The position numbers and the translations under genes were made by a program. A stretch of DNA of 64,000 nt, from NCBI RefSeq assembly GCF_004364315.1, contig NZ_SOBR01000001.1:682578-746577 (forward strand), written 5' to 3'. The notes beneath the pieces are model-generated. The model was given only the letters and a program-made list of their open reading frames with translations. It had not been told where the DNA came from and ran no database searches. The stretch comes from Chromohalobacter marismortui. Its GTDB lineage: Bacteria; Pseudomonadota; Gammaproteobacteria; Pseudomonadales; Halomonadaceae. Positions 1 to 64,000 of the stretch are shown piece by piece (the first letter of the stretch is position 1; every line of letters begins with the position of its first letter).

Positions 1-548
1 ATGTCGAGGCCGACGGTGGACAGCAGCAAGCCCACCAGCAAGGACAGGAAGGCCTTGGTCTTGGAGCCGATGGAGATGAAAATCGAGCAACTCAGCCCCA
101 GCAAGGCCAGCCAGAAATATTCGTAAGAGCTGAATTGCAGGGCGACCTCGGCCAGTGATGGGGACACGAATACCAGTATCAGAGTGCCGAACAAACCGCC
201 GAACATCGAGCATATCAAATTGGTGCCCAGCGTTTCCCGCGCACGTCCTTGACGCGCCAGTTGGTGTGACTCGCCGACGTAGGCGGCCGACGCGGGCGTA
301 CCGGGAATGTTGAGATAAGTACCGGGAATGTCGCCGGCGAATATCGCCATGGCCGAGGTGGTCACGATAGCGGCGATGGCGGGCGTCGGGTCCATGTAGA
401 AGGTGATGGGCACCAGTAACGCGACGGCCATGGTCGCGGTCAACCCGGGCACGGCACCCACGAAGACCCCGAAAACGGCCGCGGCGGCGATGACGAGTAG
501 CGTCTGAAAATTGAAGACCAGCGCCAGGCCTTGCAGAAATGCATCCAT
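1..548 (-). CDS. Tripartite tricarboxylate transporter large permease TctA, partial
   Basis: Only the N-terminal 182 or so residues are in the window; the rest lies beyond base 1. The protein starts MDAFLQGL and carries TctA family signatures: a glycine/proline-rich GAVPGLTATMAVALL segment near residue 30 and IPGTYLNIPGTPASA near residue 75, in a hydrophobic multi-span protein. TctA is the large inner-membrane subunit of a sodium- or proton-driven carboxylate uptake system that works with a periplasmic binding protein. It follows tctB by 7 bases and belongs to a tctCBA operon. The substrate cannot be told from sequence. Confidence 0.9.
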   Translation of the reverse strand, partial: MDAFLQGLALVFNFQTLLVIAAAAVFGVFVGAVPGLTATMAVALLVPITFYMDPTPAIAAIVTTSAMAIFAGDIPGTYLNIPGTPASAAYVGESHQLARQGRARETLGTNLICSMFGGLFGTLILVFVSPSLAEVALQFSSYEYFWLALLGLSCSIFISIGSKTKAFLSLLVGLLLSTVGLD

Positions 549-555
549 GGCTTAC

Positions 556-1023
556 TTACCCCCAGACACTCAGCAATCCCTCGGGGAGGGGAATGAGCAG
601 GTAGTGAGAGAACACCTGGTTGATGACCAGTGCCGCGACGATGGAGACCCCGAACGCGAGGATGGGAGAGGTACGCCGTATCAGCATCAACACGAACATG
701 ATTGATGCCAGGCACACCGTGGTCCCCAGCCACTCGCTTGTCAGGATGTAAAAAACGATGGCCAGCGCGGGAAGCAGCGAGAGCAACATGTTGCGGATGT
801 GCTCCGGGGCCGGACGCCAAGTGAGACCGTGTGCGATGCCCTTGAGCGCCCCGACATGGCCGATTGTGAGCACCAGTCCTCCGATCATGAACCCTCCCCC
901 GATGAGGGAGGGAAACAGTGAAGGCCCGTATTGCAGACTCGGCATGGTGGGGAACCCTTGGGCCACGACATAGACGATGGCGCCTGCCACTATGAACGCG
1001 AGGCCAAGCAGAAAGTCTTTCAT
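556..1023 (-). CDS. Tripartite tricarboxylate transporter small permease TctB
   Basis: A 155-residue hydrophobic protein with about four membrane spans. Its size and its position between tctC and tctA identify it as the small TctB subunit, which is poorly conserved across the family. It starts at an ATG 13 bases after the tctC stop and ends 7 bases before tctA, so the three genes are almost certainly one transcript. A second, unrelated tct set lies at 12425-15446, so this strain has at least two such importers within 16 kb. Confidence 0.85.
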   Translation of the reverse strand: MKDFLLGLAFIVAGAIVYVVAQGFPTMPSLQYGPSLFPSLIGGGFMIGGLVLTIGHVGALKGIAHGLTWRPAPEHIRNMLLSLLPALAIVFYILTSEWLGTTVCLASIMFVLMLIRRTSPILAFGVSIVAALVINQVFSHYLLIPLPEGLLSVWG

Positions 1024-1036
1024 CGTGGCCCCCGGG

Positions 1037-2014
1037 TTATTTGGCTAGGCCGACTTGTTCGACGATCTTGCCGAAACGCTCGTCCATGTCCGCCATCAAC
1101 TGGGCAAAGTCCTCGGCATTGCGCCATTCGGTGCCGAATCCTTGCTTGGCCATGAAGCCCTGATAGGTGTCGCTGTTGTAAGCAGCCTTCAGCGCGTCTT
1201 CGAGCGTTGCGACGACTTCGGGGTCCATCCCCTTGGGCCCGGCGATGCCGCGCCATTCGCCGATCTGATAGTCACTGCCGATGGCTTCCTGGACCGTGGG
1301 AACGTTGGGGAAGCTATCGAGTCGTTCGGGCGCCATGATGGCAAGGCTGTCGGCACGGCCGGCCTCGATCATCGAGCGGCCCTCGGGCACTGAGCTTGGC
1401 ACGATGTCGATGCCGCCGGCGGCGAGCTCGGTCATGGCGGGCGCTGCGCCCTGGCTGGGGATCCAGGTGACGCGGTCGGGCTCCATGCCCTGATCCATCA
1501 GGAAGCCAGCGAAGGCCAGATGCCAGACGCCGCCCTGGCCGGTGCCGGAGGCGTTATAGGTCCCCTTGGGTTGTTCGCGAACGGTCTTGACCAAGTCCTT
1601 GAGGTCGTCGAAGGGGCCGTCGGCGGCGACTTGGACGCCCGCGTAGTCGTAGTTGATCTGGGCGATGGGCGTGTAATCGCGGTAGGTGAGGTCGGTGAGA
1701 CCTTGCCAGTGCATCATGTTGATCTCGCCGGTGACGAGCCCGAGCGTGTAACCGTCCGGCGTGGCGCGAGCGATGGCGCTATGGCCTACCACACCGCTGC
1801 CACCGGTACGATTGACGACGTTGACCGTCTCGCCCAGTTGTTCTTCCATTGCCTTGGCGATGGTGCGTGCGGTGGCGTCGGTACCGCCGCCGGCGGCCCA
1901 TGGCACGATGATGGTAATGGGTTTCTCGGGATAGTCGGCGAGCGCCGGACCGGCGAGGGTGGTGAGCAGAACGGCGGTGCCGGCGAGGAGCGCTTTGTTG
2001 TGTCGTTTGAGCAT
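1037..2014 (-). CDS. Tripartite tricarboxylate transporter substrate-binding protein TctC
   Basis: A 325-residue periplasmic binding protein of the Bug/TctC family. Residues 1-26 form a cleavable signal peptide (basic MLKRHNK, a hydrophobic core, then GPALA). The mature protein opens with DYPEKPITIIVPWAAGGGTD, the usual TctC start, in which the PWAAGGGTD loop binds a ligand carboxylate. It is the first gene of the tctCBA operon, and the promoter should lie in the palindrome-rich gap at 2015-2186. The nearby iron alcohol dehydrogenase suggests a hydroxy-acid or related ligand, but that is inference. Confidence 0.9.
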   Translation of the reverse strand: MLKRHNKALLAGTAVLLTTLAGPALADYPEKPITIIVPWAAGGGTDATARTIAKAMEEQLGETVNVVNRTGGSGVVGHSAIARATPDGYTLGLVTGEINMMHWQGLTDLTYRDYTPIAQINYDYAGVQVAADGPFDDLKDLVKTVREQPKGTYNASGTGQGGVWHLAFAGFLMDQGMEPDRVTWIPSQGAAPAMTELAAGGIDIVPSSVPEGRSMIEAGRADSLAIMAPERLDSFPNVPTVQEAIGSDYQIGEWRGIAGPKGMDPEVVATLEDALKAAYNSDTYQGFMAKQGFGTEWRNAEDFAQLMADMDERFGKIVEQVGLAK

Positions 2015-2084
2015 GATCGATCCTTGTTATTGGCGTGTCATGAGGCCTGGTCGTGCACGGGATGTGCCTTTCAAGCTAGTTTTT

Positions 2085-2130
2085 AATGTACATTGCGCGC
2101 AATATTCATTTATCTAGACTTTGGTCTAGA
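2085..2130. promoter_or_regulatory. Cluster of palindromes upstream of tctC, candidate operators
   Basis: Three perfect inverted repeats sit in 46 bases: AATGTACATT at 2085-2094, ATTGCGCGCAAT at 2092-2103 and TCTAGAC-TTTG-GTCTAGA at 2113-2130. They lie 70-115 bases upstream of the tctC start, where operators would be expected. The second resembles a LacI-type half-site pair with a CG centre. No LacI-type gene is in the window; the only local regulator is the LysR at 3480. Binding is inferred from symmetry alone. Confidence 0.5.
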
Positions 2131-2186
2131 GCGCTGCTCGAACCTCCTCTTTTTTTCAGTGGGTTAAAGGTTTTGCAAAGTGATTT

Positions 2187-3320
2187 TCATAGCGCTTCCA
2201 AGAGCATGCGCTGAAAATCGTCATGCGTCGGAGCACGCGGATTGGTCGCGGTGGAGTGATCTTCCAGCGCCCATTGGGCGACAGGGGTCAGACGCTCGCG
2301 TGTCACCCCCAGATCGCTCAAGCGCATGGGCAGGCCCAGGTCGATATTGAGCTGAATGAACGCCTCGGCGACATCCGTCCCGGGCGCCAAGCCCATTGCA
2401 TCGCGCAGCCGTGCGAACTTGTCGCGGCAATGATCCTGGTTGAAGCGCAGCACGATGGGCATCAGCAGGGCATTGAGCGTGCCATGGTGAAGCTTGAGAT
2501 CGTGAAAACCGCCCAGGGCATGAGACAGAGAGTGCACCGCGCCAAGCCCTTTCTGAAACGCCAGGGCGCCTTGTGTGGCGGCCATCAGCATCTCGCGGCG
2601 TGCGTCGAGGTTGCTGCCATCGCCGACGGCAGTGCGAATATGACGCGTGGCGCGTTGCAGCCCATCCAGGGCGATGGCATCGGCGGGTGGATTGAAGCGC
2701 GGGCTGAGAAACGTTTCGACACAATGCGCGATGGCGTCCATGCCGGTGGCGGCGGTCAGGTGCGGCGGCAGCGAGAGCGTCAGCAGCGGGTCGCAGATGG
2801 CCACGTCGGGGATTAGATGCGGCGAGAGAAAGCCGAGCTTGCGTTCGTCGCGCATGCTGATCAGGGCGGCGCGACCCACCTCGCTGCCGGTGCCTGCCGT
2901 GGTGGGAATGGCCACCAGCGGCAGTACGTCGCTGCCGATACGGGGGGCACCGCCTTCGATCACTGCGTATTGCCGCAACGGCGCGGGATGGCTGGCCAGC
3001 AGGGCGACTCCCTTGGCCAAGTCGATGCTGGAGCCGCCGCCCAGTGCGACGATGCCGTCGCAGGCCTGCTCGCGGAAACAGGCCACGGCGTCTTCGATGG
3101 CGACCTCGGTGGGATTGGCCGGTGTCCCGTCGTAGACCGGTGCCGGACGCTCGCCGCCGATGGCGGCCTGCACGCGATCCACCAGTCCGCTGGCGGTGAG
3201 GCCGGCATCGGTAATGACCAGCGGGCGTGAGACGCCGAGCAACATGAGTTCCTCGGCGAGGTCGTCCACGGCATCGTCGCCGAAGCGTATCTTGGTGAGG
3301 TAGTTGATGATCGCACTCAT
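2187..3320 (-). CDS. Iron-dependent alcohol dehydrogenase (group III)
   Basis: A 377-residue Fe-ADH family enzyme, likely oxidising or reducing a short-chain alcohol or hydroxy acid with NAD(P). The nucleotide loop GGGSSIDLAKG is near residue 95. Metal ligands fit the family: Asp near 190, His in TGMDAIAHCVE, His in GAVHSLSHALGG and His in HHGTLNA. The start at 3320 (MSAIINYL) was chosen because AAGGAG precedes it; a longer frame to 3401 has no such support. The gene lies upstream of tctCBA on the same strand with a 172-base gap, and is divergent from a LysR gene. Maleylacetate reductase and 4-hydroxybutyrate dehydrogenase are relatives, so the substrate is open. Confidence 0.88.
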   Translation of the reverse strand: MSAIINYLTKIRFGDDAVDDLAEELMLLGVSRPLVITDAGLTASGLVDRVQAAIGGERPAPVYDGTPANPTEVAIEDAVACFREQACDGIVALGGGSSIDLAKGVALLASHPAPLRQYAVIEGGAPRIGSDVLPLVAIPTTAGTGSEVGRAALISMRDERKLGFLSPHLIPDVAICDPLLTLSLPPHLTAATGMDAIAHCVETFLSPRFNPPADAIALDGLQRATRHIRTAVGDGSNLDARREMLMAATQGALAFQKGLGAVHSLSHALGGFHDLKLHHGTLNALLMPIVLRFNQDHCRDKFARLRDAMGLAPGTDVAEAFIQLNIDLGLPMRLSDLGVTRERLTPVAQWALEDHSTATNPRAPTHDDFQRMLLEAL

Positions 3321-3479
3321 ACCGCGCTCCTTAGCTGCCCTGGGACGGTCAGGGCCGTGTTTGTTGTTGGCTCGTGCAACGCGTGATGCCGTTGCGTTCA
3401 AGCTATGGCCATAGTGGGATCACAATCCAATCGAAGTTTGTGGCATTGTGATTCGCTCAGGTTATCAAGAAGGGTGATC

Positions 3480-4445
3480 ATGACATCGGGCAAGCTTTCT
3501 CATGCACATCTGTGTGCCTGGTTGCGATTCAAGCATTTAATGTTGCTGACTACCTTGGCCGAGAGCCGCAACATGCATGCGACGGCGCGCGCCATGCATC
3601 TGAGTCAGCCGGCGGCGAGCAAGATGTTGCGCGATCTGGAGGCGTATTTCGGGTTTGCGCTATTCGAGCGTTTGCCGCGCGCCATGCAGCCCACCGAGTT
3701 GGGCGAACAGGTCATACGTCATGCGTGGATACTGCTCAACGACATGGAGCGCTTGGTGGATGACATCAATGACCTGCGTGAAGGGGGATATGGCCAATTG
3801 CTGATCGGCGCGATCGCCGCCGCTGCGCCGGAGATACTGCCGGCGGCCATCGCACGTCTCAAGCAGGATCGGCCACGCCTCTCGGTGAGCCTGCAGGAGC
3901 AGACCAGCGACCGTCTGCTCCTCGAACTCGAGCATAAACGCCTGGACCTGGTCATCGGGCGCTTGACGCACGTCAGCCAGCACAATGTTTTCGACTTCGA
4001 GCCGCTACTCGATGAACCGCTACGGGTCGTGGTGCGCCACGATCATCCGTTGGCACACCTGGACCGTGCTCCGGGATTGGACGAGCTGAGCCGGTGGCCA
4101 TGGATACTGCATCCGCTCTCGAGCCCCATGCGTGGCGTGTTCGAGTCAGCCCTGGCGGAAGAAGGCATCGCCACGCCCGCGAATGTGGTCGAAACCACCT
4201 CGATTCAGGCAACCCTGCAGTTGCTGCAGTCGTCGGACATGCTGGCGGTGCTGCCGCGTTCGGTCATGCGACGACCGCTGGCGGGCGGGCAATACGTCGT
4301 GCTCGAGCGCGTGATCGGCAAGCCGCTGGACTACTACGGCATCATCACGCGCCGCCAGGAACCACACGCCGCCGCCGCAGACGAGCTGATCGCCCACTTG
4401 CGTCGGCTGGCCACCGAGGCCGACGGCCCGCGACAGGAAGCCTAG
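3480..4445 (+). CDS. LysR-family transcriptional regulator
   Basis: A 321-residue LysR protein with an N-terminal winged helix-turn-helix (about residues 15-75, with the recognition region HLSQPAASKMLRDLEAYFG) and a C-terminal periplasmic-binding-like effector domain. The wording of the DNA-binding region resembles the GbpR/PcaQ branch. The start at 3480 follows AAGAAGGGTG; an upstream ATG at 3405 would add 25 unsupported residues. It is divergent from the iron alcohol dehydrogenase, so it probably regulates that gene, and perhaps the tct operon, in response to the substrate. Confidence 0.88.
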   Translation: MTSGKLSHAHLCAWLRFKHLMLLTTLAESRNMHATARAMHLSQPAASKMLRDLEAYFGFALFERLPRAMQPTELGEQVIRHAWILLNDMERLVDDINDLREGGYGQLLIGAIAAAAPEILPAAIARLKQDRPRLSVSLQEQTSDRLLLELEHKRLDLVIGRLTHVSQHNVFDFEPLLDEPLRVVVRHDHPLAHLDRAPGLDELSRWPWILHPLSSPMRGVFESALAEEGIATPANVVETTSIQATLQLLQSSDMLAVLPRSVMRRPLAGGQYVVLERVIGKPLDYYGIITRRQEPHAAAADELIAHLRRLATEADGPRQEA

Positions 4446-4584
4446 ACGACGGACTGCTCGTGGCCGTAGGCATGAGCGGTTGTGCGGCCCGGGTCGTCGT
4501 GGTCGCCAGCGGCGGAACGCCTGAATCGATGGGCCAACGCTGGTATCCTTGTCGTCATTCCTTTTCGCACGATGACGGGATTCC

Positions 4585-5046
4585 ATGGCCTCGCTTTCTT
4601 TGTTCCTTTCCATCCTGATTTCTGCGGTAGCGTTGACGGCTGCGTTGACTATGCTGGTCTATCGCTGGGTGGGGCGGCGTGCAGCGTCCTCTGGCCAGCC
4701 ATCCCGCAAGTCACGTGGCAAGAGTGCGCCCAAGCGTGGCAATGCTGCCTCGCGCAAACGTTCTTCTCGGGCTAGTGCCAAGACGCAGAAGCCATCATCC
4801 TCGCGGTCTGGATTGTCGTTTCCACGTTTGCCGACATGGCTGCGTGCCAGCCTGCCGTTGGGCATGATGCTGACGCTGATCGCGGCCGTGGGGCAGTTGG
4901 CGTTGCAGGGCATGCACAATGCGCATCAAATGGCCGCGGATGATCCACGCCTGCTCTCGTTGGCAAACGTGCTCGACGGTATTTCGCTGCTCGCCCTGGT
5001 GCTCTTGTTCGTGGGGATGGTCGCCTGGCTTGCGCCTCGTCAATGA
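4585..5046 (+). CDS. Hypothetical membrane protein
   Basis: A 153-residue protein I do not recognise. It has one hydrophobic segment at about residues 5-25, a strongly basic, serine-rich linker (about residues 30-75, many Arg, Lys and Ser), and two further membrane segments near 87-108 and 128-148. The linker is low complexity and probably cytoplasmic by the positive-inside rule. It stands alone between a regulator and sugar nucleotide genes with no sign of an operon. No function can be assigned. Confidence 0.6.
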   Translation: MASLSLFLSILISAVALTAALTMLVYRWVGRRAASSGQPSRKSRGKSAPKRGNAASRKRSSRASAKTQKPSSSRSGLSFPRLPTWLRASLPLGMMLTLIAAVGQLALQGMHNAHQMAADDPRLLSLANVLDGISLLALVLLFVGMVAWLAPRQ

Positions 5047-5122
5047 AGCATGAGGCATGGATCGGCGCGTCTCGAACGCCGTGCTATAGTCCCCGCCATC
5101 ACACCCAGATGACGCTAACCTC

Positions 5123-6124
5123 ATGAATATTTTGATAACCGGCATGGCCGGCTTCATCGGTCATGGCGTGGCCAAGCGCCTGGCGACCGATGGCCACACC
5201 ATCGTCGGCATCGACAATCTCAACGATTACTATGACGTCGCGCTCAAGCAAGCACGTCTCGACGACCTGGCCGTGCACGCCAACGTGCGTTTCGAGTGCA
5301 TCGACCTCGCCGATCAGGCGGCCATGCAGACGCTTTTTGCCGGTGAGCGCTTCGACCGCGTCATTCATCTCGGCGCGCAGGCTGGCGTGCGCTACTCGCT
5401 GGACAACCCGCATGTCTACGCGCAGTCCAATCTCGTCGGGCATCTCAACGTGCTGGAAGGCTGTCGCCACCAGCAGGTGCCGCACCTGATCTATGCCTCA
5501 TCGAGCTCGGTCTATGGCCAGAATGCCCATGTGCCGTTCTCGACGGCCGACGCCGTGGATCATCCCATCAGCCTCTACGCCGCGACCAAGAAGTCCAATG
5601 AACTGATGACCCATAGCTATGCCCACTTGTATGGCATTCCTTGCACGGGGTTGCGCTTCTTCACCGTCTATGGGCCTTGGGGACGCCCGGACATGGCGAT
5701 GTTCAAGTTCACTCGGGCGATTCTTGCCGGCGAACCGCTGCCGATCTTCAATCATGGCGAGCTGTCACGGGATTTCACCTATATCGACGATATCGTCGAG
5801 GGGGTGGTACGCATCCAGGACGTGATCCCGCGAGCCGACTCCAATGGTCCGGCGGCACGTCCCGACCAGAGCACCGCCCCCTTCGCGTTGTACAATATCG
5901 GCCATGGCAGCCCGGTGGCGTTGATGGACTTCGTGCAGGCACTGGAACGCGCCACGGGGCGCACGGCGCATTGCGACTTCAAGCCCATGCAGCCGGGTGA
6001 TGTACCACGCACCTGGGCGGATACCGAGGCCCTTTTCGACGCGACCGGATACCGCCCAACGGTCGGCGTCGAGGAAGGCGTGGCCCGCTTCGTCGACTGG
6101 TATCGCGGGTTCTATCGAGTTTGA
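5123..6124 (+). CDS. NAD-dependent UDP-glucuronate 4-epimerase-like protein
   Basis: A 333-residue extended short-chain dehydrogenase. The NAD loop GMAGFIGHG is at residues 8-16, followed by IDNLNDYYDVALKQARL, typical of UDP-glucuronate/UDP-galacturonate epimerases. The catalytic set is SSSSVYG with YAATK near residue 155. Length fits the family (about 335). It lies 57 bases before UDP-glucose dehydrogenase, the enzyme that makes UDP-glucuronate, so the two genes likely supply UDP-galacturonate for a surface polysaccharide. Dehydratases and other epimerases of the same fold are less likely. Confidence 0.87.
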   Translation: MNILITGMAGFIGHGVAKRLATDGHTIVGIDNLNDYYDVALKQARLDDLAVHANVRFECIDLADQAAMQTLFAGERFDRVIHLGAQAGVRYSLDNPHVYAQSNLVGHLNVLEGCRHQQVPHLIYASSSSVYGQNAHVPFSTADAVDHPISLYAATKKSNELMTHSYAHLYGIPCTGLRFFTVYGPWGRPDMAMFKFTRAILAGEPLPIFNHGELSRDFTYIDDIVEGVVRIQDVIPRADSNGPAARPDQSTAPFALYNIGHGSPVALMDFVQALERATGRTAHCDFKPMQPGDVPRTWADTEALFDATGYRPTVGVEEGVARFVDWYRGFYRV

Positions 6125-6181
6125 TATCCACGCGGGCTCGATGCCCACGCTTTTTTGATGACACGCAAAGGACGACACACG

Positions 6182-7522
6182 ATGAGAATCAGCATCTTCG
6201 GCACGGGATACGTGGGTCTGGTCACCGGCACCTGCCTGGCGGATGTGGGGCACGATGTCATGTGCATGGACGTCGATGCCGACAAGATCGCGCGGCTCGA
6301 GCGCGGCGAGATCCCGATCTACGAGCCGGGGCTGGAAGCGATGGTGTGTCGCAACGTCGAGGAGGGGCGTCTGCGTTTCACCACCGATGCGGCGTTTGCC
6401 GTCGATTTCGCGCCGCTGCAGTTCATCGCCGTGGGCACGCCCCCCGACGAGGACGGCAGCGCGGATCTGCAGTATGTCCTCGCCGTGGCGCGCAGCATCG
6501 GTCGGCACATGCAGGATGACAAGGTCGTCGTCGACAAGTCGACCGTACCGGTGGGCACGGCGGACAAGGTACGCGACGCCGTGCAGGGGGAGCTCGACGC
6601 ACGAAGGTCTTCTCTTACCGTCGATGTCTGCTCCAATCCCGAATTCCTCAAGGAAGGCGCCGCCATCGAGGACTTTACCCACGGCGCACGGATCATCGTG
6701 GGCACCGATGCAGAACGTGTGCGCGAGACGATGCGCGAGTGCTACGGTCCTTATAACCGTCACCATGAAAAGTTGATGTTCATGGATACCCGTAGCGCCG
6801 AGCTGACCAAGTATGCCGCCAATGCCATGTTGGCCACCAAGATCAGCTTCATGAACGAGATCGCCAATCTCGCCGAGCGCCTGGGGGCCGATGTCGAGCA
6901 GATCCGACATGGCATCGGCAGTGATCCGCGCATCGGCTATCACTTCATTTACCCAGGCTGCGGTTACGGGGGGTCCTGCTTCCCCAAGGACGTGCAGGCG
7001 CTGGCGCGCACCGCCGGTGAGATCGGGTATCGCGCCGAGCTGCTCGAAGCCGTCGAAGGTGTCAATCGACGCCAGAAGGCCACGCTCTTTACCAAGCTCT
7101 CCCAGGCCTTCGATGGTGATCTCGCCGGCAAGACGGTCGCGGTGTGGGGCCTGGCCTTCAAGCCCAATACCGACGACATGCGCGAGGCGCCGAGTCGCGC
7201 CTTGATGGAGGGGCTTTGGGCCGCAGGAGCACGCGTGCAGGCCTTCGATCCGGAAGCCATGGACGAGTGCCGGCGGATCTACGGCACGCGCGACGATCTC
7301 GCGCTGGTCGAGAATCGCGAGCAAGCCGTGGAAGGTGCCGATGCGCTCGTGATCTGCACCGAATGGAAGACATTCCGCAGTATCGATTTCGCCTGGCTCA
7401 AGGAGACGCTGCGCATGCCGGTAGTGGTCGATGGGCGTAATCTATTCGATCCGCGGTCGGTCAAGCGCGCGGGGTTGTTGTACTTCGCTGTGGGACGCGG
7501 GGATTCCTTGCGTACGCCATGA
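6182..7522 (+). CDS. ugd: UDP-glucose 6-dehydrogenase
   Basis: A 446-residue enzyme that oxidises UDP-glucose twice to UDP-glucuronate with NAD. The NAD loop [10 protein letters not shown] is at the N-terminus, [14 protein letters not shown] near residue 155, and the catalytic cysteine lies in [11 protein letters not shown] near residue 260. The C-terminal UDP-binding domain holds [17 protein letters not shown]. The start at 6182 follows AAAGGACG; an upstream frame from 6155 is unlikely. It is probably cotranscribed with the epimerase before it and ends at a strong terminator 20 bases on. Confidence 0.95.
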
Positions 7523-7541
7523 TGAGCCCTGCTCACGATGA

Positions 7542-7570
7542 AACGGCGCCCGAGCCGAGGGCGCCGTTTT
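7542..7570. terminator. Bidirectional intrinsic terminator between ugd and yeiH
   Basis: AACGGCGCCC pairs with GGGCGCCGTT across a 7-base loop, flanked by A and T runs, so it can end both the plus-strand ugd and the minus-strand yeiH transcripts. Confidence 0.85.
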
Positions 7571-7581
7571 GCGTTGGTGGC

Positions 7582-8580
7582 TCAGTGCATGAGCCAGGGC
7601 GTCACCCAGCCACCACCGATCAGCAGCAGCAGGAACAGGATCAGGGCCAGCAGGAACGGCTTGACGCCCAGCGCCTTGAGCTTTTCCAGACGCGTCTCGA
7701 AGCCCAGTGCCGCCATCGCCATGGCCAGCGCGATCTGACCGGCCACCACCAGCGACTGATGCAGCGCTTCCGGCAGAGTAACGACGCTGTTGAAGATCAC
7801 CATGGCCAGAAAGCCGAAGGCGAACCAGGGAATCACCAGGCCACCACGGCCGACTTCCGAGCCGCCTTCCGCCTGCCGGTGACGGAGCCACCACTGGCCG
7901 ACCACCAGCAGAAAGGGCACGAGCAGCATCACCCGGACGAGCTTGACGATGACCGCATTGGCCAGCGCCTGGGGACCGACCGCGTCGCCGGCGGCGACCA
8001 CCTGGGCCACCTCATGCACGGTGGCGCCGATGTAGATGCCGAACAAGCCCTCGTCCATGCCGGTGAGAGGATAGAGCAAGGGGTATACCAGCATCGCCAG
8101 CGAGCCGAACAGCACGACGGTGGCCACGGCCATCGAGGTGGCGGCCGGCTTCGAACGGATGGTGGTCTCGGTGGCGAGTACGGCGGCGGCGCCGCAGATG
8201 GCACTGCCGGCACTCGTGAGCAGAGCGGTCTCGCGATCGAGCCCCAGCAGGCGTGTGCCGATCCAGTACCCGGCGGTCAGGATGGTGCAGATTACCAGGG
8301 CATCGAGCATGATGACCTTGGGACCGAGGCCGAGAATCTGCTGTAACGTCAACGACAGGCCGAACAGCACGATGCCGCCGCGCAGCAGCCAGCGAGTCGC
8401 GAACTGTAGCCCGCGGCTTGCCTGGGGCAGGCGCCCGCCGACAGGCAGGTTGCCGACCACGAGACCCAAGAGTAGCGAGAAGACCAGTGGACTGATGCCG
8501 CTTTCGCGGATGCCGGGCAGGTGAGCCAGGGTGAAGCCCCCCAGGGTCAGGCCGGCGCACAGTATCAATCCCTGCCACAT
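7582..8580 (-). CDS. yeiH: YeiH-family (UPF0324) putative sulfite/sulfate exporter
   Basis: A 332-residue polytopic membrane protein, about ten spans, of the family once called conserved hypothetical 698. Recognisable parts are SPLVFSLLLGLVVGNLP near residue 30, GIVLFGLSLTLQQI near 75, and GSAICGAAAV near 125. Family members near sulfonate degradation genes have been proposed to export sulfite or sulfate. The start at 8580 has GGAGA seven bases upstream. It is divergent from a YeiE-type regulator and lies 2 kb from the sulfolactate cluster, which releases sulfite. Its role here as a sulfite valve is inference. Confidence 0.85.
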   Translation of the reverse strand: MWQGLILCAGLTLGGFTLAHLPGIRESGISPLVFSLLLGLVVGNLPVGGRLPQASRGLQFATRWLLRGGIVLFGLSLTLQQILGLGPKVIMLDALVICTILTAGYWIGTRLLGLDRETALLTSAGSAICGAAAVLATETTIRSKPAATSMAVATVVLFGSLAMLVYPLLYPLTGMDEGLFGIYIGATVHEVAQVVAAGDAVGPQALANAVIVKLVRVMLLVPFLLVVGQWWLRHRQAEGGSEVGRGGLVIPWFAFGFLAMVIFNSVVTLPEALHQSLVVAGQIALAMAMAALGFETRLEKLKALGVKPFLLALILFLLLLIGGGWVTPWLMH

Positions 8581-8652
8581 GAGACATTCTCCGATGATGG
8601 GCGGTACCGCCATGGATGTGTCCCTTTAGGCTAATCAGGAATAGACTTATGT

Positions 8653-8668
8653 GTTATGTGGTAATAAC
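8653..8668. promoter_or_regulatory. Candidate LysR operator between yeiH and yeiE
   Basis: GTTAT and ATAAC form an inverted repeat with a 6-base spacer, giving the T-N11-A pattern typical of LysR binding sites. It is centred in the 113-base divergent gap, a usual place for autoregulation and control of yeiH. Confidence 0.45.
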
Positions 8669-8693
8669 GAAATGACAGTTAAGTAAAACCGAT

Positions 8694-9584
8694 ATGTCGA
8701 CCCATGTGACCTTTCGCCAACTCCAGGTATTCGTTGCCGTGATTCGTGGCGGCGCCGTCAATGCGGCCGCGCGTCACTTGCGTCTTTCCCAGTCGGCGAC
8801 CAGCCAGGCACTGGCCGATCTGGAACGTCAGCTCGGCGTGGTGCTCTTCGAACGGCTGGGGCGTCGTCTAGAGCTCAACGATGCCGGCCGTCGATTGCTC
8901 CCGTACGCCGAGAAAGTGCTCAACGGGCTCGATGAGCTGGTCGATGCGGTGCGTGAGCCCGACGGCGAACTGCGGGGCACGCTGCACGTCGCGGCCAGCG
9001 CCACGATCGGCACCTATCTGCTGCCGATGCTGGCCGGACGGTTCAGCGAGCGGCATCCCGCCGTCGATCTGCAACTGCGGCTGCGCAACACCGAGGACGT
9101 GATGCGCGACATTCAGCGCTTCGACGCCGACCTGGGATTGATCGAGGGGCAGTGCAGCGAATCACGGCTGGTCAGCGAACTCTGGTGTCAGGACGAGATG
9201 GTGGTGGTGGCCGCGCCCCAGCACCCGCTGGTGACACACGATGGCCTCGGGGTTGAGGAACTGCAGGCGGCGCAATGGATCCTGCGTGAACCGGGCTCGG
9301 GGACGCGGGCGATCTTCGAAGCGGCCATCCACCCCCACGTCGAGCGCATCCGCGTGCGCATGGAGCTCGATCAGCACGAAGCGATCAAGCAGGCGGTGCG
9401 CGCCGGCTTCGGGTTGGGCTGCCTGTCACGGCTGAGCGTGGCGAGCGAACTCGAGCGCGGCGAACTGGTAGCGTTGAAAAGCCCGCTGCAACTGACCCGC
9501 TCCTTTTCGCTGGTCTGGCATCCCGAGCGCTACCGCAGCCCGCTGTGGCAGGCGTTCAAGGTCTTCTTGCGCGAGTCCGGCTAG
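8694..9584 (+). CDS. yeiE: LysR-family regulator, YeiE-like
   Basis: A 296-residue LysR protein. The helix-turn-helix spans about residues 5-64 (FRQLQVFVAVIRGGAVNAAA, then LSQSATSQALADLERQLG), followed by a CysB-like effector domain. The pairing with a divergent yeiH is the arrangement known for YeiE in enterobacteria, where it has been linked to sulfite tolerance. No strong ribosome binding site precedes the ATG; the sequence before it is A-rich. It probably responds to sulfite or a related sulfur compound and controls yeiH. Confidence 0.85.
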   Translation: MSTHVTFRQLQVFVAVIRGGAVNAAARHLRLSQSATSQALADLERQLGVVLFERLGRRLELNDAGRRLLPYAEKVLNGLDELVDAVREPDGELRGTLHVAASATIGTYLLPMLAGRFSERHPAVDLQLRLRNTEDVMRDIQRFDADLGLIEGQCSESRLVSELWCQDEMVVVAAPQHPLVTHDGLGVEELQAAQWILREPGSGTRAIFEAAIHPHVERIRVRMELDQHEAIKQAVRAGFGLGCLSRLSVASELERGELVALKSPLQLTRSFSLVWHPERYRSPLWQAFKVFLRESG

Positions 9585-9639
9585 CGTCACTTGCGGTGTC
9601 GGCCGTCGTCCACTTCGTTTCCCCTCCCTCCGCGAGTCG

Positions 9640-9813
9640 CCAGCGATCCGTGACTCCTTGATCCGTTCTCACGCTGACGGGTTTGTCGTGCGATTTCGTC
9701 ATGTCGCGGCTCGGCAAATGACGTCTTCGTCCTTGACTGTCAACGGCGCCGATGCCTTCGCCGATCTGGTCGCCGGGCAGACCGCCGCGGCCAAGATCGT
9801 GCTCACTCCCTGA
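9640..9813 (+). pseudogene. Degenerate 3' end of a zinc-type (MDR) alcohol dehydrogenase
   Basis: This frame is open through 9813 and ends GADAFADLVAGQ-TAAAKIVLTP-stop, which reads like the last 25 residues of medium-chain dehydrogenases, where a substrate-loop helix is followed by a final strand. The upstream part of the frame still resembles the family only loosely (FVVRFRHVAARQ), and there is no room for the missing 280 or so residues after yeiE. I read it as a decayed remnant. The match is by eye and short. Confidence 0.4.
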
Positions 9814-9882
9814 TCCTCCGGCGGTCGTCCGGTAAATCCTGGGTGGCCGCCGGTCCTTTCCGCCACACAACGCTGGCCATCG

Positions 9883-10680
9883 TTACAGGCGACTGGTGTA
9901 GCAATATTCCCGGGTGGTCAGCCTCGAAACGCGTAGCTCGATGGGCGTGTCCTGATAGTCCCGTGCCACGCGACGAATCTCGATCAAAGGCTCGCCGAGT
10001 TCCACACCCAGGTGGGCGGCGTCCTGTTCGCCTGCCTTCACCGCCACGAGCCGTTCGTCGGCATGCGCGACAGTGGCGCCGTATTGATGCTGGTAGAGCT
10101 GATAGAGCGTGTTGGGCAGTATCTCCGGCTGCGACGCGAGATCGGCGAAGGTGGCGGCATCGAGCACGATATCCTCGAGCAGCGTCGGACTGCCGGCCAG
10201 TTCGCGGACCCGACGGATGTGGATCACGTCGGCTCTGTCGCTCAGTTCCAGGGCGTCACGCTCGACGGTAGTCGCCCTGCGTCGCTGCCGGCTCAGAACG
10301 CGTGACACGGGCAGGCTGCGCTCGCCGTCGCGGCGTACCACGTTGAAGAAGCGAAACAGGGCGCGATCGGCATCGTGGGTGGCGACGGCCGTGCCCTTGC
10401 CCTGACGACGGACCACGACGCTGTCGCTGACCAGTTCGTCGAGTGCCTTGCGCAGGGTGCCGACGCTGACGTTGTAGCTGGCGGCCAGCGCTGCCTCGCT
10501 GGGAATGAAGGTACCCGGCGGCCACTCCCCCGAGGCGATCCTTTCCAGAAGCAAGTCCTTGATCTGCTTGTAAAGCGGCTGAAATGTCGGGCCTTTCGGC
10601 GCGGTCATTGAGTCGACGTCCTTGTGAATGGGTGGCGATGCGAAAGTGTCATTCTGGGAATTGTACCTGGCGATCGCCAT
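9883..10680 (-). CDS. suyR: GntR/HutC-family regulator of sulfolactate genes (SuyR)
   Basis: A 265-residue regulator with a GntR winged helix at about residues 34-97 (IPSEAALAASYNVSVGTLRK) and a C-terminal UTRA effector domain. The start at 10680 has AAGGAG eight bases upstream; a shorter form from 10608 (MTAPKGP) also has a plausible site. It is divergent from suyA across 102 bases. A regulator called SuyR is part of the published C. salexigens cluster as I recall it. It likely represses the operon until sulfolactate or a metabolite binds. Confidence 0.85.
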   Translation of the reverse strand: MAIARYNSQNDTFASPPIHKDVDSMTAPKGPTFQPLYKQIKDLLLERIASGEWPPGTFIPSEAALAASYNVSVGTLRKALDELVSDSVVVRRQGKGTAVATHDADRALFRFFNVVRRDGERSLPVSRVLSRQRRRATTVERDALELSDRADVIHIRRVRELAGSPTLLEDIVLDAATFADLASQPEILPNTLYQLYQHQYGATVAHADERLVAVKAGEQDAAHLGVELGEPLIEIRRVARDYQDTPIELRVSRLTTREYCYTSRL

Positions 10681-10713
10681 GTCGGCATCTCCTTGACTGT
10701 TTTATATACTATG

Positions 10714-10725
10714 TCATATACATGA
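10714..10725. promoter_or_regulatory. Candidate SuyR operator in the suyR-suyA gap
   Basis: TCATATACATGA is a near-palindrome (10 of 12 positions symmetric) inside the only AT-rich patch of the divergent gap, next to TATATACTATG. HutC-type regulators favour such AT-rich symmetric sites. Binding is inferred. Confidence 0.35.
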
Positions 10726-10782
10726 GTTGACGGCGAGATCATCAACGCCGTCACGACAACGAGACCAATGAAGGAGAGGAGC

Positions 10783-11067
10783 ATGAGCATCGATTTCGTG
10801 GTCCACGATGCCGACGACGCGGTTGGCGTGGTGGTGGTGGAAGGGGTGGAGGCCGGTCAGATGCTGACTGGCTGGGTGATGGATCAGGACAGGACCCTGC
10901 AGTTCGAGGTCAAGGATGCGATTCCGATCGGCCACAAGCTGGCGACACGCGATCTCGCCGAAGACGAGGCGGTCATCAAGTACAGCGTCGATATCGGCCG
11001 GGTGGTGCAGTCGATTCGCCAGGGCGAGCACGTTCACGTTCACAACGTCAAGACCAAGAGGTGGTAA
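10783..11067 (+). CDS. suyA: (R)-sulfolactate sulfo-lyase, small subunit
   Basis: A 94-residue SAF-domain protein like the N-terminal part of altronate dehydratase (UxaA), with [20 protein letters not shown] and the histidine-rich end [12 protein letters not shown]. With SuyB it forms the lyase that splits (R)-3-sulfolactate to pyruvate and sulfite (EC 4.4.1.24). The start at 10783 follows AAGGAGAGGAGC; an ATG at 10768 overlaps that site and is not used. It is immediately followed by suyB. Identity as sulfolactate lyase rather than another UxaA-type dehydratase rests on the surrounding genes. Confidence 0.87.
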
Positions 11068-11069
11068 GC

Positions 11070-12239
11070 ATGGAACTCAAAGGACGCACTTTCCTCGGCT
11101 ATCGGCGCGACAACGGCCGTGTCGGCATCCGCAATCACGTCATCGTGCTGCCGGTGGACGACATTTCGAATGCCGCGGCGGAAGCGGTGGCCAACAACAT
11201 CAAGGGCACGCTGGCATTGCCGCACCCCTATGGCCGGTTGCAGTTCGGCGCCGACCTGGATTTGCATTTCCGTACGCTGATCGGTACCGGCTGCAACCCT
11301 AACGTCGCCGCGGTGATCGTGATCGGCATCGAGCCCGGCTGGACCGGCAAGGTAGTCGACGGCATTCGCGCCACCGGCAAGCCGGTCGAAGGCTTCTGGA
11401 TCGAGCAGAACGGCGACCACACCACCATTGCCAACGCCTCGCGCAAGGCCCGCGAGTTCGTGCAGTACGCCAGCGAGTTGCAGCGCGAGCCGTGTGACGT
11501 CAGCGAGCTATGGGTCTCCACCAAGTGCGGCGAATCCGACACTACCTCCGGATGCGGCGCCAATCCCACCGTCGGCGAAGCCTTCGACAAGCTCTACGCC
11601 CAGGGCTGCACGCTGGTGTTCGGCGAGACCTCCGAGCTGACCGGCGGCGAGCACCTGGTCGCGGCGCGCTGTGCCAACGATGACGTGCGCGAACGGTTCC
11701 AGGCGATGTTCGACCGCTACAGCGCGATGATCGACCGCCACAAGACCAGCGATCTCTCCGAATCGCAGCCCACCAAGGGCAACATCGAAGGCGGGCTGAC
11801 CACCATCGAGGAAAAGGCGCTGGGCAACATTCAGAAGATCGGCAAGAAATGTCGGGTCGATGGCGTTCTCGACAAGGCGGAAATTCCCACCGGACCGGGA
11901 TTGTGGTTCATGGACTCCTCCTCGGCGGCGGCCGAGATGGTCACGTTGTGCGCGGCCTCGGGGTACGTGGCGCATTTCTTTCCGACAGGCCAGGGCAACG
12001 TGATTGGCAATCCGATCCTGCCGGTGATCAAGCTCTGCGCCAATCCGCGCACGGTGCGCACGATGAGCGAGCACATCGACGTCGATGTCTCGGGGGTACT
12101 GCGTCGGGAGATCAACCTGCCGCAGGCGGGGGACCAACTGCTCGAGATGCTGCTGCGTACGGCCAACGGGCGCCACACCAACGCCGAGGCGTTGGGACAT
12201 CGGGAGTTCGTACTGACGCGGCTCTACGAAAGTGCATGA
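11070..12239 (+). CDS. suyB: (R)-sulfolactate sulfo-lyase, large subunit
   Basis: A 389-residue UxaA-family large subunit. [15 protein letters not shown] near residue 10 and a cysteine-rich [15 protein letters not shown] near residue 150 are family signatures; the cysteines probably hold an iron-sulfur cluster that acts as a Lewis acid. [13 protein letters not shown] and [12 protein letters not shown] follow in the C-terminal half. SuyB does the carbon-sulfur bond cleavage. It starts 2 bases after suyA ends. The next gene is 185 bases away, separated by a hairpin, so transcript level may change there. Confidence 0.9.
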
Positions 12240-12365
12240 GGCGAAAGAAGAGTGTCGCCGGATATTCGGTTGGTGCTAATACAATCGATGCTGCGTTCCG
12301 GCATGCCGGTCACGGCAGCAGCAAGACAGCAAGGCGTATTCGCTGCAGGGCGGATACGCGGCATG

Positions 12366-12385
12366 TCGGGAGCCTGTAGGCTCCC
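12366..12385. repeat. Perfect hairpin between suyB and the TctC gene
   Basis: CGGGAGCC-TGTA-GGCTCCCG forms an 8-base-pair stem with a 4-base loop and no T run after it. It looks more like a processing or mRNA-stabilising hairpin than a terminator, 37 bases before the start of the binding-protein gene. Confidence 0.6.
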
Positions 12386-12424
12386 GGTAACCGACACACA
12401 ATAACAGCAATATCGGAGTCAACC

Positions 12425-13408
12425 ATGCGCCAGATTCGCTTCAAGACCCTGAAAACGGCCGCTCTCCTCGGCGGTCTGCTAAGTGCGACCACGTTCGCCG
12501 GTCTCGCCACGGCGGCCGGTGTCGAGGATTTCCCCGACCGTAACATCCAATACATCATTCCCTTTGGTCCCGGCGGTGAGTCGGATATTAGCGCTCGATT
12601 GCAGCAGAAGTATTTCCAGGAAATCACCGGCCAGCAATTGATCATCCAGTACATGGCCGGCGGCGGTGGGGCGGTCGGCTGGTCCCAGCTCAACGAAATG
12701 GATGGCGATGGCTACACCATCATGGGCACCAACCTGCCGCACATCATTCTCAAGCCAATGGGCAAGGATCCGGGCTTCAAGACGGAAGATCTCAAGAACT
12801 TCTATTACTTCCACTATTCGCCGGATGCGCTGATCGTCAGAAACGACAGCCCTTACAAGACCCTCGATGACTTGATCGCCGCCGCCAAGAAGGCCCCGGG
12901 CAGCGTGACCGTGTCAGGCAGCGGAACCCAGTCCGCCAATGACATCGCCAACCGGCGCTTTGAGTCGCTTGCCGACGTCAAGACCACCTACATCCCGTTC
13001 AAGGGAACCGGGGCGGCGGTCACGGCCCTGCTGGGCGGCCAGGTACAGGCCGAGTGGGGCTACACCACTACCGCCGCCAACCACGATGACAAGGTGCGTA
13101 TGCTGGCGGTGGCCGCCGAGCAACGCCACCCGCTGTTTCCCGACGTGCCGACCTTCAAGGAGCTGGGTTACAACATGACCGGTGGGGCCTATCGCGGCAT
13201 GGCGGTACCCAAGGGAACCCCGGAAGACGTGACTCTCAAACTCTCTGGCATCTTTCAGCAGATCAATCAGAACCCGGAGTTCCGCAAGAAGATGCAGGAC
13301 CTCGGGTTCGTGCTGATCGACGTGCCGTACATGAAGATGGCCGACTTCATGGCCAAGCGACGTGCCGAATACGAGAAGGTGGCACGTGAAATGGGCATCA
13401 TCGACTGA
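12425..13408 (+). CDS. slcH: Sulfolactate TTT transporter, periplasmic binding protein (TctC type)
   Basis: A 327-residue TctC-family protein with a signal peptide over about residues 1-30 (basic start, then LLGGLLSATTFAGLATAA). The mature start EDFPDRNIQYIIPFGPGGESD keeps the family ligand loop, with GGESD in place of the common GGGTD. It should capture sulfolactate in the periplasm for the two permeases that follow. The published uptake system is named SlcHFG; assigning H to this subunit is my inference. Confidence 0.85.
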   Translation: MRQIRFKTLKTAALLGGLLSATTFAGLATAAGVEDFPDRNIQYIIPFGPGGESDISARLQQKYFQEITGQQLIIQYMAGGGGAVGWSQLNEMDGDGYTIMGTNLPHIILKPMGKDPGFKTEDLKNFYYFHYSPDALIVRNDSPYKTLDDLIAAAKKAPGSVTVSGSGTQSANDIANRRFESLADVKTTYIPFKGTGAAVTALLGGQVQAEWGYTTTAANHDDKVRMLAVAAEQRHPLFPDVPTFKELGYNMTGGAYRGMAVPKGTPEDVTLKLSGIFQQINQNPEFRKKMQDLGFVLIDVPYMKMADFMAKRRAEYEKVAREMGIID

Positions 13409-13425
13409 GTTGACCGATGTTCATC

Positions 13426-13446
13426 GGGGCCCTGACGGGCCCCTTT
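13426..13446 (+). terminator. Hairpin between binding-protein and permease genes, partial terminator
   Basis: GGGGCCC-TGAC-GGGCCCC followed by only TTT. Such weak terminators after binding-protein genes commonly let the binding protein be made in excess over the membrane subunits. Confidence 0.55.
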
Positions 13447-13462
13447 CGGTAGGGAGAAGTGC

Positions 13463-14974
13463 ATGGATACCTTGAGTTTCATGGCCGCAGCCCTGTCTCC
13501 GGTCAACCTGATGCTGGCGGTCGTCGGTGTCGCCGCCGGTATTCTCATCGGTGCGTTGCCCGGGCTTTCGGCCACCATGGCCGTGGCGGTCCTGGTGCCG
13601 GTGACCTTCGGCATGTCGCCCGAGAGCGCGCTGATCATGCTGGGAGCGATCTATACCGGTGCCATCTATGGTGGATCGTATGCGGCGATTCTGGTCAATA
13701 CACCCGGGACCCCCTCGGCCATCGCCACCACCTTCGACGGCTACCCCATGGCCAAGCGCGGGGATGGTGATCTGGCGGTCACGCTCTCCACGCTCTCGTC
13801 GATGGTCGGCGGCCTCATGGGAGCGCTGGCCTTGCTGACGCTGGCGCCGCTGCTGGCACAGATCGCCTTGAAGTTCGGTCCGGTGGAGTACTTCTGGCTG
13901 GCGATCTTCGGCCTGACTTTGATTTCGGCACTTTCTGAGGGCTCGACCCTCAAGGGCTTCATCGGCGCGGGGCTTGGGCTGTTGCTGTCCACGGTCGGCG
14001 TGTCGGTGATCGGTGCCGACATACGCTATGCGTTCGGCTCCCAGTTCCTGCTCGGTGGGGTGGAAACCATCTCGGCATTGATCGGGCTTTATTGCGTGCC
14101 GGTGCTGATCGATCTGGTGGCCACGCCGAGCGCGCATCTCAAGCCACCCGAGAAAGGCAGAGGCATTCGTCTCGGCGAAGGGCTCTCGCTGATGTGGCGT
14201 GGCAAGTTCAATGCCCTGCGCAGTGCCGTCATCGGAACCGCGGTGGCCATCCTGCCCGGTGCGGGCGGGTCGATCGCCAGCCTGGTCTCCTACTCGGAGG
14301 CGCGACGCACCTCGACACGCAGCGACAACTTCGGCAAAGGCGAGCCGGACGGCGTGATCGCCACCGAGACCGCCAACAACGCCACCGTTGGCGGCGGCTT
14401 CATTCCTACCTTCGTACTGGGCATTCCCGGTACGCCGCCGGACGCGGTGATCCTCGGTGCGCTGCTGGTCCAGGGGTTTCGCACCGGACCGGAAATGTTC
14501 ACCACCAACGTGAGCGTCACCTACACCTTCATCGGCGGACTGTTCATCGCCACGCTGCTGATGCTGCCGATCGGCCTGCTGATCGGGCGTTACGCCTTCA
14601 AGTCGATCGTCACCATTCCCAAGGCACTGCTGGTACCCAGCATCGCCTTCATGACGATCATCGGCACCTATGCGATCCGTAACAATCCCTTCGATGTGGT
14701 GGTGATGGTGGTGCTGGGCATCGTCGGCTGGGTGCTGTCGCGCTATGGGGTGAAACCGTCACCTATCGTGCTGGGGCTGATCCTCGGGCCGATCGCCGAG
14801 CAGGGGTTCGTTCAAGGATATCTGATCGGCAATGCCTCAGGCTCGGTGTTCGGTGCTTTCTTCGGGCAGCCGCTATCGCTGGCGATCATCGCGATGGTGC
14901 TGCTGTCGGTGCTGTTCCCGTTATGGCGTGGCTGGCGCCAGCGTTCATCCAAGGAGACGGCTCATGGCCACTGA
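13463..14974 (+). CDS. Sulfolactate TTT transporter, large permease (TctA type)
   Basis: A 503-residue protein with about 11-12 membrane spans. It shows the TctA hallmarks: GALPGLSATMAVAVLVPVTF near residue 30, LVNTPGTPSAIATTFDGYPM near 80 and FVLGIPGTPPDAVILGALL near 315. A start at 13463 follows GGGAGAAGTGC. It overlaps the small permease gene by 11 bases, so the two are translationally coupled. It is one of the Slc permeases; I do not assign F or G. Confidence 0.92.
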   Translation: MDTLSFMAAALSPVNLMLAVVGVAAGILIGALPGLSATMAVAVLVPVTFGMSPESALIMLGAIYTGAIYGGSYAAILVNTPGTPSAIATTFDGYPMAKRGDGDLAVTLSTLSSMVGGLMGALALLTLAPLLAQIALKFGPVEYFWLAIFGLTLISALSEGSTLKGFIGAGLGLLLSTVGVSVIGADIRYAFGSQFLLGGVETISALIGLYCVPVLIDLVATPSAHLKPPEKGRGIRLGEGLSLMWRGKFNALRSAVIGTAVAILPGAGGSIASLVSYSEARRTSTRSDNFGKGEPDGVIATETANNATVGGGFIPTFVLGIPGTPPDAVILGALLVQGFRTGPEMFTTNVSVTYTFIGGLFIATLLMLPIGLLIGRYAFKSIVTIPKALLVPSIAFMTIIGTYAIRNNPFDVVVMVVLGIVGWVLSRYGVKPSPIVLGLILGPIAEQGFVQGYLIGNASGSVFGAFFGQPLSLAIIAMVLLSVLFPLWRGWRQRSSKETAHGH

Positions 14975-15446
14975 CAACGATACGCCGCTGCTCGATGCAC
15001 GACCGTCGGATCGCATTCTGGCATTGGTGATGATCGTCATCGCCAGCGGGGCGCTCACGTTCAGTCGTGACATGTCGATCATGGCCAGTGTCTTTCCACG
15101 CACCATCGCCGTACTGTTGCTGGTATTCAGCGTGGCACTGCTGGCCAAGAGCTTCGTGGCGCATCCCCGGCGGGTCCGTCCCGAGCCAGGCAGCGTTGGG
15201 CGTCGACTCGGACTGATCGCCGTGATGCTCGTCTGGAGCTTCGCGCTCAAGTGGTTGGGGTTTCTGTTCGCCAGTGTCGCGAGTGCGGCACTGCTGGCTG
15301 GTCTCGCTCACTACCATGCCTGGACACGCCGGCGGCTGATCGGCTATTCGCTAGCCCTGGCCTTGATCATCGGCGGCTTCTACATCCTGTTCGCCATCGT
15401 CCTCAACGTACCGCTCCCGGCGGGACTCCTGTGGCGCCATTTCTAA
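14964..15446 (+). CDS. Sulfolactate TTT transporter, small permease (TctB type)
   Basis: A 160-residue hydrophobic protein with four predicted spans, in the size range of TctB. The start at 14964 has AAGGAG seven bases upstream; an in-frame ATG at 14832 lies inside the large permease gene and is not supported. Unusually the order here is TctC-TctA-TctB, while the other set at 1-2014 runs C-B-A. It ends 18 bases before slcC. Confidence 0.85.
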   Translation: MATDNDTPLLDARPSDRILALVMIVIASGALTFSRDMSIMASVFPRTIAVLLLVFSVALLAKSFVAHPRRVRPEPGSVGRRLGLIAVMLVWSFALKWLGFLFASVASAALLAGLAHYHAWTRRRLIGYSLALALIIGGFYILFAIVLNVPLPAGLLWRHF

Positions 15447-15464
15447 CCGAACGAGACTTCTGAC

Positions 15465-16394
15465 ATGTCTGACGTACTCATCAGTGAATTCATGGACGAG
15501 GCGGCCGTCGCCGATCTCGAAAAGGACTGCTCGGTGACCTTCGATGCCACGCTGGTCGATGATCGCGCCCGCTTGCTGTCATCCGGGACCGGGGTGCGTG
15601 CCCTGATCGTGCGCAATCGTACCCGCGTCGACCGCGAGCTCCTGGCGCGCTTCCCCGACCTGAGAGCGGTAGGCCGGCTGGGCGTGGGGCTCGACAACAT
15701 CGACGTGGATGCCTGTCGTGAGTCCGGTATCACCGTCCTGCCGGCGACTGGGGGCAATACCGTGTCGGTGGCGGAGTACGTGCTGACCGGGATCTTCATG
15801 CTGCGCCGCGGCGCCTATCTGTCGACGCCGCGGGTGCTGGCGGGCGAATGGCCGCGTCAGGCGCTGATGGGACACGAGACGCAAGGGGCGACCCTGGGGC
15901 TCGTTGGGTTCGGCGGCATCGCCCGCGATCTGGCCCGGCGCGCCCAATGCCTGGGCATGCAGGTGATGGCCCATGATCCTTTCGTGCCCGCGGATGACGC
16001 CGCCTGGCAGACGGTCGAGCGTGCCGAGCGGTTGGCGACGCTGCTGGAGAAGGCGGATGCGGTCAGTCTGCACGTGCCGTTGAGCGAGGGGACCCGGAAT
16101 CTGATCGATGCCGAAGCACTGGCGACGATGAAGCCCGGAAGCCTGCTGATCAATACCGCGCGGGGTGGCATCGTCGATGAAAGGGCATTGGCTGCCAGCC
16201 TGCGTGACAGGCATCTGGGCGGGGCGATGCTGGATGTCTTCGAGGAAGAGCCGTTGACTGCCGACTCGGTGTTGAGCGGTGTCGAGGGCTTGATCGCCAC
16301 GCCGCACATCGCCGGCGTAACACACGAGTCCAACGAGCGGATCAGCTGGATCACCGTCGACAACGTGCGCCGTGCGCTGGGGGGGAGGGCATGA
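15465..16394 (+). CDS. slcC: (S)-sulfolactate dehydrogenase
   Basis: A 309-residue D-2-hydroxyacid dehydrogenase. The NAD loop is GLVGFGGIARDLA near residue 145. The catalytic residues are an Arg in NTARGGIVDE near 230, a Glu in DVFEEEPL near 260 and a His in TPHIAGVT near 285. In C. salexigens SlcC oxidises (S)-sulfolactate to 3-sulfopyruvate (EC 1.1.1.310). With ComC, which reduces sulfopyruvate to the (R) form, it acts as a two-enzyme racemase that feeds SuyAB. The stop overlaps the comC start by four bases. Without the context it would be called a phosphoglycerate dehydrogenase-like protein. Confidence 0.9.
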   Translation: MSDVLISEFMDEAAVADLEKDCSVTFDATLVDDRARLLSSGTGVRALIVRNRTRVDRELLARFPDLRAVGRLGVGLDNIDVDACRESGITVLPATGGNTVSVAEYVLTGIFMLRRGAYLSTPRVLAGEWPRQALMGHETQGATLGLVGFGGIARDLARRAQCLGMQVMAHDPFVPADDAAWQTVERAERLATLLEKADAVSLHVPLSEGTRNLIDAEALATMKPGSLLINTARGGIVDERALAASLRDRHLGGAMLDVFEEEPLTADSVLSGVEGLIATPHIAGVTHESNERISWITVDNVRRALGGRA

Positions 16395-17392
16395 GCCGCA
16401 TGGTATCGCTGATCGAGGCCGAAACGCTGGCGGTCGCGGCACTCGAGGCGGTCGGTGTGCCGCGCTGGGAGGCCGAGGTCACGGCCCGGGCACTGATCGA
16501 CGCCGAACGTGACGGGCTGGCGTCCCACGGCTTGTCACGGTTGCCGTTCTATCTCGCCCAGGCGCGCAGTGGCAAGGTCGTCGCCGATGCGCAGGCGCGG
16601 GTCGAGGTCGCCGGTTCGGTGATTCGGGTCGATGCCCGACACGGCCTGGCGTTTCCGGCCATCGCCCGGGGCGTGGAGCGCGCCATTCCGCTGGCCCGCG
16701 AGCTGGGACTGGTCGCCGTGGCGATCGGTGGTTCGCACCATTTCGGGGTCGCCGGCGCGCCGGTCGAACGCCTGGCCCGCGAGGGACTGGTGGCGATGGC
16801 CTTCAGCAATGCGCCTTCGGCCATGGCGCCGTGGGGGGGGAAGCGTCCGCTCTACGGCACCAACCCGATCGCGTTCGCGACGCCACGACGGGGGACCGAT
16901 CCGCTGGTCATCGACCTGTCCTTGTCGAAGGTCGCCCGGGGCAAGGTGATGCTGGCCAAGAAGGCCGGCGAGCCGATTCCCGAAGGCTGGGCGCTCGACA
17001 TCGAGGGACGGCCTACGACCGACCCGGACGCGGCGATCGCGGGCAGCATGGTTCCAGCCGGTGATGCCAAGGGGGCCTCGCTGGCGTTGATGGTGGAATT
17101 GCTGACCGCCGGACTCACCGGTAGCCACTTCGGCTTCCAGGCGAGCTCCTTCTTCGAGCCCGACGGCGAGGCGCCGAGTGTCGGCCACCTGATGCTGGCC
17201 TTCGATCCGGCCCACTTCTCCGATGGTTACCTCGAGCACATCGAGGCACTGTTCCAGGCCATGCTCGAGCAGGAAGGCGTGCGGCTGCCCGGCACCCGGC
17301 GCCATGTCTTGCGCCGCGAACGCGGCGAGTCGCTAGAGTTGCCTGAGGCCGTGGTCGACGAGCTGCGTGCCTATGCCGCGTCCCGCGTGTAA
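16391..17392 (+). CDS. comC: (R)-sulfolactate dehydrogenase, malate/L-lactate dehydrogenase type
   Basis: A 333-residue member of the Ldh2/malate dehydrogenase family, which does not use the Rossmann fold. Recognisable stretches are DGLASHGLSRLPFYL near residue 37, GGSHHFGVAG near 115 and GTNPIAFATPRRG near 155. ComC interconverts sulfopyruvate and (R)-sulfolactate (EC 1.1.1.272). It is the last gene of the operon, coupled to slcC by an ATGA overlap, and meets a minus-strand glycosyltransferase 22 bases later. I see no clear terminator there. Confidence 0.9.
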   Translation: MSRMVSLIEAETLAVAALEAVGVPRWEAEVTARALIDAERDGLASHGLSRLPFYLAQARSGKVVADAQARVEVAGSVIRVDARHGLAFPAIARGVERAIPLARELGLVAVAIGGSHHFGVAGAPVERLAREGLVAMAFSNAPSAMAPWGGKRPLYGTNPIAFATPRRGTDPLVIDLSLSKVARGKVMLAKKAGEPIPEGWALDIEGRPTTDPDAAIAGSMVPAGDAKGASLALMVELLTAGLTGSHFGFQASSFFEPDGEAPSVGHLMLAFDPAHFSDGYLEHIEALFQAMLEQEGVRLPGTRRHVLRRERGESLELPEAVVDELRAYAASRV

Positions 17393-17414
17393 CGGGCCTC
17401 CGGGTCGCATGGTC

Positions 17415-18494
17415 TCAGGCTGAACGGGCCAGCGCCTCGAACTGGGGTAGCACGGTCTCCTTGAGGAAGGGGCGGTAATGCGCTTCGGTGACAGTGACGG
17501 GCGCGGCATCCATGCGGGCGATGGCATCGGCCAGGGCCGCTTCGTCCTCGCGGGGCACGAGGAAGTCGGCAAGTTCGCCGGCGAGTATCTCGCGGGGGCC
17601 GGAGGGGCAGTCGACGCTGACCACGGGGGTTCCCAGCAGCAGCGATTCGATGAGCGCGCGGGGCAACCCTTCGGCGTCCGAGGTCAGGATCAAGGCCTTG
17701 GCACGGCGAATGAACGGATAGGGGTTGGTCTGGTAGCCGGGCAGAAGGACGCGCTCGGCGAGGCCCATGTCCTCGATCATCGTGCGCAGCCTGGCTTCTT
17801 CGTCGCCCTTGCCCTTGCCCAGCAGGACCAGCGGAGTCGTCACGCCGCTGGCCTTGTAGGCGCGCAGCAGGCGGTCATGACGCTTGCGGGGCTCGTAGGT
17901 CCCGACATTGATCAGGTACTCGCCCTCCGGTACCGGCGCCGGCGCCTCGGCCAGGCGCAGGAAGGGGGCTCGCTCGTAGGGGTTGTAGATGGCGCGAATC
18001 TCGGCGGGCCGGAGGCCGATGACGTCGAGCAGATTGTCCTTGACGCCCTGGGAGACGGCGACGACATTGCGCCCGGTATAGAAGCGGTGCACCTTGGCGA
18101 AGGCCTTGGCGCGCTGGTCGGGATCGCTGAATTTCGCCGAGATGTCGCTCTTGATCCAGAACCACAGGTTGGGATGGCGCAGGTGGCGCGTGATCTTGTC
18201 GCACGAGCAGGAGAGCACCACGTCGGCGGCGAAGGCGTCGAGGGTCCTGGCGATGCGCGCGGCCTGCCATTTCTCCACCAGCGGCGTCGAGAACATCTTG
18301 CTGAACCGGTTGATGAGCGCGAGATTCTCCACCGTGACGCCATCCGGAATCGGTTGCTCGATTCTGTCGCGCAGGATGAACACCTTGACCGTGTGACCGC
18401 GTTGATGGAGGCCGGCGGCCGTGTACAGCAGCGATTTTTCCGCGCCGCCGCCGTAGAGATCGGCGATGACGAAGGCGAAGCGTTTGGGCGTCAT
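17415..18494 (-). CDS. Glycosyltransferase family 4
   Basis: A 359-residue GT-B enzyme. The N-terminal acceptor domain has DLYGGGAEKSLLYTAAGL, in which GGAE is the usual GT4 loop. The C-terminal donor domain has VGTYEPRKRHDRLLRAY near residue 200 and SDAEGLPRALIESLLLGTPVV near 285, with the E-x7-E pair. It probably adds a hexose or heptose to LPS core or a surface glycan. Together with the kinase-like gene upstream on the same strand (30 bases apart) it forms a small operon. Confidence 0.85.
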   Translation of the reverse strand: MTPKRFAFVIADLYGGGAEKSLLYTAAGLHQRGHTVKVFILRDRIEQPIPDGVTVENLALINRFSKMFSTPLVEKWQAARIARTLDAFAADVVLSCSCDKITRHLRHPNLWFWIKSDISAKFSDPDQRAKAFAKVHRFYTGRNVVAVSQGVKDNLLDVIGLRPAEIRAIYNPYERAPFLRLAEAPAPVPEGEYLINVGTYEPRKRHDRLLRAYKASGVTTPLVLLGKGKGDEEARLRTMIEDMGLAERVLLPGYQTNPYPFIRRAKALILTSDAEGLPRALIESLLLGTPVVSVDCPSGPREILAGELADFLVPREDEAALADAIARMDAAPVTVTEAHYRPFLKETVLPQFEALARSA

Positions 18495-18524
18495 GGCATC
18501 ATCCTTGAATCGAGGGAAGAAGGC

Positions 18525-19235
18525 TCACGCAGGCTGACCGAGTCGCTCGTGAAGGTAGCCGTGAGCGAAACGGCGGTAGCGATCGCCTTTCAGTTTGCTG
18601 GGACTCAGCATGGCATCGATGGCCTGGCGTCGCCGTTCGCAGTGGCGAGGCAGGCGCTTGACATGGGTGTCGATCCACACGATGTCGCCTTTGGCATCGA
18701 CCCAGACATTGCCATAGTGAAAATCGCGATGACAGTAGCCGTGGTGTATCAAGACGGCCGCGTCATCGCATAACCGGCGTATGAACGCCAGGCGAGCCGC
18801 TTCATCGAGGCGCAGGAAATAGGTCTCGCCGGATTCGCCGCTGGTCAGGTATTCCATGGCGAGCAGCGAGCCCAGGGGGTTGAGCGGATTGAGTGCCAGC
18901 CCCACGCCCCGGCAGGCCACGGTCTTGAGTCCCGCTCTGCTGATGAGACGATTCGAGCGCCATTCCTTGAGCGCATCGAAGCCGCCCAGCAGCCGTTTTT
19001 CGAGGATATCGCGCAGCCACCAGTTGAGCGGCTGACGATGTGCCGTGAATTTGTCGGCGATCAGCTTGAACAGGGTATTCGAGCGCGGCTCGAGGAAGAA
19101 CCGACTACTGCCGACGGCCTCCATGTATCGAGTGGTCTCGGGCTGCTGCAGCGCGATGTGGCTGGGAAACGGAAAGCGTGTGCGCAGGTAATACCAGCGC
19201 GGCACACCGTTCAGCGAGACTCGATACAGGGGCAT
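18525..19235 (-). CDS. Lipopolysaccharide kinase-like protein (Kdo/heptose kinase fold)
   Basis: A 236-residue protein with the catalytic loop HRDFHYGNVWVD near residue 170 and IVWIDTH near 186, standing in for the DFG metal site. This matches the Kdo kinase/InaA group of small protein-kinase-like enzymes that phosphorylate LPS core sugars. The usual nucleotide-binding lysine region is hard to place. The start lacks a strong ribosome binding site. It is divergent from manC and cotranscribed with a glycosyltransferase, which supports an LPS role. Confidence 0.75.
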   Translation of the reverse strand: MPLYRVSLNGVPRWYYLRTRFPFPSHIALQQPETTRYMEAVGSSRFFLEPRSNTLFKLIADKFTAHRQPLNWWLRDILEKRLLGGFDALKEWRSNRLISRAGLKTVACRGVGLALNPLNPLGSLLAMEYLTSGESGETYFLRLDEAARLAFIRRLCDDAAVLIHHGYCHRDFHYGNVWVDAKGDIVWIDTHVKRLPRHCERRRQAIDAMLSPSKLKGDRYRRFAHGYLHERLGQPA

Positions 19236-19390
19236 GCTGAGATAACGGCCTTACGTAATAGGTAGGGCGCTAATGCTCTATAAGCGCTAGACGCTTGTCA
19301 AGGTAATGACACAATGGGACTGGCGATCCACGTGAGCACTGCGTAACGTGATAGCCGTGCGACAGATCATTTTGCACGAGGAGCCCTCGC

Positions 19391-20818
19391 ATGTTGACGC
19401 CCGTGATTCTCGCCGGAGGTAACGGCACACGCCTGTGGCCGCTGTCGCGACGGGATACGCCCAAGCAGTTTCTTCCCTTGCTGGAACGACGCAGCATGCT
19501 GCAGGCGACGTTGGCGCGTCTCGATGGCCTGACGACCGCGATGCCCATCGTGGTGTGCGCCGATGCCCAGCGGTTTTTGGTGGCCGAGCAACTGCGCGAG
19601 ATGGGGCGCGAGGCGGAGATCGTGCTGGAGCCCGAGGGGCGCGACACGGCGCCTGCCATTGCCCTGGCGGCCCTGTGCCAGCAGGCACGCTGCGTAGACG
19701 ACAGCGGTGACGGTGGGGCGTTATTGGTACTGCCCGCCGATCACTACATCGCGGATGTAGCGGCGTTTCACGAGGCGCTCGAGCGGGCACAATCGGCGGC
19801 GATGCAAGGCGCATTCGTCACCTTCGGTATCGTGCCGCGCCATCCCGAGACCGGCTACGGCTACCTGCAAGTGGACGACATCAGCGCAGGCCTGCAGCCG
19901 CTCAGACGTTTCGTGGAAAAGCCCGATGCCATGCGGGCCAGGGCATTCCTCGAGGCGGGGCGTTATCTGTGGAACAGTGGGATGTTCCTGATGCAAGGCG
20001 AGCGTTATCTGCAAGTGCTGGCGGGCCTGCGGCCCGAGATGCATGATGCAGTGACCGCGGCCTGGGCGGCGCGACGCACGGATCTCGATTTCCTGCGCCC
20101 CGATGCGCCGACGTTCGCCGCCTGCGAACGCGAGTCGGTGGACTACGCGGTCATGGAGCATATCGATAAGGCGGTGGCGGTCACGCTCGATGCCGGCTGG
20201 TCGGACGTGGGGTCGTTCCAGGCATTGTGGGACATCGCCGAGAAAGATGCCGACGGCAATGTGCTACGCGGCGATACGGTGGTCGAGGCGACGCGCGATA
20301 CCTGGGTACAGAGTCAATCGCGCCTGGTGGCGACGCTGGGCATCGAGGGGTTGGTCGTCGTGGAGACCGCCGACAGTGTGTTGGTGGCCGATCGGCGCCG
20401 CGCTCAGGATATCAAGACCCTGGTGGCGCGGCTCGACGCCCAGGGGCGTCGCGAAAGCGCGGCACATCGCTGCGTCTATCGCCCGTGGGGCAGTTACGAA
20501 AGCCTGGAAAACGGGCCGCGCTTTCAAGTCAAGCATATCCGCGTGCGTCCCGGCGCGCGCCTGTCGCTGCAACGCCACCATCATCGTGCCGAGCATTGGG
20601 TGGTGGTGTCCGGCACCGCGCGGGTGACCCGGGGCGAAGAGCACTTTCTGCTCAGCGAGAACCAATCCGTGTATATCCCGCTGGGGGTCGAGCATCGCCT
20701 CGAAAATCCGGGGCGCATCGACCTGGAGATGATCGAAATTCAAAGTGGCGCCTATCTCGGCGAGGACGATATCATCCGCCTCGATGACGATTATCGACGC
20801 GATACGAACGACGAGTAA
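19391..20818 (+). CDS. manC: Mannose-1-phosphate guanylyltransferase / mannose-6-phosphate isomerase
   Basis: A 475-residue type II bifunctional enzyme. The N-terminal nucleotidyltransferase domain begins with VILAGGNGTRLWPLSR at residues 5-20 and includes RFVEKP near 176. The C-terminal cupin isomerase domain begins at YRPWGSYE near 363 and carries QRHHHRAEHW and IPLGVEHRLENPG. It makes GDP-mannose from mannose-6-phosphate or fructose-6-phosphate. It sits alone on the plus strand, next to glycosyltransferase genes that could use GDP-mannose. AlgA and CpsB are equivalent names. Confidence 0.93.
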   Translation: MLTPVILAGGNGTRLWPLSRRDTPKQFLPLLERRSMLQATLARLDGLTTAMPIVVCADAQRFLVAEQLREMGREAEIVLEPEGRDTAPAIALAALCQQARCVDDSGDGGALLVLPADHYIADVAAFHEALERAQSAAMQGAFVTFGIVPRHPETGYGYLQVDDISAGLQPLRRFVEKPDAMRARAFLEAGRYLWNSGMFLMQGERYLQVLAGLRPEMHDAVTAAWAARRTDLDFLRPDAPTFAACERESVDYAVMEHIDKAVAVTLDAGWSDVGSFQALWDIAEKDADGNVLRGDTVVEATRDTWVQSQSRLVATLGIEGLVVVETADSVLVADRRRAQDIKTLVARLDAQGRRESAAHRCVYRPWGSYESLENGPRFQVKHIRVRPGARLSLQRHHHRAEHWVVVSGTARVTRGEEHFLLSENQSVYIPLGVEHRLENPGRIDLEMIEIQSGAYLGEDDIIRLDDDYRRDTNDE

Positions 20819-20918
20819 CAAGGGGGCGGTGTCATCGTTGCGTCTGTTCTCCTGACATCGCGGTGTCATCGAACATTGGCAGTCTGACGGCTAATCTTGC
20901 TGGCAATCGGAGTCTGTC

Positions 20919-21140
20919 ATGATGCCTCTTGCTGCTGTAACCCGGTCACGCCGGGTCGGGGCGCGACTCGCGGCGTGGGTGGACGCTTGCTATCTCATGG
21001 AAATCCTCTTGGCCTTGGGCTACCTGGCGGTCGGTTTGATCGCCGTGCCACTGGGCATCATCATGCTGGTGCCGCGCCTTGTGCGTCACCTTCTACGCCG
21101 GCCTCACGAGCAAGCGGCAAAACGTGATCAGCCTCTTTAG
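20919..21140 (+). CDS. Small hypothetical membrane protein
   Basis: A 73-residue protein with one long hydrophobic stretch at about residues 27-50, flanked by basic ends (RSRRVGAR before, RLVRHLLRRPHEQ after). GGAGTCTGTC precedes the first of two adjacent ATGs. I do not recognise a family. It lies between manC and a glycosyltransferase on the same strand. Confidence 0.5.
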   Translation: MMPLAAVTRSRRVGARLAAWVDACYLMEILLALGYLAVGLIAVPLGIIMLVPRLVRHLLRRPHEQAAKRDQPL

Positions 21141-21231
21141 GCGGTGATACGAGACAGCAGCCATACGCCGTTAAGGGTGTCATAAGCCAACGCGGGAATA
21201 CTGACAGGGCTATCCATATAGGAGTGCCCGC

Positions 21232-22338
21232 ATGTTTCCCCTTACCTACCTGCGCCGACATACGGCCATGCGGCGCTTGGGCCGACGTCTCGAAAAAACG
21301 GCCAAGCGTTGGATCTATCGAGCGGTTGCGCGGGGCTCTCGTCCTGCTCGGCCAGCGACGTCCGAGGCGCTGCATGGCGTTCGGCGCGTCCTTCTGATAC
21401 GTCCCAACTTCCGTATCGGCAATGCCGTCATCGGTGCTCGTCTGATCCAGGCCTTTGTCGAGGGGCGAGCGGACATCGAGGTCGATTATCTGGGCACCGA
21501 CACCACGCGCACGCTCTTTGCTGGCATGCCATTGTCCCGCTACCACGCCTTGAGTCGCAGCATGCTGGTCCGCCCATGGAGATTGGCCCGGTTGCTGGTT
21601 CGGCTCAGGCGGAGACAATTCGATCTGGCCATTCAGGCCGGCGAGAACTCACTGACAAGCTGGCTGCTCATGAAGACGTGCGGTGCCCGACAACGCTTGG
21701 GACAGCGTGGCCGGCTGGAGACGAGCTATGACTGGGTGTGTCATGTGTCGCCATCGCATGCTCACGAACGCGCAAGCTCGCTGGCGGCCAGCCTGGGGCT
21801 GGCATGCGCTGCCCGTCCATGGCTGGTGGTATCCGAACATGAGCGTCGTGCCGCAGCGGTCAGGATGACCGGCCTCTCGGGACGACAGGCGTCCATTGGC
21901 ATCTTCGTTGGCGGCCATCTCGACAAGCGCCTGCCGCTCGAGTTCTGGCAAGACCTGCTGCGCGAACTCGAACGACGGAAGACGCCTTACCTCGTGCTGC
22001 TGGGGCCGGAGGAATCCGCGATGCGTACGCCGCTGGAGAGCGGCTGCGGCGAGTTCGGGCGCGTGCTGCCGCACATGCCATTGCGAGATTTCCTTGGCGT
22101 GCTGGCCAACCTGGAGTGTCTGATCACGCCGGATACGGGACCCATGCACATGGCGGCCGCTTTGGACGTTCCCGTATTGGCGCTATTGCAAGTGGAGAAG
22201 TCACGCAAGTTTTCGCCTCGGGGTCCCTCGGATTCGATACTTTTTCAGCCCACTCCGTCCGAGGTCGCTGAGCAGGTGTGCACCAATGCTGTCTTTCATG
22301 ATCAGCAACGTGACAAGGCGAGTTACCTTGCCGTATAG
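21232..22338 (+). CDS. Glycosyltransferase family 9 (heptosyltransferase-like)
   Basis: A 368-residue GT9 protein. After a basic N-terminus, RVLLIRPNFRIGNAVIGARL near residue 50 matches the family's opening strand and loop. The donor-binding part has GIFVGGHLDKRLPLEFWQ near 220, and the family signature TPDTGPMHMAAALDVPV is near 300. It probably transfers heptose or a similar sugar to LPS inner core at the cytoplasmic face. The N-terminal 45 basic residues are longer than usual for WaaC or WaaF. Confidence 0.85.
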   Translation: MFPLTYLRRHTAMRRLGRRLEKTAKRWIYRAVARGSRPARPATSEALHGVRRVLLIRPNFRIGNAVIGARLIQAFVEGRADIEVDYLGTDTTRTLFAGMPLSRYHALSRSMLVRPWRLARLLVRLRRRQFDLAIQAGENSLTSWLLMKTCGARQRLGQRGRLETSYDWVCHVSPSHAHERASSLAASLGLACAARPWLVVSEHERRAAAVRMTGLSGRQASIGIFVGGHLDKRLPLEFWQDLLRELERRKTPYLVLLGPEESAMRTPLESGCGEFGRVLPHMPLRDFLGVLANLECLITPDTGPMHMAAALDVPVLALLQVEKSRKFSPRGPSDSILFQPTPSEVAEQVCTNAVFHDQQRDKASYLAV

Positions 22339-22408
22339 GCGGTGGTCGTTAGGGAAACTCAGCGTTTCTTTGGGGTGAAAGGACGCGCCTTGACGAACCT
22401 CGTGGATC

Positions 22409-23809
22409 TCATGGGGCCTGCCAGGTGATCGTGGCTTCCAGGCCGTGTTCGGGACGGTTGCGAAGCTGGAGCGTCGCCTGTTGTCGCTGAGCCAGTTCGA
22501 CGACGATGGACAGGCCGAGCCCGCTGCCGGTGGTGCGCTGATCGGTGGCGCGCCGAAAGCGTTCCGTGACCTCTTCGAGCAGGTCTTCGGGGATGCCGGG
22601 ACCGCTGTCACGGACGCGGATGTGCGCACCCCCTTGCGCGGTCTCGCCGAGCTCGACCTCCACATGGCCGCCTTCCGGCGTGTAGCGCAGGGCGTTGTCG
22701 AGCAGGTTGCGAAACAGTATGCCGACTTCGGTTTCATCGGCCTGGATGCGTAGTTGGTGGAGCCCTTCGAGGGTCAGCCGTTGCCCGCGGTCGTGCGCGA
22801 GCGGCCACAGGTCGGCCATGAGATCGATGACGATGGGGTAAAGGTCGATCGAGGTCGCTTGTGTGTCCGGCGTGCGATCCAGGCGCGCCAGGACCAGCAA
22901 CTGTTCGACGACCCGCTGCAGGCGTTCGATGCCGGTATAGGCCTTTTGCAGCGACGCGGTCTCACCGGCCTTGGCGTTATCCAGGTGGATGCGCAGCGCG
23001 GCCAGCGGGGTGCGCAGTTCGTGTGCGGCGTCAGCGGTGAAGCGGCGCTCGCGCTCCAGGGTGTCGCCCAGCCGGTCGATGAAGTCGTTCAGCGATCGGT
23101 GCAGGTCCGCCAGCTCGCGGGGCACGTCGAGCTCGATGTGTCGAAGATCGCGGGCATGTCGTCCTTGTACCTGGTTCGACAGGCGTCGAATGGGGTGCAG
23201 GCCACGCCGGATGATGCGGTTCATCAGCCACAGCATGAGGGGCAGCAGCACCAGCATGGGAATCAGATTGTTCCAGGTGATGCGTGCCACGATCTCGTGC
23301 TGGAAGTCGCTGCGCTGGCCCATGCTGAGCCACAGGTCGTGCCGGTCGTCGTACATGCTGAAGACACGCCAGCGCTGGCCGGCATAGTCGACCCAGCGAA
23401 AGCCTTCTTCTTCGGGGGCGGGGAAGGGCGTGCCCTGGGTCCACTTGCCCTGCAGCAGGCGTGGCGTTTGATCGGCGTTCCAGATCCCCAGCGCCAGCTT
23501 GCGTTCTTCTTCGTGATAGAGCCGTGAGGGTGTCGTGTCATCCTGCGCAGGCATGGCGCGTCCGTTTGAGTAAGCCCTGGCGGGATAACCGGGAATGCTC
23601 AGGGTCTGCGACAGCCGGGTCAGGTCGGCATCCTGGACATCATCGGGAAGCTGGCCGGCGACGATCCGGCTATGCAGGCTGAGCTGGGTGTCGAGGACTT
23701 CTTCCAGTTCGTGATCGGTAATCAGGTACGCGGCGAGCACCGCCACGCCGCCGGCCACGACGAGCACCAGGGCCAGCGTGCGCAGCAGGTAATAGCGAAT
23801 GGAGGTCAT
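22409..23809 (-). CDS. Two-component sensor histidine kinase (QseC/PmrB-like)
   Basis: A 466-residue inner-membrane kinase. Span 1 is at about residues 8-32, a periplasmic domain of about 130 residues follows, and span 2 is near 165-185. After a HAMP-like segment come the H-box FTADAAHELRTPLAAL, the N-box RNLLDNALRYTPEGG, and the G-boxes DSGPGIPEDL and GSGLGLSIV. The start at 23809 overlaps the regulator stop by four bases. A longer frame running up to 24562 reads through the regulator gene in another frame and is not real. The signal is unknown. Confidence 0.9.
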   Translation of the reverse strand: MTSIRYYLLRTLALVLVVAGGVAVLAAYLITDHELEEVLDTQLSLHSRIVAGQLPDDVQDADLTRLSQTLSIPGYPARAYSNGRAMPAQDDTTPSRLYHEEERKLALGIWNADQTPRLLQGKWTQGTPFPAPEEEGFRWVDYAGQRWRVFSMYDDRHDLWLSMGQRSDFQHEIVARITWNNLIPMLVLLPLMLWLMNRIIRRGLHPIRRLSNQVQGRHARDLRHIELDVPRELADLHRSLNDFIDRLGDTLERERRFTADAAHELRTPLAALRIHLDNAKAGETASLQKAYTGIERLQRVVEQLLVLARLDRTPDTQATSIDLYPIVIDLMADLWPLAHDRGQRLTLEGLHQLRIQADETEVGILFRNLLDNALRYTPEGGHVEVELGETAQGGAHIRVRDSGPGIPEDLLEEVTERFRRATDQRTTGSGLGLSIVVELAQRQQATLQLRNRPEHGLEATITWQAP

Positions 23810-24468
23810 GCCGTGCGGGAGTCCAGGCGATAACCGATGCCGCGCACGGTCATGATCAGGGATTTGTCGAGCTTCTTGCGCAGATGGTGGACATGGACCT
23901 CCACGGCGTTGGAGGCGACCTCCTCCCCCCAGCCATAAAGCAGGCTTTCCAGACGCGGGCGGGACAGCACCTTGTCGGGATGGCGCGCCAGCTCGAGCAG
24001 CAGAGCATATTCGCGGCGTCCCAGGGCAACGTCGCGTCCATGCCAGCTGACGCTGTGACTGGCTTCGTCGATGCTCAGGGCGCCGAGGGTCAGGCTGCGA
24101 GACGCGCGCCCCTCGGCCCGCCGAGTGACGACACGCAGGCGCGCCAGCAACTCCTTCAGGTCGAACGGCTTGAGCACGTAGTCGTCGGCGCCGGCGTCGA
24201 GTCCGCTTATGCGTTCCTCGACGGCGTCGCGTGCCGTCAGTATGAGAATGGGCAAGGCGGACGACTCGCGCAGGCGCTTGAGTACCGTCATGCCATCCAT
24301 GTCGGGGAGTCCCAGGTCGAGGATCATGGCGCTGAAGGTTTCGTTGTGCGCCGCTTCGAGGGCGTGGTGCCCCTCGGTGAACCAGTCCACGGTATAGGCC
24401 TCGCGCACGAGGGCCGTCTTGATGCCGTCCCCGAGCAGCGGATCGTCCTCGACCAGAAGTATGCGCAT
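23806..24468 (-). CDS. OmpR-family response regulator (QseB/PmrA-like)
   Basis: A 220-residue regulator. The receiver domain (residues 1-115) has acidic pair D8/D9, phosphoacceptor D51 in LDLGLPDMDG and the conserved lysine in DYVLKPFD near 102. The C-terminal winged helix (about 125-218) ends in HVHHLRKKL and TVRGIGYRL. It is the first gene of the pair and is translationally coupled to the kinase. Overall wording is nearest QseB. Targets cannot be inferred from the neighbours, since the next upstream gene is purine catabolic. Confidence 0.92.
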   Translation of the reverse strand: MRILLVEDDPLLGDGIKTALVREAYTVDWFTEGHHALEAAHNETFSAMILDLGLPDMDGMTVLKRLRESSALPILILTARDAVEERISGLDAGADDYVLKPFDLKELLARLRVVTRRAEGRASRSLTLGALSIDEASHSVSWHGRDVALGRREYALLLELARHPDKVLSRPRLESLLYGWGEEVASNAVEVHVHHLRKKLDKSLIMTVRGIGYRLDSRTA

Positions 24469-24577
24469 GGAACCTCCCCCGAAGTGTCATTCGCGCAGGA
24501 TGCACCGAAAAGCTTAACGCTTTCTTATGCTCTGTCCGACGATCGAGGCTGGCGGTCGCCATGCAGGGCCGCTGATT

Positions 24578-25816
24578 TCAGCCCAGGGGGCCACCGACGA
24601 TGGTCTTTCTGAGCCCGGCGAGGATCTCGCTGCCGTCTTCATGGGCGAGTTCGTCGTACCAGGCATGCGTCTGCACGGGATCCCGGCCATGGATCGTCGC
24701 GGCGCGCTTGCGTGCGCGGGAGACGATGTCGCCGACACGGTCGACTCTGGCTGCGTCGTAGTGTTCCAGTGCCGTGGCGATGGCCGCCGCAGGCGCCGCG
24801 CCGTCATCTACCTCGAGTGCGTCCTGCACGGCCCGGGCGAGCACCCAGGCATCTTCCATGGCCTGGCAGCCCCCTTGGCCAAGGTCCGGGGCCATGCCGT
24901 GGGCGGCATCGCCGAGCAAGGCTACCCGAGGCGCGGTGAGCGAGTCGAGCGGTGGTATATCGTGGATCTCGACCCGAGCCATACGCTCGGGGTCGAAGCG
25001 CTCGATCAAGGCTTGTACCGGCGCTGCCCAACCGGCGAAATGCTCGCGGAGTTCGTCTCGATAGTGCTGCGGATCGTTCGGTGTGCCGGCGGGTAAGGGC
25101 ACGTCGAAGAAGCAGTAGTATTCCTGGGTGCCCGCCGTATTGCCGCCGGTCCCCATCGGCATCAAGGACACCCGCTTGGCGTCGCCGACGTATTGGTCCC
25201 AATTGTGGAGCGGGGCCAGTGCCTCGTCGGCGCTGACGCGCACGTTCCAGTTGACGTAGCCCACGTATTGACGCTCTACGGGGTGGCCGACCAGCTTGCT
25301 GCGCAGCCGAGAGTGCGTACCGTCGGCAATCACCAGCAGGTCGGCGCGCTGCTGGCCGCCGTCCTCGAAGTGGGCGGTGACGCCTTCATCGTCCTGGGCA
25401 TAGTCGAGACAGCGCCGCCCGAGCTGGATGTGCTCGGCCCCCACGGCGTCGAACAGGGTCTGCTGGAGCGCCGCGCGAGCGATCGGGCAGGCGCGTTGGC
25501 CGACCTCGTCGAAGAGCGGCGCGAGGCTGAAATCGGTCAGGGGCTCGCCGGTGTGGGTGAGATAGCGCATGCGTGTCATGTTGCCGCTGAGGTGCTCGAT
25601 GGTCTCGCCCAGCCCCAGGCGATGCATGACCTTGACGCCGTTGGGCCACAGCGAAATGGCCGCGCCGACCGGGCGTATCGCCTCGACGCGTTCGATCACG
25701 GTGACCCGATGTCCCTGGCGCTGAAAGGCGAGCGCGGCACTCAGCCCGCCCATGCCCGCGCCGATGACGAGCACATCCAGGGCGGTGGTGGAAGTGGGAG
25801 ACGTGGGGCGAGACAT
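24578..25816 (-). CDS. hpxO: FAD-dependent urate hydroxylase
   Basis: A 412-residue flavin monooxygenase of the aromatic-hydroxylase fold. The FAD loop DVLVIGAGMGGLSAALAFQ is near residue 14, RPVGAAISLWPNGVKVM near 48, and the second FAD motif ALLGDAAHGMAPDLGQGGCQ near 300. These match HpxO, which turns urate into 5-hydroxyisourate using NADH and oxygen (EC 1.14.13.113). The start at 25816 has AAGGAG six bases upstream. Its place at the end of an xdh-guaD-permease run supports urate over other aromatic substrates. It is about 28 residues longer than the Klebsiella enzyme. Confidence 0.88.
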   Translation of the reverse strand: MSRPTSPTSTTALDVLVIGAGMGGLSAALAFQRQGHRVTVIERVEAIRPVGAAISLWPNGVKVMHRLGLGETIEHLSGNMTRMRYLTHTGEPLTDFSLAPLFDEVGQRACPIARAALQQTLFDAVGAEHIQLGRRCLDYAQDDEGVTAHFEDGGQQRADLLVIADGTHSRLRSKLVGHPVERQYVGYVNWNVRVSADEALAPLHNWDQYVGDAKRVSLMPMGTGGNTAGTQEYYCFFDVPLPAGTPNDPQHYRDELREHFAGWAAPVQALIERFDPERMARVEIHDIPPLDSLTAPRVALLGDAAHGMAPDLGQGGCQAMEDAWVLARAVQDALEVDDGAAPAAAIATALEHYDAARVDRVGDIVSRARKRAATIHGRDPVQTHAWYDELAHEDGSEILAGLRKTIVGGPLG

Positions 25817-25901
25817 GGCGAACTCCTTGTGCTTGTTGTATGGATGGGGCGTTGCATGGGGCACTGTCGTAGTGATGGATCATGGCGTCGATGACGCGCC
25901 G

Positions 25902-27281
25902 TCACGTGGACCGGCGCGGAGTGACGCCGGCCTGCGGTTGATGCGCTTCTTCGGACGTCGGGGCACCGCCGGGCAGCAGCAGCGTACACAGGATGGCGCT
26001 CAGCCCGCCCGTGGTGATCGGCGAGGCGAAGATCTGCCGCGCCGTGTCCGGCAGCCCCGACAGCGCCTCGGGCACCAGCTGCACGCCGAGACCCATGCCC
26101 AGCGAGACGGCGATGGTCATGATCGTCTTGCGGGTCATCGCCTGGTCGCTGAGGATACGGATGCCCGATACCGCGATCAGGCCGAACATCAAGGTCGTGG
26201 CGGCGCCGAGCACGGGACGCGGGATGTACTGCAGCACGCTGCCCAGCGCCGGTATGAGTCCCAGCAGCAACAGGATCGCTGCCACGTAGCGGCCGACGTG
26301 GCGGCTGGCCACGCCGGTGAGCTGCACCACACCGGTGTTCTGGCTGAAGGTGGTATTGGGGAAGGTGTTGAAAAGAGCGGCGAGCAGCGAGTTGACGCCG
26401 TCGGCGAGCACGCCGCCGCGCAACCGACGTTGGTGAACGGGGCCGCTGATGGGTTCGCCCGAGGCGCGCGCGGTGCCGGTCAGGTCGCCGACGGTTTCGA
26501 TGGCGGTCACCAGAAAGATGAAGGCCACGGGCACGAAGGCTGCCCAGTCGAAGCCGATGCCGAAACGCAGCGGTTGCGGCAGCGCGAACCAGCGCAGCGA
26601 CTCGAGTTCGGCGTTGAAGTGCCCCGTGAACACGGCGGCCACGCAACCGATGACCAGGCCGTAGAAGACCGAGCCGATGCGCAGCCAGGGATGGCGGGAC
26701 ATCTGGCAGGCCAGGACCACCACGATGACCAGGGCCGCCAGGCCCAGATTGGCGAGGCTGCCGAAATCCTCGGCGCCCACGCCGCCTGCCATGTCGGTGA
26801 CGCCGACCTTGACCAGCGAGAGTCCGATCAGCGTCACCACCACGCCGGTGACGGTGGGCGTGATGATGCGCTTGAGACGATGCAGCATGCCGCCGAGGGC
26901 GATCTCGATGAAGCTGCCCAGCGTGCAGACGCCGATCAACGTGGCGATCACGGCCTCGTCGCTGGCGCCGCTGGTGCGCGCTGCCTGGCCGGCGGCGATG
27001 AGTGCCGCGACGAATGAAAAGCTGGTGCCTTGAATGCTCAACAGGCCTGAGCCCAGCGGACCGAGACGCTGCGACTGGATCCAGGTGGCCACGCCGGAGA
27101 CGAACAGCGCCATGCTGAGCAGGTAGGGCAGGTACTGCTCCAGTCCCAGCGCGCCGCCCACGATCAGACTGGGGGCGATGATTCCCACGAAGCTGGCCAG
27201 GACATGCTGGAAAGCGGCCAGCAGCGAGGCCAGCGGGCCGGGGCGATCCTCGAGGCGGTAAACCGGGCTATCGGCTGACAT
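25902..27281 (-). CDS. NCS2 xanthine/uric acid permease
   Basis: A 459-residue nucleobase:cation symporter-2 with about 14 spans. The family signature reads QNTGVVQLTGVASRHVG near residue 310, and FVPVAFIFLVTAIETVGDLTGT near 258 holds the substrate-binding Glu. Close known members are XanP/XanQ and UacT; which of xanthine or urate is carried cannot be decided by eye. It lies between guaD and hpxO in the purine locus, with 135 bases upstream that could hold its own promoter. Confidence 0.88.
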   Translation of the reverse strand: MSADSPVYRLEDRPGPLASLLAAFQHVLASFVGIIAPSLIVGGALGLEQYLPYLLSMALFVSGVATWIQSQRLGPLGSGLLSIQGTSFSFVAALIAAGQAARTSGASDEAVIATLIGVCTLGSFIEIALGGMLHRLKRIITPTVTGVVVTLIGLSLVKVGVTDMAGGVGAEDFGSLANLGLAALVIVVVLACQMSRHPWLRIGSVFYGLVIGCVAAVFTGHFNAELESLRWFALPQPLRFGIGFDWAAFVPVAFIFLVTAIETVGDLTGTARASGEPISGPVHQRRLRGGVLADGVNSLLAALFNTFPNTTFSQNTGVVQLTGVASRHVGRYVAAILLLLGLIPALGSVLQYIPRPVLGAATTLMFGLIAVSGIRILSDQAMTRKTIMTIAVSLGMGLGVQLVPEALSGLPDTARQIFASPITTGGLSAILCTLLLPGGAPTSEEAHQPQAGVTPRRST

Positions 27282-27321
27282 GGCTTGGCTCCTTGAGCCC
27301 GCGTCTCTGCGTCGGGCGTTA

Positions 27322-27329
27322 TGTATACA
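27322..27329. promoter_or_regulatory. TGTATACA palindrome upstream of the purine permease
   Basis: An 8-base palindrome inside TATGTATACAAAATC, about 40 bases upstream of the permease start. Sites of this shape are common for GntR-type regulators, but no GntR gene adjoins it, so the call is weak. Confidence 0.25.
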
Positions 27330-27416
27330 AAATCATGTAGCAATGACCAAGCAAGCGGAATGCCAAGTTGACGTGGCGGTCAGGCCCCATGACAGCGCGA
27401 CCGTGGCGCGACGCGG

Positions 27417-28778
27417 TCATGTGGAGGAATGTGCCATGTGCCTCGAGGGTGCGGCGTGCGTACCGCTTGCATCACGTTGGTGCACTGGCCGGCCGCTGGC
27501 CCAGGTGGCGTGGACGCTGCGGTCGTCACCCAGCATCATCAGCGCGAACAGACGCTCGCCGAGCGTTTCGGCGACCTGGGTTCGCCGTGCCATGAGGGGG
27601 GTGGCGGTGAGGTCCAGCACGACCAGGTCGGCTTCATGGCCGGCTTTGAGACGGCCGATGCAATCCGCCAGGTGCAGGGCACGGGCGTTGCCCAGCGTGA
27701 GCCGATAGAACCCTTGCCATGCCGTCAGCGGCTGGCCGAGCAAGGCGCCCACCTGATAGGCGCCTTGCAGGGTCGTCAAGCCGCACAGGCCGGTGCCGGC
27801 GCCCACGTCGCTGGCCAGGGAGGTGGCCACGCCGGCTTCGCGTGTGGCGAGGCGGTCGAAGAGCCCGCTGCCCAGAAACAGGTTGGAGGTCGGCGAAAAG
27901 GCGATGTTGGCGCCGGCCTCGGCGAGCCGTGCGCGCTCGTTGGCGGAGAGATGGATGCCGTGGGCATAAGTGCTGCGTGGGCCGACCAGACCATGGCGCT
28001 CGTAGACGGCGAGATAGTCGCGGCATTCGGGAAACAGCTCGGCGACCCAAGCCAGTTCGCCACGGTTTTCCGAGAGGTGGCTTTGCAGATACAGGCTGGC
28101 ATCGTTGCGCAGCACGCCGCCCACGGCATCCAGTTGCTCGCGGCTGGATGTCGGCGCGAAGCGGGGTGTCAGCGAATACGCCAGACGGTCCTTGCCGTGC
28201 CAGTCGGCGATCAGCCGTTCGCTGTCGCGGATGCCGCCGACGGCGGTGTCGATCAGAGCCTCGGGGGCATGGCGATCCATCAGTACCTTGCCGGCCAGCA
28301 GGCGCAACCGGCGGGCTCGGGCGGCGGAGAAGATACTGTCCACCGAGCCGGGATGCGAGGTGCAGAACACTTGGGCGGTGGTGGTGCCGCCGCGCAGGAG
28401 TTCATCGAGGAATCGTTCGGCGACCTCCTCGGCGTGCGCCCGTTCGGCGAAGCGACATTCGGCGGGAAAGGTGTAGTCGTTGAGCCAGTCGAGCAGTTCG
28501 CGTCCGAACGAGGCGATGATGTCGAGCTGCGAATAATGCACATGGCTGTCGATGAAGCCGGGCATGATCAGTTTGCCACGGTAGTCGACGATCTCGAGCC
28601 CTGCCGGCACGTGCGGTGCCAGCGTGGTGTAGTCATCGACGGCGTGGATATGGCCGTTCTCCAGCCAGACGGCGCCGTCCTCCCAGTAGCGCAGGCTATC
28701 CGGGCGTGGCACGGGGGACTCGCCGGGATCGTCGTCGAAGGTCAGCACGGCACCGCGCAGGAGTCGGGAGTCGGTCAT
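27417..28778 (-). CDS. guaD: Guanine deaminase
   Basis: A 453-residue amidohydrolase that converts guanine to xanthine and ammonia. Zinc ligands are in PGFIDSHVHYSQLD near residue 65, QSHLSENRGEL near 220, YAHGIHLS near 260 and SLASDVGAGTGL near 310. HVHYSQLD and TTTAQVFCTSHP are wording particular to guanine deaminases. The start at 28778 (MTDSRLLRG) gives the usual length; AAGAGAG lies upstream. It sits 55 bases after xdhC, feeding its product to the xanthine dehydrogenase encoded upstream in the same run. Confidence 0.92.
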   Translation of the reverse strand: MTDSRLLRGAVLTFDDDPGESPVPRPDSLRYWEDGAVWLENGHIHAVDDYTTLAPHVPAGLEIVDYRGKLIMPGFIDSHVHYSQLDIIASFGRELLDWLNDYTFPAECRFAERAHAEEVAERFLDELLRGGTTTAQVFCTSHPGSVDSIFSAARARRLRLLAGKVLMDRHAPEALIDTAVGGIRDSERLIADWHGKDRLAYSLTPRFAPTSSREQLDAVGGVLRNDASLYLQSHLSENRGELAWVAELFPECRDYLAVYERHGLVGPRSTYAHGIHLSANERARLAEAGANIAFSPTSNLFLGSGLFDRLATREAGVATSLASDVGAGTGLCGLTTLQGAYQVGALLGQPLTAWQGFYRLTLGNARALHLADCIGRLKAGHEADLVVLDLTATPLMARRTQVAETLGERLFALMMLGDDRSVHATWASGRPVHQRDASGTHAAPSRHMAHSST

Positions 28779-28833
28779 GGGGCATGCTCTCTTGGCGTGG
28801 CTGGCCGAGACGCTCAAGGCGTCCGGCCAAGGA

Positions 28834-29700
28834 TCAATAGGTGGCACGTCGGCCGGTCACGTCACGCCACTGAGGGGGCGTGACGCCCCGGTGCGTGGCG
28901 TGCGGCGCCGCGTTCGCGAAGGTCAGCAGTTCGGCGGCGACGGCGAGGGCGATTTCGTAGGGGCGCTTGCCGTCGGCGCCGGGAATGCCGATGGGGCACC
29001 GCACCCGTGCCAGCGCGGAATCGTCGATCCCGGCTTCGCGCAGCCGGCGTCGAAAGCTCGCCCATTTGCTTCGCGAGCCGATCAGGCCCAAGGAGGCGAT
29101 GTCCGGCCTGCCCAGCAGGGCCTCGACGAGCCGGCGATCCTGATCGTGATCGTGGGTCATGACCAGGGCGTGGCTGCCCGCGGGAAGCGCGTCGATGTCC
29201 TCGGCCGGGGCCTCGGCGTCCAGGGGGCGGCAATCGACCCGTGGCGAGGGCTCGACGGCGTCGAAAGCGTCGGGACGGCTGTCGAACCAGTGTACGTGCC
29301 ATGGCAAGGGCGCCAGCAAGGGGACCAGTGCCCGTGCCACATGCCCGGCACCGAACAGCGCCACGTGCATGCTGGCGCCTGCGAAGCGCTCGAACAAGAC
29401 GCTGACGTGGCCGCCGCAGCATTGCCCGCTGCGCCCGCCCAGCGGAAAGGCTTCCAGGCACGGCGTGGCAACGCACTCGCCGCGTGCCGCCGCCGCCAGC
29501 ATCTCGCGGGCACGAGCGATGGCCTGGTATTCGAAACGACCACCGCCGAGCGTGTCGTGGCAGGCGTCGGCGGTCACCACCATCTTGGCGCCGGGCTCGC
29601 GGGGCGTGGAGCCCTCGGCTCCCACCACGCTGATCAGGACATGCGCCTGTGCCTGGCGTTGCAGGCGATGCAGGGCGGCGTCCCAGGTGTCGTCATGCAT
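28834..29700 (-). CDS. xdhC: Xanthine dehydrogenase accessory protein XdhC
   Basis: A 288-residue protein that binds and sulfurates the molybdenum cofactor before its insertion into xanthine dehydrogenase. The N-terminal domain has GSTPREPGAKM near residue 29 and the cysteine pair in GQCCGGHVSVLFE near 93. The C-terminal Rossmann-like domain has LFGAGHVARAL near 114 and GLIGSRSKWASFRRRL near 205. It overlaps the end of xdhB by eight bases, consistent with coupled production. Confidence 0.93.
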   Translation of the reverse strand: MHDDTWDAALHRLQRQAQAHVLISVVGAEGSTPREPGAKMVVTADACHDTLGGGRFEYQAIARAREMLAAAARGECVATPCLEAFPLGGRSGQCCGGHVSVLFERFAGASMHVALFGAGHVARALVPLLAPLPWHVHWFDSRPDAFDAVEPSPRVDCRPLDAEAPAEDIDALPAGSHALVMTHDHDQDRRLVEALLGRPDIASLGLIGSRSKWASFRRRLREAGIDDSALARVRCPIGIPGADGKRPYEIALAVAAELLTFANAAPHATHRGVTPPQWRDVTGRRATY

Positions 29701-32083
29701 GCGAGGTCTCCGTCACGGTCGCCTGACGCAGTGCCTGTGCGGCGAAGAGCACGCGTTCCGGCGTGGCCGGCGTATCCAGCGCCGGGCTCAGTCGATAGTC
29801 GGCGAGGCTGGCCAGCGCGTCGCGCAGTGCCGACCAGACCGAGATCGCCAGCATGAAGGGCGGTTCGCCCACGGCCTTTGAGCGATACAGGCTGGCCTGG
29901 GAATTGGGGTGCCCCTCGAGCAGTGCCACGCGGAAATCGGGTGGCGTGTCGCCGATGGTGGGGATCTTGTAGGTCGCCGGGCCATCGCTCGTCAAGCGGC
30001 CGGTCTCGTCCCACTTGAGTTCCTCGCTGGTCAGCCAGCCCATGCCCTGAATGAAGCCGCCCTCGATCTGGCCGAGATCGATCGCCGGGTTCAGGGAATC
30101 ACCCACGTCATGCAGGATATCGACGCGCGAGACTCGATATTCACCGCTCAGCGTATCGACGACGACCTCGGAGACGGCCGCACCATACGCATAGTAGTAG
30201 AAGGGGCGGCCCTGGCCCGAGGCGCGGTCGTAATGGATCAGCGGGGTGGCATAGAAGCCCGTCGCCGAGAGCGAGATGCGGCCCAGATAGGCGGCCTGGA
30301 CCAGGTCGCCCCAGGCGATGCGCCGCTCGCTCTCGCCGTGACCCGCCACCAGCTCGCCGTTCTCCAGGCGCATGGCCTCGCGGTCGAGCCGATAATGCTC
30401 GGCGGCGAAATCGAACAGCCGCTCGCGAATCTGCATCGCGGCATTGCGTGCGGCCATGCCGTTGAGGTCGGCGCCGCTCGAGGCGGCGGTCGGCGAGGTG
30501 TTGGGCACCTTGTCGGTACGCGTGGCGGAAATGCGCACGGCGGCGTTTTCCAGCCCCAGTTCGCGGGCCACGACTTGTCCGACCTTGGTATGCAGGCCCT
30601 GTCCCATTTCGGTGCCGCCGTGATTGATCATCACGCTGCCATCGGTATAGACGTGCAACAACGCTCCGGCCTGATTGAGGTGTTTGGCGGTGAACGAAAT
30701 GCCGAATTTCACCGGGGTGAGCGCCAGGCCCTTCTTGAGGACCGGGCTGCTGGCGTTGTATGCGCGAATCGCCGACCGTCGTGCCCAGTAGTCGCTGCTC
30801 GCCTCCAGTTGCGATATCAGCTCGTGCAGCAGCCCGACCTGTTCGACGCGCTGGCCGTAATGGGTGACGTCGTGTTCGGGACGGTACAGGTTGCGCTTGC
30901 GGATCGTGAGCGGGTCCTCGCCGAGATGGCGGGCGATATCGTCCATGGCGCGTTCGACGATCAGCATGCCCTGCGGGCCGCCGAAGCCGCGGAACGCCGT
31001 GTTGGAGGGCATGTGGGTGCGCGCAGGAATGCCGGTGACCCGGGCCTGGCCCAGCGAGTAGGCGTTGTCGGCATGGAACATGGCGCGGTCGACGATGGCC
31101 TCGGACAAATCCGGCGAGTGGCCGCAGTCGCCGATGACGGTGATGTCGCCGCCTTGCAGCACGCCCGCGTCGTCGAACCCCAGCCGGTAGCGGTTGTGGA
31201 ATGGATGACGCTTGCCGGTGGCGCGCATGTCGTCGCCGCGCGGCAGGCGCAGCCGCACCGCGCGCCCGGTACGACGTGCCAGCAGCGCCGCCAGGCAGGC
31301 CCATGGTGCCGCCTGGGTCTCCTTGCCACCGAACCCGCCGCCCATGCGCCGGACTTCGACGGTAACGGCGTGGAACGGGATCGCCAGGACCTCGGCGACG
31401 AGCTTCTGCACTTCACTGGGATGCTGGCTGGACGTATGCACGGTCACGCCATCGTCCTCGTTGGGCAGGGCCAGACAGGCTTGCCCCTCGAGATAGAAGT
31501 GCTCTTGCCCGCCGACGAACTGGTGAGCCTCCAGCCGATGGGGGGCGTCGTCCAGGGCGTGTTGCCAGTCACCGCGTTGCTGAACGTGCGGCGGGCGGAC
31601 CCATTCCTCGGCCTCGGCGGCGGCCACGGGGTCGAGGCGCGCGGGCAGCGCGTCGATCTCGATCTCGGCCAGCGCCACGGCGCGGCGGGCGGTCTTTAGA
31701 TCGATGGCAGCGACCGCGAACAGCGGCTGTCCTGCATAGCGGACCTCGGCGTCGGCGAGCAGCGGGTCGCCTGGAAACACCGGCCCCACATCGGTATGAC
31801 CGGGAATGTCGACCACGGTGATGACATCGACGACGCCGGGGGCACGACGCACGGCGTCGAGCTCGAGTCGGGTCAGGCGGCCATGCGCCACCCGACTCAA
31901 GCCGACCGCGACGTGCAGAGCATTCGCGGGCGCCGGCTGGTCATCGAGATAACGTGCCCGGCCGGTGACATGCAGGGTCGCGCTGTCATGGGGCGGCGCG
32001 TGCCGGGTGTCGGCCCGCGTCGCGGAGCGGTCGGAGGCTCGCGGGGCGGCCGCTGGATGTGAGAGATCAGTGAGCGTACGCAT
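29693..32083 (-). CDS. xdhB: Xanthine dehydrogenase, molybdopterin-binding subunit
   Basis: A 796-residue large subunit that oxidises hypoxanthine and xanthine to urate. VTGRARYLDDQPAPANALHV opens the first domain; RRMGGGFGGKETQ near residue 245 and AFRGFGGPQGM near 360 are cofactor loops, and the catalytic Glu lies in KAVGEPPFMLAI near 745. The start at 32083 has a good GGAGG upstream and overlaps xdhA by 17 bases. The length and split from the FAD/iron-sulfur subunit are as in Pseudomonas and Rhodobacter enzymes. Confidence 0.94.
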   Translation of the reverse strand: MRTLTDLSHPAAAPRASDRSATRADTRHAPPHDSATLHVTGRARYLDDQPAPANALHVAVGLSRVAHGRLTRLELDAVRRAPGVVDVITVVDIPGHTDVGPVFPGDPLLADAEVRYAGQPLFAVAAIDLKTARRAVALAEIEIDALPARLDPVAAAEAEEWVRPPHVQQRGDWQHALDDAPHRLEAHQFVGGQEHFYLEGQACLALPNEDDGVTVHTSSQHPSEVQKLVAEVLAIPFHAVTVEVRRMGGGFGGKETQAAPWACLAALLARRTGRAVRLRLPRGDDMRATGKRHPFHNRYRLGFDDAGVLQGGDITVIGDCGHSPDLSEAIVDRAMFHADNAYSLGQARVTGIPARTHMPSNTAFRGFGGPQGMLIVERAMDDIARHLGEDPLTIRKRNLYRPEHDVTHYGQRVEQVGLLHELISQLEASSDYWARRSAIRAYNASSPVLKKGLALTPVKFGISFTAKHLNQAGALLHVYTDGSVMINHGGTEMGQGLHTKVGQVVARELGLENAAVRISATRTDKVPNTSPTAASSGADLNGMAARNAAMQIRERLFDFAAEHYRLDREAMRLENGELVAGHGESERRIAWGDLVQAAYLGRISLSATGFYATPLIHYDRASGQGRPFYYYAYGAAVSEVVVDTLSGEYRVSRVDILHDVGDSLNPAIDLGQIEGGFIQGMGWLTSEELKWDETGRLTSDGPATYKIPTIGDTPPDFRVALLEGHPNSQASLYRSKAVGEPPFMLAISVWSALRDALASLADYRLSPALDTPATPERVLFAAQALRQATVTETSHA

Positions 32084-33509
32084 CGAGGCAGACCTCCTGG
32101 GCAGCGTCGTGGTCGATCGTCAGGCGCAGGCGCTCGAGCAGATTGGCCGCCGCGAGCTGGCGGTAGGCGGCGGAGCCCCGCACGTCATCGAGGGGCTGAA
32201 AGTCACGTGCGAGTGCCTGGCGTGCCGCATCAAAAGCAGTGATATCGGGCGGTTGCCCCTCCAGGGCCGCTTCGGTGGCCTGGGCACGTCGGGGTGTGGC
32301 ATCCATGCCGCCGAAGGCCAGATGAACGTCGTGTAGACAGCCGTTCTCCTGGCGCCAGGCGAAGGCGCCGAGCACCGCCGAAATATCGTCCTCGCGGCGC
32401 TTGGAAAGTTTCCAGACTTCCAGGTGCCGGTTTCCGGTGGGCCGAGGCAGGAAAATCGCGCGGATGAATTCGCCAGGCTCTAGGGCGGTGCGCTTGTAGT
32501 CGAGAAAGAAGTCGTCCAGGGGCAGTTGACGAGCGCCGTTGGGGCCTTCCAGCGCCAAGTGGGCATCGAGCGCGAGCAATATCGGTGGCGTGTCGCCGAT
32601 GGGCGAGGCATTGGCGATATTGCCGCCCAGCGTGCCGCGATTGCGGATCTGCGCGGAGCCCAGGCGCCGTAATAGCCGAGCGAACGCAGGATAATGCTCA
32701 TCGAGTAACGGTTCGAGGCGCGTGTAGGTGACGCTAGCGCCGATCCACCAGCCGTCGGGTGTCGCGTCGATCGTCTGCAATTCGGTGACGCGGCTGACGT
32801 CGATCAGATGCTCGAAGGCTTGGAGTCGTTGCGTGGCCTCGAGCCATAGATCGGTGGCGCCGGCCACCAGGCGCGCCGTCGGATATTGCCGTCGTAGCGC
32901 ATGCAGGGCCGTCAGGGTGATCGGCATGGCATAGCCGGTGGCATCGAGCAGGCTCCCCAAGGCGGCGACGTCGTCGGCGAGCCCGGGGGAATCCCCCCAG
33001 GGCGGGCGTACGTCGGGCTGAGCGGCCATGCGGCGTGCGGCCTTCTGGATGGGCCGGTAACCCGTACAACGACAGAGGTTACCGCCCAGGGTTGCTTCGA
33101 GGCATGCATCGTCCAGCGCGACCGGCGCCTGACGCTGGCGCTCGTGAAGCGTGAACAGCGACATGACGATACCGGGGGTGCAGAAGCCGCACTGACTGGC
33201 ATGGCATTCGACCATGGCAGCCTGGACGGGATGCAAGGCGTCGCCGCGCGCGAGCCCCTCGACGGTGACGAGGTGGCGCCCTTGTAGCTGATGGGCCGGG
33301 GTGATGCAGGCATTGATACTGTGATAGTGCAGGCGACCGTCCCGATCGGGTTCGCCGATGGCGACGGTGCATGCGCCGCAGTCGCCCGAGGCGCAGCCTT
33401 CCTTGGTGCCGGTTCGCTGCAACTCAGCGCGCAGGAGTTCCAGAACGCTGGTGTCTGGCGCCAGCGAGGCGCAGCGTTGCGCTTCGCCATTGAGGTAAAA
33501 CTCGATCAT
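32067..33509 (-). CDS. xdhA: Xanthine dehydrogenase, iron-sulfur/FAD subunit
   Basis: A 480-residue subunit. The plant-ferredoxin-like 2Fe-2S site is GCASGDCGACTV near residue 40; the second cluster uses SQCGFCTPGIVMS near 100 and GGNLCRCTGYRPI near 135. The FAD domain follows (YPTARLVAGATDLWLE near 205, RNRGTLGGNIANASPIGD near 285). I chose the ATG at 33509 (MIEFYLNGE), where homologues begin; a GTG at 33551 would add 14 residues and neither has a clear ribosome binding site. It is the first gene of the purine operon, behind a RutR-type operator. Confidence 0.92.
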   Translation of the reverse strand: MIEFYLNGEAQRCASLAPDTSVLELLRAELQRTGTKEGCASGDCGACTVAIGEPDRDGRLHYHSINACITPAHQLQGRHLVTVEGLARGDALHPVQAAMVECHASQCGFCTPGIVMSLFTLHERQRQAPVALDDACLEATLGGNLCRCTGYRPIQKAARRMAAQPDVRPPWGDSPGLADDVAALGSLLDATGYAMPITLTALHALRRQYPTARLVAGATDLWLEATQRLQAFEHLIDVSRVTELQTIDATPDGWWIGASVTYTRLEPLLDEHYPAFARLLRRLGSAQIRNRGTLGGNIANASPIGDTPPILLALDAHLALEGPNGARQLPLDDFFLDYKRTALEPGEFIRAIFLPRPTGNRHLEVWKLSKRREDDISAVLGAFAWRQENGCLHDVHLAFGGMDATPRRAQATEAALEGQPPDITAFDAARQALARDFQPLDDVRGSAAYRQLAAANLLERLRLTIDHDAAQEVCLDAYAH

Positions 33510-33563
33510 CGGAGTGTCCGTCGGGTTGTCATTGTGATCCGAGGTGCGCACGCACGTATCGAC

Positions 33564-33579
33564 ATGACCATTTGGTCAA
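33564..33579. promoter_or_regulatory. RutR-type operator between xdhA and rutR
   Basis: ATGACCATTTGGTCAA contains the perfect inverted repeat TGACCA-N2-TGGTCA. It matches the known E. coli RutR site TTGACCA-N2-TGGTCAA at all but the first base. It lies 55 bases upstream of the xdhA start and 178 upstream of the rutR start, suited to controlling both. Confidence 0.8.
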
Positions 33580-33756
33580 CTCCGTTAAGCCTTAATCAAA
33601 ATGTCGCTCATGACAAGTCCCGCGTGCGCTTGTTCATCGGCCACCGTTACGCGCATGATCGGTCGTCATGAAACCAGGCAGTGGGACGTTGCAGTGCGTT
33701 GCACCGATGACACCCGCTGGGGCAGACTTTCGTATTGGCAGACGAAGAGAGCGGTC

Positions 33757-34443
33757 ATGACATCGATGAACTCACCCGAGTTGGGAACGCGGGCGCGCAA
33801 TGAAAACGTGATTCTCGAGGCGGCCGAGCACGTGTTCGCGTGTCATGGTTATCGGGGTGCGAGCGTGCAGGCCATTGCCGAAGCGGCTGGGCTGCCCAAG
33901 TCCAACGTGCTGTATTATGTGGGGAGTAAACGCAAGCTGTACGTGGCCTTGCTCGAGCGTATGATGTCTCGTTGGAACGCCATGCTGGACGATATCAGCG
34001 AAGACGATGATCCGGGCGAGGTGCTCGAAGGCTTCATTCGTAGCAAGATGCGGCTCACGCAACGGCATCCCCAAGGTTCTCGCTTGTTCGCCGCCGAGGT
34101 GCTTCAGGGCGCCCCTTTCTTGCAGGAATATTTGCACGGTGAGTTGCGCGAATGGGTGCGCGCGCGGGCGCGTGTCTTCGAGCACTGGGCCGATAAGGGG
34201 TTGATGGACCCTGTCGATCCGGTATGGCTGATATTCTTGATCTGGTCGGCCACCCAGCACTATGCGGATTTCGAAGCCCAGATACTGGGCATTACCGACA
34301 AGACAGCGCTTGGGGAAAGCGAGTACCGTTCGGTCACCGAATTTCTGTGCCATGTCATTCTCAAGGGGTGTGGCGTTCGATCCGCAGCGCGTGTCGGTCC
34401 CTCGCGTGACCGCCAGGCTATCCAAAGTAAGGAGACAATATGA
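33757..34443 (+). CDS. rutR: TetR-family regulator, RutR-like
   Basis: A 228-residue regulator. The TetR helix-turn-helix covers about residues 14-60 (YRGASVQAIAEAAGLPKSNV, then LYYVGSKRKLY). The C-terminal domain has RLFAAEVLQGAPFL and LIFLIWSATQHYADFEAQI, which line up with E. coli RutR, the uracil- and thymine-sensing regulator. The start at 33757 follows GAAGAGAG; the frame to 33601 is unsupported. It is divergent from the xdh operon and next to a RutR box, so it probably controls purine catabolism here. Its effector, pyrimidine or purine, is not known from sequence. Confidence 0.85.
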   Translation: MTSMNSPELGTRARNENVILEAAEHVFACHGYRGASVQAIAEAAGLPKSNVLYYVGSKRKLYVALLERMMSRWNAMLDDISEDDDPGEVLEGFIRSKMRLTQRHPQGSRLFAAEVLQGAPFLQEYLHGELREWVRARARVFEHWADKGLMDPVDPVWLIFLIWSATQHYADFEAQILGITDKTALGESEYRSVTEFLCHVILKGCGVRSAARVGPSRDRQAIQSKETI

Positions 34444-34871
34444 AATTGTGGGGCATCTTGCTCCTGGTCAGCGGCGGCTTGATCGACGATTCATCGTCGT
34501 TGCCCGCGGAGCCACCAGATACGCCAGGGGCGATCACGGCACAGATCGCACGTGATCATCTGGAGTGGGCGTCAGCCACGGATGCGGAAATCTATCTCGC
34601 GCAGGCGAATGTCAGGAAGTTGCTCAAGTACCCCGCCACGGCCGTGTTTCGCGATATTCGTGCCGTAGCGCCGCGAGTCGGTGGGCCCGCCAACCGGGTC
34701 GTTTGTGGTCAGGTCAATGTGCGCTGTGAGCGTGGCGATTACACTGGGTATCGTCTGTTCGTGACCCGTCAGGACGCGCAGGCAGCGATCATGTCGTCGA
34801 GCCTGCACCGTAGTGGCTTTGATCCGCATGCCGTGGCCGCGGCGCTGATCGAGTGGCAGCAGATGGCGTAA
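34440..34871 (+). CDS. Hypothetical secreted protein coupled to rutR
   Basis: A 143-residue protein. A short hydrophobic start (KLWGILLLVSGGLI) may be a signal peptide, followed by a soluble domain with paired cysteines in VVCGQVNVRCERGDY near residue 88. I do not recognise a family. Its ATG overlaps the rutR stop (ATGA) and AAGGAG lies five bases upstream, so it is very likely translated with rutR. Its function is unknown. Confidence 0.65.
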   Translation: MKLWGILLLVSGGLIDDSSSLPAEPPDTPGAITAQIARDHLEWASATDAEIYLAQANVRKLLKYPATAVFRDIRAVAPRVGGPANRVVCGQVNVRCERGDYTGYRLFVTRQDAQAAIMSSSLHRSGFDPHAVAAALIEWQQMA

Positions 34872-34943
34872 GCGCTGGGATACATGGGGCTGTGTGCGGG
34901 GTATGGCGTTCAGCCCTATGTAGCTCAATGCTGTTGTTTGGAG

Positions 34944-35084
34944 ATGGCCTTGAAAGAACTCCCCGGAGCACTATTCGGCATCATGGTCGGGTTGGTTACG
35001 TGGCTGGTGGTGGGCAGCGTGATGGCAGGCGTCGTCACGGGGATTGCCGCAGGTATCGGGTGGGATTTATGGCGGCATCGTTAG
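34944..35084 (+). CDS. Small hypothetical membrane protein
   Basis: A 46-residue glycine- and valine-rich protein with one or two membrane spans and a basic end (WDLWRHR). The ATG at 34944 has GGAG directly before it, which is too close for a good ribosome binding site; an upstream ATG at 34884 would add 20 cysteine-containing residues. It is followed by a terminator, which supports a real transcript, but the gene call is modest. Confidence 0.4.
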   Translation: MALKELPGALFGIMVGLVTWLVVGSVMAGVVTGIAAGIGWDLWRHR

Positions 35085-35113
35085 AAGAGGGGCTTGTTCG
35101 GTGTCGGATCAAG

Positions 35114-35143
35114 ACGGCTTGGTGAATATGGCCAAGCCGTTTC
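35114..35143. terminator. Intrinsic terminator
   Basis: ACGGCTTGG pairs with CCAAGCCGT across a 9-base loop, followed by TTTC. It lies after the rutR-side genes and also faces the end of the minus-strand gene at 35150. Confidence 0.7.
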
Positions 35144-35149
35144 GGGGAA

Positions 35150-35353
35150 TCATTCCACGCTGGGGTCGTCGTCCGCTTCGCCTGACTTGAGCTCTTTGTC
35201 GGACGCTTTCATTCGCTGACGCTCGGCTTCGGCATGTTCCATGCTCTGGTAAAGCCCCAGACTCACCCCTGTATCGCTGTCGTAGACTTCATAGCGGACG
35301 TCGTTCTCGTCGGGGCCGGCGATTTTCCGTATCTCAATGGCGTCATGCAGCAT
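35150..35353 (-). CDS. Small hypothetical soluble protein
   Basis: A 67-residue charged protein with IAGPDENDVRYEVYDSDTGVSL, then a helix-like acidic/basic end (HAEAERQRMKASDKELKSG). The ATG at 35353 is chosen; a TTG nine bases earlier has AGCGAGA upstream and may be the true start. I do not recognise a family. It lies just downstream of the tRNA gene on the same strand. Confidence 0.5.
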   Translation of the reverse strand: MLHDAIEIRKIAGPDENDVRYEVYDSDTGVSLGLYQSMEHAEAERQRMKASDKELKSGEADDDPSVE

Positions 35354-35480
35354 GATAATCAATCTCGCTGAGGTTGGGGGTCGTGGCGTTGTGACTCGTC
35401 AAGGCGACGAGGGTTCCACTGCCATGGCCACACGCTGAGCGCAGCCTGGCATCTATTACCCCGAGCGTAACATACCAACG

Positions 35481-35520
35481 AAAAACCGCCGCTATGGTTG
35501 ACCCATAAGCGGCGGTTTTT
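35481..35520. terminator. Strong terminator downstream of tRNA-Pro
   Basis: AAAAACCGCCGCT pairs with AGCGGCGGTTTTT, extended by ATGG/CCAT after a one-base bulge, with a short loop. The A and T runs make it active in either direction; on the minus strand it ends the tRNA transcript. Confidence 0.85.
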
Positions 35521-35531
35521 TCTGACAATCC

Positions 35532-35608
35532 TGGTCGGAGCGACTGGATTCGAACCAGCGACCTCTGCAACCCCATTGCAGCGCGCTACCAAGCTGCGCC
35601 ACGCTCCG
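35532..35608 (-). tRNA. tRNA-Pro, anticodon GGG
   Basis: On the minus strand a complete 77-base cloverleaf can be folded. The acceptor stem is CGGAGCG/CGCTCCG, the D arm GCGC/GCGC, and the anticodon stem CTGCA/TGCAG with loop ATGGGGT, giving anticodon GGG. The T arm contains GGTTCGAATCC, and the CCA end is encoded. It stands alone and is followed by a strong terminator. It reads CCC and CCU proline codons. Confidence 0.95.
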
Positions 35609-35820
35609 TCTAGTGTGTTCCAAGGCCAACGGCCGTGGGCCCTGCCCGAGAACGATGCGTATACTACCTTGGGTTCTTGTAAATGAAAACCCTCGTTAGC
35701 GCTTTTTTTTCAAGTGCTTGCCGCATGATTGAATCCTGTGCCGCACAATCTTCCTTGATGGCGCTATAGGCGTTAGACGAAAGATGTAAAATAGTGGTGT
35801 TCCTTGGGGAGAAGACGACA

Positions 35821-36204
35821 ATGCCGCTTATTTTGGGTATGAGCATATTGCTGGGCTGCCAATTCCTGGGCGAACTCTTGGTTCATGCCCTGAGCCTGCC
35901 CGTTCCCGGTCCTGTAGTGGGGATGGTCGTGCTTTTGGTGGGGTTGATGCTCAATGGGCGCGTGCCGTCCGGTTTGCGTGCAAGCGGAGAAGGGCTGCTG
36001 CGCTATCTGACGTTGCTGTTCGTTCCCGCAGGCGTTGGCATTATGGTGCACTTCGGCCTTATCAAAACCGATTTCTGGCCGATCGTGATCACGCTAGTGG
36101 TGTCCACGACACTGACGCTTGCCGTTACCGCGAAAGTGATGGAGTGGCTTACCCGGTCGACTCCGCAGGATCCGCGTGACGCGCTGCGAGAGGATCGGTC
36201 ATGA
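35821..36204 (+). CDS. lrgA: CidA/LrgA-family membrane protein
   Basis: A 127-residue protein with four membrane spans. The family motif LPVPGPVVGMVVLL lies near residue 25 and LLFVPAGVGIMVHFG near 67. The start at 35821 follows GGGGAGAAG. It overlaps lrgB by four bases (ATGA). LrgA/LrgB pairs have been described as holin-like modulators of murein hydrolases and, more recently, as small-acid (pyruvate or glycolate) transporters. Which applies here is not clear from sequence. Confidence 0.87.
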   Translation: MPLILGMSILLGCQFLGELLVHALSLPVPGPVVGMVVLLVGLMLNGRVPSGLRASGEGLLRYLTLLFVPAGVGIMVHFGLIKTDFWPIVITLVVSTTLTLAVTAKVMEWLTRSTPQDPRDALREDRS

Positions 36205-36929
36205 GCGTGCCGGCACTCGATCAGCTGTGGGTATATCTCTCGGCGAGCCCTTTGTTGTCCCTGTTGGCAACCCTACTGGCGTTCATGGCAGCGACCTATC
36301 TGAACCGTTGCCTGGGCGGTACGCCCTTCTTGCATCCGGTGATCATCGCCATCGTGTTGCTCATCGCTTTTCTGAAACTCACCCATACCGATTACGCTAC
36401 GTACTTCGATGGTGCTCAATTCATCCACTTTCTGCTCGGTCCCGCGACAGTCGCCTTGGCGATTCCCCTCTATGACTATAGAGAACGGGTCAGGCGCATG
36501 TTGTTGCCGATCATGCTGGGGTGCGTCGCAGGTATCGTGACAGCGGTGATTTCTACCGTAAGCGTCGCCATGCTCATGGGGGCCAGCCGAGAGACCGTGC
36601 TCACGTTGGCTCCTAGATCGGTGACATCGCCCATTGCGATGGGGATTGCCGAGAAACTGGGCGGGATCCCGTCGCTGGCGGCGGGGTTGGTGCTGTTGAC
36701 GGGGTCTCTGGGGTGCGCGCTGGGCCCGCTCATCTTTCGCCTGATCAAGGTGCGCGACCCCAGCGTACAAGGCTTTACCATGGGGTTGGCGGCGCATGGA
36801 TTCGGAACGGCGCATTCGTTTTCTTCGATTGGGGCCGTTGCGGGGGCCTTTGCGGGATTGGCGATGGGACTGACGGGGTTGCTGACTGCCTTCATTCTTC
36901 CTCCTCTCGTGCATGTGTTTGGTCTTTAA
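36201..36929 (+). CDS. lrgB: LrgB-family membrane protein
   Basis: A 242-residue polytopic protein. NRCLGGTPFLHPVIIAIVLL near residue 34, FLLGPATVALAIPLYD near 75 and the conserved LAPRSVTSPIAMGIAEKLGG near 135 are LrgB/YohK hallmarks. It is translationally coupled to lrgA. E. coli has the equivalent pair YohJ/YohK. No sensor or LytTR regulator is beside it. Confidence 0.9.
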   Translation: MSVPALDQLWVYLSASPLLSLLATLLAFMAATYLNRCLGGTPFLHPVIIAIVLLIAFLKLTHTDYATYFDGAQFIHFLLGPATVALAIPLYDYRERVRRMLLPIMLGCVAGIVTAVISTVSVAMLMGASRETVLTLAPRSVTSPIAMGIAEKLGGIPSLAAGLVLLTGSLGCALGPLIFRLIKVRDPSVQGFTMGLAAHGFGTAHSFSSIGAVAGAFAGLAMGLTGLLTAFILPPLVHVFGL

Positions 36930-37082
36930 TGGTTCTTATACCGTTGTCTCCATTTCACCGATCATGCATCAGGGAAAAAACCTTTATCCTTCGAGTCAGG
37001 CATGGCTTGTTGTGGTGCGACAAGCTCGGTAACGTCTGCGCACGTTGTCGATTGACTAAATGAACGCGTCTGAGGTGCGACC

Positions 37083-37544
37083 ATGTCCGTAGAGATGGGC
37101 TGGAGTTTAGTGGCGTTGGCGGTACTGGTCGTCGCTGGTTTGATCGGGTACGCGTGGCGCTTGTGGCGAGAAGTACAGCGCCGTGAGGCGGCACGCGAAG
37201 AAGAACTTGCGCGGGCTCACCGTAATTGTCTCGAGAGTCTTGAGGCGATCGCGACGGCCATGCTGGGAGACCAGGTCGATCTGGTGGAAGGGGCGCTCCG
37301 CTGCAAGGTGATGCTTGATATCATCGATCCCGCGCTACTCGATAGGGAAGGTTTCAAGGTTTTTGACGAGATTCATCGGCGCACGGCACATCTGCACACG
37401 CACTCCTCGCGCCAGGACTTGTCGGCCAAACAGCGCTTCGCCGAGGATCGCGAGCGCATTGCGTTGCAGGAAGAGCGTTATACGGCGCTCCACGAGGCGG
37501 CACGTCAGGTATTGACCTTCAAACGTGAGTGGCCCCACGGCTAG
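37083..37544 (+). CDS. DUF2489 domain protein
   Basis: A 153-residue protein with one N-terminal membrane span (about residues 7-27) and a cytoplasmic helical domain. The domain wording (LESLEAIATAMLGDQVDLVEGALRCK, FKVFDEIHRRT, then RFAEDRERIALQEE) resembles DUF2489 proteins of Pseudomonas and relatives. The function is unknown. It ends 25 bases before the M20 gene and may be cotranscribed with it. Confidence 0.7.
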   Translation: MSVEMGWSLVALAVLVVAGLIGYAWRLWREVQRREAAREEELARAHRNCLESLEAIATAMLGDQVDLVEGALRCKVMLDIIDPALLDREGFKVFDEIHRRTAHLHTHSSRQDLSAKQRFAEDRERIALQEERYTALHEAARQVLTFKREWPHG

Positions 37545-37569
37545 GCAGAGCATGTCGCAGGAGAACGCA

Positions 37570-38724
37570 ATGAATGAGGCATTTTTGTCGCTGACCCCGG
37601 CCGAAATTCGCCATCGACTGCATGCCTCGCCGGAGCTGTCGGGGCAGGAAAGCGAAACGGCTCGCCGGGTGGCGGACTGGCTCGAGCAGGCGGGGGCAAC
37701 ACGTATCGTCACCGGCCTGGGAGGCCATGGTGTGGCCGGGGTTTTCGCGGGCGCCTTGCCGGGACCACGCGTCATGTTCCGTGCCGAACTCGATGGCTTG
37801 CCCATCGACGAGACCGCAGAAATTGCCTGGAAATCGACCTGTGAGCATGTGGCGCACAGTTGCGGCCATGACGGGCACATGGCGGTATTGCTCGGATTGG
37901 CGCAGCGCCTGGCGAAGCAGCCGCCGACGCATGGTGAAACGGTGCTGCTGTTTCAGCCTTCCGAGGAAACCGGCCGTGGCGCCCGCGAGGTGGTGGAATC
38001 ATCGCGTTTCGAGGAAATCACCCCCGATCATGTGTATGCGCTGCACAATCTGCCCGGCGCGCCGCTGGGTGAGGTGTCGGTGAGGGAGGGCGCCATGACC
38101 TGTGCCTCGCGGGGGCTGATCATTCGGCTCAACGGATTGTGCGCGCATGCCGCCCATCCCGAGCAGGGACGCAATCCGGCTTTGGCAATGTGCCGGATCT
38201 TGCAGGGGTTGAAGCGTCTGCCTCAGCAGTTACCGGATGATCAGGGATTGGTGATGGTCACCCTGATCCATGCGCGTTTGGGCGAGGTGGCGTTCGGCAC
38301 TTCTCCAGGACAGGCCGAGGTGATGGCCACGTTGCGCACCGAAAACGATGCGATGATGCGTGCCTTGGCGGAAGCGGCCGTATCGTTGGCGCGCGCCGAA
38401 GCCGACGAGGACGACCTGGGCATCGAGATCGATTGGCGGGATGTCTTTCAGGCGACCCAAAATCACCCGCACGCTGTCGACGCGATTCGCGAAGAGGCGA
38501 AAGCCTTGTCATTACCGCTGTGTGAATTGACCGCAGCGCATCGCTGGTCGGAAGATTTCGGATGGCTTGCTGCGCAAGGCAAGGGCGCCTTGCTCACGCT
38601 AGGGGGCGGCGAGCGATGTCACCCCTTGCATCACCCCGGTTATGATTTTCCGGATGCTCTGCTGGGACCGGGCATTGAATTGTTCGAACGTCTGATCAGG
38701 CGCCATCAAGGCGATGGGCGCTAG
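37570..38724 (+). CDS. M20-family amidohydrolase
   Basis: A 384-residue zinc amidohydrolase of the hippurate/IAA-amino acid hydrolase group. Metal and catalytic parts are RAELDGLPIDE near residue 75, HSCGHDGHMAVLLGL near 97, LLFQPSEETGRGAREV near 130 and HHPGYDFPDALL near 355. The start at 37570 follows GGAGAACGCA. It should cleave N-acyl amino acids or similar amides in the cytoplasm; the exact substrate is open. It is monocistronic or linked to the DUF2489 gene. Confidence 0.87.
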   Translation: MNEAFLSLTPAEIRHRLHASPELSGQESETARRVADWLEQAGATRIVTGLGGHGVAGVFAGALPGPRVMFRAELDGLPIDETAEIAWKSTCEHVAHSCGHDGHMAVLLGLAQRLAKQPPTHGETVLLFQPSEETGRGAREVVESSRFEEITPDHVYALHNLPGAPLGEVSVREGAMTCASRGLIIRLNGLCAHAAHPEQGRNPALAMCRILQGLKRLPQQLPDDQGLVMVTLIHARLGEVAFGTSPGQAEVMATLRTENDAMMRALAEAAVSLARAEADEDDLGIEIDWRDVFQATQNHPHAVDAIREEAKALSLPLCELTAAHRWSEDFGWLAAQGKGALLTLGGGERCHPLHHPGYDFPDALLGPGIELFERLIRRHQGDGR

Positions 38725-38893
38725 CTGTACAAAATCGGGCCCCGAGCATTCTTTTATTTGGGTTTGCATCAATGCCGATAATGCATAATGATGAAGGGGC
38801 ATTCATTAGTAGAAGCATAGGTGGGTGGGTGAAGCACTGGCTGTACGGACGTCTTTGTGCTTTCTTTTTTGATGAGAGAAGGGCGAAAACCCC

Positions 38894-38922
38894 TTCCTCC
38901 CACCGGGAACCGCTTCTATACT
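38894..38922 (+). promoter_or_regulatory. Possible promoter of the OmpA-like gene
   Basis: A good -10 hexamer TATACT at 38917-38922 lies 17 bases after a weak -35 (TTCCTC). A hairpin GTAACG/CGTTAC follows in the 60-base leader. The -10 is convincing; the -35 is not. Confidence 0.35.
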
Positions 38923-38982
38923 CGGACCCCGCTGGGTAACGTCCCGTTACGACTAGCGCTGTGTTAAGAAGGAGTCTTACAT

Positions 38983-39864
38983 ATGAAAAAATCTACGACT
39001 GGCTTGCTGCTCGGTTCTGCGTTGGCTGTCGGCCTTTCCGGCTGTGCCACTTCGGGCTCTCAATCCATGTCTCATTCCGATGACCAAGCATGGTACAACT
39101 CACCTTTCGTGTGTGGCTTGGCCGGTGGTTTGATCGGCGGTGGCATTGGGTACGCGTCGAGCAGTGACTCGGACGAAGATACCGGCGCTGCACTCGGTGG
39201 CGTTGGCGGCGCGACCGCAGGTGCCATGCTTTGCGCCGATTATTCCGACAAGGTAGTGGACAGCGATGGCGATGGCGTTCCCGACGATCGCGATCAGTGC
39301 CCGAATACACCGGCTGGCGTGGCGGTCGATGCGCAAGGCTGCCCGCTTGACAGCGACGGTGATGGCATTCCTGACTATAAAGACCAGTGCCCGGGAACAC
39401 CGGCAGGGGTCGAAGTCAACGCTCAGGGTTGCCCGCTTGACAGCGACGGTGATGGCGTTCCGAACTATCAGGATCAGTGCCCCGATACTCCGGCCGGTGC
39501 CGACGTCAACGCGCTGGGTTGCGTGGCGGATCTGGTGCTCGAGAACGTGCACTTCGAGTTCGACTCAGCCAAGCTGACCAGTGGTGCCGAAGACGTCTTG
39601 ATGGATGTCGCCGAGAAGCTGGAGGCTAATGAAGGCGTCGATGTTCGCTTGGAAGGCTATACCGATTCCATCGGTAGTGCGGCCTATAACAAGGAGCTTT
39701 CACAGCGGCGTGCAGATTCCGTCCGGGACTTCCTGGTCGCTCATGGTGTGGAGCGCAGCAATATCACGACCTACGGATATGGTGAGCAGAACCCGATTGC
39801 CACCAACGAGACGCCTGAAGGTCGTGCCATGAATCGCCGTGTCGAGCTGGGCGAGCAAGAGTAA
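38983..39864 (+). CDS. OmpA-family lipoprotein with thrombospondin type 3-like repeats
   Basis: A 293-residue cell-envelope protein. The signal peptide ends at a lipobox LSGC with Cys21, so it should be lipidated. A glycine-rich segment (about 42-80, GGLIGGGIGYASS) follows. Three 30-residue repeats of the type DSDGDGVPDYxDQCPxTPAG bind calcium in related proteins. The C-terminal OmpA domain (about 185-290) has FEFDSAKL, YTDSIGSAAYNKELSQRRA and NRRVEL, which anchors to peptidoglycan. AAGGAG lies upstream. It is monocistronic, with its own terminator. Confidence 0.9.
   Translation: MKKSTTGLLLGSALAVGLSGCATSGSQSMSHSDDQAWYNSPFVCGLAGGLIGGGIGYASSSDSDEDTGAALGGVGGATAGAMLCADYSDKVVDSDGDGVPDDRDQCPNTPAGVAVDAQGCPLDSDGDGIPDYKDQCPGTPAGVEVNAQGCPLDSDGDGVPNYQDQCPDTPAGADVNALGCVADLVLENVHFEFDSAKLTSGAEDVLMDVAEKLEANEGVDVRLEGYTDSIGSAAYNKELSQRRADSVRDFLVAHGVERSNITTYGYGEQNPIATNETPEGRAMNRRVELGEQE
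39259..39528 (+). repeat. Three 90-base tandem repeats inside the OmpA-like gene
   Basis: Units begin at 39259, 39349 and 39439, each opening with GACAGCGA and encoding a 30-residue calcium-type repeat. The second and third start with an identical run at the DNA level (GCCCGCTTGACAGCGACGGT), suggesting recent duplication. Confidence 0.85.
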
Positions 39865-39898
39865 CGACCGCTCTTCATGATTGAAGAAAGCAGAAATG

Positions 39899-39922
39899 GG
39901 GGCGCCTTCGGGCGCCCCTTTT
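39899..39922 (+). terminator. Terminator of the OmpA-like gene
   Basis: GGGGCGCC-TTCG-GGCGCCCC followed by TTTT: a classic tetraloop terminator 34 bases after the stop codon. Confidence 0.9.
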
Positions 39923-39991
39923 GTTTGTGCGTTAGCTGCTGGCGACTGGACGTGATTTCGCAGGCTTGCTAGTGTTCGCGACTTACCATTG

Positions 39992-40138
39992 CATACGCCT
40001 GTCGTGCCTTTAGACAAGCGCTGTGCGGTCTCAGGCGTATGATACGCAAGGGGAAGTGGCCGATAGCAGCCCCGTCGTTTTTCATCTTCATCGTTTCATG
40101 TGGTCCCTGGTATGGGCCACCACTGAATATAAGGGACC
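39992..40138 (+). promoter_or_regulatory. Structured thrS leader, candidate translational operator
   Basis: CATACGCCTG at 39992-40001 is perfectly complementary to CAGGCGTATG at 40032-40041. Further on, GGTCCCT at 40102-40108 can pair with AGGGACC at 40132-40138, which contains the thrS ribosome binding site (AAGGGA). GGT/ACC pairs inside could extend that stem. In E. coli, thrS mRNA folds into a tRNA-like operator that the enzyme binds to block translation. A similar role here is inference. Confidence 0.5.
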
Positions 40139-40142
40139 TTGC

Positions 40143-42038
40143 ATGCCCATCGTGACCCTGCCGGATGGCAGTCAGAAAACATTCGAGTCACCCGTAACCG
40201 TCATGCAGCTCGCCGAATCCATCGGCACGGGCCTTGCCAAGGCGTGCGTGGCGGGAAAGATAGATGGCGTTGCCGTCGATGCAGCCGACCTGATTGAGCG
40301 TGATGCCGAGGTCAGCATTCTGACGGCACGCGATCATGACGGCTTGGAGATCATTCGTCATTCATGCGCCCACCTCCTGGGGCATGCCGTCAAGCAGCTG
40401 TATCCCGATGCCAAGATGGCGATCGGGCCGGTGGTGGACGATGGCTTCTATTACGATATCGATTTCGGCCAGTCGGTGTCACCGGATGATCTCGAGACGC
40501 TCGAGAAGCGTATGAGGGTGCTGATCGAGCGTGAGTATGACGTCGTGCGTGAATACGTCACCAAAGAGCAAGCCATGGCGACCTTCGTCGCGCGTGATGA
40601 GCCTTATAAGCAGGAGATCGTCGAGGGAATTGCCGACGGCGATAGCGTGCGTCTCTACCATCACGAAGAATACATCGACATGTGCCGTGGTCCTCATGTG
40701 CCGAACACTCGTCACTTGAAGGCATTCAAACTGACCAAGTTGGCGGGCGCCTACTGGCGGGGGGATGCCTCCAAGCCGATGCTGACACGCATTTATGGCA
40801 CGGCGTGGCCGGATAAGAAGGCTCTGAAGACCTACCTTCAGCGGCTGGAAGAAGCCGAGAAGCGCGATCATCGCAAGCTGGCCCGCAAGCTCGATTTCTT
40901 TCACATGCAGGAAGAAGCGCCGGGCATGGTATTCTGGCATCCGCGTGGCTGGACGCTGTGGCAGACCGTCGAGCAATACATGCGCGGTGTGTACAAGGAC
41001 AGCGGCTATCAGGAAATTCGCTGCCCACAGATCATGGACGTCTCGTTGTGGCAGAAGTCCGGCCATTGGGACAATTACGCCGACAACATGTTCTTCACCG
41101 AATCGGAAAAGCGTGAGTACGCGCTCAAGCCGATGAATTGCCCCGGGCATGTGCAAGTCTTCAATTCCGGTCTGCGCAGCTATCGTGAGCTACCGGTGCG
41201 CTATGGCGAATTCGGTGGTTGCCATCGCAATGAGCCTTCGGGTGCTCTGCATGGCATCATGCGTGTCCGTGCCTTTACTCAGGATGACGGCCATGTCTTT
41301 TGCACCGAGGAGCAGGTCGAAGCCGAAGTGACCGCGTTCCATCGTCAGGCGTTGGCAGTGTATGGCGACTTCGGCTTCGATGATATCGCCGTCAAGATTG
41401 CCTTGCGCCCCGAGAAGCGCCTGGGGAGCGACGAGAATTGGGACCGCGCCGAAGAAGCGTTGCGAAACGCACTGAGCCGCTGTGACGTGGAATGGGAAGA
41501 GCTGCCGGGCGAAGGCGCCTTCTACGGGCCCAAGATCGAATATCACATGCGTGATTGCCTGGGGCGCGAGTGGCAGGTGGGGACCATGCAAGTGGACTTC
41601 ATGATGCCGACCCGGCTGGGAGCGCAGTACGTGGCCGAAGACGGGTCGCGGCAGGCCCCCGTCATGCTGCACCGGGCCATCGTGGGCTCCATGGAACGCT
41701 TCATCGGCATTCTCATCGAACACTACGCGGGAGCCATGCCGCTGTGGCTAGCGCCGCTACAAATAGTGGTGTTGAATATCACGGATGCACAGCGCGATCA
41801 TGCCGAAGCGGTATCGCTGCGTTTGCAGAAACTCGGTCTGCGTGTCAAGACGGACTTGAGGAATGAGAAGATCGGCTTTAAAATTCGCGAACATACGTTG
41901 CAGAAGGTCCCCTATCTCCTTGTGGTTGGAGATAAGGAAGTCGAAGCCGACTCGGTAGCCGTTCGGACACGCGGCGGCGAAGACCTGGGCAGTGTGACGG
42001 TGGACGCTTTCATCGATAAGGTGCAGGCCGAGCGGTAA
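40143..42038 (+). CDS. thrS: Threonyl-tRNA synthetase
   Basis: A 631-residue class II synthetase. An N-terminal TGS domain (residues 1-62) is followed by the editing domain with [16 protein letters not shown] near 73 and [14 protein letters not shown] near 177. The catalytic core has motif 2 ([19 protein letters not shown] near 360) and motif 3 ([15 protein letters not shown] near 518), and a C-terminal anticodon domain ends the protein. The start at 40143 gives the normal length; the frame continues upstream into the structured leader. It is the first gene of the thrS-infC-rpmI-rplT cluster. Confidence 0.97.
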
Positions 42039-42075
42039 TAGCGACATCTTCCAAGGCAAAAGTGGAGACGGAACC

Positions 42076-42615
42076 ATCAAGAGAAGCAACCCAAGAGGGC
42101 GCCCACAGGAAAAGCGCCCACCAATGAACGAGCGAATTACCGAAGATCAGGTTCGCCTGATCGCCAGCGACGGTGAACAGCTTGGTATCGTGCCGACCAG
42201 CGATGCCCTGGAGCGTGCCGAAGCTGAGGGTATGGACCTCGTGCAGATCTCAAATGCCGATCCGATCGTTTGCAAGATCATGGATTACGGCAAATTCCTC
42301 TTCGAGCAGAAAAAGCAGAAAGCCGCTCAGAAGAAGAAGACCAAGCAGATCCAGGTCAAGGAAGTTAAATTCCGGCCGGGTACTGACGAGGGCGATTATC
42401 AGGTCAAGTTGAAAAACCTGACTCGTTTCCTCGAAGCGGGCGACAAGGGTAAGGTCACGCTGCGTTTTCGCGGTCGTGAGATGGCGCACCAGGACATCGG
42501 CCGCAAGCTGATGGAACGGATCGCGTCTGACCTCGAAGACATGGCATCCGTCGAGTCCTTCCCCAAGATGGAAGGTCGTCAGATGATCATGATCTTGGCG
42601 CCCAAAAAGAAGTGA
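42076..42615 (+). CDS. infC: Translation initiation factor IF-3, non-canonical ATC start
   Basis: IF-3 binds the 30S subunit and checks the initiation codon. I place the start at ATC 42076: it lies 8 bases after GGAG, and the frame from there reads [14 protein letters not shown] before [11 protein letters not shown], lining up with the N-terminus of pseudomonad IF-3 and giving 179 residues (E. coli has 180). The first ATG in frame, 42124, has no ribosome binding site and would lose 16 residues. E. coli infC uses AUU for autoregulation by IF-3 itself. Core motifs are [29 protein letters not shown] and [14 protein letters not shown]. Confidence 0.9.
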
Positions 42616-42697
42616 TCCGTTGGCGGTTTAACGGGCAGTTGGTTTTGCCGGCTGCCGGCCCCGGGTTTTCTGAAGAAACCGAGTGGAGTTTTCCCTC

Positions 42698-42892
42698 ATG
42701 CCTAAAATCAAGAGTAACAGTGGCGCTGCGAAGCGCTTCAAGAAGACTGCGCATGGCTTCAAGCACAAGCAGTCCTTCCGCAGTCACATCCTGACCAAGA
42801 AGTCGCCCAAGCGTAAGCGTCAGCTGCGCGGCATGAAGCAGATTCATGATGCCGATAAGCAGTTGGTCAAGCGCATGCTACCGAACCTCTAA
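42698..42892 (+). CDS. rpmI: 50S ribosomal protein L35
   Basis: A 64-residue basic protein beginning [17 protein letters not shown], the standard L35 start, with [16 protein letters not shown] in the middle. The start at 42698 follows GTGGAG; an ATG 15 bases earlier is not used by homologues. The 82-base gap after infC holds a small hairpin (GGTTTT/GAAACC with one G-T pair, 42664-42680). L20 is known to repress this pair in E. coli, but whether this hairpin is its site is unclear. Confidence 0.95.
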
Positions 42893-42944
42893 GTACTTGT
42901 AGGTAAAAGTACGGGTTCTCGATTTCAAACGTCAGGAGTAAGTC

Positions 42945-43298
42945 ATGACTCGTGTCAAGCGTGGTGTCGTCGCTCGTCGTCGTCACAAGAAGATTCTGAA
43001 GCAGGCCAAAGGCTATTATGGCGCGCGTTCTCGCGTATTTCGCGTTGCCAAACAGGCGGTCATCAAGGCAGGTCAGTACGCCTATCGTGACCGTCGTCAG
43101 CGCAAGCGTCAGTTTCGTGCACTATGGATTGCACGTATCAATGCGGCGTCTCGTGCCAACGGTCTGTCCTATAGCCGCTTCATCGCCGGCCTGAAGAAGT
43201 CCGGCATCGAGATCGACCGCAAGGTACTGGCCGATCTCGCCGTCCATGAGAAGGCTGCCTTTGCCGCGATCGTCGACAAGGCCAAGGCTGCTCAGTAA
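42945..43298 (+). CDS. rplT: 50S ribosomal protein L20
   Basis: A 117-residue basic protein of the expected length, starting [19 protein letters not shown] and containing [18 protein letters not shown] and [18 protein letters not shown]. It binds 23S rRNA early in 50S assembly. A good AGGAG lies before the ATG. The gene is followed by a strong terminator hairpin that separates it from pheST. Confidence 0.97.
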
Positions 43299-43344
43299 TG
43301 GGCGGGTGAGACGTTCTTTCATGAGCGTCTCATCATGCGCATGA

Positions 43345-44466
<1,122 letters not shown>

Positions 44467-44492
44467 TCAGCGACTAGGACACAGGAAGAAAC

Positions 44493-46874
44493 ATGAGATT
44501 TTCCGAAACATGGTTGCGCGATTGGGTGTCGCCCGATCTCACGACGCAGGCGCTGGCTGACCAGATCACGATGGCGGGGCTGGAAGTCGATGCTATCGAG
44601 GCCGTAGCGGGCGACTTCGAAGGTGTCGTCGTCGCCGAGGTGGTGGCCAAGGAGCCTCATCCGAGTGCCGACAAGCTGAACGTCTGCCAGGTGCATGACG
44701 GCAGTGATGAGCCGGTTCAAGTGGTGTGTGGCGCGCCCAATGTTGCGGTTGGACAGAAAGTGCCGTTCGCTCGGGTGAACGCAACGCTTCCTGGCGATTT
44801 CAAGATCAAGAAAGCCAAGCTCCGCGGCGTGGAATCACGCGGCATGATTTGCTCGGCTTCTGAACTCGAACTGGAAGAAGGTACCTCGGCAGGCATTTGG
44901 GTGTTGTCCAATGAGGCGCCCATTGGCGTGTCTCTGCGCGACTGGTTGGCGCTGGATGATCATGCCATCGAAGTGGACTTGACCCCCAATCGTGGCGATT
45001 GCCTGAGTCTCAAGGGGATGGCGCGTGAGGTTGGCGTGCTGAGCCGTCTGCCAGTGACGACGCCGAACAGCGATGTCGTCACGGCGACCCATCAAGCGAC
45101 GTTTCCGGTACGCGTCGACTCACCGGCGCAATGCCCGCGTTACGCGGGACGTGTCATTCGGGGCGTCGACGTCTCGGCGGTTACACCGTTATGGATGACC
45201 GAGCGCCTGCGGCGTAGCGGGGTGCGTGCCATCGACCCGATCGTCGACGTCACCAATTACGTCATGCTCGAACTCGGGCAGCCAATGCATGCCTTCGACC
45301 TGGCGCGTTTGCATGACAGCATCGTGGTGCGCGAGGCGCAAGATGGCGAACGCTTGACGCTGCTCGACGGTCAGGAAATTGCCCTGCGCGAAGGCACTCT
45401 GGTGATCGCCGACGCCAAGCAACCGTTGGCGATTGCCGGTGTCATGGGCGGTGAATCCTCCGGCGTCAATGCCTCGACACGCGATATCTTTCTGGAGTCG
45501 GCGTTTTTCTCTCCCCTGGCGGTGGCGGGGCAGGCACGTTCCTATGGCCTGCATACCGATGCATCGCATCGTTTTGAGCGCGGCGTCGACCCACAATTAG
45601 CGCAAGTCGCCATCGAGCGTGCCACGCAGTTGCTGCTGGATATCGTCGGCGGCGAGCCGGGCCCCGTGACCGACGTCACGAGCCCCGATTATTTACCGTT
45701 GGGTCATGCGGTGATCCTGCGTCGCAAGCGTCTCGATCAATGCCTGGCCCTGGTCATGACCGATGACGATGTCGTGGATATTTTGTCGCGTCTGGGCATG
45801 CGTGTCAGCGCCATCGATGCCGGTTGGCGGGTGACGGTACCCAGCTGGCGTTTCGATATCTCGCTGGAGGAAGATCTCATCGAGGAATTGGCGCGTATCC
45901 ATGGTTATGATCAGGTCCCCGTGCGACGTCCTTCCGCGCGTCTGAAACTCAGCGCCTCCAATGAAGCGCGTCAGCCGTTGGCGCGTTTGCGCCGACATTT
46001 GGTGGCACGCGGTTATCAAGAAGCGATCACCTATAGCTTCGTCGCGCCCGAACTGCAGGAAATGCTGATCCCCGGTGCGTCGGCTCCGTATCTGGCCAAC
46101 CCCATTTCGGCCGATATGTCGGTCATGCGGGCGAGCCTGTTGCCTGGATTGGTCAAGGCGTTGAGTCACAATCTCAACCGCCAGCAATCGCGTATCCGCT
46201 TGTTCGAAACGGGACTCGTGTTTCGTGGCGAGCTGGATGAACTCGAACAGGTGGCGATGCTGGGGGGAATCGTATGTGGCCCGAGGCAGCCGGAAGGGTG
46301 GTCGTCTTCTCGTGAGGGCGTCGACTTCTTCGACCTCAAAGGAGACCTGGAAAGCTTGATGGCGTTGACCCAGCAGCCTGACGCATGGCGTTTCGAGGTT
46401 GGCGAGCATCCGGGGCTTCATCCCGGGCAGACGGCTCGCATCCTGTGCCACGGGCGTCATGTGGGCTGGGTCGGGGCCTTGCACCCCGGCGTGCGTGCCG
46501 GTTTGGGCATCAAGACGAATGCCGTTGTCTTCGAGCTCGAGTTGGAAGCACTGACCCAAGGCACACTGCCGTCTTTCAAACCGCTGTCGCGGCATCCGGA
46601 CGTGCGTCGCGATCTTGCCCTGGTCGTGAGTGACGATGTGCCGGTCATGGCGCTGATGGACGTCATTCGTGAGCAGGCTGGGGAATGGCTGGTCGACATG
46701 CGGCTTTTCGACGTCTACCAAGGTGAAGGAATCGAAAAAGGCCACAAGAGTCTTGCCTTGGGCTTGACCTGGCAGCATCCTTCGCGCACGCTGAATGACG
46801 ATGAAATCAATCAGTTAGTCGATGCCATCGTCAGCGAAGCGAAAACGCGCTTCGCGGCGGTCTTGAGGAGTTAA
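44493..46874 (+). CDS. pheT: Phenylalanyl-tRNA synthetase beta subunit
   Basis: A 793-residue subunit. The tRNA-binding EMAP-like domain lies near residues 40-150 ([30 protein letters not shown]). The B3/B4 editing domain includes [20 protein letters not shown] and [20 protein letters not shown], and the C-terminal FDX-ACB domain starts near 700 with [16 protein letters not shown]. Length matches the family. It is followed 28 bases later by ihfA, the conserved gammaproteobacterial order. Confidence 0.97.
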
Positions 46875-46902
46875 TCCCATCAGCCGTTACGAGGATGAAA
46901 GC

Positions 46903-47211
46903 ATGGGGGCGCTGACCAAGGCGGATTTGGCCGAACATCTGCATGCCGAGCTGGGTTTTTCCAAGCGCGAAGCAAAGTCGATGGTCGAAGCCTTTTTCGA
47001 AGAAATTCGCAGCTGCCTACGCGAAAACGAGCAGGTCAAACTGTCCGGGTTCGGGAACTTCGATTTGCGCGACAAGCGTGAACGTCCGGGACGTAATCCC
47101 AAGACCGGCGAAGAAATACCTATTTCGGCGCGTCGTGTGGTGACTTTTCGTCCCGGACAGAAGCTCAAGGCGCGGGTCGAGGATTTCGACGACACGGACG
47201 TCATTCACTGA
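46903..47211 (+). CDS. ihfA: Integration host factor alpha subunit
   Basis: A 102-residue HU-family DNA-bending protein. [18 protein letters not shown] opens it; [20 protein letters not shown] and the arm [18 protein letters not shown], whose proline intercalates in DNA, are diagnostic, and KLKARVE ends the core. It pairs with IHF-beta to bend DNA sharply in transcription, replication and recombination. GAGGATGAAAGC lies before the start. It is the last gene of the translation cluster. Confidence 0.96.
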
Positions 47212-47373
47212 CGCTGCAGCGTTTTGCTCATGCACCGACACAGTCTCGGGTCATCTCGCGTCCTGGCGAGTGCCCGGGATTGTGCCGTTCATCTTCATTT
47301 CAAACGCTAACGACGTGCCATGCATGTGCTAACATGGCGCGCACATTTACAGTGAAATCGACGACTGAACTGC

Positions 47374-47835
47374 ATGCCAAGCATCAAAATTTTCGTAGGC
47401 ACCATGTACGGTGGCGCCCTCGACGTTGCCGAACAAGTGGCGCCGCTTTTCGAGCAAGTCGGCTACGACGTGACGATCGTAGAGCAACCGACCCTGAACG
47501 ACCTCGATCCCTTGCCTGATCTCGCCTTGTTCTGTGTCTCCACGACCGGTAGCGGTGACTTCCCCGGCAATTTCGTGCCCTTCGCTCGCGATCTGCGTGA
47601 ATCGCCACCTGCGCTGAATCAGTGTCGCTATGGGCTGATCGCGCTGGGCGATAGCTCCTATGGCGAGACGTTCTGCGGTGCGGGGCGTGCGCTGGATGCC
47701 TTGTTGGAGGATTTGGGCGCCCAGCGTTTGGGCGAGCGCTTGGAAGTCGATGCCATGGAGACGTTCATGGCCGATGATGCCGCCATCCCCTGGGTCGAGT
47801 CATGGATCGACGAGCAAGACTTGCAGGTTACGTGA
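47374..47835 (+). CDS. Flavodoxin-domain protein (MioC-like)
   Basis: A 153-residue FMN-binding protein. The phosphate loop is VGTMYGGALDVAEQV at residues 8-22, the first isoalloxazine loop STTGSGDFPGNF near 57, and the second GDSSYGETFCGAGRALD near 92. Such short-chain flavodoxins donate electrons, as MioC does for biotin synthase, but the partner here is unknown. Its stop overlaps the next gene (TGATG), so the two are coupled. Confidence 0.85.
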   Translation: MPSIKIFVGTMYGGALDVAEQVAPLFEQVGYDVTIVEQPTLNDLDPLPDLALFCVSTTGSGDFPGNFVPFARDLRESPPALNQCRYGLIALGDSSYGETFCGAGRALDALLEDLGAQRLGERLEVDAMETFMADDAAIPWVESWIDEQDLQVT

Positions 47836-48212
47836 TGAGCGACACGGCGGCGTCACCTTCTGCTGCACGCTTGAGCGTCATGATCGGGCTTTTGCTCGTG
47901 ACGTTGTGCTCATGGCCACGCTATCAACTGGGGGGCTATGACACTCACAGTGGTTTGCTGGCCATGGTGGCGGCGGGCTTGGCTGTCGTCATCATCGCCT
48001 ACTGGCGACGCATGACGAAAAAGCAGCGTGAGCTGTTACCTGCACGGCTCAAGTGGTTAGTCGTCGCGTTCGTGGCTGGGGGATTGATCATGGCCCTATG
48101 GCATTATGGCCTGGCAAGCGCCCGGACTGAGTGGGCAACCGTGCTGTCGCATGGTGCTACAGCGGGCTTGCTGCTTCATGCGATCTCGACAGGCTGGCGC
48201 GCTCGGCGGTGA
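47835..48212 (+). CDS. Hypothetical membrane protein coupled to the flavodoxin gene
   Basis: A 125-residue protein with four hydrophobic segments, at about residues 15-28, 40-60, 75-92 and 100-118. I do not recognise a family. It begins at an ATG overlapping the stop of the flavodoxin-domain gene, so a joint function in an electron-transfer pair at the membrane is possible. It carries no heme-binding histidine pattern that I can see. Confidence 0.6.
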   Translation: MSDTAASPSAARLSVMIGLLLVTLCSWPRYQLGGYDTHSGLLAMVAAGLAVVIIAYWRRMTKKQRELLPARLKWLVVAFVAGGLIMALWHYGLASARTEWATVLSHGATAGLLLHAISTGWRARR

Positions 48213-48262
48213 GTCTTCTCTGCACGGCGTGCTGAATCTTGAGCCGAACCTGGTTTGAACGC

Positions 48263-48293
48263 AAAACCCCCGATCTACAGGATCGGGGGTTTT
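48263..48293. terminator. Bidirectional terminator
   Basis: AAAACCCCCGATC pairs with GATCGGGGGTTTT across a 5-base loop. It serves the plus-strand membrane protein gene and the minus-strand ene-reductase gene. Confidence 0.9.
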
Positions 48294-48320
48294 CGTCTCG
48301 AGAGTATGCTCCATCCCTTG

Positions 48321-49454
48321 TCAGGATTTTTCGCGAATCATCTCTTCGCGCGCCAGGCGCGCCTGTTCCTCGGGATAGGTGGGAAAGTCCACATAGCCGC
48401 GCGCATCGCCTCCATAAAATGTGCTGGGGTCGAAATCCGCCAGGGGCCAGCCGTTTTGCATCCGCTCGACCAGATCTGGGTTCGATGTGAAATAACGACC
48501 AAACACCGGGAGGTCGATGGTGCCCTCATTCACCAGTTTTTCGGCTTCCGCCTGATCGAGGTTGCCGGCAAGCAGCAGGTTGCCCTGATAGACATCACGG
48601 AACTGGCGCAGGTAGTCGCGCGGCATCGGTGGCATGCCTTGTCCACCCTGGTCATGCAAGTGCACGTAGGCGAGGCCACGCTTGTTGAACTCACGTGCCA
48701 GATGGAGATAGGTTTCGCCGTTGTCTTCGTATTCCGGCATGTCGAACAGCGTGCCGAACGGTGACAGGCGCACCCCGACGCGCCGTGCGCCAATCATCTT
48801 GCTGACTTCATCGACGACCTCGAGCAATAGGCGGCAGCGGTTTTCGCGCGACCCGCCGTATTCGTCGTTACGGTCGTTGACGCCGGGGTTGAGGAATTGC
48901 TCGAAGAGGTAGCCGTTGGCACCGTGAATTTCGACGCCATCGAAGCCGACTTCGCGGGAATTGACCGCGGCCTGCACGAAGTCACGTACGATATCGTGTA
49001 CTTCATGGGTATCGAGACGGCGCGGCTGGCTGGCCTTGAGCATGTCCGGCTGGTCATCCTCGTTATAGCCGAAAGCCATGCCGCCCTGTTGGTCACTGGG
49101 GCCAACTGGGGAGGCGCCAGCTACTTGCACGGTCGTGTGGGATACGCGGCCCACGTGCCAGATCTGAGCGAAGAAGATCCCGCCACGTTCGTGCACGGCC
49201 CGCGTGGCCTTGGCCCACCCAGCCAACTGATCGGGGCCAAAAATGCCTGGATTGAAGAGATACCCTTGGCCTTGCCGAGAAATGGGCGTGCCTTCGGAGA
49301 TGATCAGGCCGGCGCTGGCCCGCTGACGATAATAGAGGGCACCCATCTCGGTGGGGATGTCCTCGGGCGCACGTGAGCGCGTCATGGGCGCCATCACGAT
49401 GCGATTGTTCAAACGCGTGCCATTGAGATCGAAAGGTTCGAAAAGTGAAGCCAT
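48321..49454 (-). CDS. Old Yellow Enzyme family alkene reductase
   Basis: A 377-residue FMN-dependent TIM-barrel reductase that reduces activated double bonds, quinones or nitro compounds with NAD(P)H. Near the N-terminus NRIVMAPMTRSRA binds FMN, FFAQIWHVGRVSH is near residue 95, GVEIHGANGYLFEQFLNPG near 180 holds substrate- and FMN-binding residues, and NDEYGGSRENRCR follows. AAGGAG precedes the ATG at 49454; an upstream frame is not supported. The sequence is of the NemA type. It stands alone, likely as a stress or detoxification gene. Confidence 0.92.
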   Translation of the reverse strand: MASLFEPFDLNGTRLNNRIVMAPMTRSRAPEDIPTEMGALYYRQRASAGLIISEGTPISRQGQGYLFNPGIFGPDQLAGWAKATRAVHERGGIFFAQIWHVGRVSHTTVQVAGASPVGPSDQQGGMAFGYNEDDQPDMLKASQPRRLDTHEVHDIVRDFVQAAVNSREVGFDGVEIHGANGYLFEQFLNPGVNDRNDEYGGSRENRCRLLLEVVDEVSKMIGARRVGVRLSPFGTLFDMPEYEDNGETYLHLAREFNKRGLAYVHLHDQGGQGMPPMPRDYLRQFRDVYQGNLLLAGNLDQAEAEKLVNEGTIDLPVFGRYFTSNPDLVERMQNGWPLADFDPSTFYGGDARGYVDFPTYPEEQARLAREEMIREKS

Positions 49455-49638
49455 GCGGCGCTCTCCTTGCAGGCAGGCGGTAAATAAAAGAAAACGCGGG
49501 CCACCGCTGGGGCCCGCGAACACCGAATAGTCTAGAACTCTGTTAGCATTTTAACAATTGCGTGAATCGATCAACCTCATAAGCGACATATATAGAGACT
49601 GACGCTATCGTTGCCATGCGGCGTCGTTGGTGTCGGAC

Positions 49639-51003
49639 TCAGCCCAGCGTATAACAGGGGACGTATTCACTGCCGGGGAGTTTCATGCGCTCCTGGGCCA
49701 CGAACGACGTCAAAAGTGCATCGAGGCGTGACATCAAGTCCGGTTCGGCATGCAAACGAAAGGGGCCGTGCTCTTCGATGGCACGTATGCCTTCTTCCTT
49801 GACGTTGCCGGCGACGATGCCCGAAAAAGCGCGCCGCAGGTTTGCCGCGAGTTCATGCACCGGCTGTTCGCGATGCAAGGCGAGCTCGGCCATGCTGTCG
49901 TGGGTGGGCTCGAAAGGCAGTTGAAATCCGGTGTCGACATTGAGCCGCCAATTGAAATAGAAGGCGTCGTTCTGGCTGCGTCGAAATGCGGCTACATCGT
50001 CCACGCCTCGACGCATGGCACGCCCGACCTCAGCGGGATTGTCGATGATGATCCGATAACGGTCACGGGCTTTCTCACCCAGGGTGAAGGCCAGGAATTC
50101 GTCGATACGCTTGAAGTAATCGGCACTGTCGCTGGGGCCGGTAAAGACGATCGGGAAGGGGATATCGGCGTTGTCCGGATGCAGCAGAATGCCCAGCAAA
50201 TAAAGGATTTCCTCGGCAGTTCCCACGCCGCCGGGAAAGATCACGATGCCGTGCCCGGCGCGTACGAAGGCCTCGAGACGCTTCTCGATGTCCGGCATGA
50301 TGACCAGCTCGTTGACGATGGGGTTGGGCGATTCCGCGGCGATGATGCCAGGCTCGGAAATGCCCAGGTAACGACCATCATGACGGCGCTGTTTGGCATG
50401 CGCGACATTAGCGCCCTTCATGGGACCTTTCATGGCACCGGGGCCGCATCCCGTGCAGATGTCGAGATCGCGCAGCCCGAGGTGATAACCCACGTCCTTG
50501 CTGTAATCGTACTCCTCGCGGGTGATGGAATGCCCACCCCAGCACACTACGAGGCTGGGTTCGCGTGACGCTTTCAGCGTGCCGGCGTTACGCAGGATAT
50601 GAAAAACGGCATTGGTGATGCCTTCGCCGCGTTGGAGATCGAATTTGGGGGTGTGCTGGATTTCGTTGTGAACATAGACGATGTCGCGCAGCACGGCGGA
50701 AAGATGCTCGCGAATCCCGCGGATCATTTGTCCATCGACGAAGGCGCTGTGCGGGGCGTTGTCGAGTTTGAGGCGGATGCCACGATCTTGCTGCAATACT
50801 TCGATTTCGAAGTCGTGGTGCGCCTGCATGAGCGCGCGGCTGTCATCGGTGGGGTTTCCGCAATTGAGCACGGCTAGCGAGCAGCGTTTCAACAGATCGT
50901 GCAGGCCGTTGGCGGAGGTGCCCCGCAGGCGGTTGACCTCTTGCTGCGAAAGGACTTCCAGGCTCCCTTCGGGAGAAATGATGGTGGAAAGCTTCTGGGG
51001 CAT
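49639..51003 (-). CDS. ppnN: Pyrimidine/purine nucleotide 5'-monophosphate nucleosidase
   Basis: A 454-residue protein, the same length as E. coli PpnN (YgdH). The central LOG-type domain has TGCGPGAMKGPMKGAN near residue 185 and the phosphate/catalytic motif FPGGVGTAEEILYLLG near 260. It cleaves nucleoside monophosphates to base and ribose-5-phosphate for salvage and is stimulated by (p)ppGpp in E. coli. Flanking N- and C-terminal domains make it longer than plain LOG proteins. A good minus-strand promoter lies at 51171-51199. Confidence 0.94.
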   Translation of the reverse strand: MPQKLSTIISPEGSLEVLSQQEVNRLRGTSANGLHDLLKRCSLAVLNCGNPTDDSRALMQAHHDFEIEVLQQDRGIRLKLDNAPHSAFVDGQMIRGIREHLSAVLRDIVYVHNEIQHTPKFDLQRGEGITNAVFHILRNAGTLKASREPSLVVCWGGHSITREEYDYSKDVGYHLGLRDLDICTGCGPGAMKGPMKGANVAHAKQRRHDGRYLGISEPGIIAAESPNPIVNELVIMPDIEKRLEAFVRAGHGIVIFPGGVGTAEEILYLLGILLHPDNADIPFPIVFTGPSDSADYFKRIDEFLAFTLGEKARDRYRIIIDNPAEVGRAMRRGVDDVAAFRRSQNDAFYFNWRLNVDTGFQLPFEPTHDSMAELALHREQPVHELAANLRRAFSGIVAGNVKEEGIRAIEEHGPFRLHAEPDLMSRLDALLTSFVAQERMKLPGSEYVPCYTLG

Positions 51004-51305
51004 TAACGCATCCTGGTGGCGGCCCGAGGCCGAAGGAAAATCTCAGCATGAGGGGCGGGCGGCCGGCCATTGACGCGTCATGCGTGAGGTCCGTGCGTGG
51101 CGCTGTCCAGATGCTGATTCAGGATGCGATGCTAACACGCGATCCTCGGTCACGCAGCGGTGTGCGGCGGTGCATAATTTGCTATGATGACATTATCAAA
51201 AACTCCGGAGCCACGGTTATTGCCACGCTAACCTTCGTTGATCGTGTCATGGCTTTGGTACCCTGAGCAGCCGCCCCGAAACGCCAGCCGGTGGACCCTC
51301 ACTTC
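51004..51305. other. Divergent intergenic region between ppnN and a LysR gene
   Basis: This 302-base stretch has no credible gene. It holds the ppnN promoter and presumably the LysR promoter. I see no strong inverted repeat of T-N11-A type. Confidence 0.6.
51171..51199 (-). promoter_or_regulatory. Sigma-70-type promoter of ppnN
   Basis: On the minus strand TTGATA and TATGCA are separated by exactly 17 bases, a near-consensus pair about 170 bases upstream of the ppnN start. Confidence 0.5.
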
Positions 51306-52229
51306 ATGTTCAACGCGCAATATTTCCGAACTTTCATCACGCTTGTCGAAACGGGTAGCTTCACGCATACCGCACGCAAGCTGGAAATGACCCAGCCCGG
51401 GGTCAGTCAGCATATACGCAAGCTGGAACGCTACCTGGACAAGTCTCTGCTGCAGCGGCACGGGCGTCGTTTCACGCTGACCGAGGCGGGCCGACGTGCG
51501 TATGACTATTCCGTCAAGCTGTTTGCGGAGCATGAACAGTTTCGTCACTCGCTGGACAACGATTCGCCGGACACCGGAGAGTGCCGCGTGGCATCGCCGG
51601 GCAGCGTGGGGCTGATGTTCTACCCGTTCATTCTGGGCTATCAGCAGATGCACCCGGGGCTGACGGTGACGTATGATTTTGCCTTCAACGGCGAGATCGT
51701 CGACGCGGTACTCGCCGGGCGTTTCGACGTAGGCATCGTCACTGACATCACCAAACATCCCGATCTCAATTTCGAGCCTTGGCATCAGGAGCCGCTATGC
51801 CTGGTGGTCCCGGCGGACTTCGCCGGCACCACGATCAGCGAGCTCATGGCGTTGGGCTTCATGAACTATTCCGACGGCATCAATAACGCCAGCTTGCTAT
51901 TGCGGCGCAATTTTGCCGGGGAATTCCGCTCGATGAGCCACTTTCCACAGCAAGGCTTCTCCAACGAGATCAGCATGGTGCTTGACGCGGTGGCGCGTGG
52001 ACTGGGCTTCACCGTGATCCCGCGGACCGTACTCGAGACGTCGCCCTGGCAGCGTCAGGTCAAGGAGTTGCCCGTGACTGAACCGGTATACGAAATGTTG
52101 TATGTCGTGACCAAGCGTGGCGTCGAGATGCCGCGGCGTTACGAGCAATTGCTTGGCGAGTTTCGCTTGCAGCGCCGCAATGTACTCTATGGGTATGCCG
52201 AGGCACCGCCGCTCGAGGATGGCGTCTGA
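51306..52229 (+). CDS. LysR-family transcriptional regulator
   Basis: A 307-residue regulator with helix-turn-helix at about residues 4-62 (FITLVETGSFTHTARKLEMT, then QPGVSQHIRKLERYLD) and a standard effector-binding domain. I chose the ATG at 51306; a GTG 15 bases earlier is possible. It is divergent from ppnN but separated by 302 bases, so a link is uncertain. It ends before a very strong terminator shared with gcvP. The target is unknown. Confidence 0.87.
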   Translation: MFNAQYFRTFITLVETGSFTHTARKLEMTQPGVSQHIRKLERYLDKSLLQRHGRRFTLTEAGRRAYDYSVKLFAEHEQFRHSLDNDSPDTGECRVASPGSVGLMFYPFILGYQQMHPGLTVTYDFAFNGEIVDAVLAGRFDVGIVTDITKHPDLNFEPWHQEPLCLVVPADFAGTTISELMALGFMNYSDGINNASLLLRRNFAGEFRSMSHFPQQGFSNEISMVLDAVARGLGFTVIPRTVLETSPWQRQVKELPVTEPVYEMLYVVTKRGVEMPRRYEQLLGEFRLQRRNVLYGYAEAPPLEDGV

Positions 52230-52261
52230 CGGCAAGTAGCCGAGTGTGACGACCGCGACTC

Positions 52262-52300
52262 AAACGGCCCCACCAAGGTGCGTCTTGGTGGGGCCGTTTT
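52262..52300. terminator. Strong bidirectional terminator between LysR and gcvP
   Basis: AAACGGCCCCACCAAG pairs perfectly with CTTGGTGGGGCCGTTT (16 pairs, 6-base loop), with A and T runs on each side. Confidence 0.95.
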
Positions 52301-52328
52301 GCTATGGCGTCGTGGGCGCTAATCGAGC

Positions 52329-55229
52329 TCAGTCGCCGTCGCGATATGCCTCGATGGGCGGGCAACTGCAGATGAGGTTGCGGTCACCATGAACGTTGTC
52401 GACGCGATTGACCGTCGGCCAATACTTGGCGGCTTTGGTGGCCTCGGTGGGAAAGGCGCCCAGTTCACGCGAATACGGCCGTCCCCAGTCGTCGGCCATC
52501 AAGTCGGCCTGCGTGTGCGGCGCCATGGACAAGGGATTGTTATCCGCGGGCCATTCCCCGGTTTCCACGCGCCGAATTTCGTCACGAATGGCGATCATGG
52601 CATCGCAGAAGCGGTCGATTTCATAGCGCGATTCCGATTCGGTCGGCTCGACCATCAAGGTGCCGGCCACGGGGAAGGACATCGTCGGGGCGTGGAAGCC
52701 ATAGTCCATCAAGCGCTTGGCGATGTCTTCCTCGCTAATGCCAGAAGCCGTCTTGAGCGAACGGACATCCAGAATGCATTCATGGGCGACGGTGCCGTTA
52801 CGGCCTTTATAAAGCACCGGGTAGTGTGCCTCGAGACGCTTGGCGATGTAGTTGGCATTGAGTATTGCCAGCTCTGTGGCGCGTTTCATGCCGCGCCCGC
52901 CCATCATTTTGATATAGGCCCAGGAGATCGGCAGGATCGACGCCGAGCCGTAGGCCGCCGCCGAGACCGCGCCGGAAGCCGTGTCGACACCCGGCAGAGG
53001 CGTGATGACATGGTTGGGCACGAACGCGGCTAGATGTGCCTTGACACCGATGGGCCCCATGCCGGGACCGCCGCCGCCATGTGGAATGCAGAATGTCTTG
53101 TGCAGGTTGAGGTGCGACACGTCACCGCCGAAATCCCCTGGTCGGCAGAGTCCGACCTGGGCGTTCATGTTGGCGCCGTCGATATACACCTGGCCACCGT
53201 TGTCGTGCACGATACGGCAGGCTTCGCTGATGCTTTCCTCGAACACGCCGTGCGTCGACGGGTAGGTGAGCATGATCGCCGATAGCGCGTCGCGGTGCTT
53301 GTCGGCCTTGCTGCGCAGGTCGTCGATATCGATGTTGCCGTCGTTGTCGCATTCGACCACGACGACCTTCATCTGTGCCATGGCGGCAGACGCCGGGTTG
53401 GTGCCGTGGGCCGAGCTGGGAATCAGGCAAATATCGCGATGACCTTGACCTTGTGATTTCTGGTAGCGCCGAATGGCGACCAGGCCCGCGTACTCACCCT
53501 GTGCGCCGGAGTTGGGCTGCATGGAAATCGTGTCGTAGCCCGTGATCTCGACGAGAAATGCCGAGAGCTCGTCGATCATCTGCTTGTAACCGGCGACTTG
53601 ATCCTGAGGCGCGAAGGGGTGGATATGGGCGAATTCCGGCCAGCTGATGGGAATCATTTCACTGGTGGCATTGAGCTTCATGGTGCATGAGCCCAAGGGA
53701 ATCATGGCGTGGGTAAGCGAGAGATCCTTGTTCTCGAGGCGCTTGAGGTAACGCAGCATCTCGGTTTCGCTGCGATAGCGCTTGAACGTGGGGTGGGAGA
53801 GAAAACCGCTTTCCCGTGCGCAAGCGGTGGGGATGCCGGTCATGCCCTGAGCGTGAACATGGTGATCGAGCTCGCGTACCGACAGTCCATGTTCGTCACC
53901 CAGCAACACGTCGAACAGTGTGGCGACGTCGGCCGCCGTGGTGGTCTCGTCGAGGCTGATACCGATATGGCCATTGGTGTCGTAGCGCAGGTTGATTTCG
54001 TGCGCCATGCTGCGGCCGTGCACCTGGCCGTGATCGAGCCCCGCCAGGGTGAGCGTGTCGAACCAGCTGTCGTGGACGAGTGTCACGCCGTGGCGTTTGA
54101 GCCCCTCGGCGAGAATGGTCGTCAGGCGATGGATCCGCGTGGCGATGGTGCGCAGCCCCTCGGCACCGTGATAGACCGCATAGAAGCCGGCGATGTTGGC
54201 GAGCAATGCCTGAGCGGTACAGATGTTGGAGGTCGCTTTCTCGCGGCGGATATGCTGTTCGCGCGTTTGCATGGCCATGCGCAAGGCGCGCTGACCGCGG
54301 CTATCCTTGGAAACACCGATGATGCGTCCGGGCAGCGAGCGCTTGAGGGCGTCGCTAGCGGCGAAAAACGCCGCATGCGGGCCGCCGTATCCCATGGGCA
54401 CACCGAAACGCTGGGAACTGCCCACGACGATATCCGCGCCCAGGGCGCCGGGTTCCTTGAGTAGTACCAGGCTCATCAGGTCAGTGGCGACACAGGTCAT
54501 GATGCGCCGTTGTCGGGCCGCTTCGAGTTGTTCTGCGAGATCGCGCACTTCCCCGGTGGCTCCCGGATATTGCAGCAATGCGCCGAAGACCTCGTGATCG
54601 GCCAGCGTTTCGGCGGGCGCGACGATGAGCTCGAAACCGAAATAGGCGGCGCGGGTACGCAGGACATCGAGGGTCTGGGGCAGCACATCGTCTGCCACGA
54701 AGAAGCGCTCGGTCTTGGCCTTCTTGTTGGCGCGACGGCACAGGGCCATGGCTTCAGCAGCAGCCGTCGCCTCGTCGAGCAGGGACGCGTTGGCGATCGG
54801 CATGCCGGTCAAGTCCATGACCACTTGCTGGAAGTTCAGCAGGCCTTCCAGGCGTCCTTGGGCGATTTCTGGCTGATAGGGGGTGTAAGCCGTGTACCAG
54901 CCGGGGTTCTCCAGCACGTTGCGCTGGATCACGGCGGGTAGATGCGTGGGATAGTAGCCTTGGCCGATGTAGTTCTTGAAGGTCTTGTTCTGACGTGCCA
55001 ACTGCTTGAGATAGGTCAGCGCTTCCGCTTCGCCACGCGGCTCTTCCAAGGAGAGTGGGCGTTCCAGCCGGATATCGCTGGGAAGCGTCTTGAGCATCAA
55101 CGATTCGATATCGGGAAGGCCCAATGTCGCCAGCATGTGCTGGACATCGTCCTCGTCAGGCCCGTTGTGGCGCGTCAAGAAGTCGTCGTGATTGGCCAGT
55201 TCGGCCAGGCTGCGGTTGTCGTTTGCCAT
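52329..55229 (-). CDS. gcvP: Glycine dehydrogenase (decarboxylating), P protein
   Basis: A 966-residue single-chain P protein, full length for gammaproteobacteria. It decarboxylates glycine with pyridoxal phosphate and passes the aminomethyl group to the lipoyl arm of GcvH. The pyridoxal lysine lies in [19 protein letters not shown] near residue 710. The N-terminal half keeps [16 protein letters not shown] and [35 protein letters not shown] marks the second half. It follows gcvH by 108 bases on the same strand. Confidence 0.97.
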
Positions 55230-55337
55230 GAAAGCCTCAAGCGGTGGCGGGCGGTCGAGCCCGGTTCGACACGAAGCGGCGACACGTAACGCTTAGGGCC
55301 GCCGACAGAACAAGACACGTTCGACGTACGAGGCGCG

Positions 55338-55733
55338 TCAGCCTTCCTCGGCGCTGACGAGTGCGTCATACGCAGTGGCATCGAGCAGTGCATCGAGCGC
55401 GTCGGGTTCGGCGAGCTTGAGCTTGATGATCCAGCCGTCCTCATAAGGGTTGTCGTTGACGGCTTCCGGAGCGTCCTCGAGTGATTCATTGACGGCGACG
55501 ATTTCACCGCTCAGCGGTAAGTAGAGGTCGGAAGCGGCCTTGACGGATTCGATGACACCAAATTCTTCGCCGGCATCGAGTTGCCGGCCCGTTTCAGGGA
55601 GCTCGACGAAGACGACGTCTCCCAGGGATTCCTGGGCATGATCGGTGATGCCGATCGTGACAGTGCCGTCGTTGTTATCGAGGACCCATTCGTGGCTGTC
55701 GGTATAGCGAAGGTTGGCAGGGATGTGGCTCAT
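55338..55733 (-). CDS. gcvH: Glycine cleavage system H protein
   Basis: A 131-residue lipoyl carrier that shuttles the aminomethyl group between P and T proteins. HEWV at residues 14-17 is the typical opening; the lipoylated lysine is K65 in the motif [16 protein letters not shown]. Length is normal. It is the first gene of a gcvH-gcvP operon whose promoter must lie in the 577-base gap toward the symporter gene. Confidence 0.96.
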
Positions 55734-56310
55734 CGTTATTTTCCTATACGAAAAGATTTTCTGATTTGGGGAATGTGAGTGCCATTATGCCTCATTGATT
55801 CGCCCTTGGCATCGTCGTCATGCAATTCTTCATGCCATTTGGCTCGACCGCTCACTAAGGGTGGACAGGATAGCGACGAGCGTCCAGCAAAAAGCCATGC
55901 TGCCTATAAGCTCGCGCATGTGGTGGACCTCAGGCACAGTCCCTCGCATGGCTGTGATGAGCTCGCGCATGAGGGGCGCCCACGTGCATCGAAAGTGCAG
56001 CGGCTAGCCAGCGGTTCAGAGAGGGCAAGGCGCGATGTCTTGCGGTTGCCAAGCCAAGAGACAGCGATTAGCCTGCGTTTCTAATAAGAAACTTGTTGTG
56101 CTCGTGTCTTTGCCTGCATGACGGTGCGAGTAAGCGACGAGATTTCTGTTCATAGCACTTGATGCGTCATGTTGTTCTGTTAGTATGGCGAAATGCCAAG
56201 CTGATCCGCTAAAGTCCAGAGGGGGCTGGCGGTTATCTTTTTGAATCAATGCAATCGACGACAGTGCAGACTCTGCGCTGGATAACAACAAATGTCTGGG
56301 AGGACATCTC
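55734..56310. other. 577-base intergenic region between gcvH and the symporter gene
   Basis: The region has no convincing gene. It must hold divergent promoters. AGCTCGCGCATG occurs twice, at 55909-55920 and 55960-55971. I looked for the conserved cores of a glycine riboswitch on both strands and did not find them. The part nearest the symporter is AT-richer than the surroundings. Confidence 0.55.
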
Positions 56311-57696
56311 GTGGAAACACTCAATGCGGTATTCAGCGCCATCAATAATGTCGTATGGGGCCCCTTGATGCTCATCTTGCTGTTGGGGGTGGGGGTCTAT
56401 CTACAGTTGGGGCTCAAGCTGCTGCCCATTCGCAAATTGGGCGCGGGGTTCGGCCTGCTCTGGAAAGGACGTAAAGCCGAGAAGGGCGATGAGGATGAGG
56501 GGGAAATTTCTCCCTTCAATGCGTTGATGACATCGCTTTCGGCCACCGTGGGTACCGGTAACATCGCGGGGGTCGCCACTGCCATCTTCCTGGGGGGACC
56601 CGGCGCCGTGTTCTGGATGTGGATAACGGCACTGGTAGGCATGGCGACGAAGTTTTCTGAAGCGGTATTGGCGGTGCGCTATCGCGAGGTCGATGCGGCC
56701 GGTGATCACGTTGGCGGGCCGATGTATTACATCCGCAACGGGCTGGGCAAAAAATGGGCCTGGCTAGGGGGATTGTTTGCCTTTTTCGGGGCGGTGGCCG
56801 CCTTCGGGATCGGCAATACCGTGCAGTCCAACTCGGTCGCCGATGGCCTCAGTGAATCACTGGGCATGCCCCATTGGCTGACCGGTGTGATCATCATGTT
56901 GCTGGCAGGCGCGGTGATTCTCGGTGGGATCAAGCGTATAGCCAAGGTGGCCGGCAAGCTGGTGCCGGTCATGGCGATCGCCTATATCATCTGTGGCTTG
57001 TTGGTGCTGATCATCAATATCGAGCATGTCGGCGCCGCGCTGGGATTGATTTTCGGCCATGCCTTTACGCCGGTGTCCGCCGCGGGCGGGTTTGCAGGCG
57101 CCGCCGTGGCCAAGGCGATTCAATATGGCGTGGCACGTGGCGTGTTTTCCAATGAAGCGGGACTGGGCAGTGCACCGATCGCCCATGCGGCGGCACAGAC
57201 CAAGAACCCGGTTCGCCAAGGGCTCGTGGCGATGCTGGGAACGTTCATCGATACCATTATCGTGTGCTCGATCACTGCGTTGGCGATCTTGACCAGCACC
57301 GAGTGGACATCCGGTGAAACCGGTGCGGCGTTGACCGCAATGGCCTTCGACGGTGCGCTTCCCGGCATCGGTCAGTATGTGGTGTCCTTTGCGCTGGCGG
57401 TGTTCGCTTTCACGACCATCCTGGGGTGGGCTTTCTATGGTGAAAAGTGCTTCGAATATCTGTTCGGTGTCGCATCGATCAAGATCTACCGGGTGGTTTA
57501 TATTCTGGCGATTCTCGTCGGGGCCGTCGCGCCACTGGATTTCGTCTGGCTCATGGCCAGCGTCTTCAATGCCATGATGGCGATTCCCAACCTGATTGCC
57601 TTGGCCCTTCTTTCTCCGGTGGTCTTCAAGCTCACCAGCGATCACTTTGCCGGCAAGACCGTCTTGCCCGGTGAAGATTTGGACGATAAACGCTGA
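56311..57696 (+). CDS. Sodium:alanine/glycine symporter (AGCS family)
   Basis: A 461-residue transporter with about 10-11 spans. TVGTGNIAGVATAIFLGGPGAVFW near residue 75 and the later NEAGLGSAPIAHAAA near 280 are AGCS hallmarks that line the substrate and sodium sites. Translation starts at GTG 56311, with GGGAGG eight bases upstream. It lies between gcvH-gcvP and gcvT, so glycine is the likely substrate, feeding the cleavage system; alanine is also carried by family members. gcvT follows after 53 bases. Confidence 0.92.
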   Translation: METLNAVFSAINNVVWGPLMLILLLGVGVYLQLGLKLLPIRKLGAGFGLLWKGRKAEKGDEDEGEISPFNALMTSLSATVGTGNIAGVATAIFLGGPGAVFWMWITALVGMATKFSEAVLAVRYREVDAAGDHVGGPMYYIRNGLGKKWAWLGGLFAFFGAVAAFGIGNTVQSNSVADGLSESLGMPHWLTGVIIMLLAGAVILGGIKRIAKVAGKLVPVMAIAYIICGLLVLIINIEHVGAALGLIFGHAFTPVSAAGGFAGAAVAKAIQYGVARGVFSNEAGLGSAPIAHAAAQTKNPVRQGLVAMLGTFIDTIIVCSITALAILTSTEWTSGETGAALTAMAFDGALPGIGQYVVSFALAVFAFTTILGWAFYGEKCFEYLFGVASIKIYRVVYILAILVGAVAPLDFVWLMASVFNAMMAIPNLIALALLSPVVFKLTSDHFAGKTVLPGEDLDDKR

Positions 57697-57749
57697 CCAA
57701 TCTCGGGGCGACGGGGCGTCGCCCCTTCATGGATAACGACGAGGAAGCG

Positions 57750-58868
57750 ATGATGTCCGACGACCTTCACCAGACGCCGCTGAACGACATGCATGTCTCG
57801 CTCGGCGCTAAAATGGTGCCTTTTGCCGGTTATAGCATGCCGGTGCAATATGCTTTGGGCGTCAAGAAAGAGCATGAGCATACGCGCCAGGCGTGCGGTC
57901 TATTCGATGTATCGCACATGGGGCAGCTCATTGTCTCCGGACCGTCGCCAGCGCGTGCCATTGAAACGTTGGTGCCGGCGGATATCGTGGACTTGCCGGC
58001 GGGAATGCAGCGCTATGCACTCTTTACCGGCAATGAGGGCGGTATTCTCGATGACCTGATGATCGTCAATCGTGGTCAAGATCTTTATGTCGTCGTCAAT
58101 GCGGCATGCAAGGACCAGGATGTGACCCATCTGCGTATCGGGCTGGATGCTGAGCATCAAGTTGAAGTGCTCGACCGCGCCCTGCTGGCATTACAGGGAC
58201 CGCAAGCCAAAGACGTCATGGCGCGCTTGTGTCCCCAGGCATGCGACCTCGTCTTCATGCATCATGGCCGATTCGAGGCGCTCGGTAGCGAGTTGTGGAT
58301 CAGCCGCAGCGGTTATACCGGTGAGGACGGGTTCGAAATCTCCGTGCCTGTGGATGCTGCCGAGCAGCTGGCCAAGTGGCTGGTCGATCAGCCGGAAGTC
58401 GAGCCCATCGGCCTGGGCGCACGTGACTCGCTGCGCCTGGAAGCCGGGCTGTGTCTGTATGGGCATGACCTGGATACCCAGACGACACCTGCCGAGGCGA
58501 GTCTGATCTGGGCCGTGGGCAAATCCCGACGTATCGGTGGCGATCGTGAGGGAGGCTTTCCGGGAGCCGATGTCATCCTGCCGCAGATCGATACGAAGCA
58601 GATAACTCGAAAGCGTATCGGTCTGTTGGGCGAAGGACGAGCGCCGGTGCGAGAGGGCACTCCGCTTTATAGCGCCGAGGATCGTCATGTGGGCCGTGTG
58701 ACATCGGGGAGTTTCGGGCCGACCCTTGGAAAGCCGGTTGCCATGGCGTATGTGGATATCGAGTTTGCTGCGTTGGAGACGACCCTGTATGCGGATGTCC
58801 GTGGCAAGCGCTTGCCCATGCAGGTGACGCGCATGCCGTTCGTGCCTGCCAACTACTATCGCGGGTAG
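57750..58868 (+). CDS. gcvT: Glycine cleavage system T protein (aminomethyltransferase)
   Basis: A 372-residue tetrahydrofolate-dependent T protein. It transfers the methylene group from GcvH to tetrahydrofolate and releases ammonia. MVPFAGYSMPVQY near residue 27, GLFDVSHMGQ near 55 and GYTGEDGFEI near 190 are conserved, as is GLGARDSLRLEAGLCLYG near 225. The start at 57750 follows GAGGAAGCG; an ATG 21 bases earlier is possible. It is separated from gcvH-gcvP and apparently cotranscribed with the symporter gene. Confidence 0.95.
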   Translation: MMSDDLHQTPLNDMHVSLGAKMVPFAGYSMPVQYALGVKKEHEHTRQACGLFDVSHMGQLIVSGPSPARAIETLVPADIVDLPAGMQRYALFTGNEGGILDDLMIVNRGQDLYVVVNAACKDQDVTHLRIGLDAEHQVEVLDRALLALQGPQAKDVMARLCPQACDLVFMHHGRFEALGSELWISRSGYTGEDGFEISVPVDAAEQLAKWLVDQPEVEPIGLGARDSLRLEAGLCLYGHDLDTQTTPAEASLIWAVGKSRRIGGDREGGFPGADVILPQIDTKQITRKRIGLLGEGRAPVREGTPLYSAEDRHVGRVTSGSFGPTLGKPVAMAYVDIEFAALETTLYADVRGKRLPMQVTRMPFVPANYYRG

Positions 58869-58917
58869 TCTTAAACCAAGTATTGAAGAATACTTTATAC
58901 CGTTATCTTTCTTTTTC

Positions 58918-58945
58918 AAGCCTCGATCAATGCTCGAGGCTTTTT
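58918..58945 (+). terminator. Terminator after gcvT
   Basis: AGCCTCGA pairs with TCGAGGCT across a 7-base loop, followed by TTTT. Ends the symporter-gcvT transcript and faces the minus-strand PAP2 gene. Confidence 0.85.
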
Positions 58946-58991
58946 CACATGATATGCCAGAAGCACTGCAAAGGAGAAAAGGTGTGCGTCC

Positions 58992-59558
58992 TCAGGCAGG
59001 AAGAGGCAGCCATTGACTCCGCAGGGCGATCCAGAGTCCTGCCTGCGCAATGCCGAATCCCAGTATGGCGCCTGCGGCAACGTCGCTCACGTAGTGCAGA
59101 CCGAGAATGACCCGCGAGGCGGCGATGAGGACGCTCAACGGCAAGACCATCACGAGCAGCCAGGGGGACGACGCTGCTGACAGCGTGCAGAACATGACGG
59201 CATGCAACGTGTGGCCGCTGGGAAAGCTGTAGCGGTCCAGCGGTGGCATCGTGCAGGGAATGCTCGAGAAGGTGATGTAAGGGCGCTCTCGACACAGGCG
59301 TGTCTTGAGGAAGCGATAGAAAGCCGCCCCAGTCGCGGCACATAGGCCCCATATCAACGTCAGACGCCATCCCGCCTGGCCATGCAGGACCGGTTGCAGC
59401 AGGGCAAGGGCGACCCAGGCCGGCCAATCTCCGGCTCGGCTGCAGAACCGGAACACCCCATACACTAGACGCCGATGACTGAGCAGGGCGATACGCTGGC
59501 ATAGCTGCCATTCGAGGGTGTCGAGCCGATCAAACATGGTGAGGGGTCGTGAGCGCAT
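58992..59558 (-). CDS. PAP2-family membrane phosphatase
   Basis: A 188-residue membrane protein with four to six spans. All three acid-phosphatase motifs are present: KTRLCRERP near residue 85, PSGH near 113, and SRVILGLHYVSD near 147. It likely dephosphorylates a lipid pyrophosphate or phosphatidic acid at the membrane. The start at 59558 has AGGAGA upstream and overlaps the preceding glycosyltransferase by 29 bases, so the two are translationally coupled and likely act on one lipid. Confidence 0.87.
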   Translation of the reverse strand: MRSRPLTMFDRLDTLEWQLCQRIALLSHRRLVYGVFRFCSRAGDWPAWVALALLQPVLHGQAGWRLTLIWGLCAATGAAFYRFLKTRLCRERPYITFSSIPCTMPPLDRYSFPSGHTLHAVMFCTLSAASSPWLLVMVLPLSVLIAASRVILGLHYVSDVAAGAILGFGIAQAGLWIALRSQWLPLPA

Positions 59559-60687
59559 GCTGCGTCTCCTGGGCCGTCAGCGTCAAATAGGTGAAAAAGC
59601 GCTCGCCGATCAGGTCCCAGCGCTGGTGGACGACCTTCTCGCGGGCGGCACGCCCCATGCGGGCGCGGGAGGCGGGTTGGAGACAGAAATCGACGGCGGC
59701 CTGCACGAAGGCGTCGTCGTCGTTGGCATCGATGAGGCGTCCTTCGTGGTTATCGGCGATCAATTCGCTGGCGGCTGCCTGGTCGAATGCCACGACGGGG
59801 AGGCCGCTGGCCATGGCTTCAGGCACGACATTGCCGTATGTCTCGGAGTGCGAAGGAAATAGAAACATATCGGCACTGGCGTAGTGCTGGGCCAAGGCTT
59901 CTCCTGTGAGAAATCCAGTGAAAATAGCGTCTGGCAGTTGCCGTTCGAGACGTGACCGCTCGGGGCCATCCCCCACCAGTACAGGAATGACGTTCGGTTG
60001 GACGAATTGCATCTCGCGCAGCGCGCGGACCAGTAGGCGAGTATTCTTTTCGGCGGCGAGGCGTCCCGCATAGAGTGCGACGGGCCGATGGTCGTCGGCG
60101 CCCCAACGCGCTCTGAGTTGAGCATCACGCCGCGTAGGGGCGAAGCGCTCGGCATCGATGCCTCGGCCCAGAATGTCGACATGCCGGAAGCCACGTTGCA
60201 GCAGGCGGTCGGCCTGCAGGCGCGTGGGTACCAACGTCATGTGACAACGATTGTGGAAATAGCGTAGGCCAGCGGTGACGATACCGCTGAGGGCACGCAA
60301 ATGGTAGTTGGCAGCGTATTGATCGAAATTGGTGTGAAAGCCACCTACGACGGGAATCGACAAGTGGCGTGCCGTGGCCAGTGCAGCCCAGCCGAGCGGG
60401 CCCTCGGTGGCGATGTAGATCACGTCGGGACGTGACTGGCGCCATAGGCGGGACAAGCGCCGCCAATCGGGCGCCCCGACATGGACACCTGCATAACCGG
60501 GAAGGGAAAACGCACGCACTTGCATGTCACGTTCGGCACGGCCTTCACGACCGCCCGATGGCGGCTTCGGCCTTATCAGTTGCAGGGTGACACCGCGGCC
60601 AACGAGGTATTGCGCCAAGTGTCCCAGCGTATGTGCCACACCATTGATTTCGGGGGTCCAGGTTTCACTGACCAATGCGACTCGCAT
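59530..60687 (-). CDS. Glycosyltransferase family 4, likely acting on a membrane lipid
   Basis: A 385-residue GT-B enzyme. VSETWTPEINGVAHTLGHLA opens it, FHTNFDQYAANY is near residue 118, YAGRLAAEKNTRLLV near 205 and the donor motif FPSHSETYGNVVPEAMASG near 280. Wording is close to GDP-mannose- or UDP-sugar-dependent lipid mannosyl/glucosyltransferases such as MgtA and SqdX. The overlap with a PAP2 phosphatase gene fits glycolipid synthesis on diacylglycerol. The donor sugar is not known. Confidence 0.88.
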   Translation of the reverse strand: MRVALVSETWTPEINGVAHTLGHLAQYLVGRGVTLQLIRPKPPSGGREGRAERDMQVRAFSLPGYAGVHVGAPDWRRLSRLWRQSRPDVIYIATEGPLGWAALATARHLSIPVVGGFHTNFDQYAANYHLRALSGIVTAGLRYFHNRCHMTLVPTRLQADRLLQRGFRHVDILGRGIDAERFAPTRRDAQLRARWGADDHRPVALYAGRLAAEKNTRLLVRALREMQFVQPNVIPVLVGDGPERSRLERQLPDAIFTGFLTGEALAQHYASADMFLFPSHSETYGNVVPEAMASGLPVVAFDQAAASELIADNHEGRLIDANDDDAFVQAAVDFCLQPASRARMGRAAREKVVHQRWDLIGERFFTYLTLTAQETQHALTTPHHV

Positions 60688-60785
60688 GATGCGCCCTCCG
60701 TGTCATATCGAGACATCGTCAGACTGGGACACCGTCATGACAGCCGTGCGTCATTGCCGTGATGATTCGATGTCGTGCTGCTCCT

Positions 60786-61676
60786 TCAGCGTAGCACGCG
60801 CTCCGGGTCGACAGGCTTGCCACCGTGGCGCACATCGAACAACAAGTCGTCACGACCGGTAGCGTGTCGGTAGCCGATATCACAGACTGGGGTGCCTTGC
60901 GTGACATGATCGCCATCCTCGACGAGAAGGCGTTTGCAGAGCGCATAGACGCTTTGCATGTTGTCGGCATGGTGGATGATGACCACGCGCCCCAGCTGCC
61001 GCATGCTGTTGGCAAAGCGTACGGTACCATCGGCGACAGCACGGGCTTGGCTGTCGCTGGGGGCGGATAGCAGCATGGGCTGGAGGGTGCCGTGTGCATC
61101 GGTACCATAGCGCCGCGAAATCTTGTAGTCGTCGAGTGGCCAGCGCCAGTCTTTGGCACTGGATGGCATGGCGCCAGGGTCGGGTAGCTGGCGACTGCGT
61201 GGCGAGGGAGGGGATGGCTGGGAGCCCCCTGAGAGAGGGACCTGGATCAATTGCCCGACGCGTAAGGCATTGGCGTCGGTATTGGGATTGGCTGCCTGCA
61301 GGCGGCGAGGATTGCCGTCAAAAAGACGCGCGATACTGGTAAAGGTGTCGCCTGGGCGAACCTGGTACCGGTAGGGACCGCCACTGGGAGCGCGTTCACG
61401 TCGTGTCGGGACGAGGATGCGTTGCCCGATAGCAAGCCGCCGAGCATCGACGCCTGGATTGAAACGTTGCAAACGCAAGAGCGGGATATTGGCACGCTTG
61501 GCAATCTCGCCGAGCGTGTCACCCCGTTGAATGGATATCCAGTTGCCCGCGATGTGACCGCCTCGGTAGCCACCGGCGCCAGGACCGCCGGCGCAGCCGG
61601 CAAGTATCAGGACAAAGAGGAGGAGGGAAACGACGCGAGCGCACGATCCTTTTCCTCCCATAGCGCATTCAGCCAT
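60786..61676 (-). CDS. LysM lipoprotein with degenerate M23 (LytM) domain, NlpD-like
   Basis: A 296-residue outer-membrane lipoprotein. The signal peptide ends at the lipobox LAGC; two LysM domains follow (about residues 50-95 and 110-155: IQRGDTLGEIAKRA, VRPGDTFTSIARLF). The C-terminal LytM domain lacks the catalytic H-x-H, reading YALCKR where active enzymes have a YAHL-type motif, so it is probably an amidase activator like NlpD or ActS rather than a hydrolase. The start at 61676 is uncertain (61661 is another option); it overlaps the acyltransferase gene by about 70 bases. Confidence 0.85.
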   Translation of the reverse strand: MAECAMGGKGSCARVVSLLLFVLILAGCAGGPGAGGYRGGHIAGNWISIQRGDTLGEIAKRANIPLLRLQRFNPGVDARRLAIGQRILVPTRRERAPSGGPYRYQVRPGDTFTSIARLFDGNPRRLQAANPNTDANALRVGQLIQVPLSGGSQPSPPSPRSRQLPDPGAMPSSAKDWRWPLDDYKISRRYGTDAHGTLQPMLLSAPSDSQARAVADGTVRFANSMRQLGRVVIIHHADNMQSVYALCKRLLVEDGDHVTQGTPVCDIGYRHATGRDDLLFDVRHGGKPVDPERVLR

Positions 61677-62494
61677 GAATGAAAGCGTTCCTTGTAATCC
61701 GTGTCCAGATGATAGTCGCCATTGCTCATCCAATCGGGCACGCTCAGTTGGCGCGCCTCCATGTGTATGGGGAGTTCGCGACCGCACAGGAAATGCCAGA
61801 AGTTCGGGGTCGCATGGCGGTAATGAAGCGTGACGTCCAGGATGCCGCTCAGGCGGTCGCCCATTAGACGTATCACCTGTGCGGTCCCGCCGGCCTTGGG
61901 GCGCAGCAGATGCTGATAGGGACTCGCTTGGTGATCGCGCTTGGCGGGCGTGAAGCGGGTGCCCTCGACGAAGTTGTAGATCGTCATCGGCATCTCCCGC
62001 GCTCGCTCGCACATGCGCTGCGTTGCAAGGCGATCGCGTTCGGCCAACTGCGGTCGCTTGCTAAGCTCGCTGCGCGCATATCGACGCATGAAAGGAAACT
62101 CGAGTGCCCACCAGGCAAGGCCGATGATCGGAACGAAGATCAGTTCACGCTTGAGAAAGAACTTGGGCATCGAGGTTCGTCCGTACAGCACGTACTGCAT
62201 GACGAAGATGTCCGTCCAGCTTCGGTGGTTGGCGATGACCAGCCACCACTGGCTGGGCGCTAGTCCCTCGGGTACGTGCGCGGTGATGTCTGGCTTGAGC
62301 CAATGACGGATCCACCAGTTGTTGGTAGCGATCCAGGCCAGGGCGATGGCGTTGAGGCCTGCCAGTAGGCGTACCCGCAAGCGGCGCGTCGGCGTTACGA
62401 GCTTGGTGAGCGTCAGCAGGTAAAGCGGTACGCCCCAGAAAAGCGTATTGGCAATCAGCAACAGCACGCTTGTCAGCCCCTTGAGGGTCGCCAT
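61607..62494 (-). CDS. PlsC-type acyltransferase (YihG-like)
   Basis: A 295-residue membrane-associated acyltransferase. The acyl-acceptor motif NHRSWTD is near residue 88 and EGTRF near 182, with two hydrophobic segments before the catalytic domain. It resembles E. coli YihG, an alternative lysophosphatidic acid acyltransferase. AAGGAG lies six bases before the ATG at 62494. It probably makes phosphatidic acid with an unusual fatty acid preference. Confidence 0.88.
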   Translation of the reverse strand: MATLKGLTSVLLLIANTLFWGVPLYLLTLTKLVTPTRRLRVRLLAGLNAIALAWIATNNWWIRHWLKPDITAHVPEGLAPSQWWLVIANHRSWTDIFVMQYVLYGRTSMPKFFLKRELIFVPIIGLAWWALEFPFMRRYARSELSKRPQLAERDRLATQRMCERAREMPMTIYNFVEGTRFTPAKRDHQASPYQHLLRPKAGGTAQVIRLMGDRLSGILDVTLHYRHATPNFWHFLCGRELPIHMEARQLSVPDWMSNGDYHLDTDYKERFHSWLNALWEEKDRALASFPSSSLS

Positions 62495-62579
62495 GCCGTT
62501 CTCCTTCAATGACTTGGCAGCTCATGCTACTGGATCGCGTAGCGGCTGCCCAGTCTCGGACAAGGCGATGACGTGCGTA

Positions 62580-64000
62580 TCATTCGGCGAGCTCAGGGAG
62601 ATCGACGAAAAGCTCAAGGGCTTCGGGGTTGGCCAACGCATCGCGATTCTTGACCGGCTCGCCATGGACGACGTTACGTACGGCGACTTCGACGATCTTC
62701 CCCGACAGGGTGCGGGGGATGTCCTCCACAGCGATGATCTTGGCGGGGACGTGGCGTGGGGTCGTGTGCAAGCGTATCGTGCGCCGGATTTCGTCACGTT
62801 TGGCGTCGTCAAGTATGACCTGCGGACGCATACGGACGAAAAGGATCACGCGCACGTCGTTCTGCCAGGCTTGGCCGATACATAGCGACTCAAGTACGCC
62901 GTCGACCTTTTCGACTTGTCGGTAGATCTCGGCGGTGCCGATACGCACGCCACCTGGGTTGAGAACGGCATCCGAACGCCCATGGATGATGACGCCGCCA
63001 TGGGGTGTCAGTTCGGCGTAGTCGCCATGTGCCCAGGTACCTGGGAATGTCGAGAAGTAAGCCTCACGGTAACGCTCGCCATCGGGGTCGTTCCAGAAGC
63101 CGGTGGGCATGGAAGGAAAGGGACGCTTACAGACGAGTTCGCCTTTTTCGTTAGTGAGGCTTCGTCCGTGATCATCGAAAACATCGACGGCCATGCCGAG
63201 TCCGCGGCATTGCAGTTCGCCACGGTAGACGGGGCGGATCGGACAGCCCAACGCGAAGCAGGATACGATATCCGTTCCCCCGGAAATCGACGCCAGCATG
63301 AGATCGTGCTTGATTGCGTCATAGACGTAATCGAACGATTCATGGGGTAACGCCGAACCGGTGGAGAGTAGTGCTCGTAGCCGTGAAAGATCCACTTGCG
63401 TGCGAGGCGTCAAGCCTTCCTTGTCACAGGCCGAGAGGTATTTCGCGCTGGTGCCGAAGACCGTGACGCCTTCGTCGCTGGCGATGCGCCATAACGTCTC
63501 GGCATGCGGTGCAAACGGTGACCCGTCGAAGAGCACTAGAGTGGCGCCGGAGCCGAGGCCGGACACCAGCCAGTTCCACATCATCCAGCCACAGGTGGTG
63601 TAATAGAAAAAGACATCGTCGGCGTCGATATCGGTATGCAGGCGATGCTCTTTGAGGTGTTGCAGCAGCGCGCCGCCCGCCGAGTGGATGATGCATTTGG
63701 GGACACCTGTGGTGCCCGAGGAATAGAGAATGTAAAGCGGATGATCGAAGGGCAGTGCCTGGAAGTCGATTTCGCTGGCGTCATTATCCAGATAGTCGGC
63801 CCAGGCGATGGCCCGGGGGATGTCATCGAGGCGCGGCGCGTCTTCAAGGAAGGGAAAAACCACGACATGCTTTAGCGAGTCGATGGCATTGGCAATATCG
63901 GCGATGCGCTCTCGCGTATCGATGGCCTTGCCGTTCCAGGTATAGCCATCGGTGGCGATCAATACCTTGGGAGCGATTTGCCCGAAGCGATCCAATACGC
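62580..64000 (-). CDS. Acetoacetyl-CoA synthetase, partial
   Basis: The C-terminal 472 or so residues of an adenylate-forming enzyme; the first part lies beyond base 64000. The AMP-binding loop is [19 protein letters not shown] near visible residue 108, with [13 protein letters not shown] soon after, the wording of acetoacetate-CoA ligases. The C-terminal hinge and catalytic lysine are in [16 protein letters not shown]. It activates acetoacetate using ATP and CoA. The neighbours on the same strand are not clearly related. Full-length family members have about 650 residues. Confidence 0.9.

Follow-up and report, generated by a model that had tools for sequence, protein, structure and literature searches.

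Gene content of the locus

Open reading frame and domain searches were made on the window, a 64,000-nucleotide stretch of a Chromohalobacter marismortui contig. Eight genes (suyR, suyA, suyB, tctC, tctA, tctB, slcC, and comC) filled positions 9883–17392 (Table 1). The preliminary description had listed all eight as one compact locus at these coordinates and in this order; this list was correct, but the yeiE-yeiH pair adjoining on the left (7582–9584) had been missed. The frames of tctA and tctB overlapped, as did those of slcC and comC. The start codon and ribosome site of suyA were read from the sequence, and ATG at 11070 was likelier than 11061 as the start of suyB. Curated NCBIfam cut-offs were reached by none of SuyA, SuyB, SlcC, ComC, SuyR, and the YeiE-like protein, and the gene names, given here as predictions, were taken from gene context and from the analogous C. 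salexigens system.

Table 1. Predicted features of the suy locus and the adjoining yeiE-yeiH pair.
Feature	Position	Strand	Description and basis
yeiH	7582..8613	-	suyZ-like putative sulfite/sulfate exporter; YeiH family (PSE); TIGR00698 256.7 bits, PF03601 292.6
yeiE-like	8694..9584	+	LysR regulator divergent from yeiH; LysR domains; best NCBIfam match NF040889 YeiE
suyR-comC block	9566..17430	.	presence/absence block with yeiE on one side and a glycosyltransferase gene on the other
suyR	9883..10680	-	GntR-type regulator with UTRA domain; PF00392, PF07702; no NCBIfam cut-off reached
suyA promoter (proposed)	10693..10725	+	TTGACT at 10693, TATACA at 10717
suyA	10783..11067	+	predicted (R)-sulfolactate sulfo-lyase small subunit; SAF domain PF08666 22.1 bits (cut-off 21)
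suyB	11061..12239	+	predicted (R)-sulfolactate sulfo-lyase large subunit; GD_AH_second and GD_AH_C domains
tctC-type	12425..13408	+	solute-binding protein; PF03401; part of SlcHFG role by published analogy
tctA-type	13463..14974	+	large membrane subunit; PF01970
tctB-type	14964..15446	+	small membrane subunit, 3' of tctA; PF07331
slcC	15465..16394	+	probable (S)-sulfolactate dehydrogenase; 2HADH family, PF00389/PF02826 (2-Hacid_dh and 2-Hacid_dh_C)
comC	16391..17392	+	probable (R)-sulfolactate dehydrogenase; Ldh_2 family, PF02615 331 bits

A TTT transporter was encoded in one locus with suyA, suyB, slcC, and comC, its tctB gene following tctA. A two-dehydrogenase scheme of SlcC, ComC, and SuyAB has been published for C. 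salexigens and is attributed to Denger and Cook 2010 (PMC9594981, PMC6303947, PMC11131964, PMC12421959); the TTT transporter slcHFG of that organism also has tctB 3' of tctA (PMC5812351). The statement in the preliminary description that the same set was known from C. salexigens was borne out for SuyAB, SlcC, ComC, and slcHFG (PMC9594981, PMC5812351). SuyAB, SlcC, ComC, and the TTT transporter with its downstream tctB were shared, and no difference was established on the basis of the published descriptions, which were compared in place of sequences. The operon adds one further genome to an already known sulfolactate pathway. The link to yeiE-yeiH, the empty site, and the operator reported below do not appear in the C. 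salexigens descriptions used for this comparison.

Conservation and distribution

Comparative analysis of 80 fetched SuyB loci showed the identical eight-gene order in eight of them (L006, L007, L008, L010, L011, L014, L019, and L022), which places the cluster beyond chance. A ninth locus (L009) had the same order, but comC was not found. SuyA matches were present in 78 and SuyR matches in 62 of the 80 loci. Another genome from the genus (L127) carried suyA to comC with 71–96% protein identity per gene, and the window SuyB was 96% identical to that of Salinicola tamaricis.

Within the genus, a SuyB orthologue was present in 2 of 10 genomes. The site was empty in all five suy-less genus-mates having yeiHE there (L120, L122, L123, L124, and L125); blastn matches to these genomes stopped at about 9565 and resumed at about 17428–17431, with 44–55 bases between.

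Identity of SuyB

SuyAB consisted of a separate small SAF subunit and a large subunit. In the phylogenetic tree, 23 SuyB rows formed one side of a branch (100/99), and 22 galactarate-dehydratase-family paralogues of the same genus formed the other; the tree was built without a named characterised SuyB or altronate dehydratase, and one of its three paralogue classes was specifically assigned. On the galactarate dehydratase model TIGR03248 (cut-off 730.85), SuyB reached 143 bits, whereas a paralogue of the genus (L101) scored 875 bits. SuyB as a galactarate dehydratase was ruled out by this score and by the separate clade. The preliminary description had held that clustering with altronate or galactarate dehydratases would refute the assignment; since the SuyB clade stood apart from the 22 paralogues, the assignment came through this sequence test, on a tree in which altronate dehydratase was not represented by name.

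The domains of SuyB are common to galactarate dehydratase, and a galactarate/glucarate TctABC of Halomonas sp. is listed in a table of a TTT review (PMC5812351). Both would suit enzymes acting on another 2-hydroxy acid (sugar-acid or galactarate-like), with SuyAB as a dehydratase. Against the separate, fully supported clade and the score far under the cut-off, this was considered highly improbable, and the gene neighbourhood of suyAB in two relatives also argues against it. The genes after suyAB in S. tamaricis (L004) and in Modicisalibacter tunisiensis (L005) coded for a TRAP transporter, a dehydrogenase of the HisD family, an SDR, and a zinc ADH. This module is DHPS-like, recalling the HpsN/O/P set, of which HpsN is presumably a member of the HisD family. 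Sulfolactate is an intermediate in the breakdown of sulfosugars and DHPS. DHPS degradation with HpsN/O/P and SuyAB has been described in Cupriavidus pinatubonensis (PMC9594981), and the likeness to it lay in these two loci and not in the C. marismortui genome. A DHPS module elsewhere in the latter was rejected, the only match to the HisD-family protein being 34% identical and probably the organism's own HisD.

Enzymes of other sulfonate and sulfite reactions were searched for in the C. marismortui genome. The alpha subunit of sulfopyruvate decarboxylase (TIGR03845) had no match, Xsc had none over the cut-off (best 296 vs 676 bits), and the single sulfite-oxidase family (Oxidored_molyb) match fell below it (20.4 vs 24 bits).

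SlcC, ComC, and the predicted pathway

SlcC and ComC belonged to different Pfam families, in agreement with the unrelated folds ascribed to them earlier. SlcC was a 2HADH-family protein near SerA yet not SerA: its score on the phosphoglycerate dehydrogenase model TIGR01327 (283.8 bits, cut-off 454) ruled out that enzyme. In published work, SlcC falls within or next to the SERA clade (PMC6303947). ComC scored 198 bits on the curated L-sulfolactate dehydrogenase model NF040650 (cut-off 500), and among solved structures its best relative was 1wtj (202 bits), with the ComC structure 2x06 fourth (153 bits). Residues R233, E262, H281, and V49-R50-N51-R52 of SlcC were invariant across 38 rows and H46, R50, H116, and H117 of ComC across 43 rows, counted over matches covering more than 85% of the query and omitting one ComC row with a stop. 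Neither substrate follows from sequence, and those named here are inferred.

The locus is best read as an operon that is inducible and serves the breakdown of 3-sulfolactate in both enantiomeric forms, with adjoining sulfite sensing and export (probability roughly 0.85). The scheme that we infer takes in the substrates, their stereochemistry, induction, the way the flow runs, the action of SuyR as a repressor, and the export of sulfite in particular. In it, TctCAB would import sulfolactate in the SlcHFG role. SlcC would oxidize (S)-sulfolactate to sulfopyruvate, ComC would reduce sulfopyruvate to (R)-sulfolactate, and SuyAB would cleave (R)-sulfolactate, imported or made by ComC, into pyruvate and sulfite. 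SuyR would repress the operon from the suyA promoter region until released by a pathway compound, and the neighbouring yeiE-yeiH pair would sense sulfite and pump it out. The two dehydrogenases had been described as a racemase. Their pairing matches the published C. salexigens scheme, but as SuyAB takes (R)-sulfolactate directly, an S-to-R inversion is expected and not a two-way racemisation.

Of the 80 loci, 53 extended 5 kb or more on both sides of suyB. Among these, SlcC and ComC occurred together in 31 and ComC without detected SlcC in 11, so ComC need not belong to a racemase pair; L004 and L005 were scored without both genes only because they stop within tctC. ComC paired with SuyAB elsewhere, together with a published cysteate route via sulfolactate in P. 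pantotrophus (PMC11582611), would fit a cluster that mainly serves a sulfopyruvate source such as cysteate, in which ComC feeds SuyAB and SlcC is accessory and not half of a racemase. No aminotransferase was found among the eight genes from suyR to comC, the operon has its own transporter, and SlcC kept its place in the identical order of 8 of the 80 loci; a cysteate-serving cluster was accordingly judged quite unlikely.

Candidate SuyR operator and suyA promoter

A search for repeats at the locus gave no clear operator, and a candidate box was derived from comparing relatives. The candidate SuyR operator GTCATATACATGA lay at 10713–10725, overlapping the proposed suyA promoter. Among 78 loci, 24 had the pattern GTCHTATAYAWGA 5' of suyA; in the held-out set of 58 loci it was found in 9, where 0.005 would be expected from shuffles. 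In the C. marismortui genome it matched once, at the 10713–10725 site, and the reversed control pattern also matched once. The exact box was not found 5' of suyA in the other 54 of the 78 loci. Among these, 39 had a SuyR match, which in 36 was at most 46% identical to the window SuyR; in L014 and L019, where SuyR was 60% identical to that of the window, variants replaced the exact box. A literature search of limited scope found no printed SuyR operator.

The promoter and terminator scan returned one promoter-like and three terminator-like sites, compared with 1.5 and 4.4 in shuffles. The promoter picked by this consensus scan was another pair (10682–10710). The proposed suyA promoter differs from the single promoter of the scan and is put forward on the strength of conservation.

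The yeiE-yeiH pair and probable sulfite export

The window YeiH passed the TIGR00698 cut-off (232.6 bits) and was the sole PF03601 match in its genome. The YeiE-like protein scored 291.8 bits on NF040889, under the equivalog cut-off of 480, and is a possible sulfite sensor. In P. pantotrophus, the YeiH-family protein SuyZ has been argued to export sulfite, and the same 2024 paper proposes YeiH-family proteins as sulfite exporters (PMC11582611). The SuyAB-SuyZ system of that organism, attributed to Rein et al. 2005, resembles the present one in joining a sulfo-lyase to a PSE/YeiH-family exporter (PMC11582611), but yeiH of the present locus is read divergently from a YeiE-like regulator gene and lies outside the suyR-comC block. 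The same divergent arrangement of LysR regulator and YeiH transporter is known from Salmonella, where YeiE/YeiH confers sulfite resistance and the pair is needed under sulfite stress; the 2026 paper leaves the mechanism of YeiH open (PMC12880088). Unlike in Salmonella, the pair here flanks a sulfite-producing catabolic operon, and its regulator falls below the YeiE equivalog cut-off.

The Salmonella requirement, and the presence of yeiE-yeiH at the same site in the five suy-less genus-mates, would be expected of a general sulfite-stress pair that is incidentally beside suy. Its presence there indicates that the role of the pair is not restricted to the sulfolactate pathway. However, among 101 family genomes PF03601 was present in 11 of the 12 with SuyB and in 34 of the 89 without it (Fisher p = 0.00097; p = 0.0003 counting only matches over the cut-off), and SuyB and PF03601 lay within 10 kb on one contig in 9 of the 12. 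YeiH-family matches were also found in 12 of the 80 SuyB loci, at varied positions, and in three loci of enteric bacteria (L015, L016, and L017) a SuyR-type box lay before a YeiH-family gene. An incidental position beside suy is somewhat unlikely on this evidence, and sulfite export linked to the operon is preferred.

A wider reading, for which the odds seem about even, is that SuyAB pathways in general release their sulfite through YeiH-family transporters, which were recruited by two different control circuits: in these halophiles the suy operon settled beside a sulfite-sensing yeiE-yeiH pair, and in relatives of Enterobacter, Erwinia, and Atlantibacter a yeiH-family gene came directly under a SuyR box. 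As part of it, SuyR would have a defined candidate operator, GTCHTATAYAWGA, with GTCTTATATAAGAC as its most symmetrical form. A limited literature search found no publication treating suyAB together with yeiH. The useful additions to the known pathway are this candidate operator and the genomic linkage of YeiH-family proteins to SuyB, which lends support to their proposed role in exporting sulfite.

Organization of the suy locus

Annotation of the window (682578-746577 of contig 1; genome of 3.55 Mb in 23 contigs) recovered all eight genes of the cluster reported in the preliminary description, at the same coordinates and in the same order, with suyR divergent from the seven genes suyA-comC. 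The suy locus is a complete-looking example of an established pathway, and its reading as a sulfolactate cluster with a two-dehydrogenase racemase was upheld as far as the sequence allows; the exporter link and the operator described below are modest additions. Elsewhere in the window, a probable cluster for purine catabolism at 25902-33551 encoded a permease of the xanthine/uracil type together with subunits of xanthine dehydrogenase type, and the sole tRNA found was tRNA-Pro (ggg) at 35532-35608.

Genes of the suy locus and its left neighbours (window positions)
Gene	Position	Strand or orientation	Remark
yeiH	7582-8613	divergent from yeiE-like gene	
yeiE-like LysR gene	8694-9584	divergent from yeiH	before suyR
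suyR	9883-10680	opposite strand to suyA-comC	
suyA	10783-11067	+	
suyB	11061/11070-12239	+	two possible starts
tctC	12425-13408	+	
tctA	13463-14974	+	
tctB	14964-15446	+	
slcC	15465-16394	+	
comC	16391-17392	+	

Identity of SuyB

SuyB stood apart from its galactarate-dehydratase-family paralogues: a 45-row tree (the window, the second suy carrier of the genus, 21 of the 80 named loci and 22 paralogues) placed all 23 SuyB rows on one side of a branch with support 100/99. Two paralogues in the own genome were 33 and 35% identical to SuyB, and a third class occurred in some genus-mates. Full-length paralogues of all three classes were fused proteins of about 510-550 residues, and suyA and suyB were separate genes. 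By the curated model, one class was galactarate dehydratase (875 bits, cut-off 731); the other two scored 351 and 260 bits, below that cut-off, and no class was identified as altronate dehydratase. The two paralogues of the own genome, both fused and below the galactarate dehydratase cut-off, were located at 665246-666277 and 677382-678548 of contig 1, on the upstream side of suyB at distances of about 27 and 15 kb. The best 80 SuyB loci listed were 78-96% identical, with halophiles, enterics, Pseudomonas, Burkholderiales and others as hosts; the closest named SuyB among these matches was that of Salinicola tamaricis (96%).

SlcC, ComC and a proposed inversion of sulfolactate

SlcC was a 2-hydroxyacid dehydrogenase whose nearest model was phosphoglycerate dehydrogenase, with a score below its cut-off. 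R233, E262 and H281, which we take to be the catalytic triad (Arg, Glu, His) of the family, were invariant in 38 SlcC rows, as were V49-R50-N51-R52. R50-N51 aligned onto Arg-Ser of the solved enzyme 1wwk. According to PMC6303947, the Arg-Ser motif carries the phosphate-binding arginine, and 3-phosphoglycerate is not accepted by C. salexigens SlcC. The change from Arg-Ser to Arg-Asn could be a mark of the sulfonate substrate. ComC belonged to the Ldh_2 family and scored 198 bits against the cut-off of 500 of the curated L-sulfolactate dehydrogenase model; its top solved relative was 1wtj (ureidoglycolate dehydrogenase / piperideine-2-carboxylate reductase), not L-sulfolactate dehydrogenase 2x06, and its name rests on gene context.

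Searches of the own genome with the models for sulfopyruvate decarboxylase alpha and Xsc gave no match to the first and none over cut-off to the second, which leaves reduction to (R)-sulfolactate as the single exit of sulfopyruvate among the routes searched. SlcC and ComC would then act as an S-to-R inverter, SuyAB drawing off the R form. Of the best 80 SuyB loci, 53 extended for 5 kb or more to each side of suyB; in this set, 31 had both dehydrogenases, 11 ComC alone, one SlcC alone and 10 neither (SlcC counted from 45% and ComC from 44% identity, over half of the query), the S. tamaricis and Modicisalibacter tunisiensis loci falling in the last group only through ending early. Loci of the ComC-alone kind suggest that this enzyme can support SuyAB in the absence of an SlcC partner.

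Distribution of the suy block

SuyB orthologues were present in two of 10 genus genomes. Five of the eight SuyB-less genomes had yeiE at more than 70% identity, all five with yeiH-yeiE at the same site; there the match stopped at window 9565 and resumed at 17428-17431, at the glycosyltransferase gene, with 44-55 bases between. This empty site shows that the suy block (about 7.9 kb) is accessory and that yeiE-yeiH also occurs without it. As two other genera also carry suyAB beside yeiE, the block may have been either gained or repeatedly lost. Against genus-mate G004 (window 7560-20801), identity rose from 81% left of yeiH (about 7555) to 95% in yeiHE and was 92% to the right of the block, a hint that recombination has taken place across the site. 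In the second carrier, suyA-comC lay on a 6.9-kb contig and yeiE ended another, leaving their adjacency putative.

In S. tamaricis and M. tunisiensis, the order was yeiE, suyAB, TRAP-transporter genes, HisD-family dehydrogenase, SDR, zinc ADH, suyR and tctC, with a LacI-type regulator gene between suyAB and the TRAP-transporter genes in S. tamaricis only. This arrangement recalls the DHPS route HpsN/O/P-SuyAB, as outlined in PMC9594981; the own genome had no such HisD-family gene beyond one 34% match. S. tamaricis, with intact suyAB beside yeiE, also held a 111-base suyB remnant between suyR and tctC (20064-20174 of its locus), as if the window's gene order were older and suyAB had since been re-sited.

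YeiE-YeiH and possible sulfite export

YeiH scored over the TIGR00698 cut-off and was the sole PF03601 match in the own genome; the LysR protein was nearest to YeiE, yet below the YeiE equivalog cut-off. According to PMC11582611, YeiH and Paracoccus pantotrophus SuyZ belong to one transporter family, and SuyZ is argued to export sulfite. For Salmonella, PMC12880088 reports activation of yeiH by YeiE upon exposure to sulfite, with yeiH as the main in vitro sulfite-resistance gene. A search of the own genome for the sulfite-oxidase family gave no PF00174 match over cut-off. SuyB occurred in 12 of 101 family genomes and PF03601 in 45 of 101 (43 over cut-off); the two surveys were taken as the same genome set, their handles agreeing in the rows compared. 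PF03601 was found in 11/12 SuyB genomes versus 34/89 others (Fisher p 0.00097, uncorrected for relatedness). Nine of the 12 had the two genes on a single contig and no more than 10 kb apart; in one the distance was about 25 kb, in one they were on different contigs, and one genome was without PF03601.

Candidate SuyR operator

The suyR-suyA region of Halomonadaceae had in common a TTGAC-like element and, after it, letters resembling GTCATATACATGA (window 10713-10725), and that of several other gammaproteobacterial loci contained the palindrome GTCTTATATAAGAC. The pattern GTCHTATAYAWGA, drawn up after viewing 20 loci with the other 58 held out, occurred in the 400 bases preceding suyA in 15/20 viewed and 9/58 held-out loci (held-out controls: 0.005 expected by shuffling, reversed pattern 0). 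Its one match in the own genome was at the suyA site, and the reversed control pattern also had one. SuyR was mostly more divergent in loci without the box. Five further matches lay elsewhere in the 78 loci, two of them between suyR and tctC (S. tamaricis and M. tunisiensis). The other three (Enterobacter, Atlantibacter and Erwinia) immediately preceded the most probable start codon of a gene of the YeiH family, an upstream in-frame ATG also being possible as start in Enterobacter. The Enterobacter protein was over the TIGR00698 cut-off; those of Atlantibacter and Erwinia were 41-42% identical to the window YeiH. In these three loci, the candidate box ties the predicted exporter to the sulfolactate regulator.
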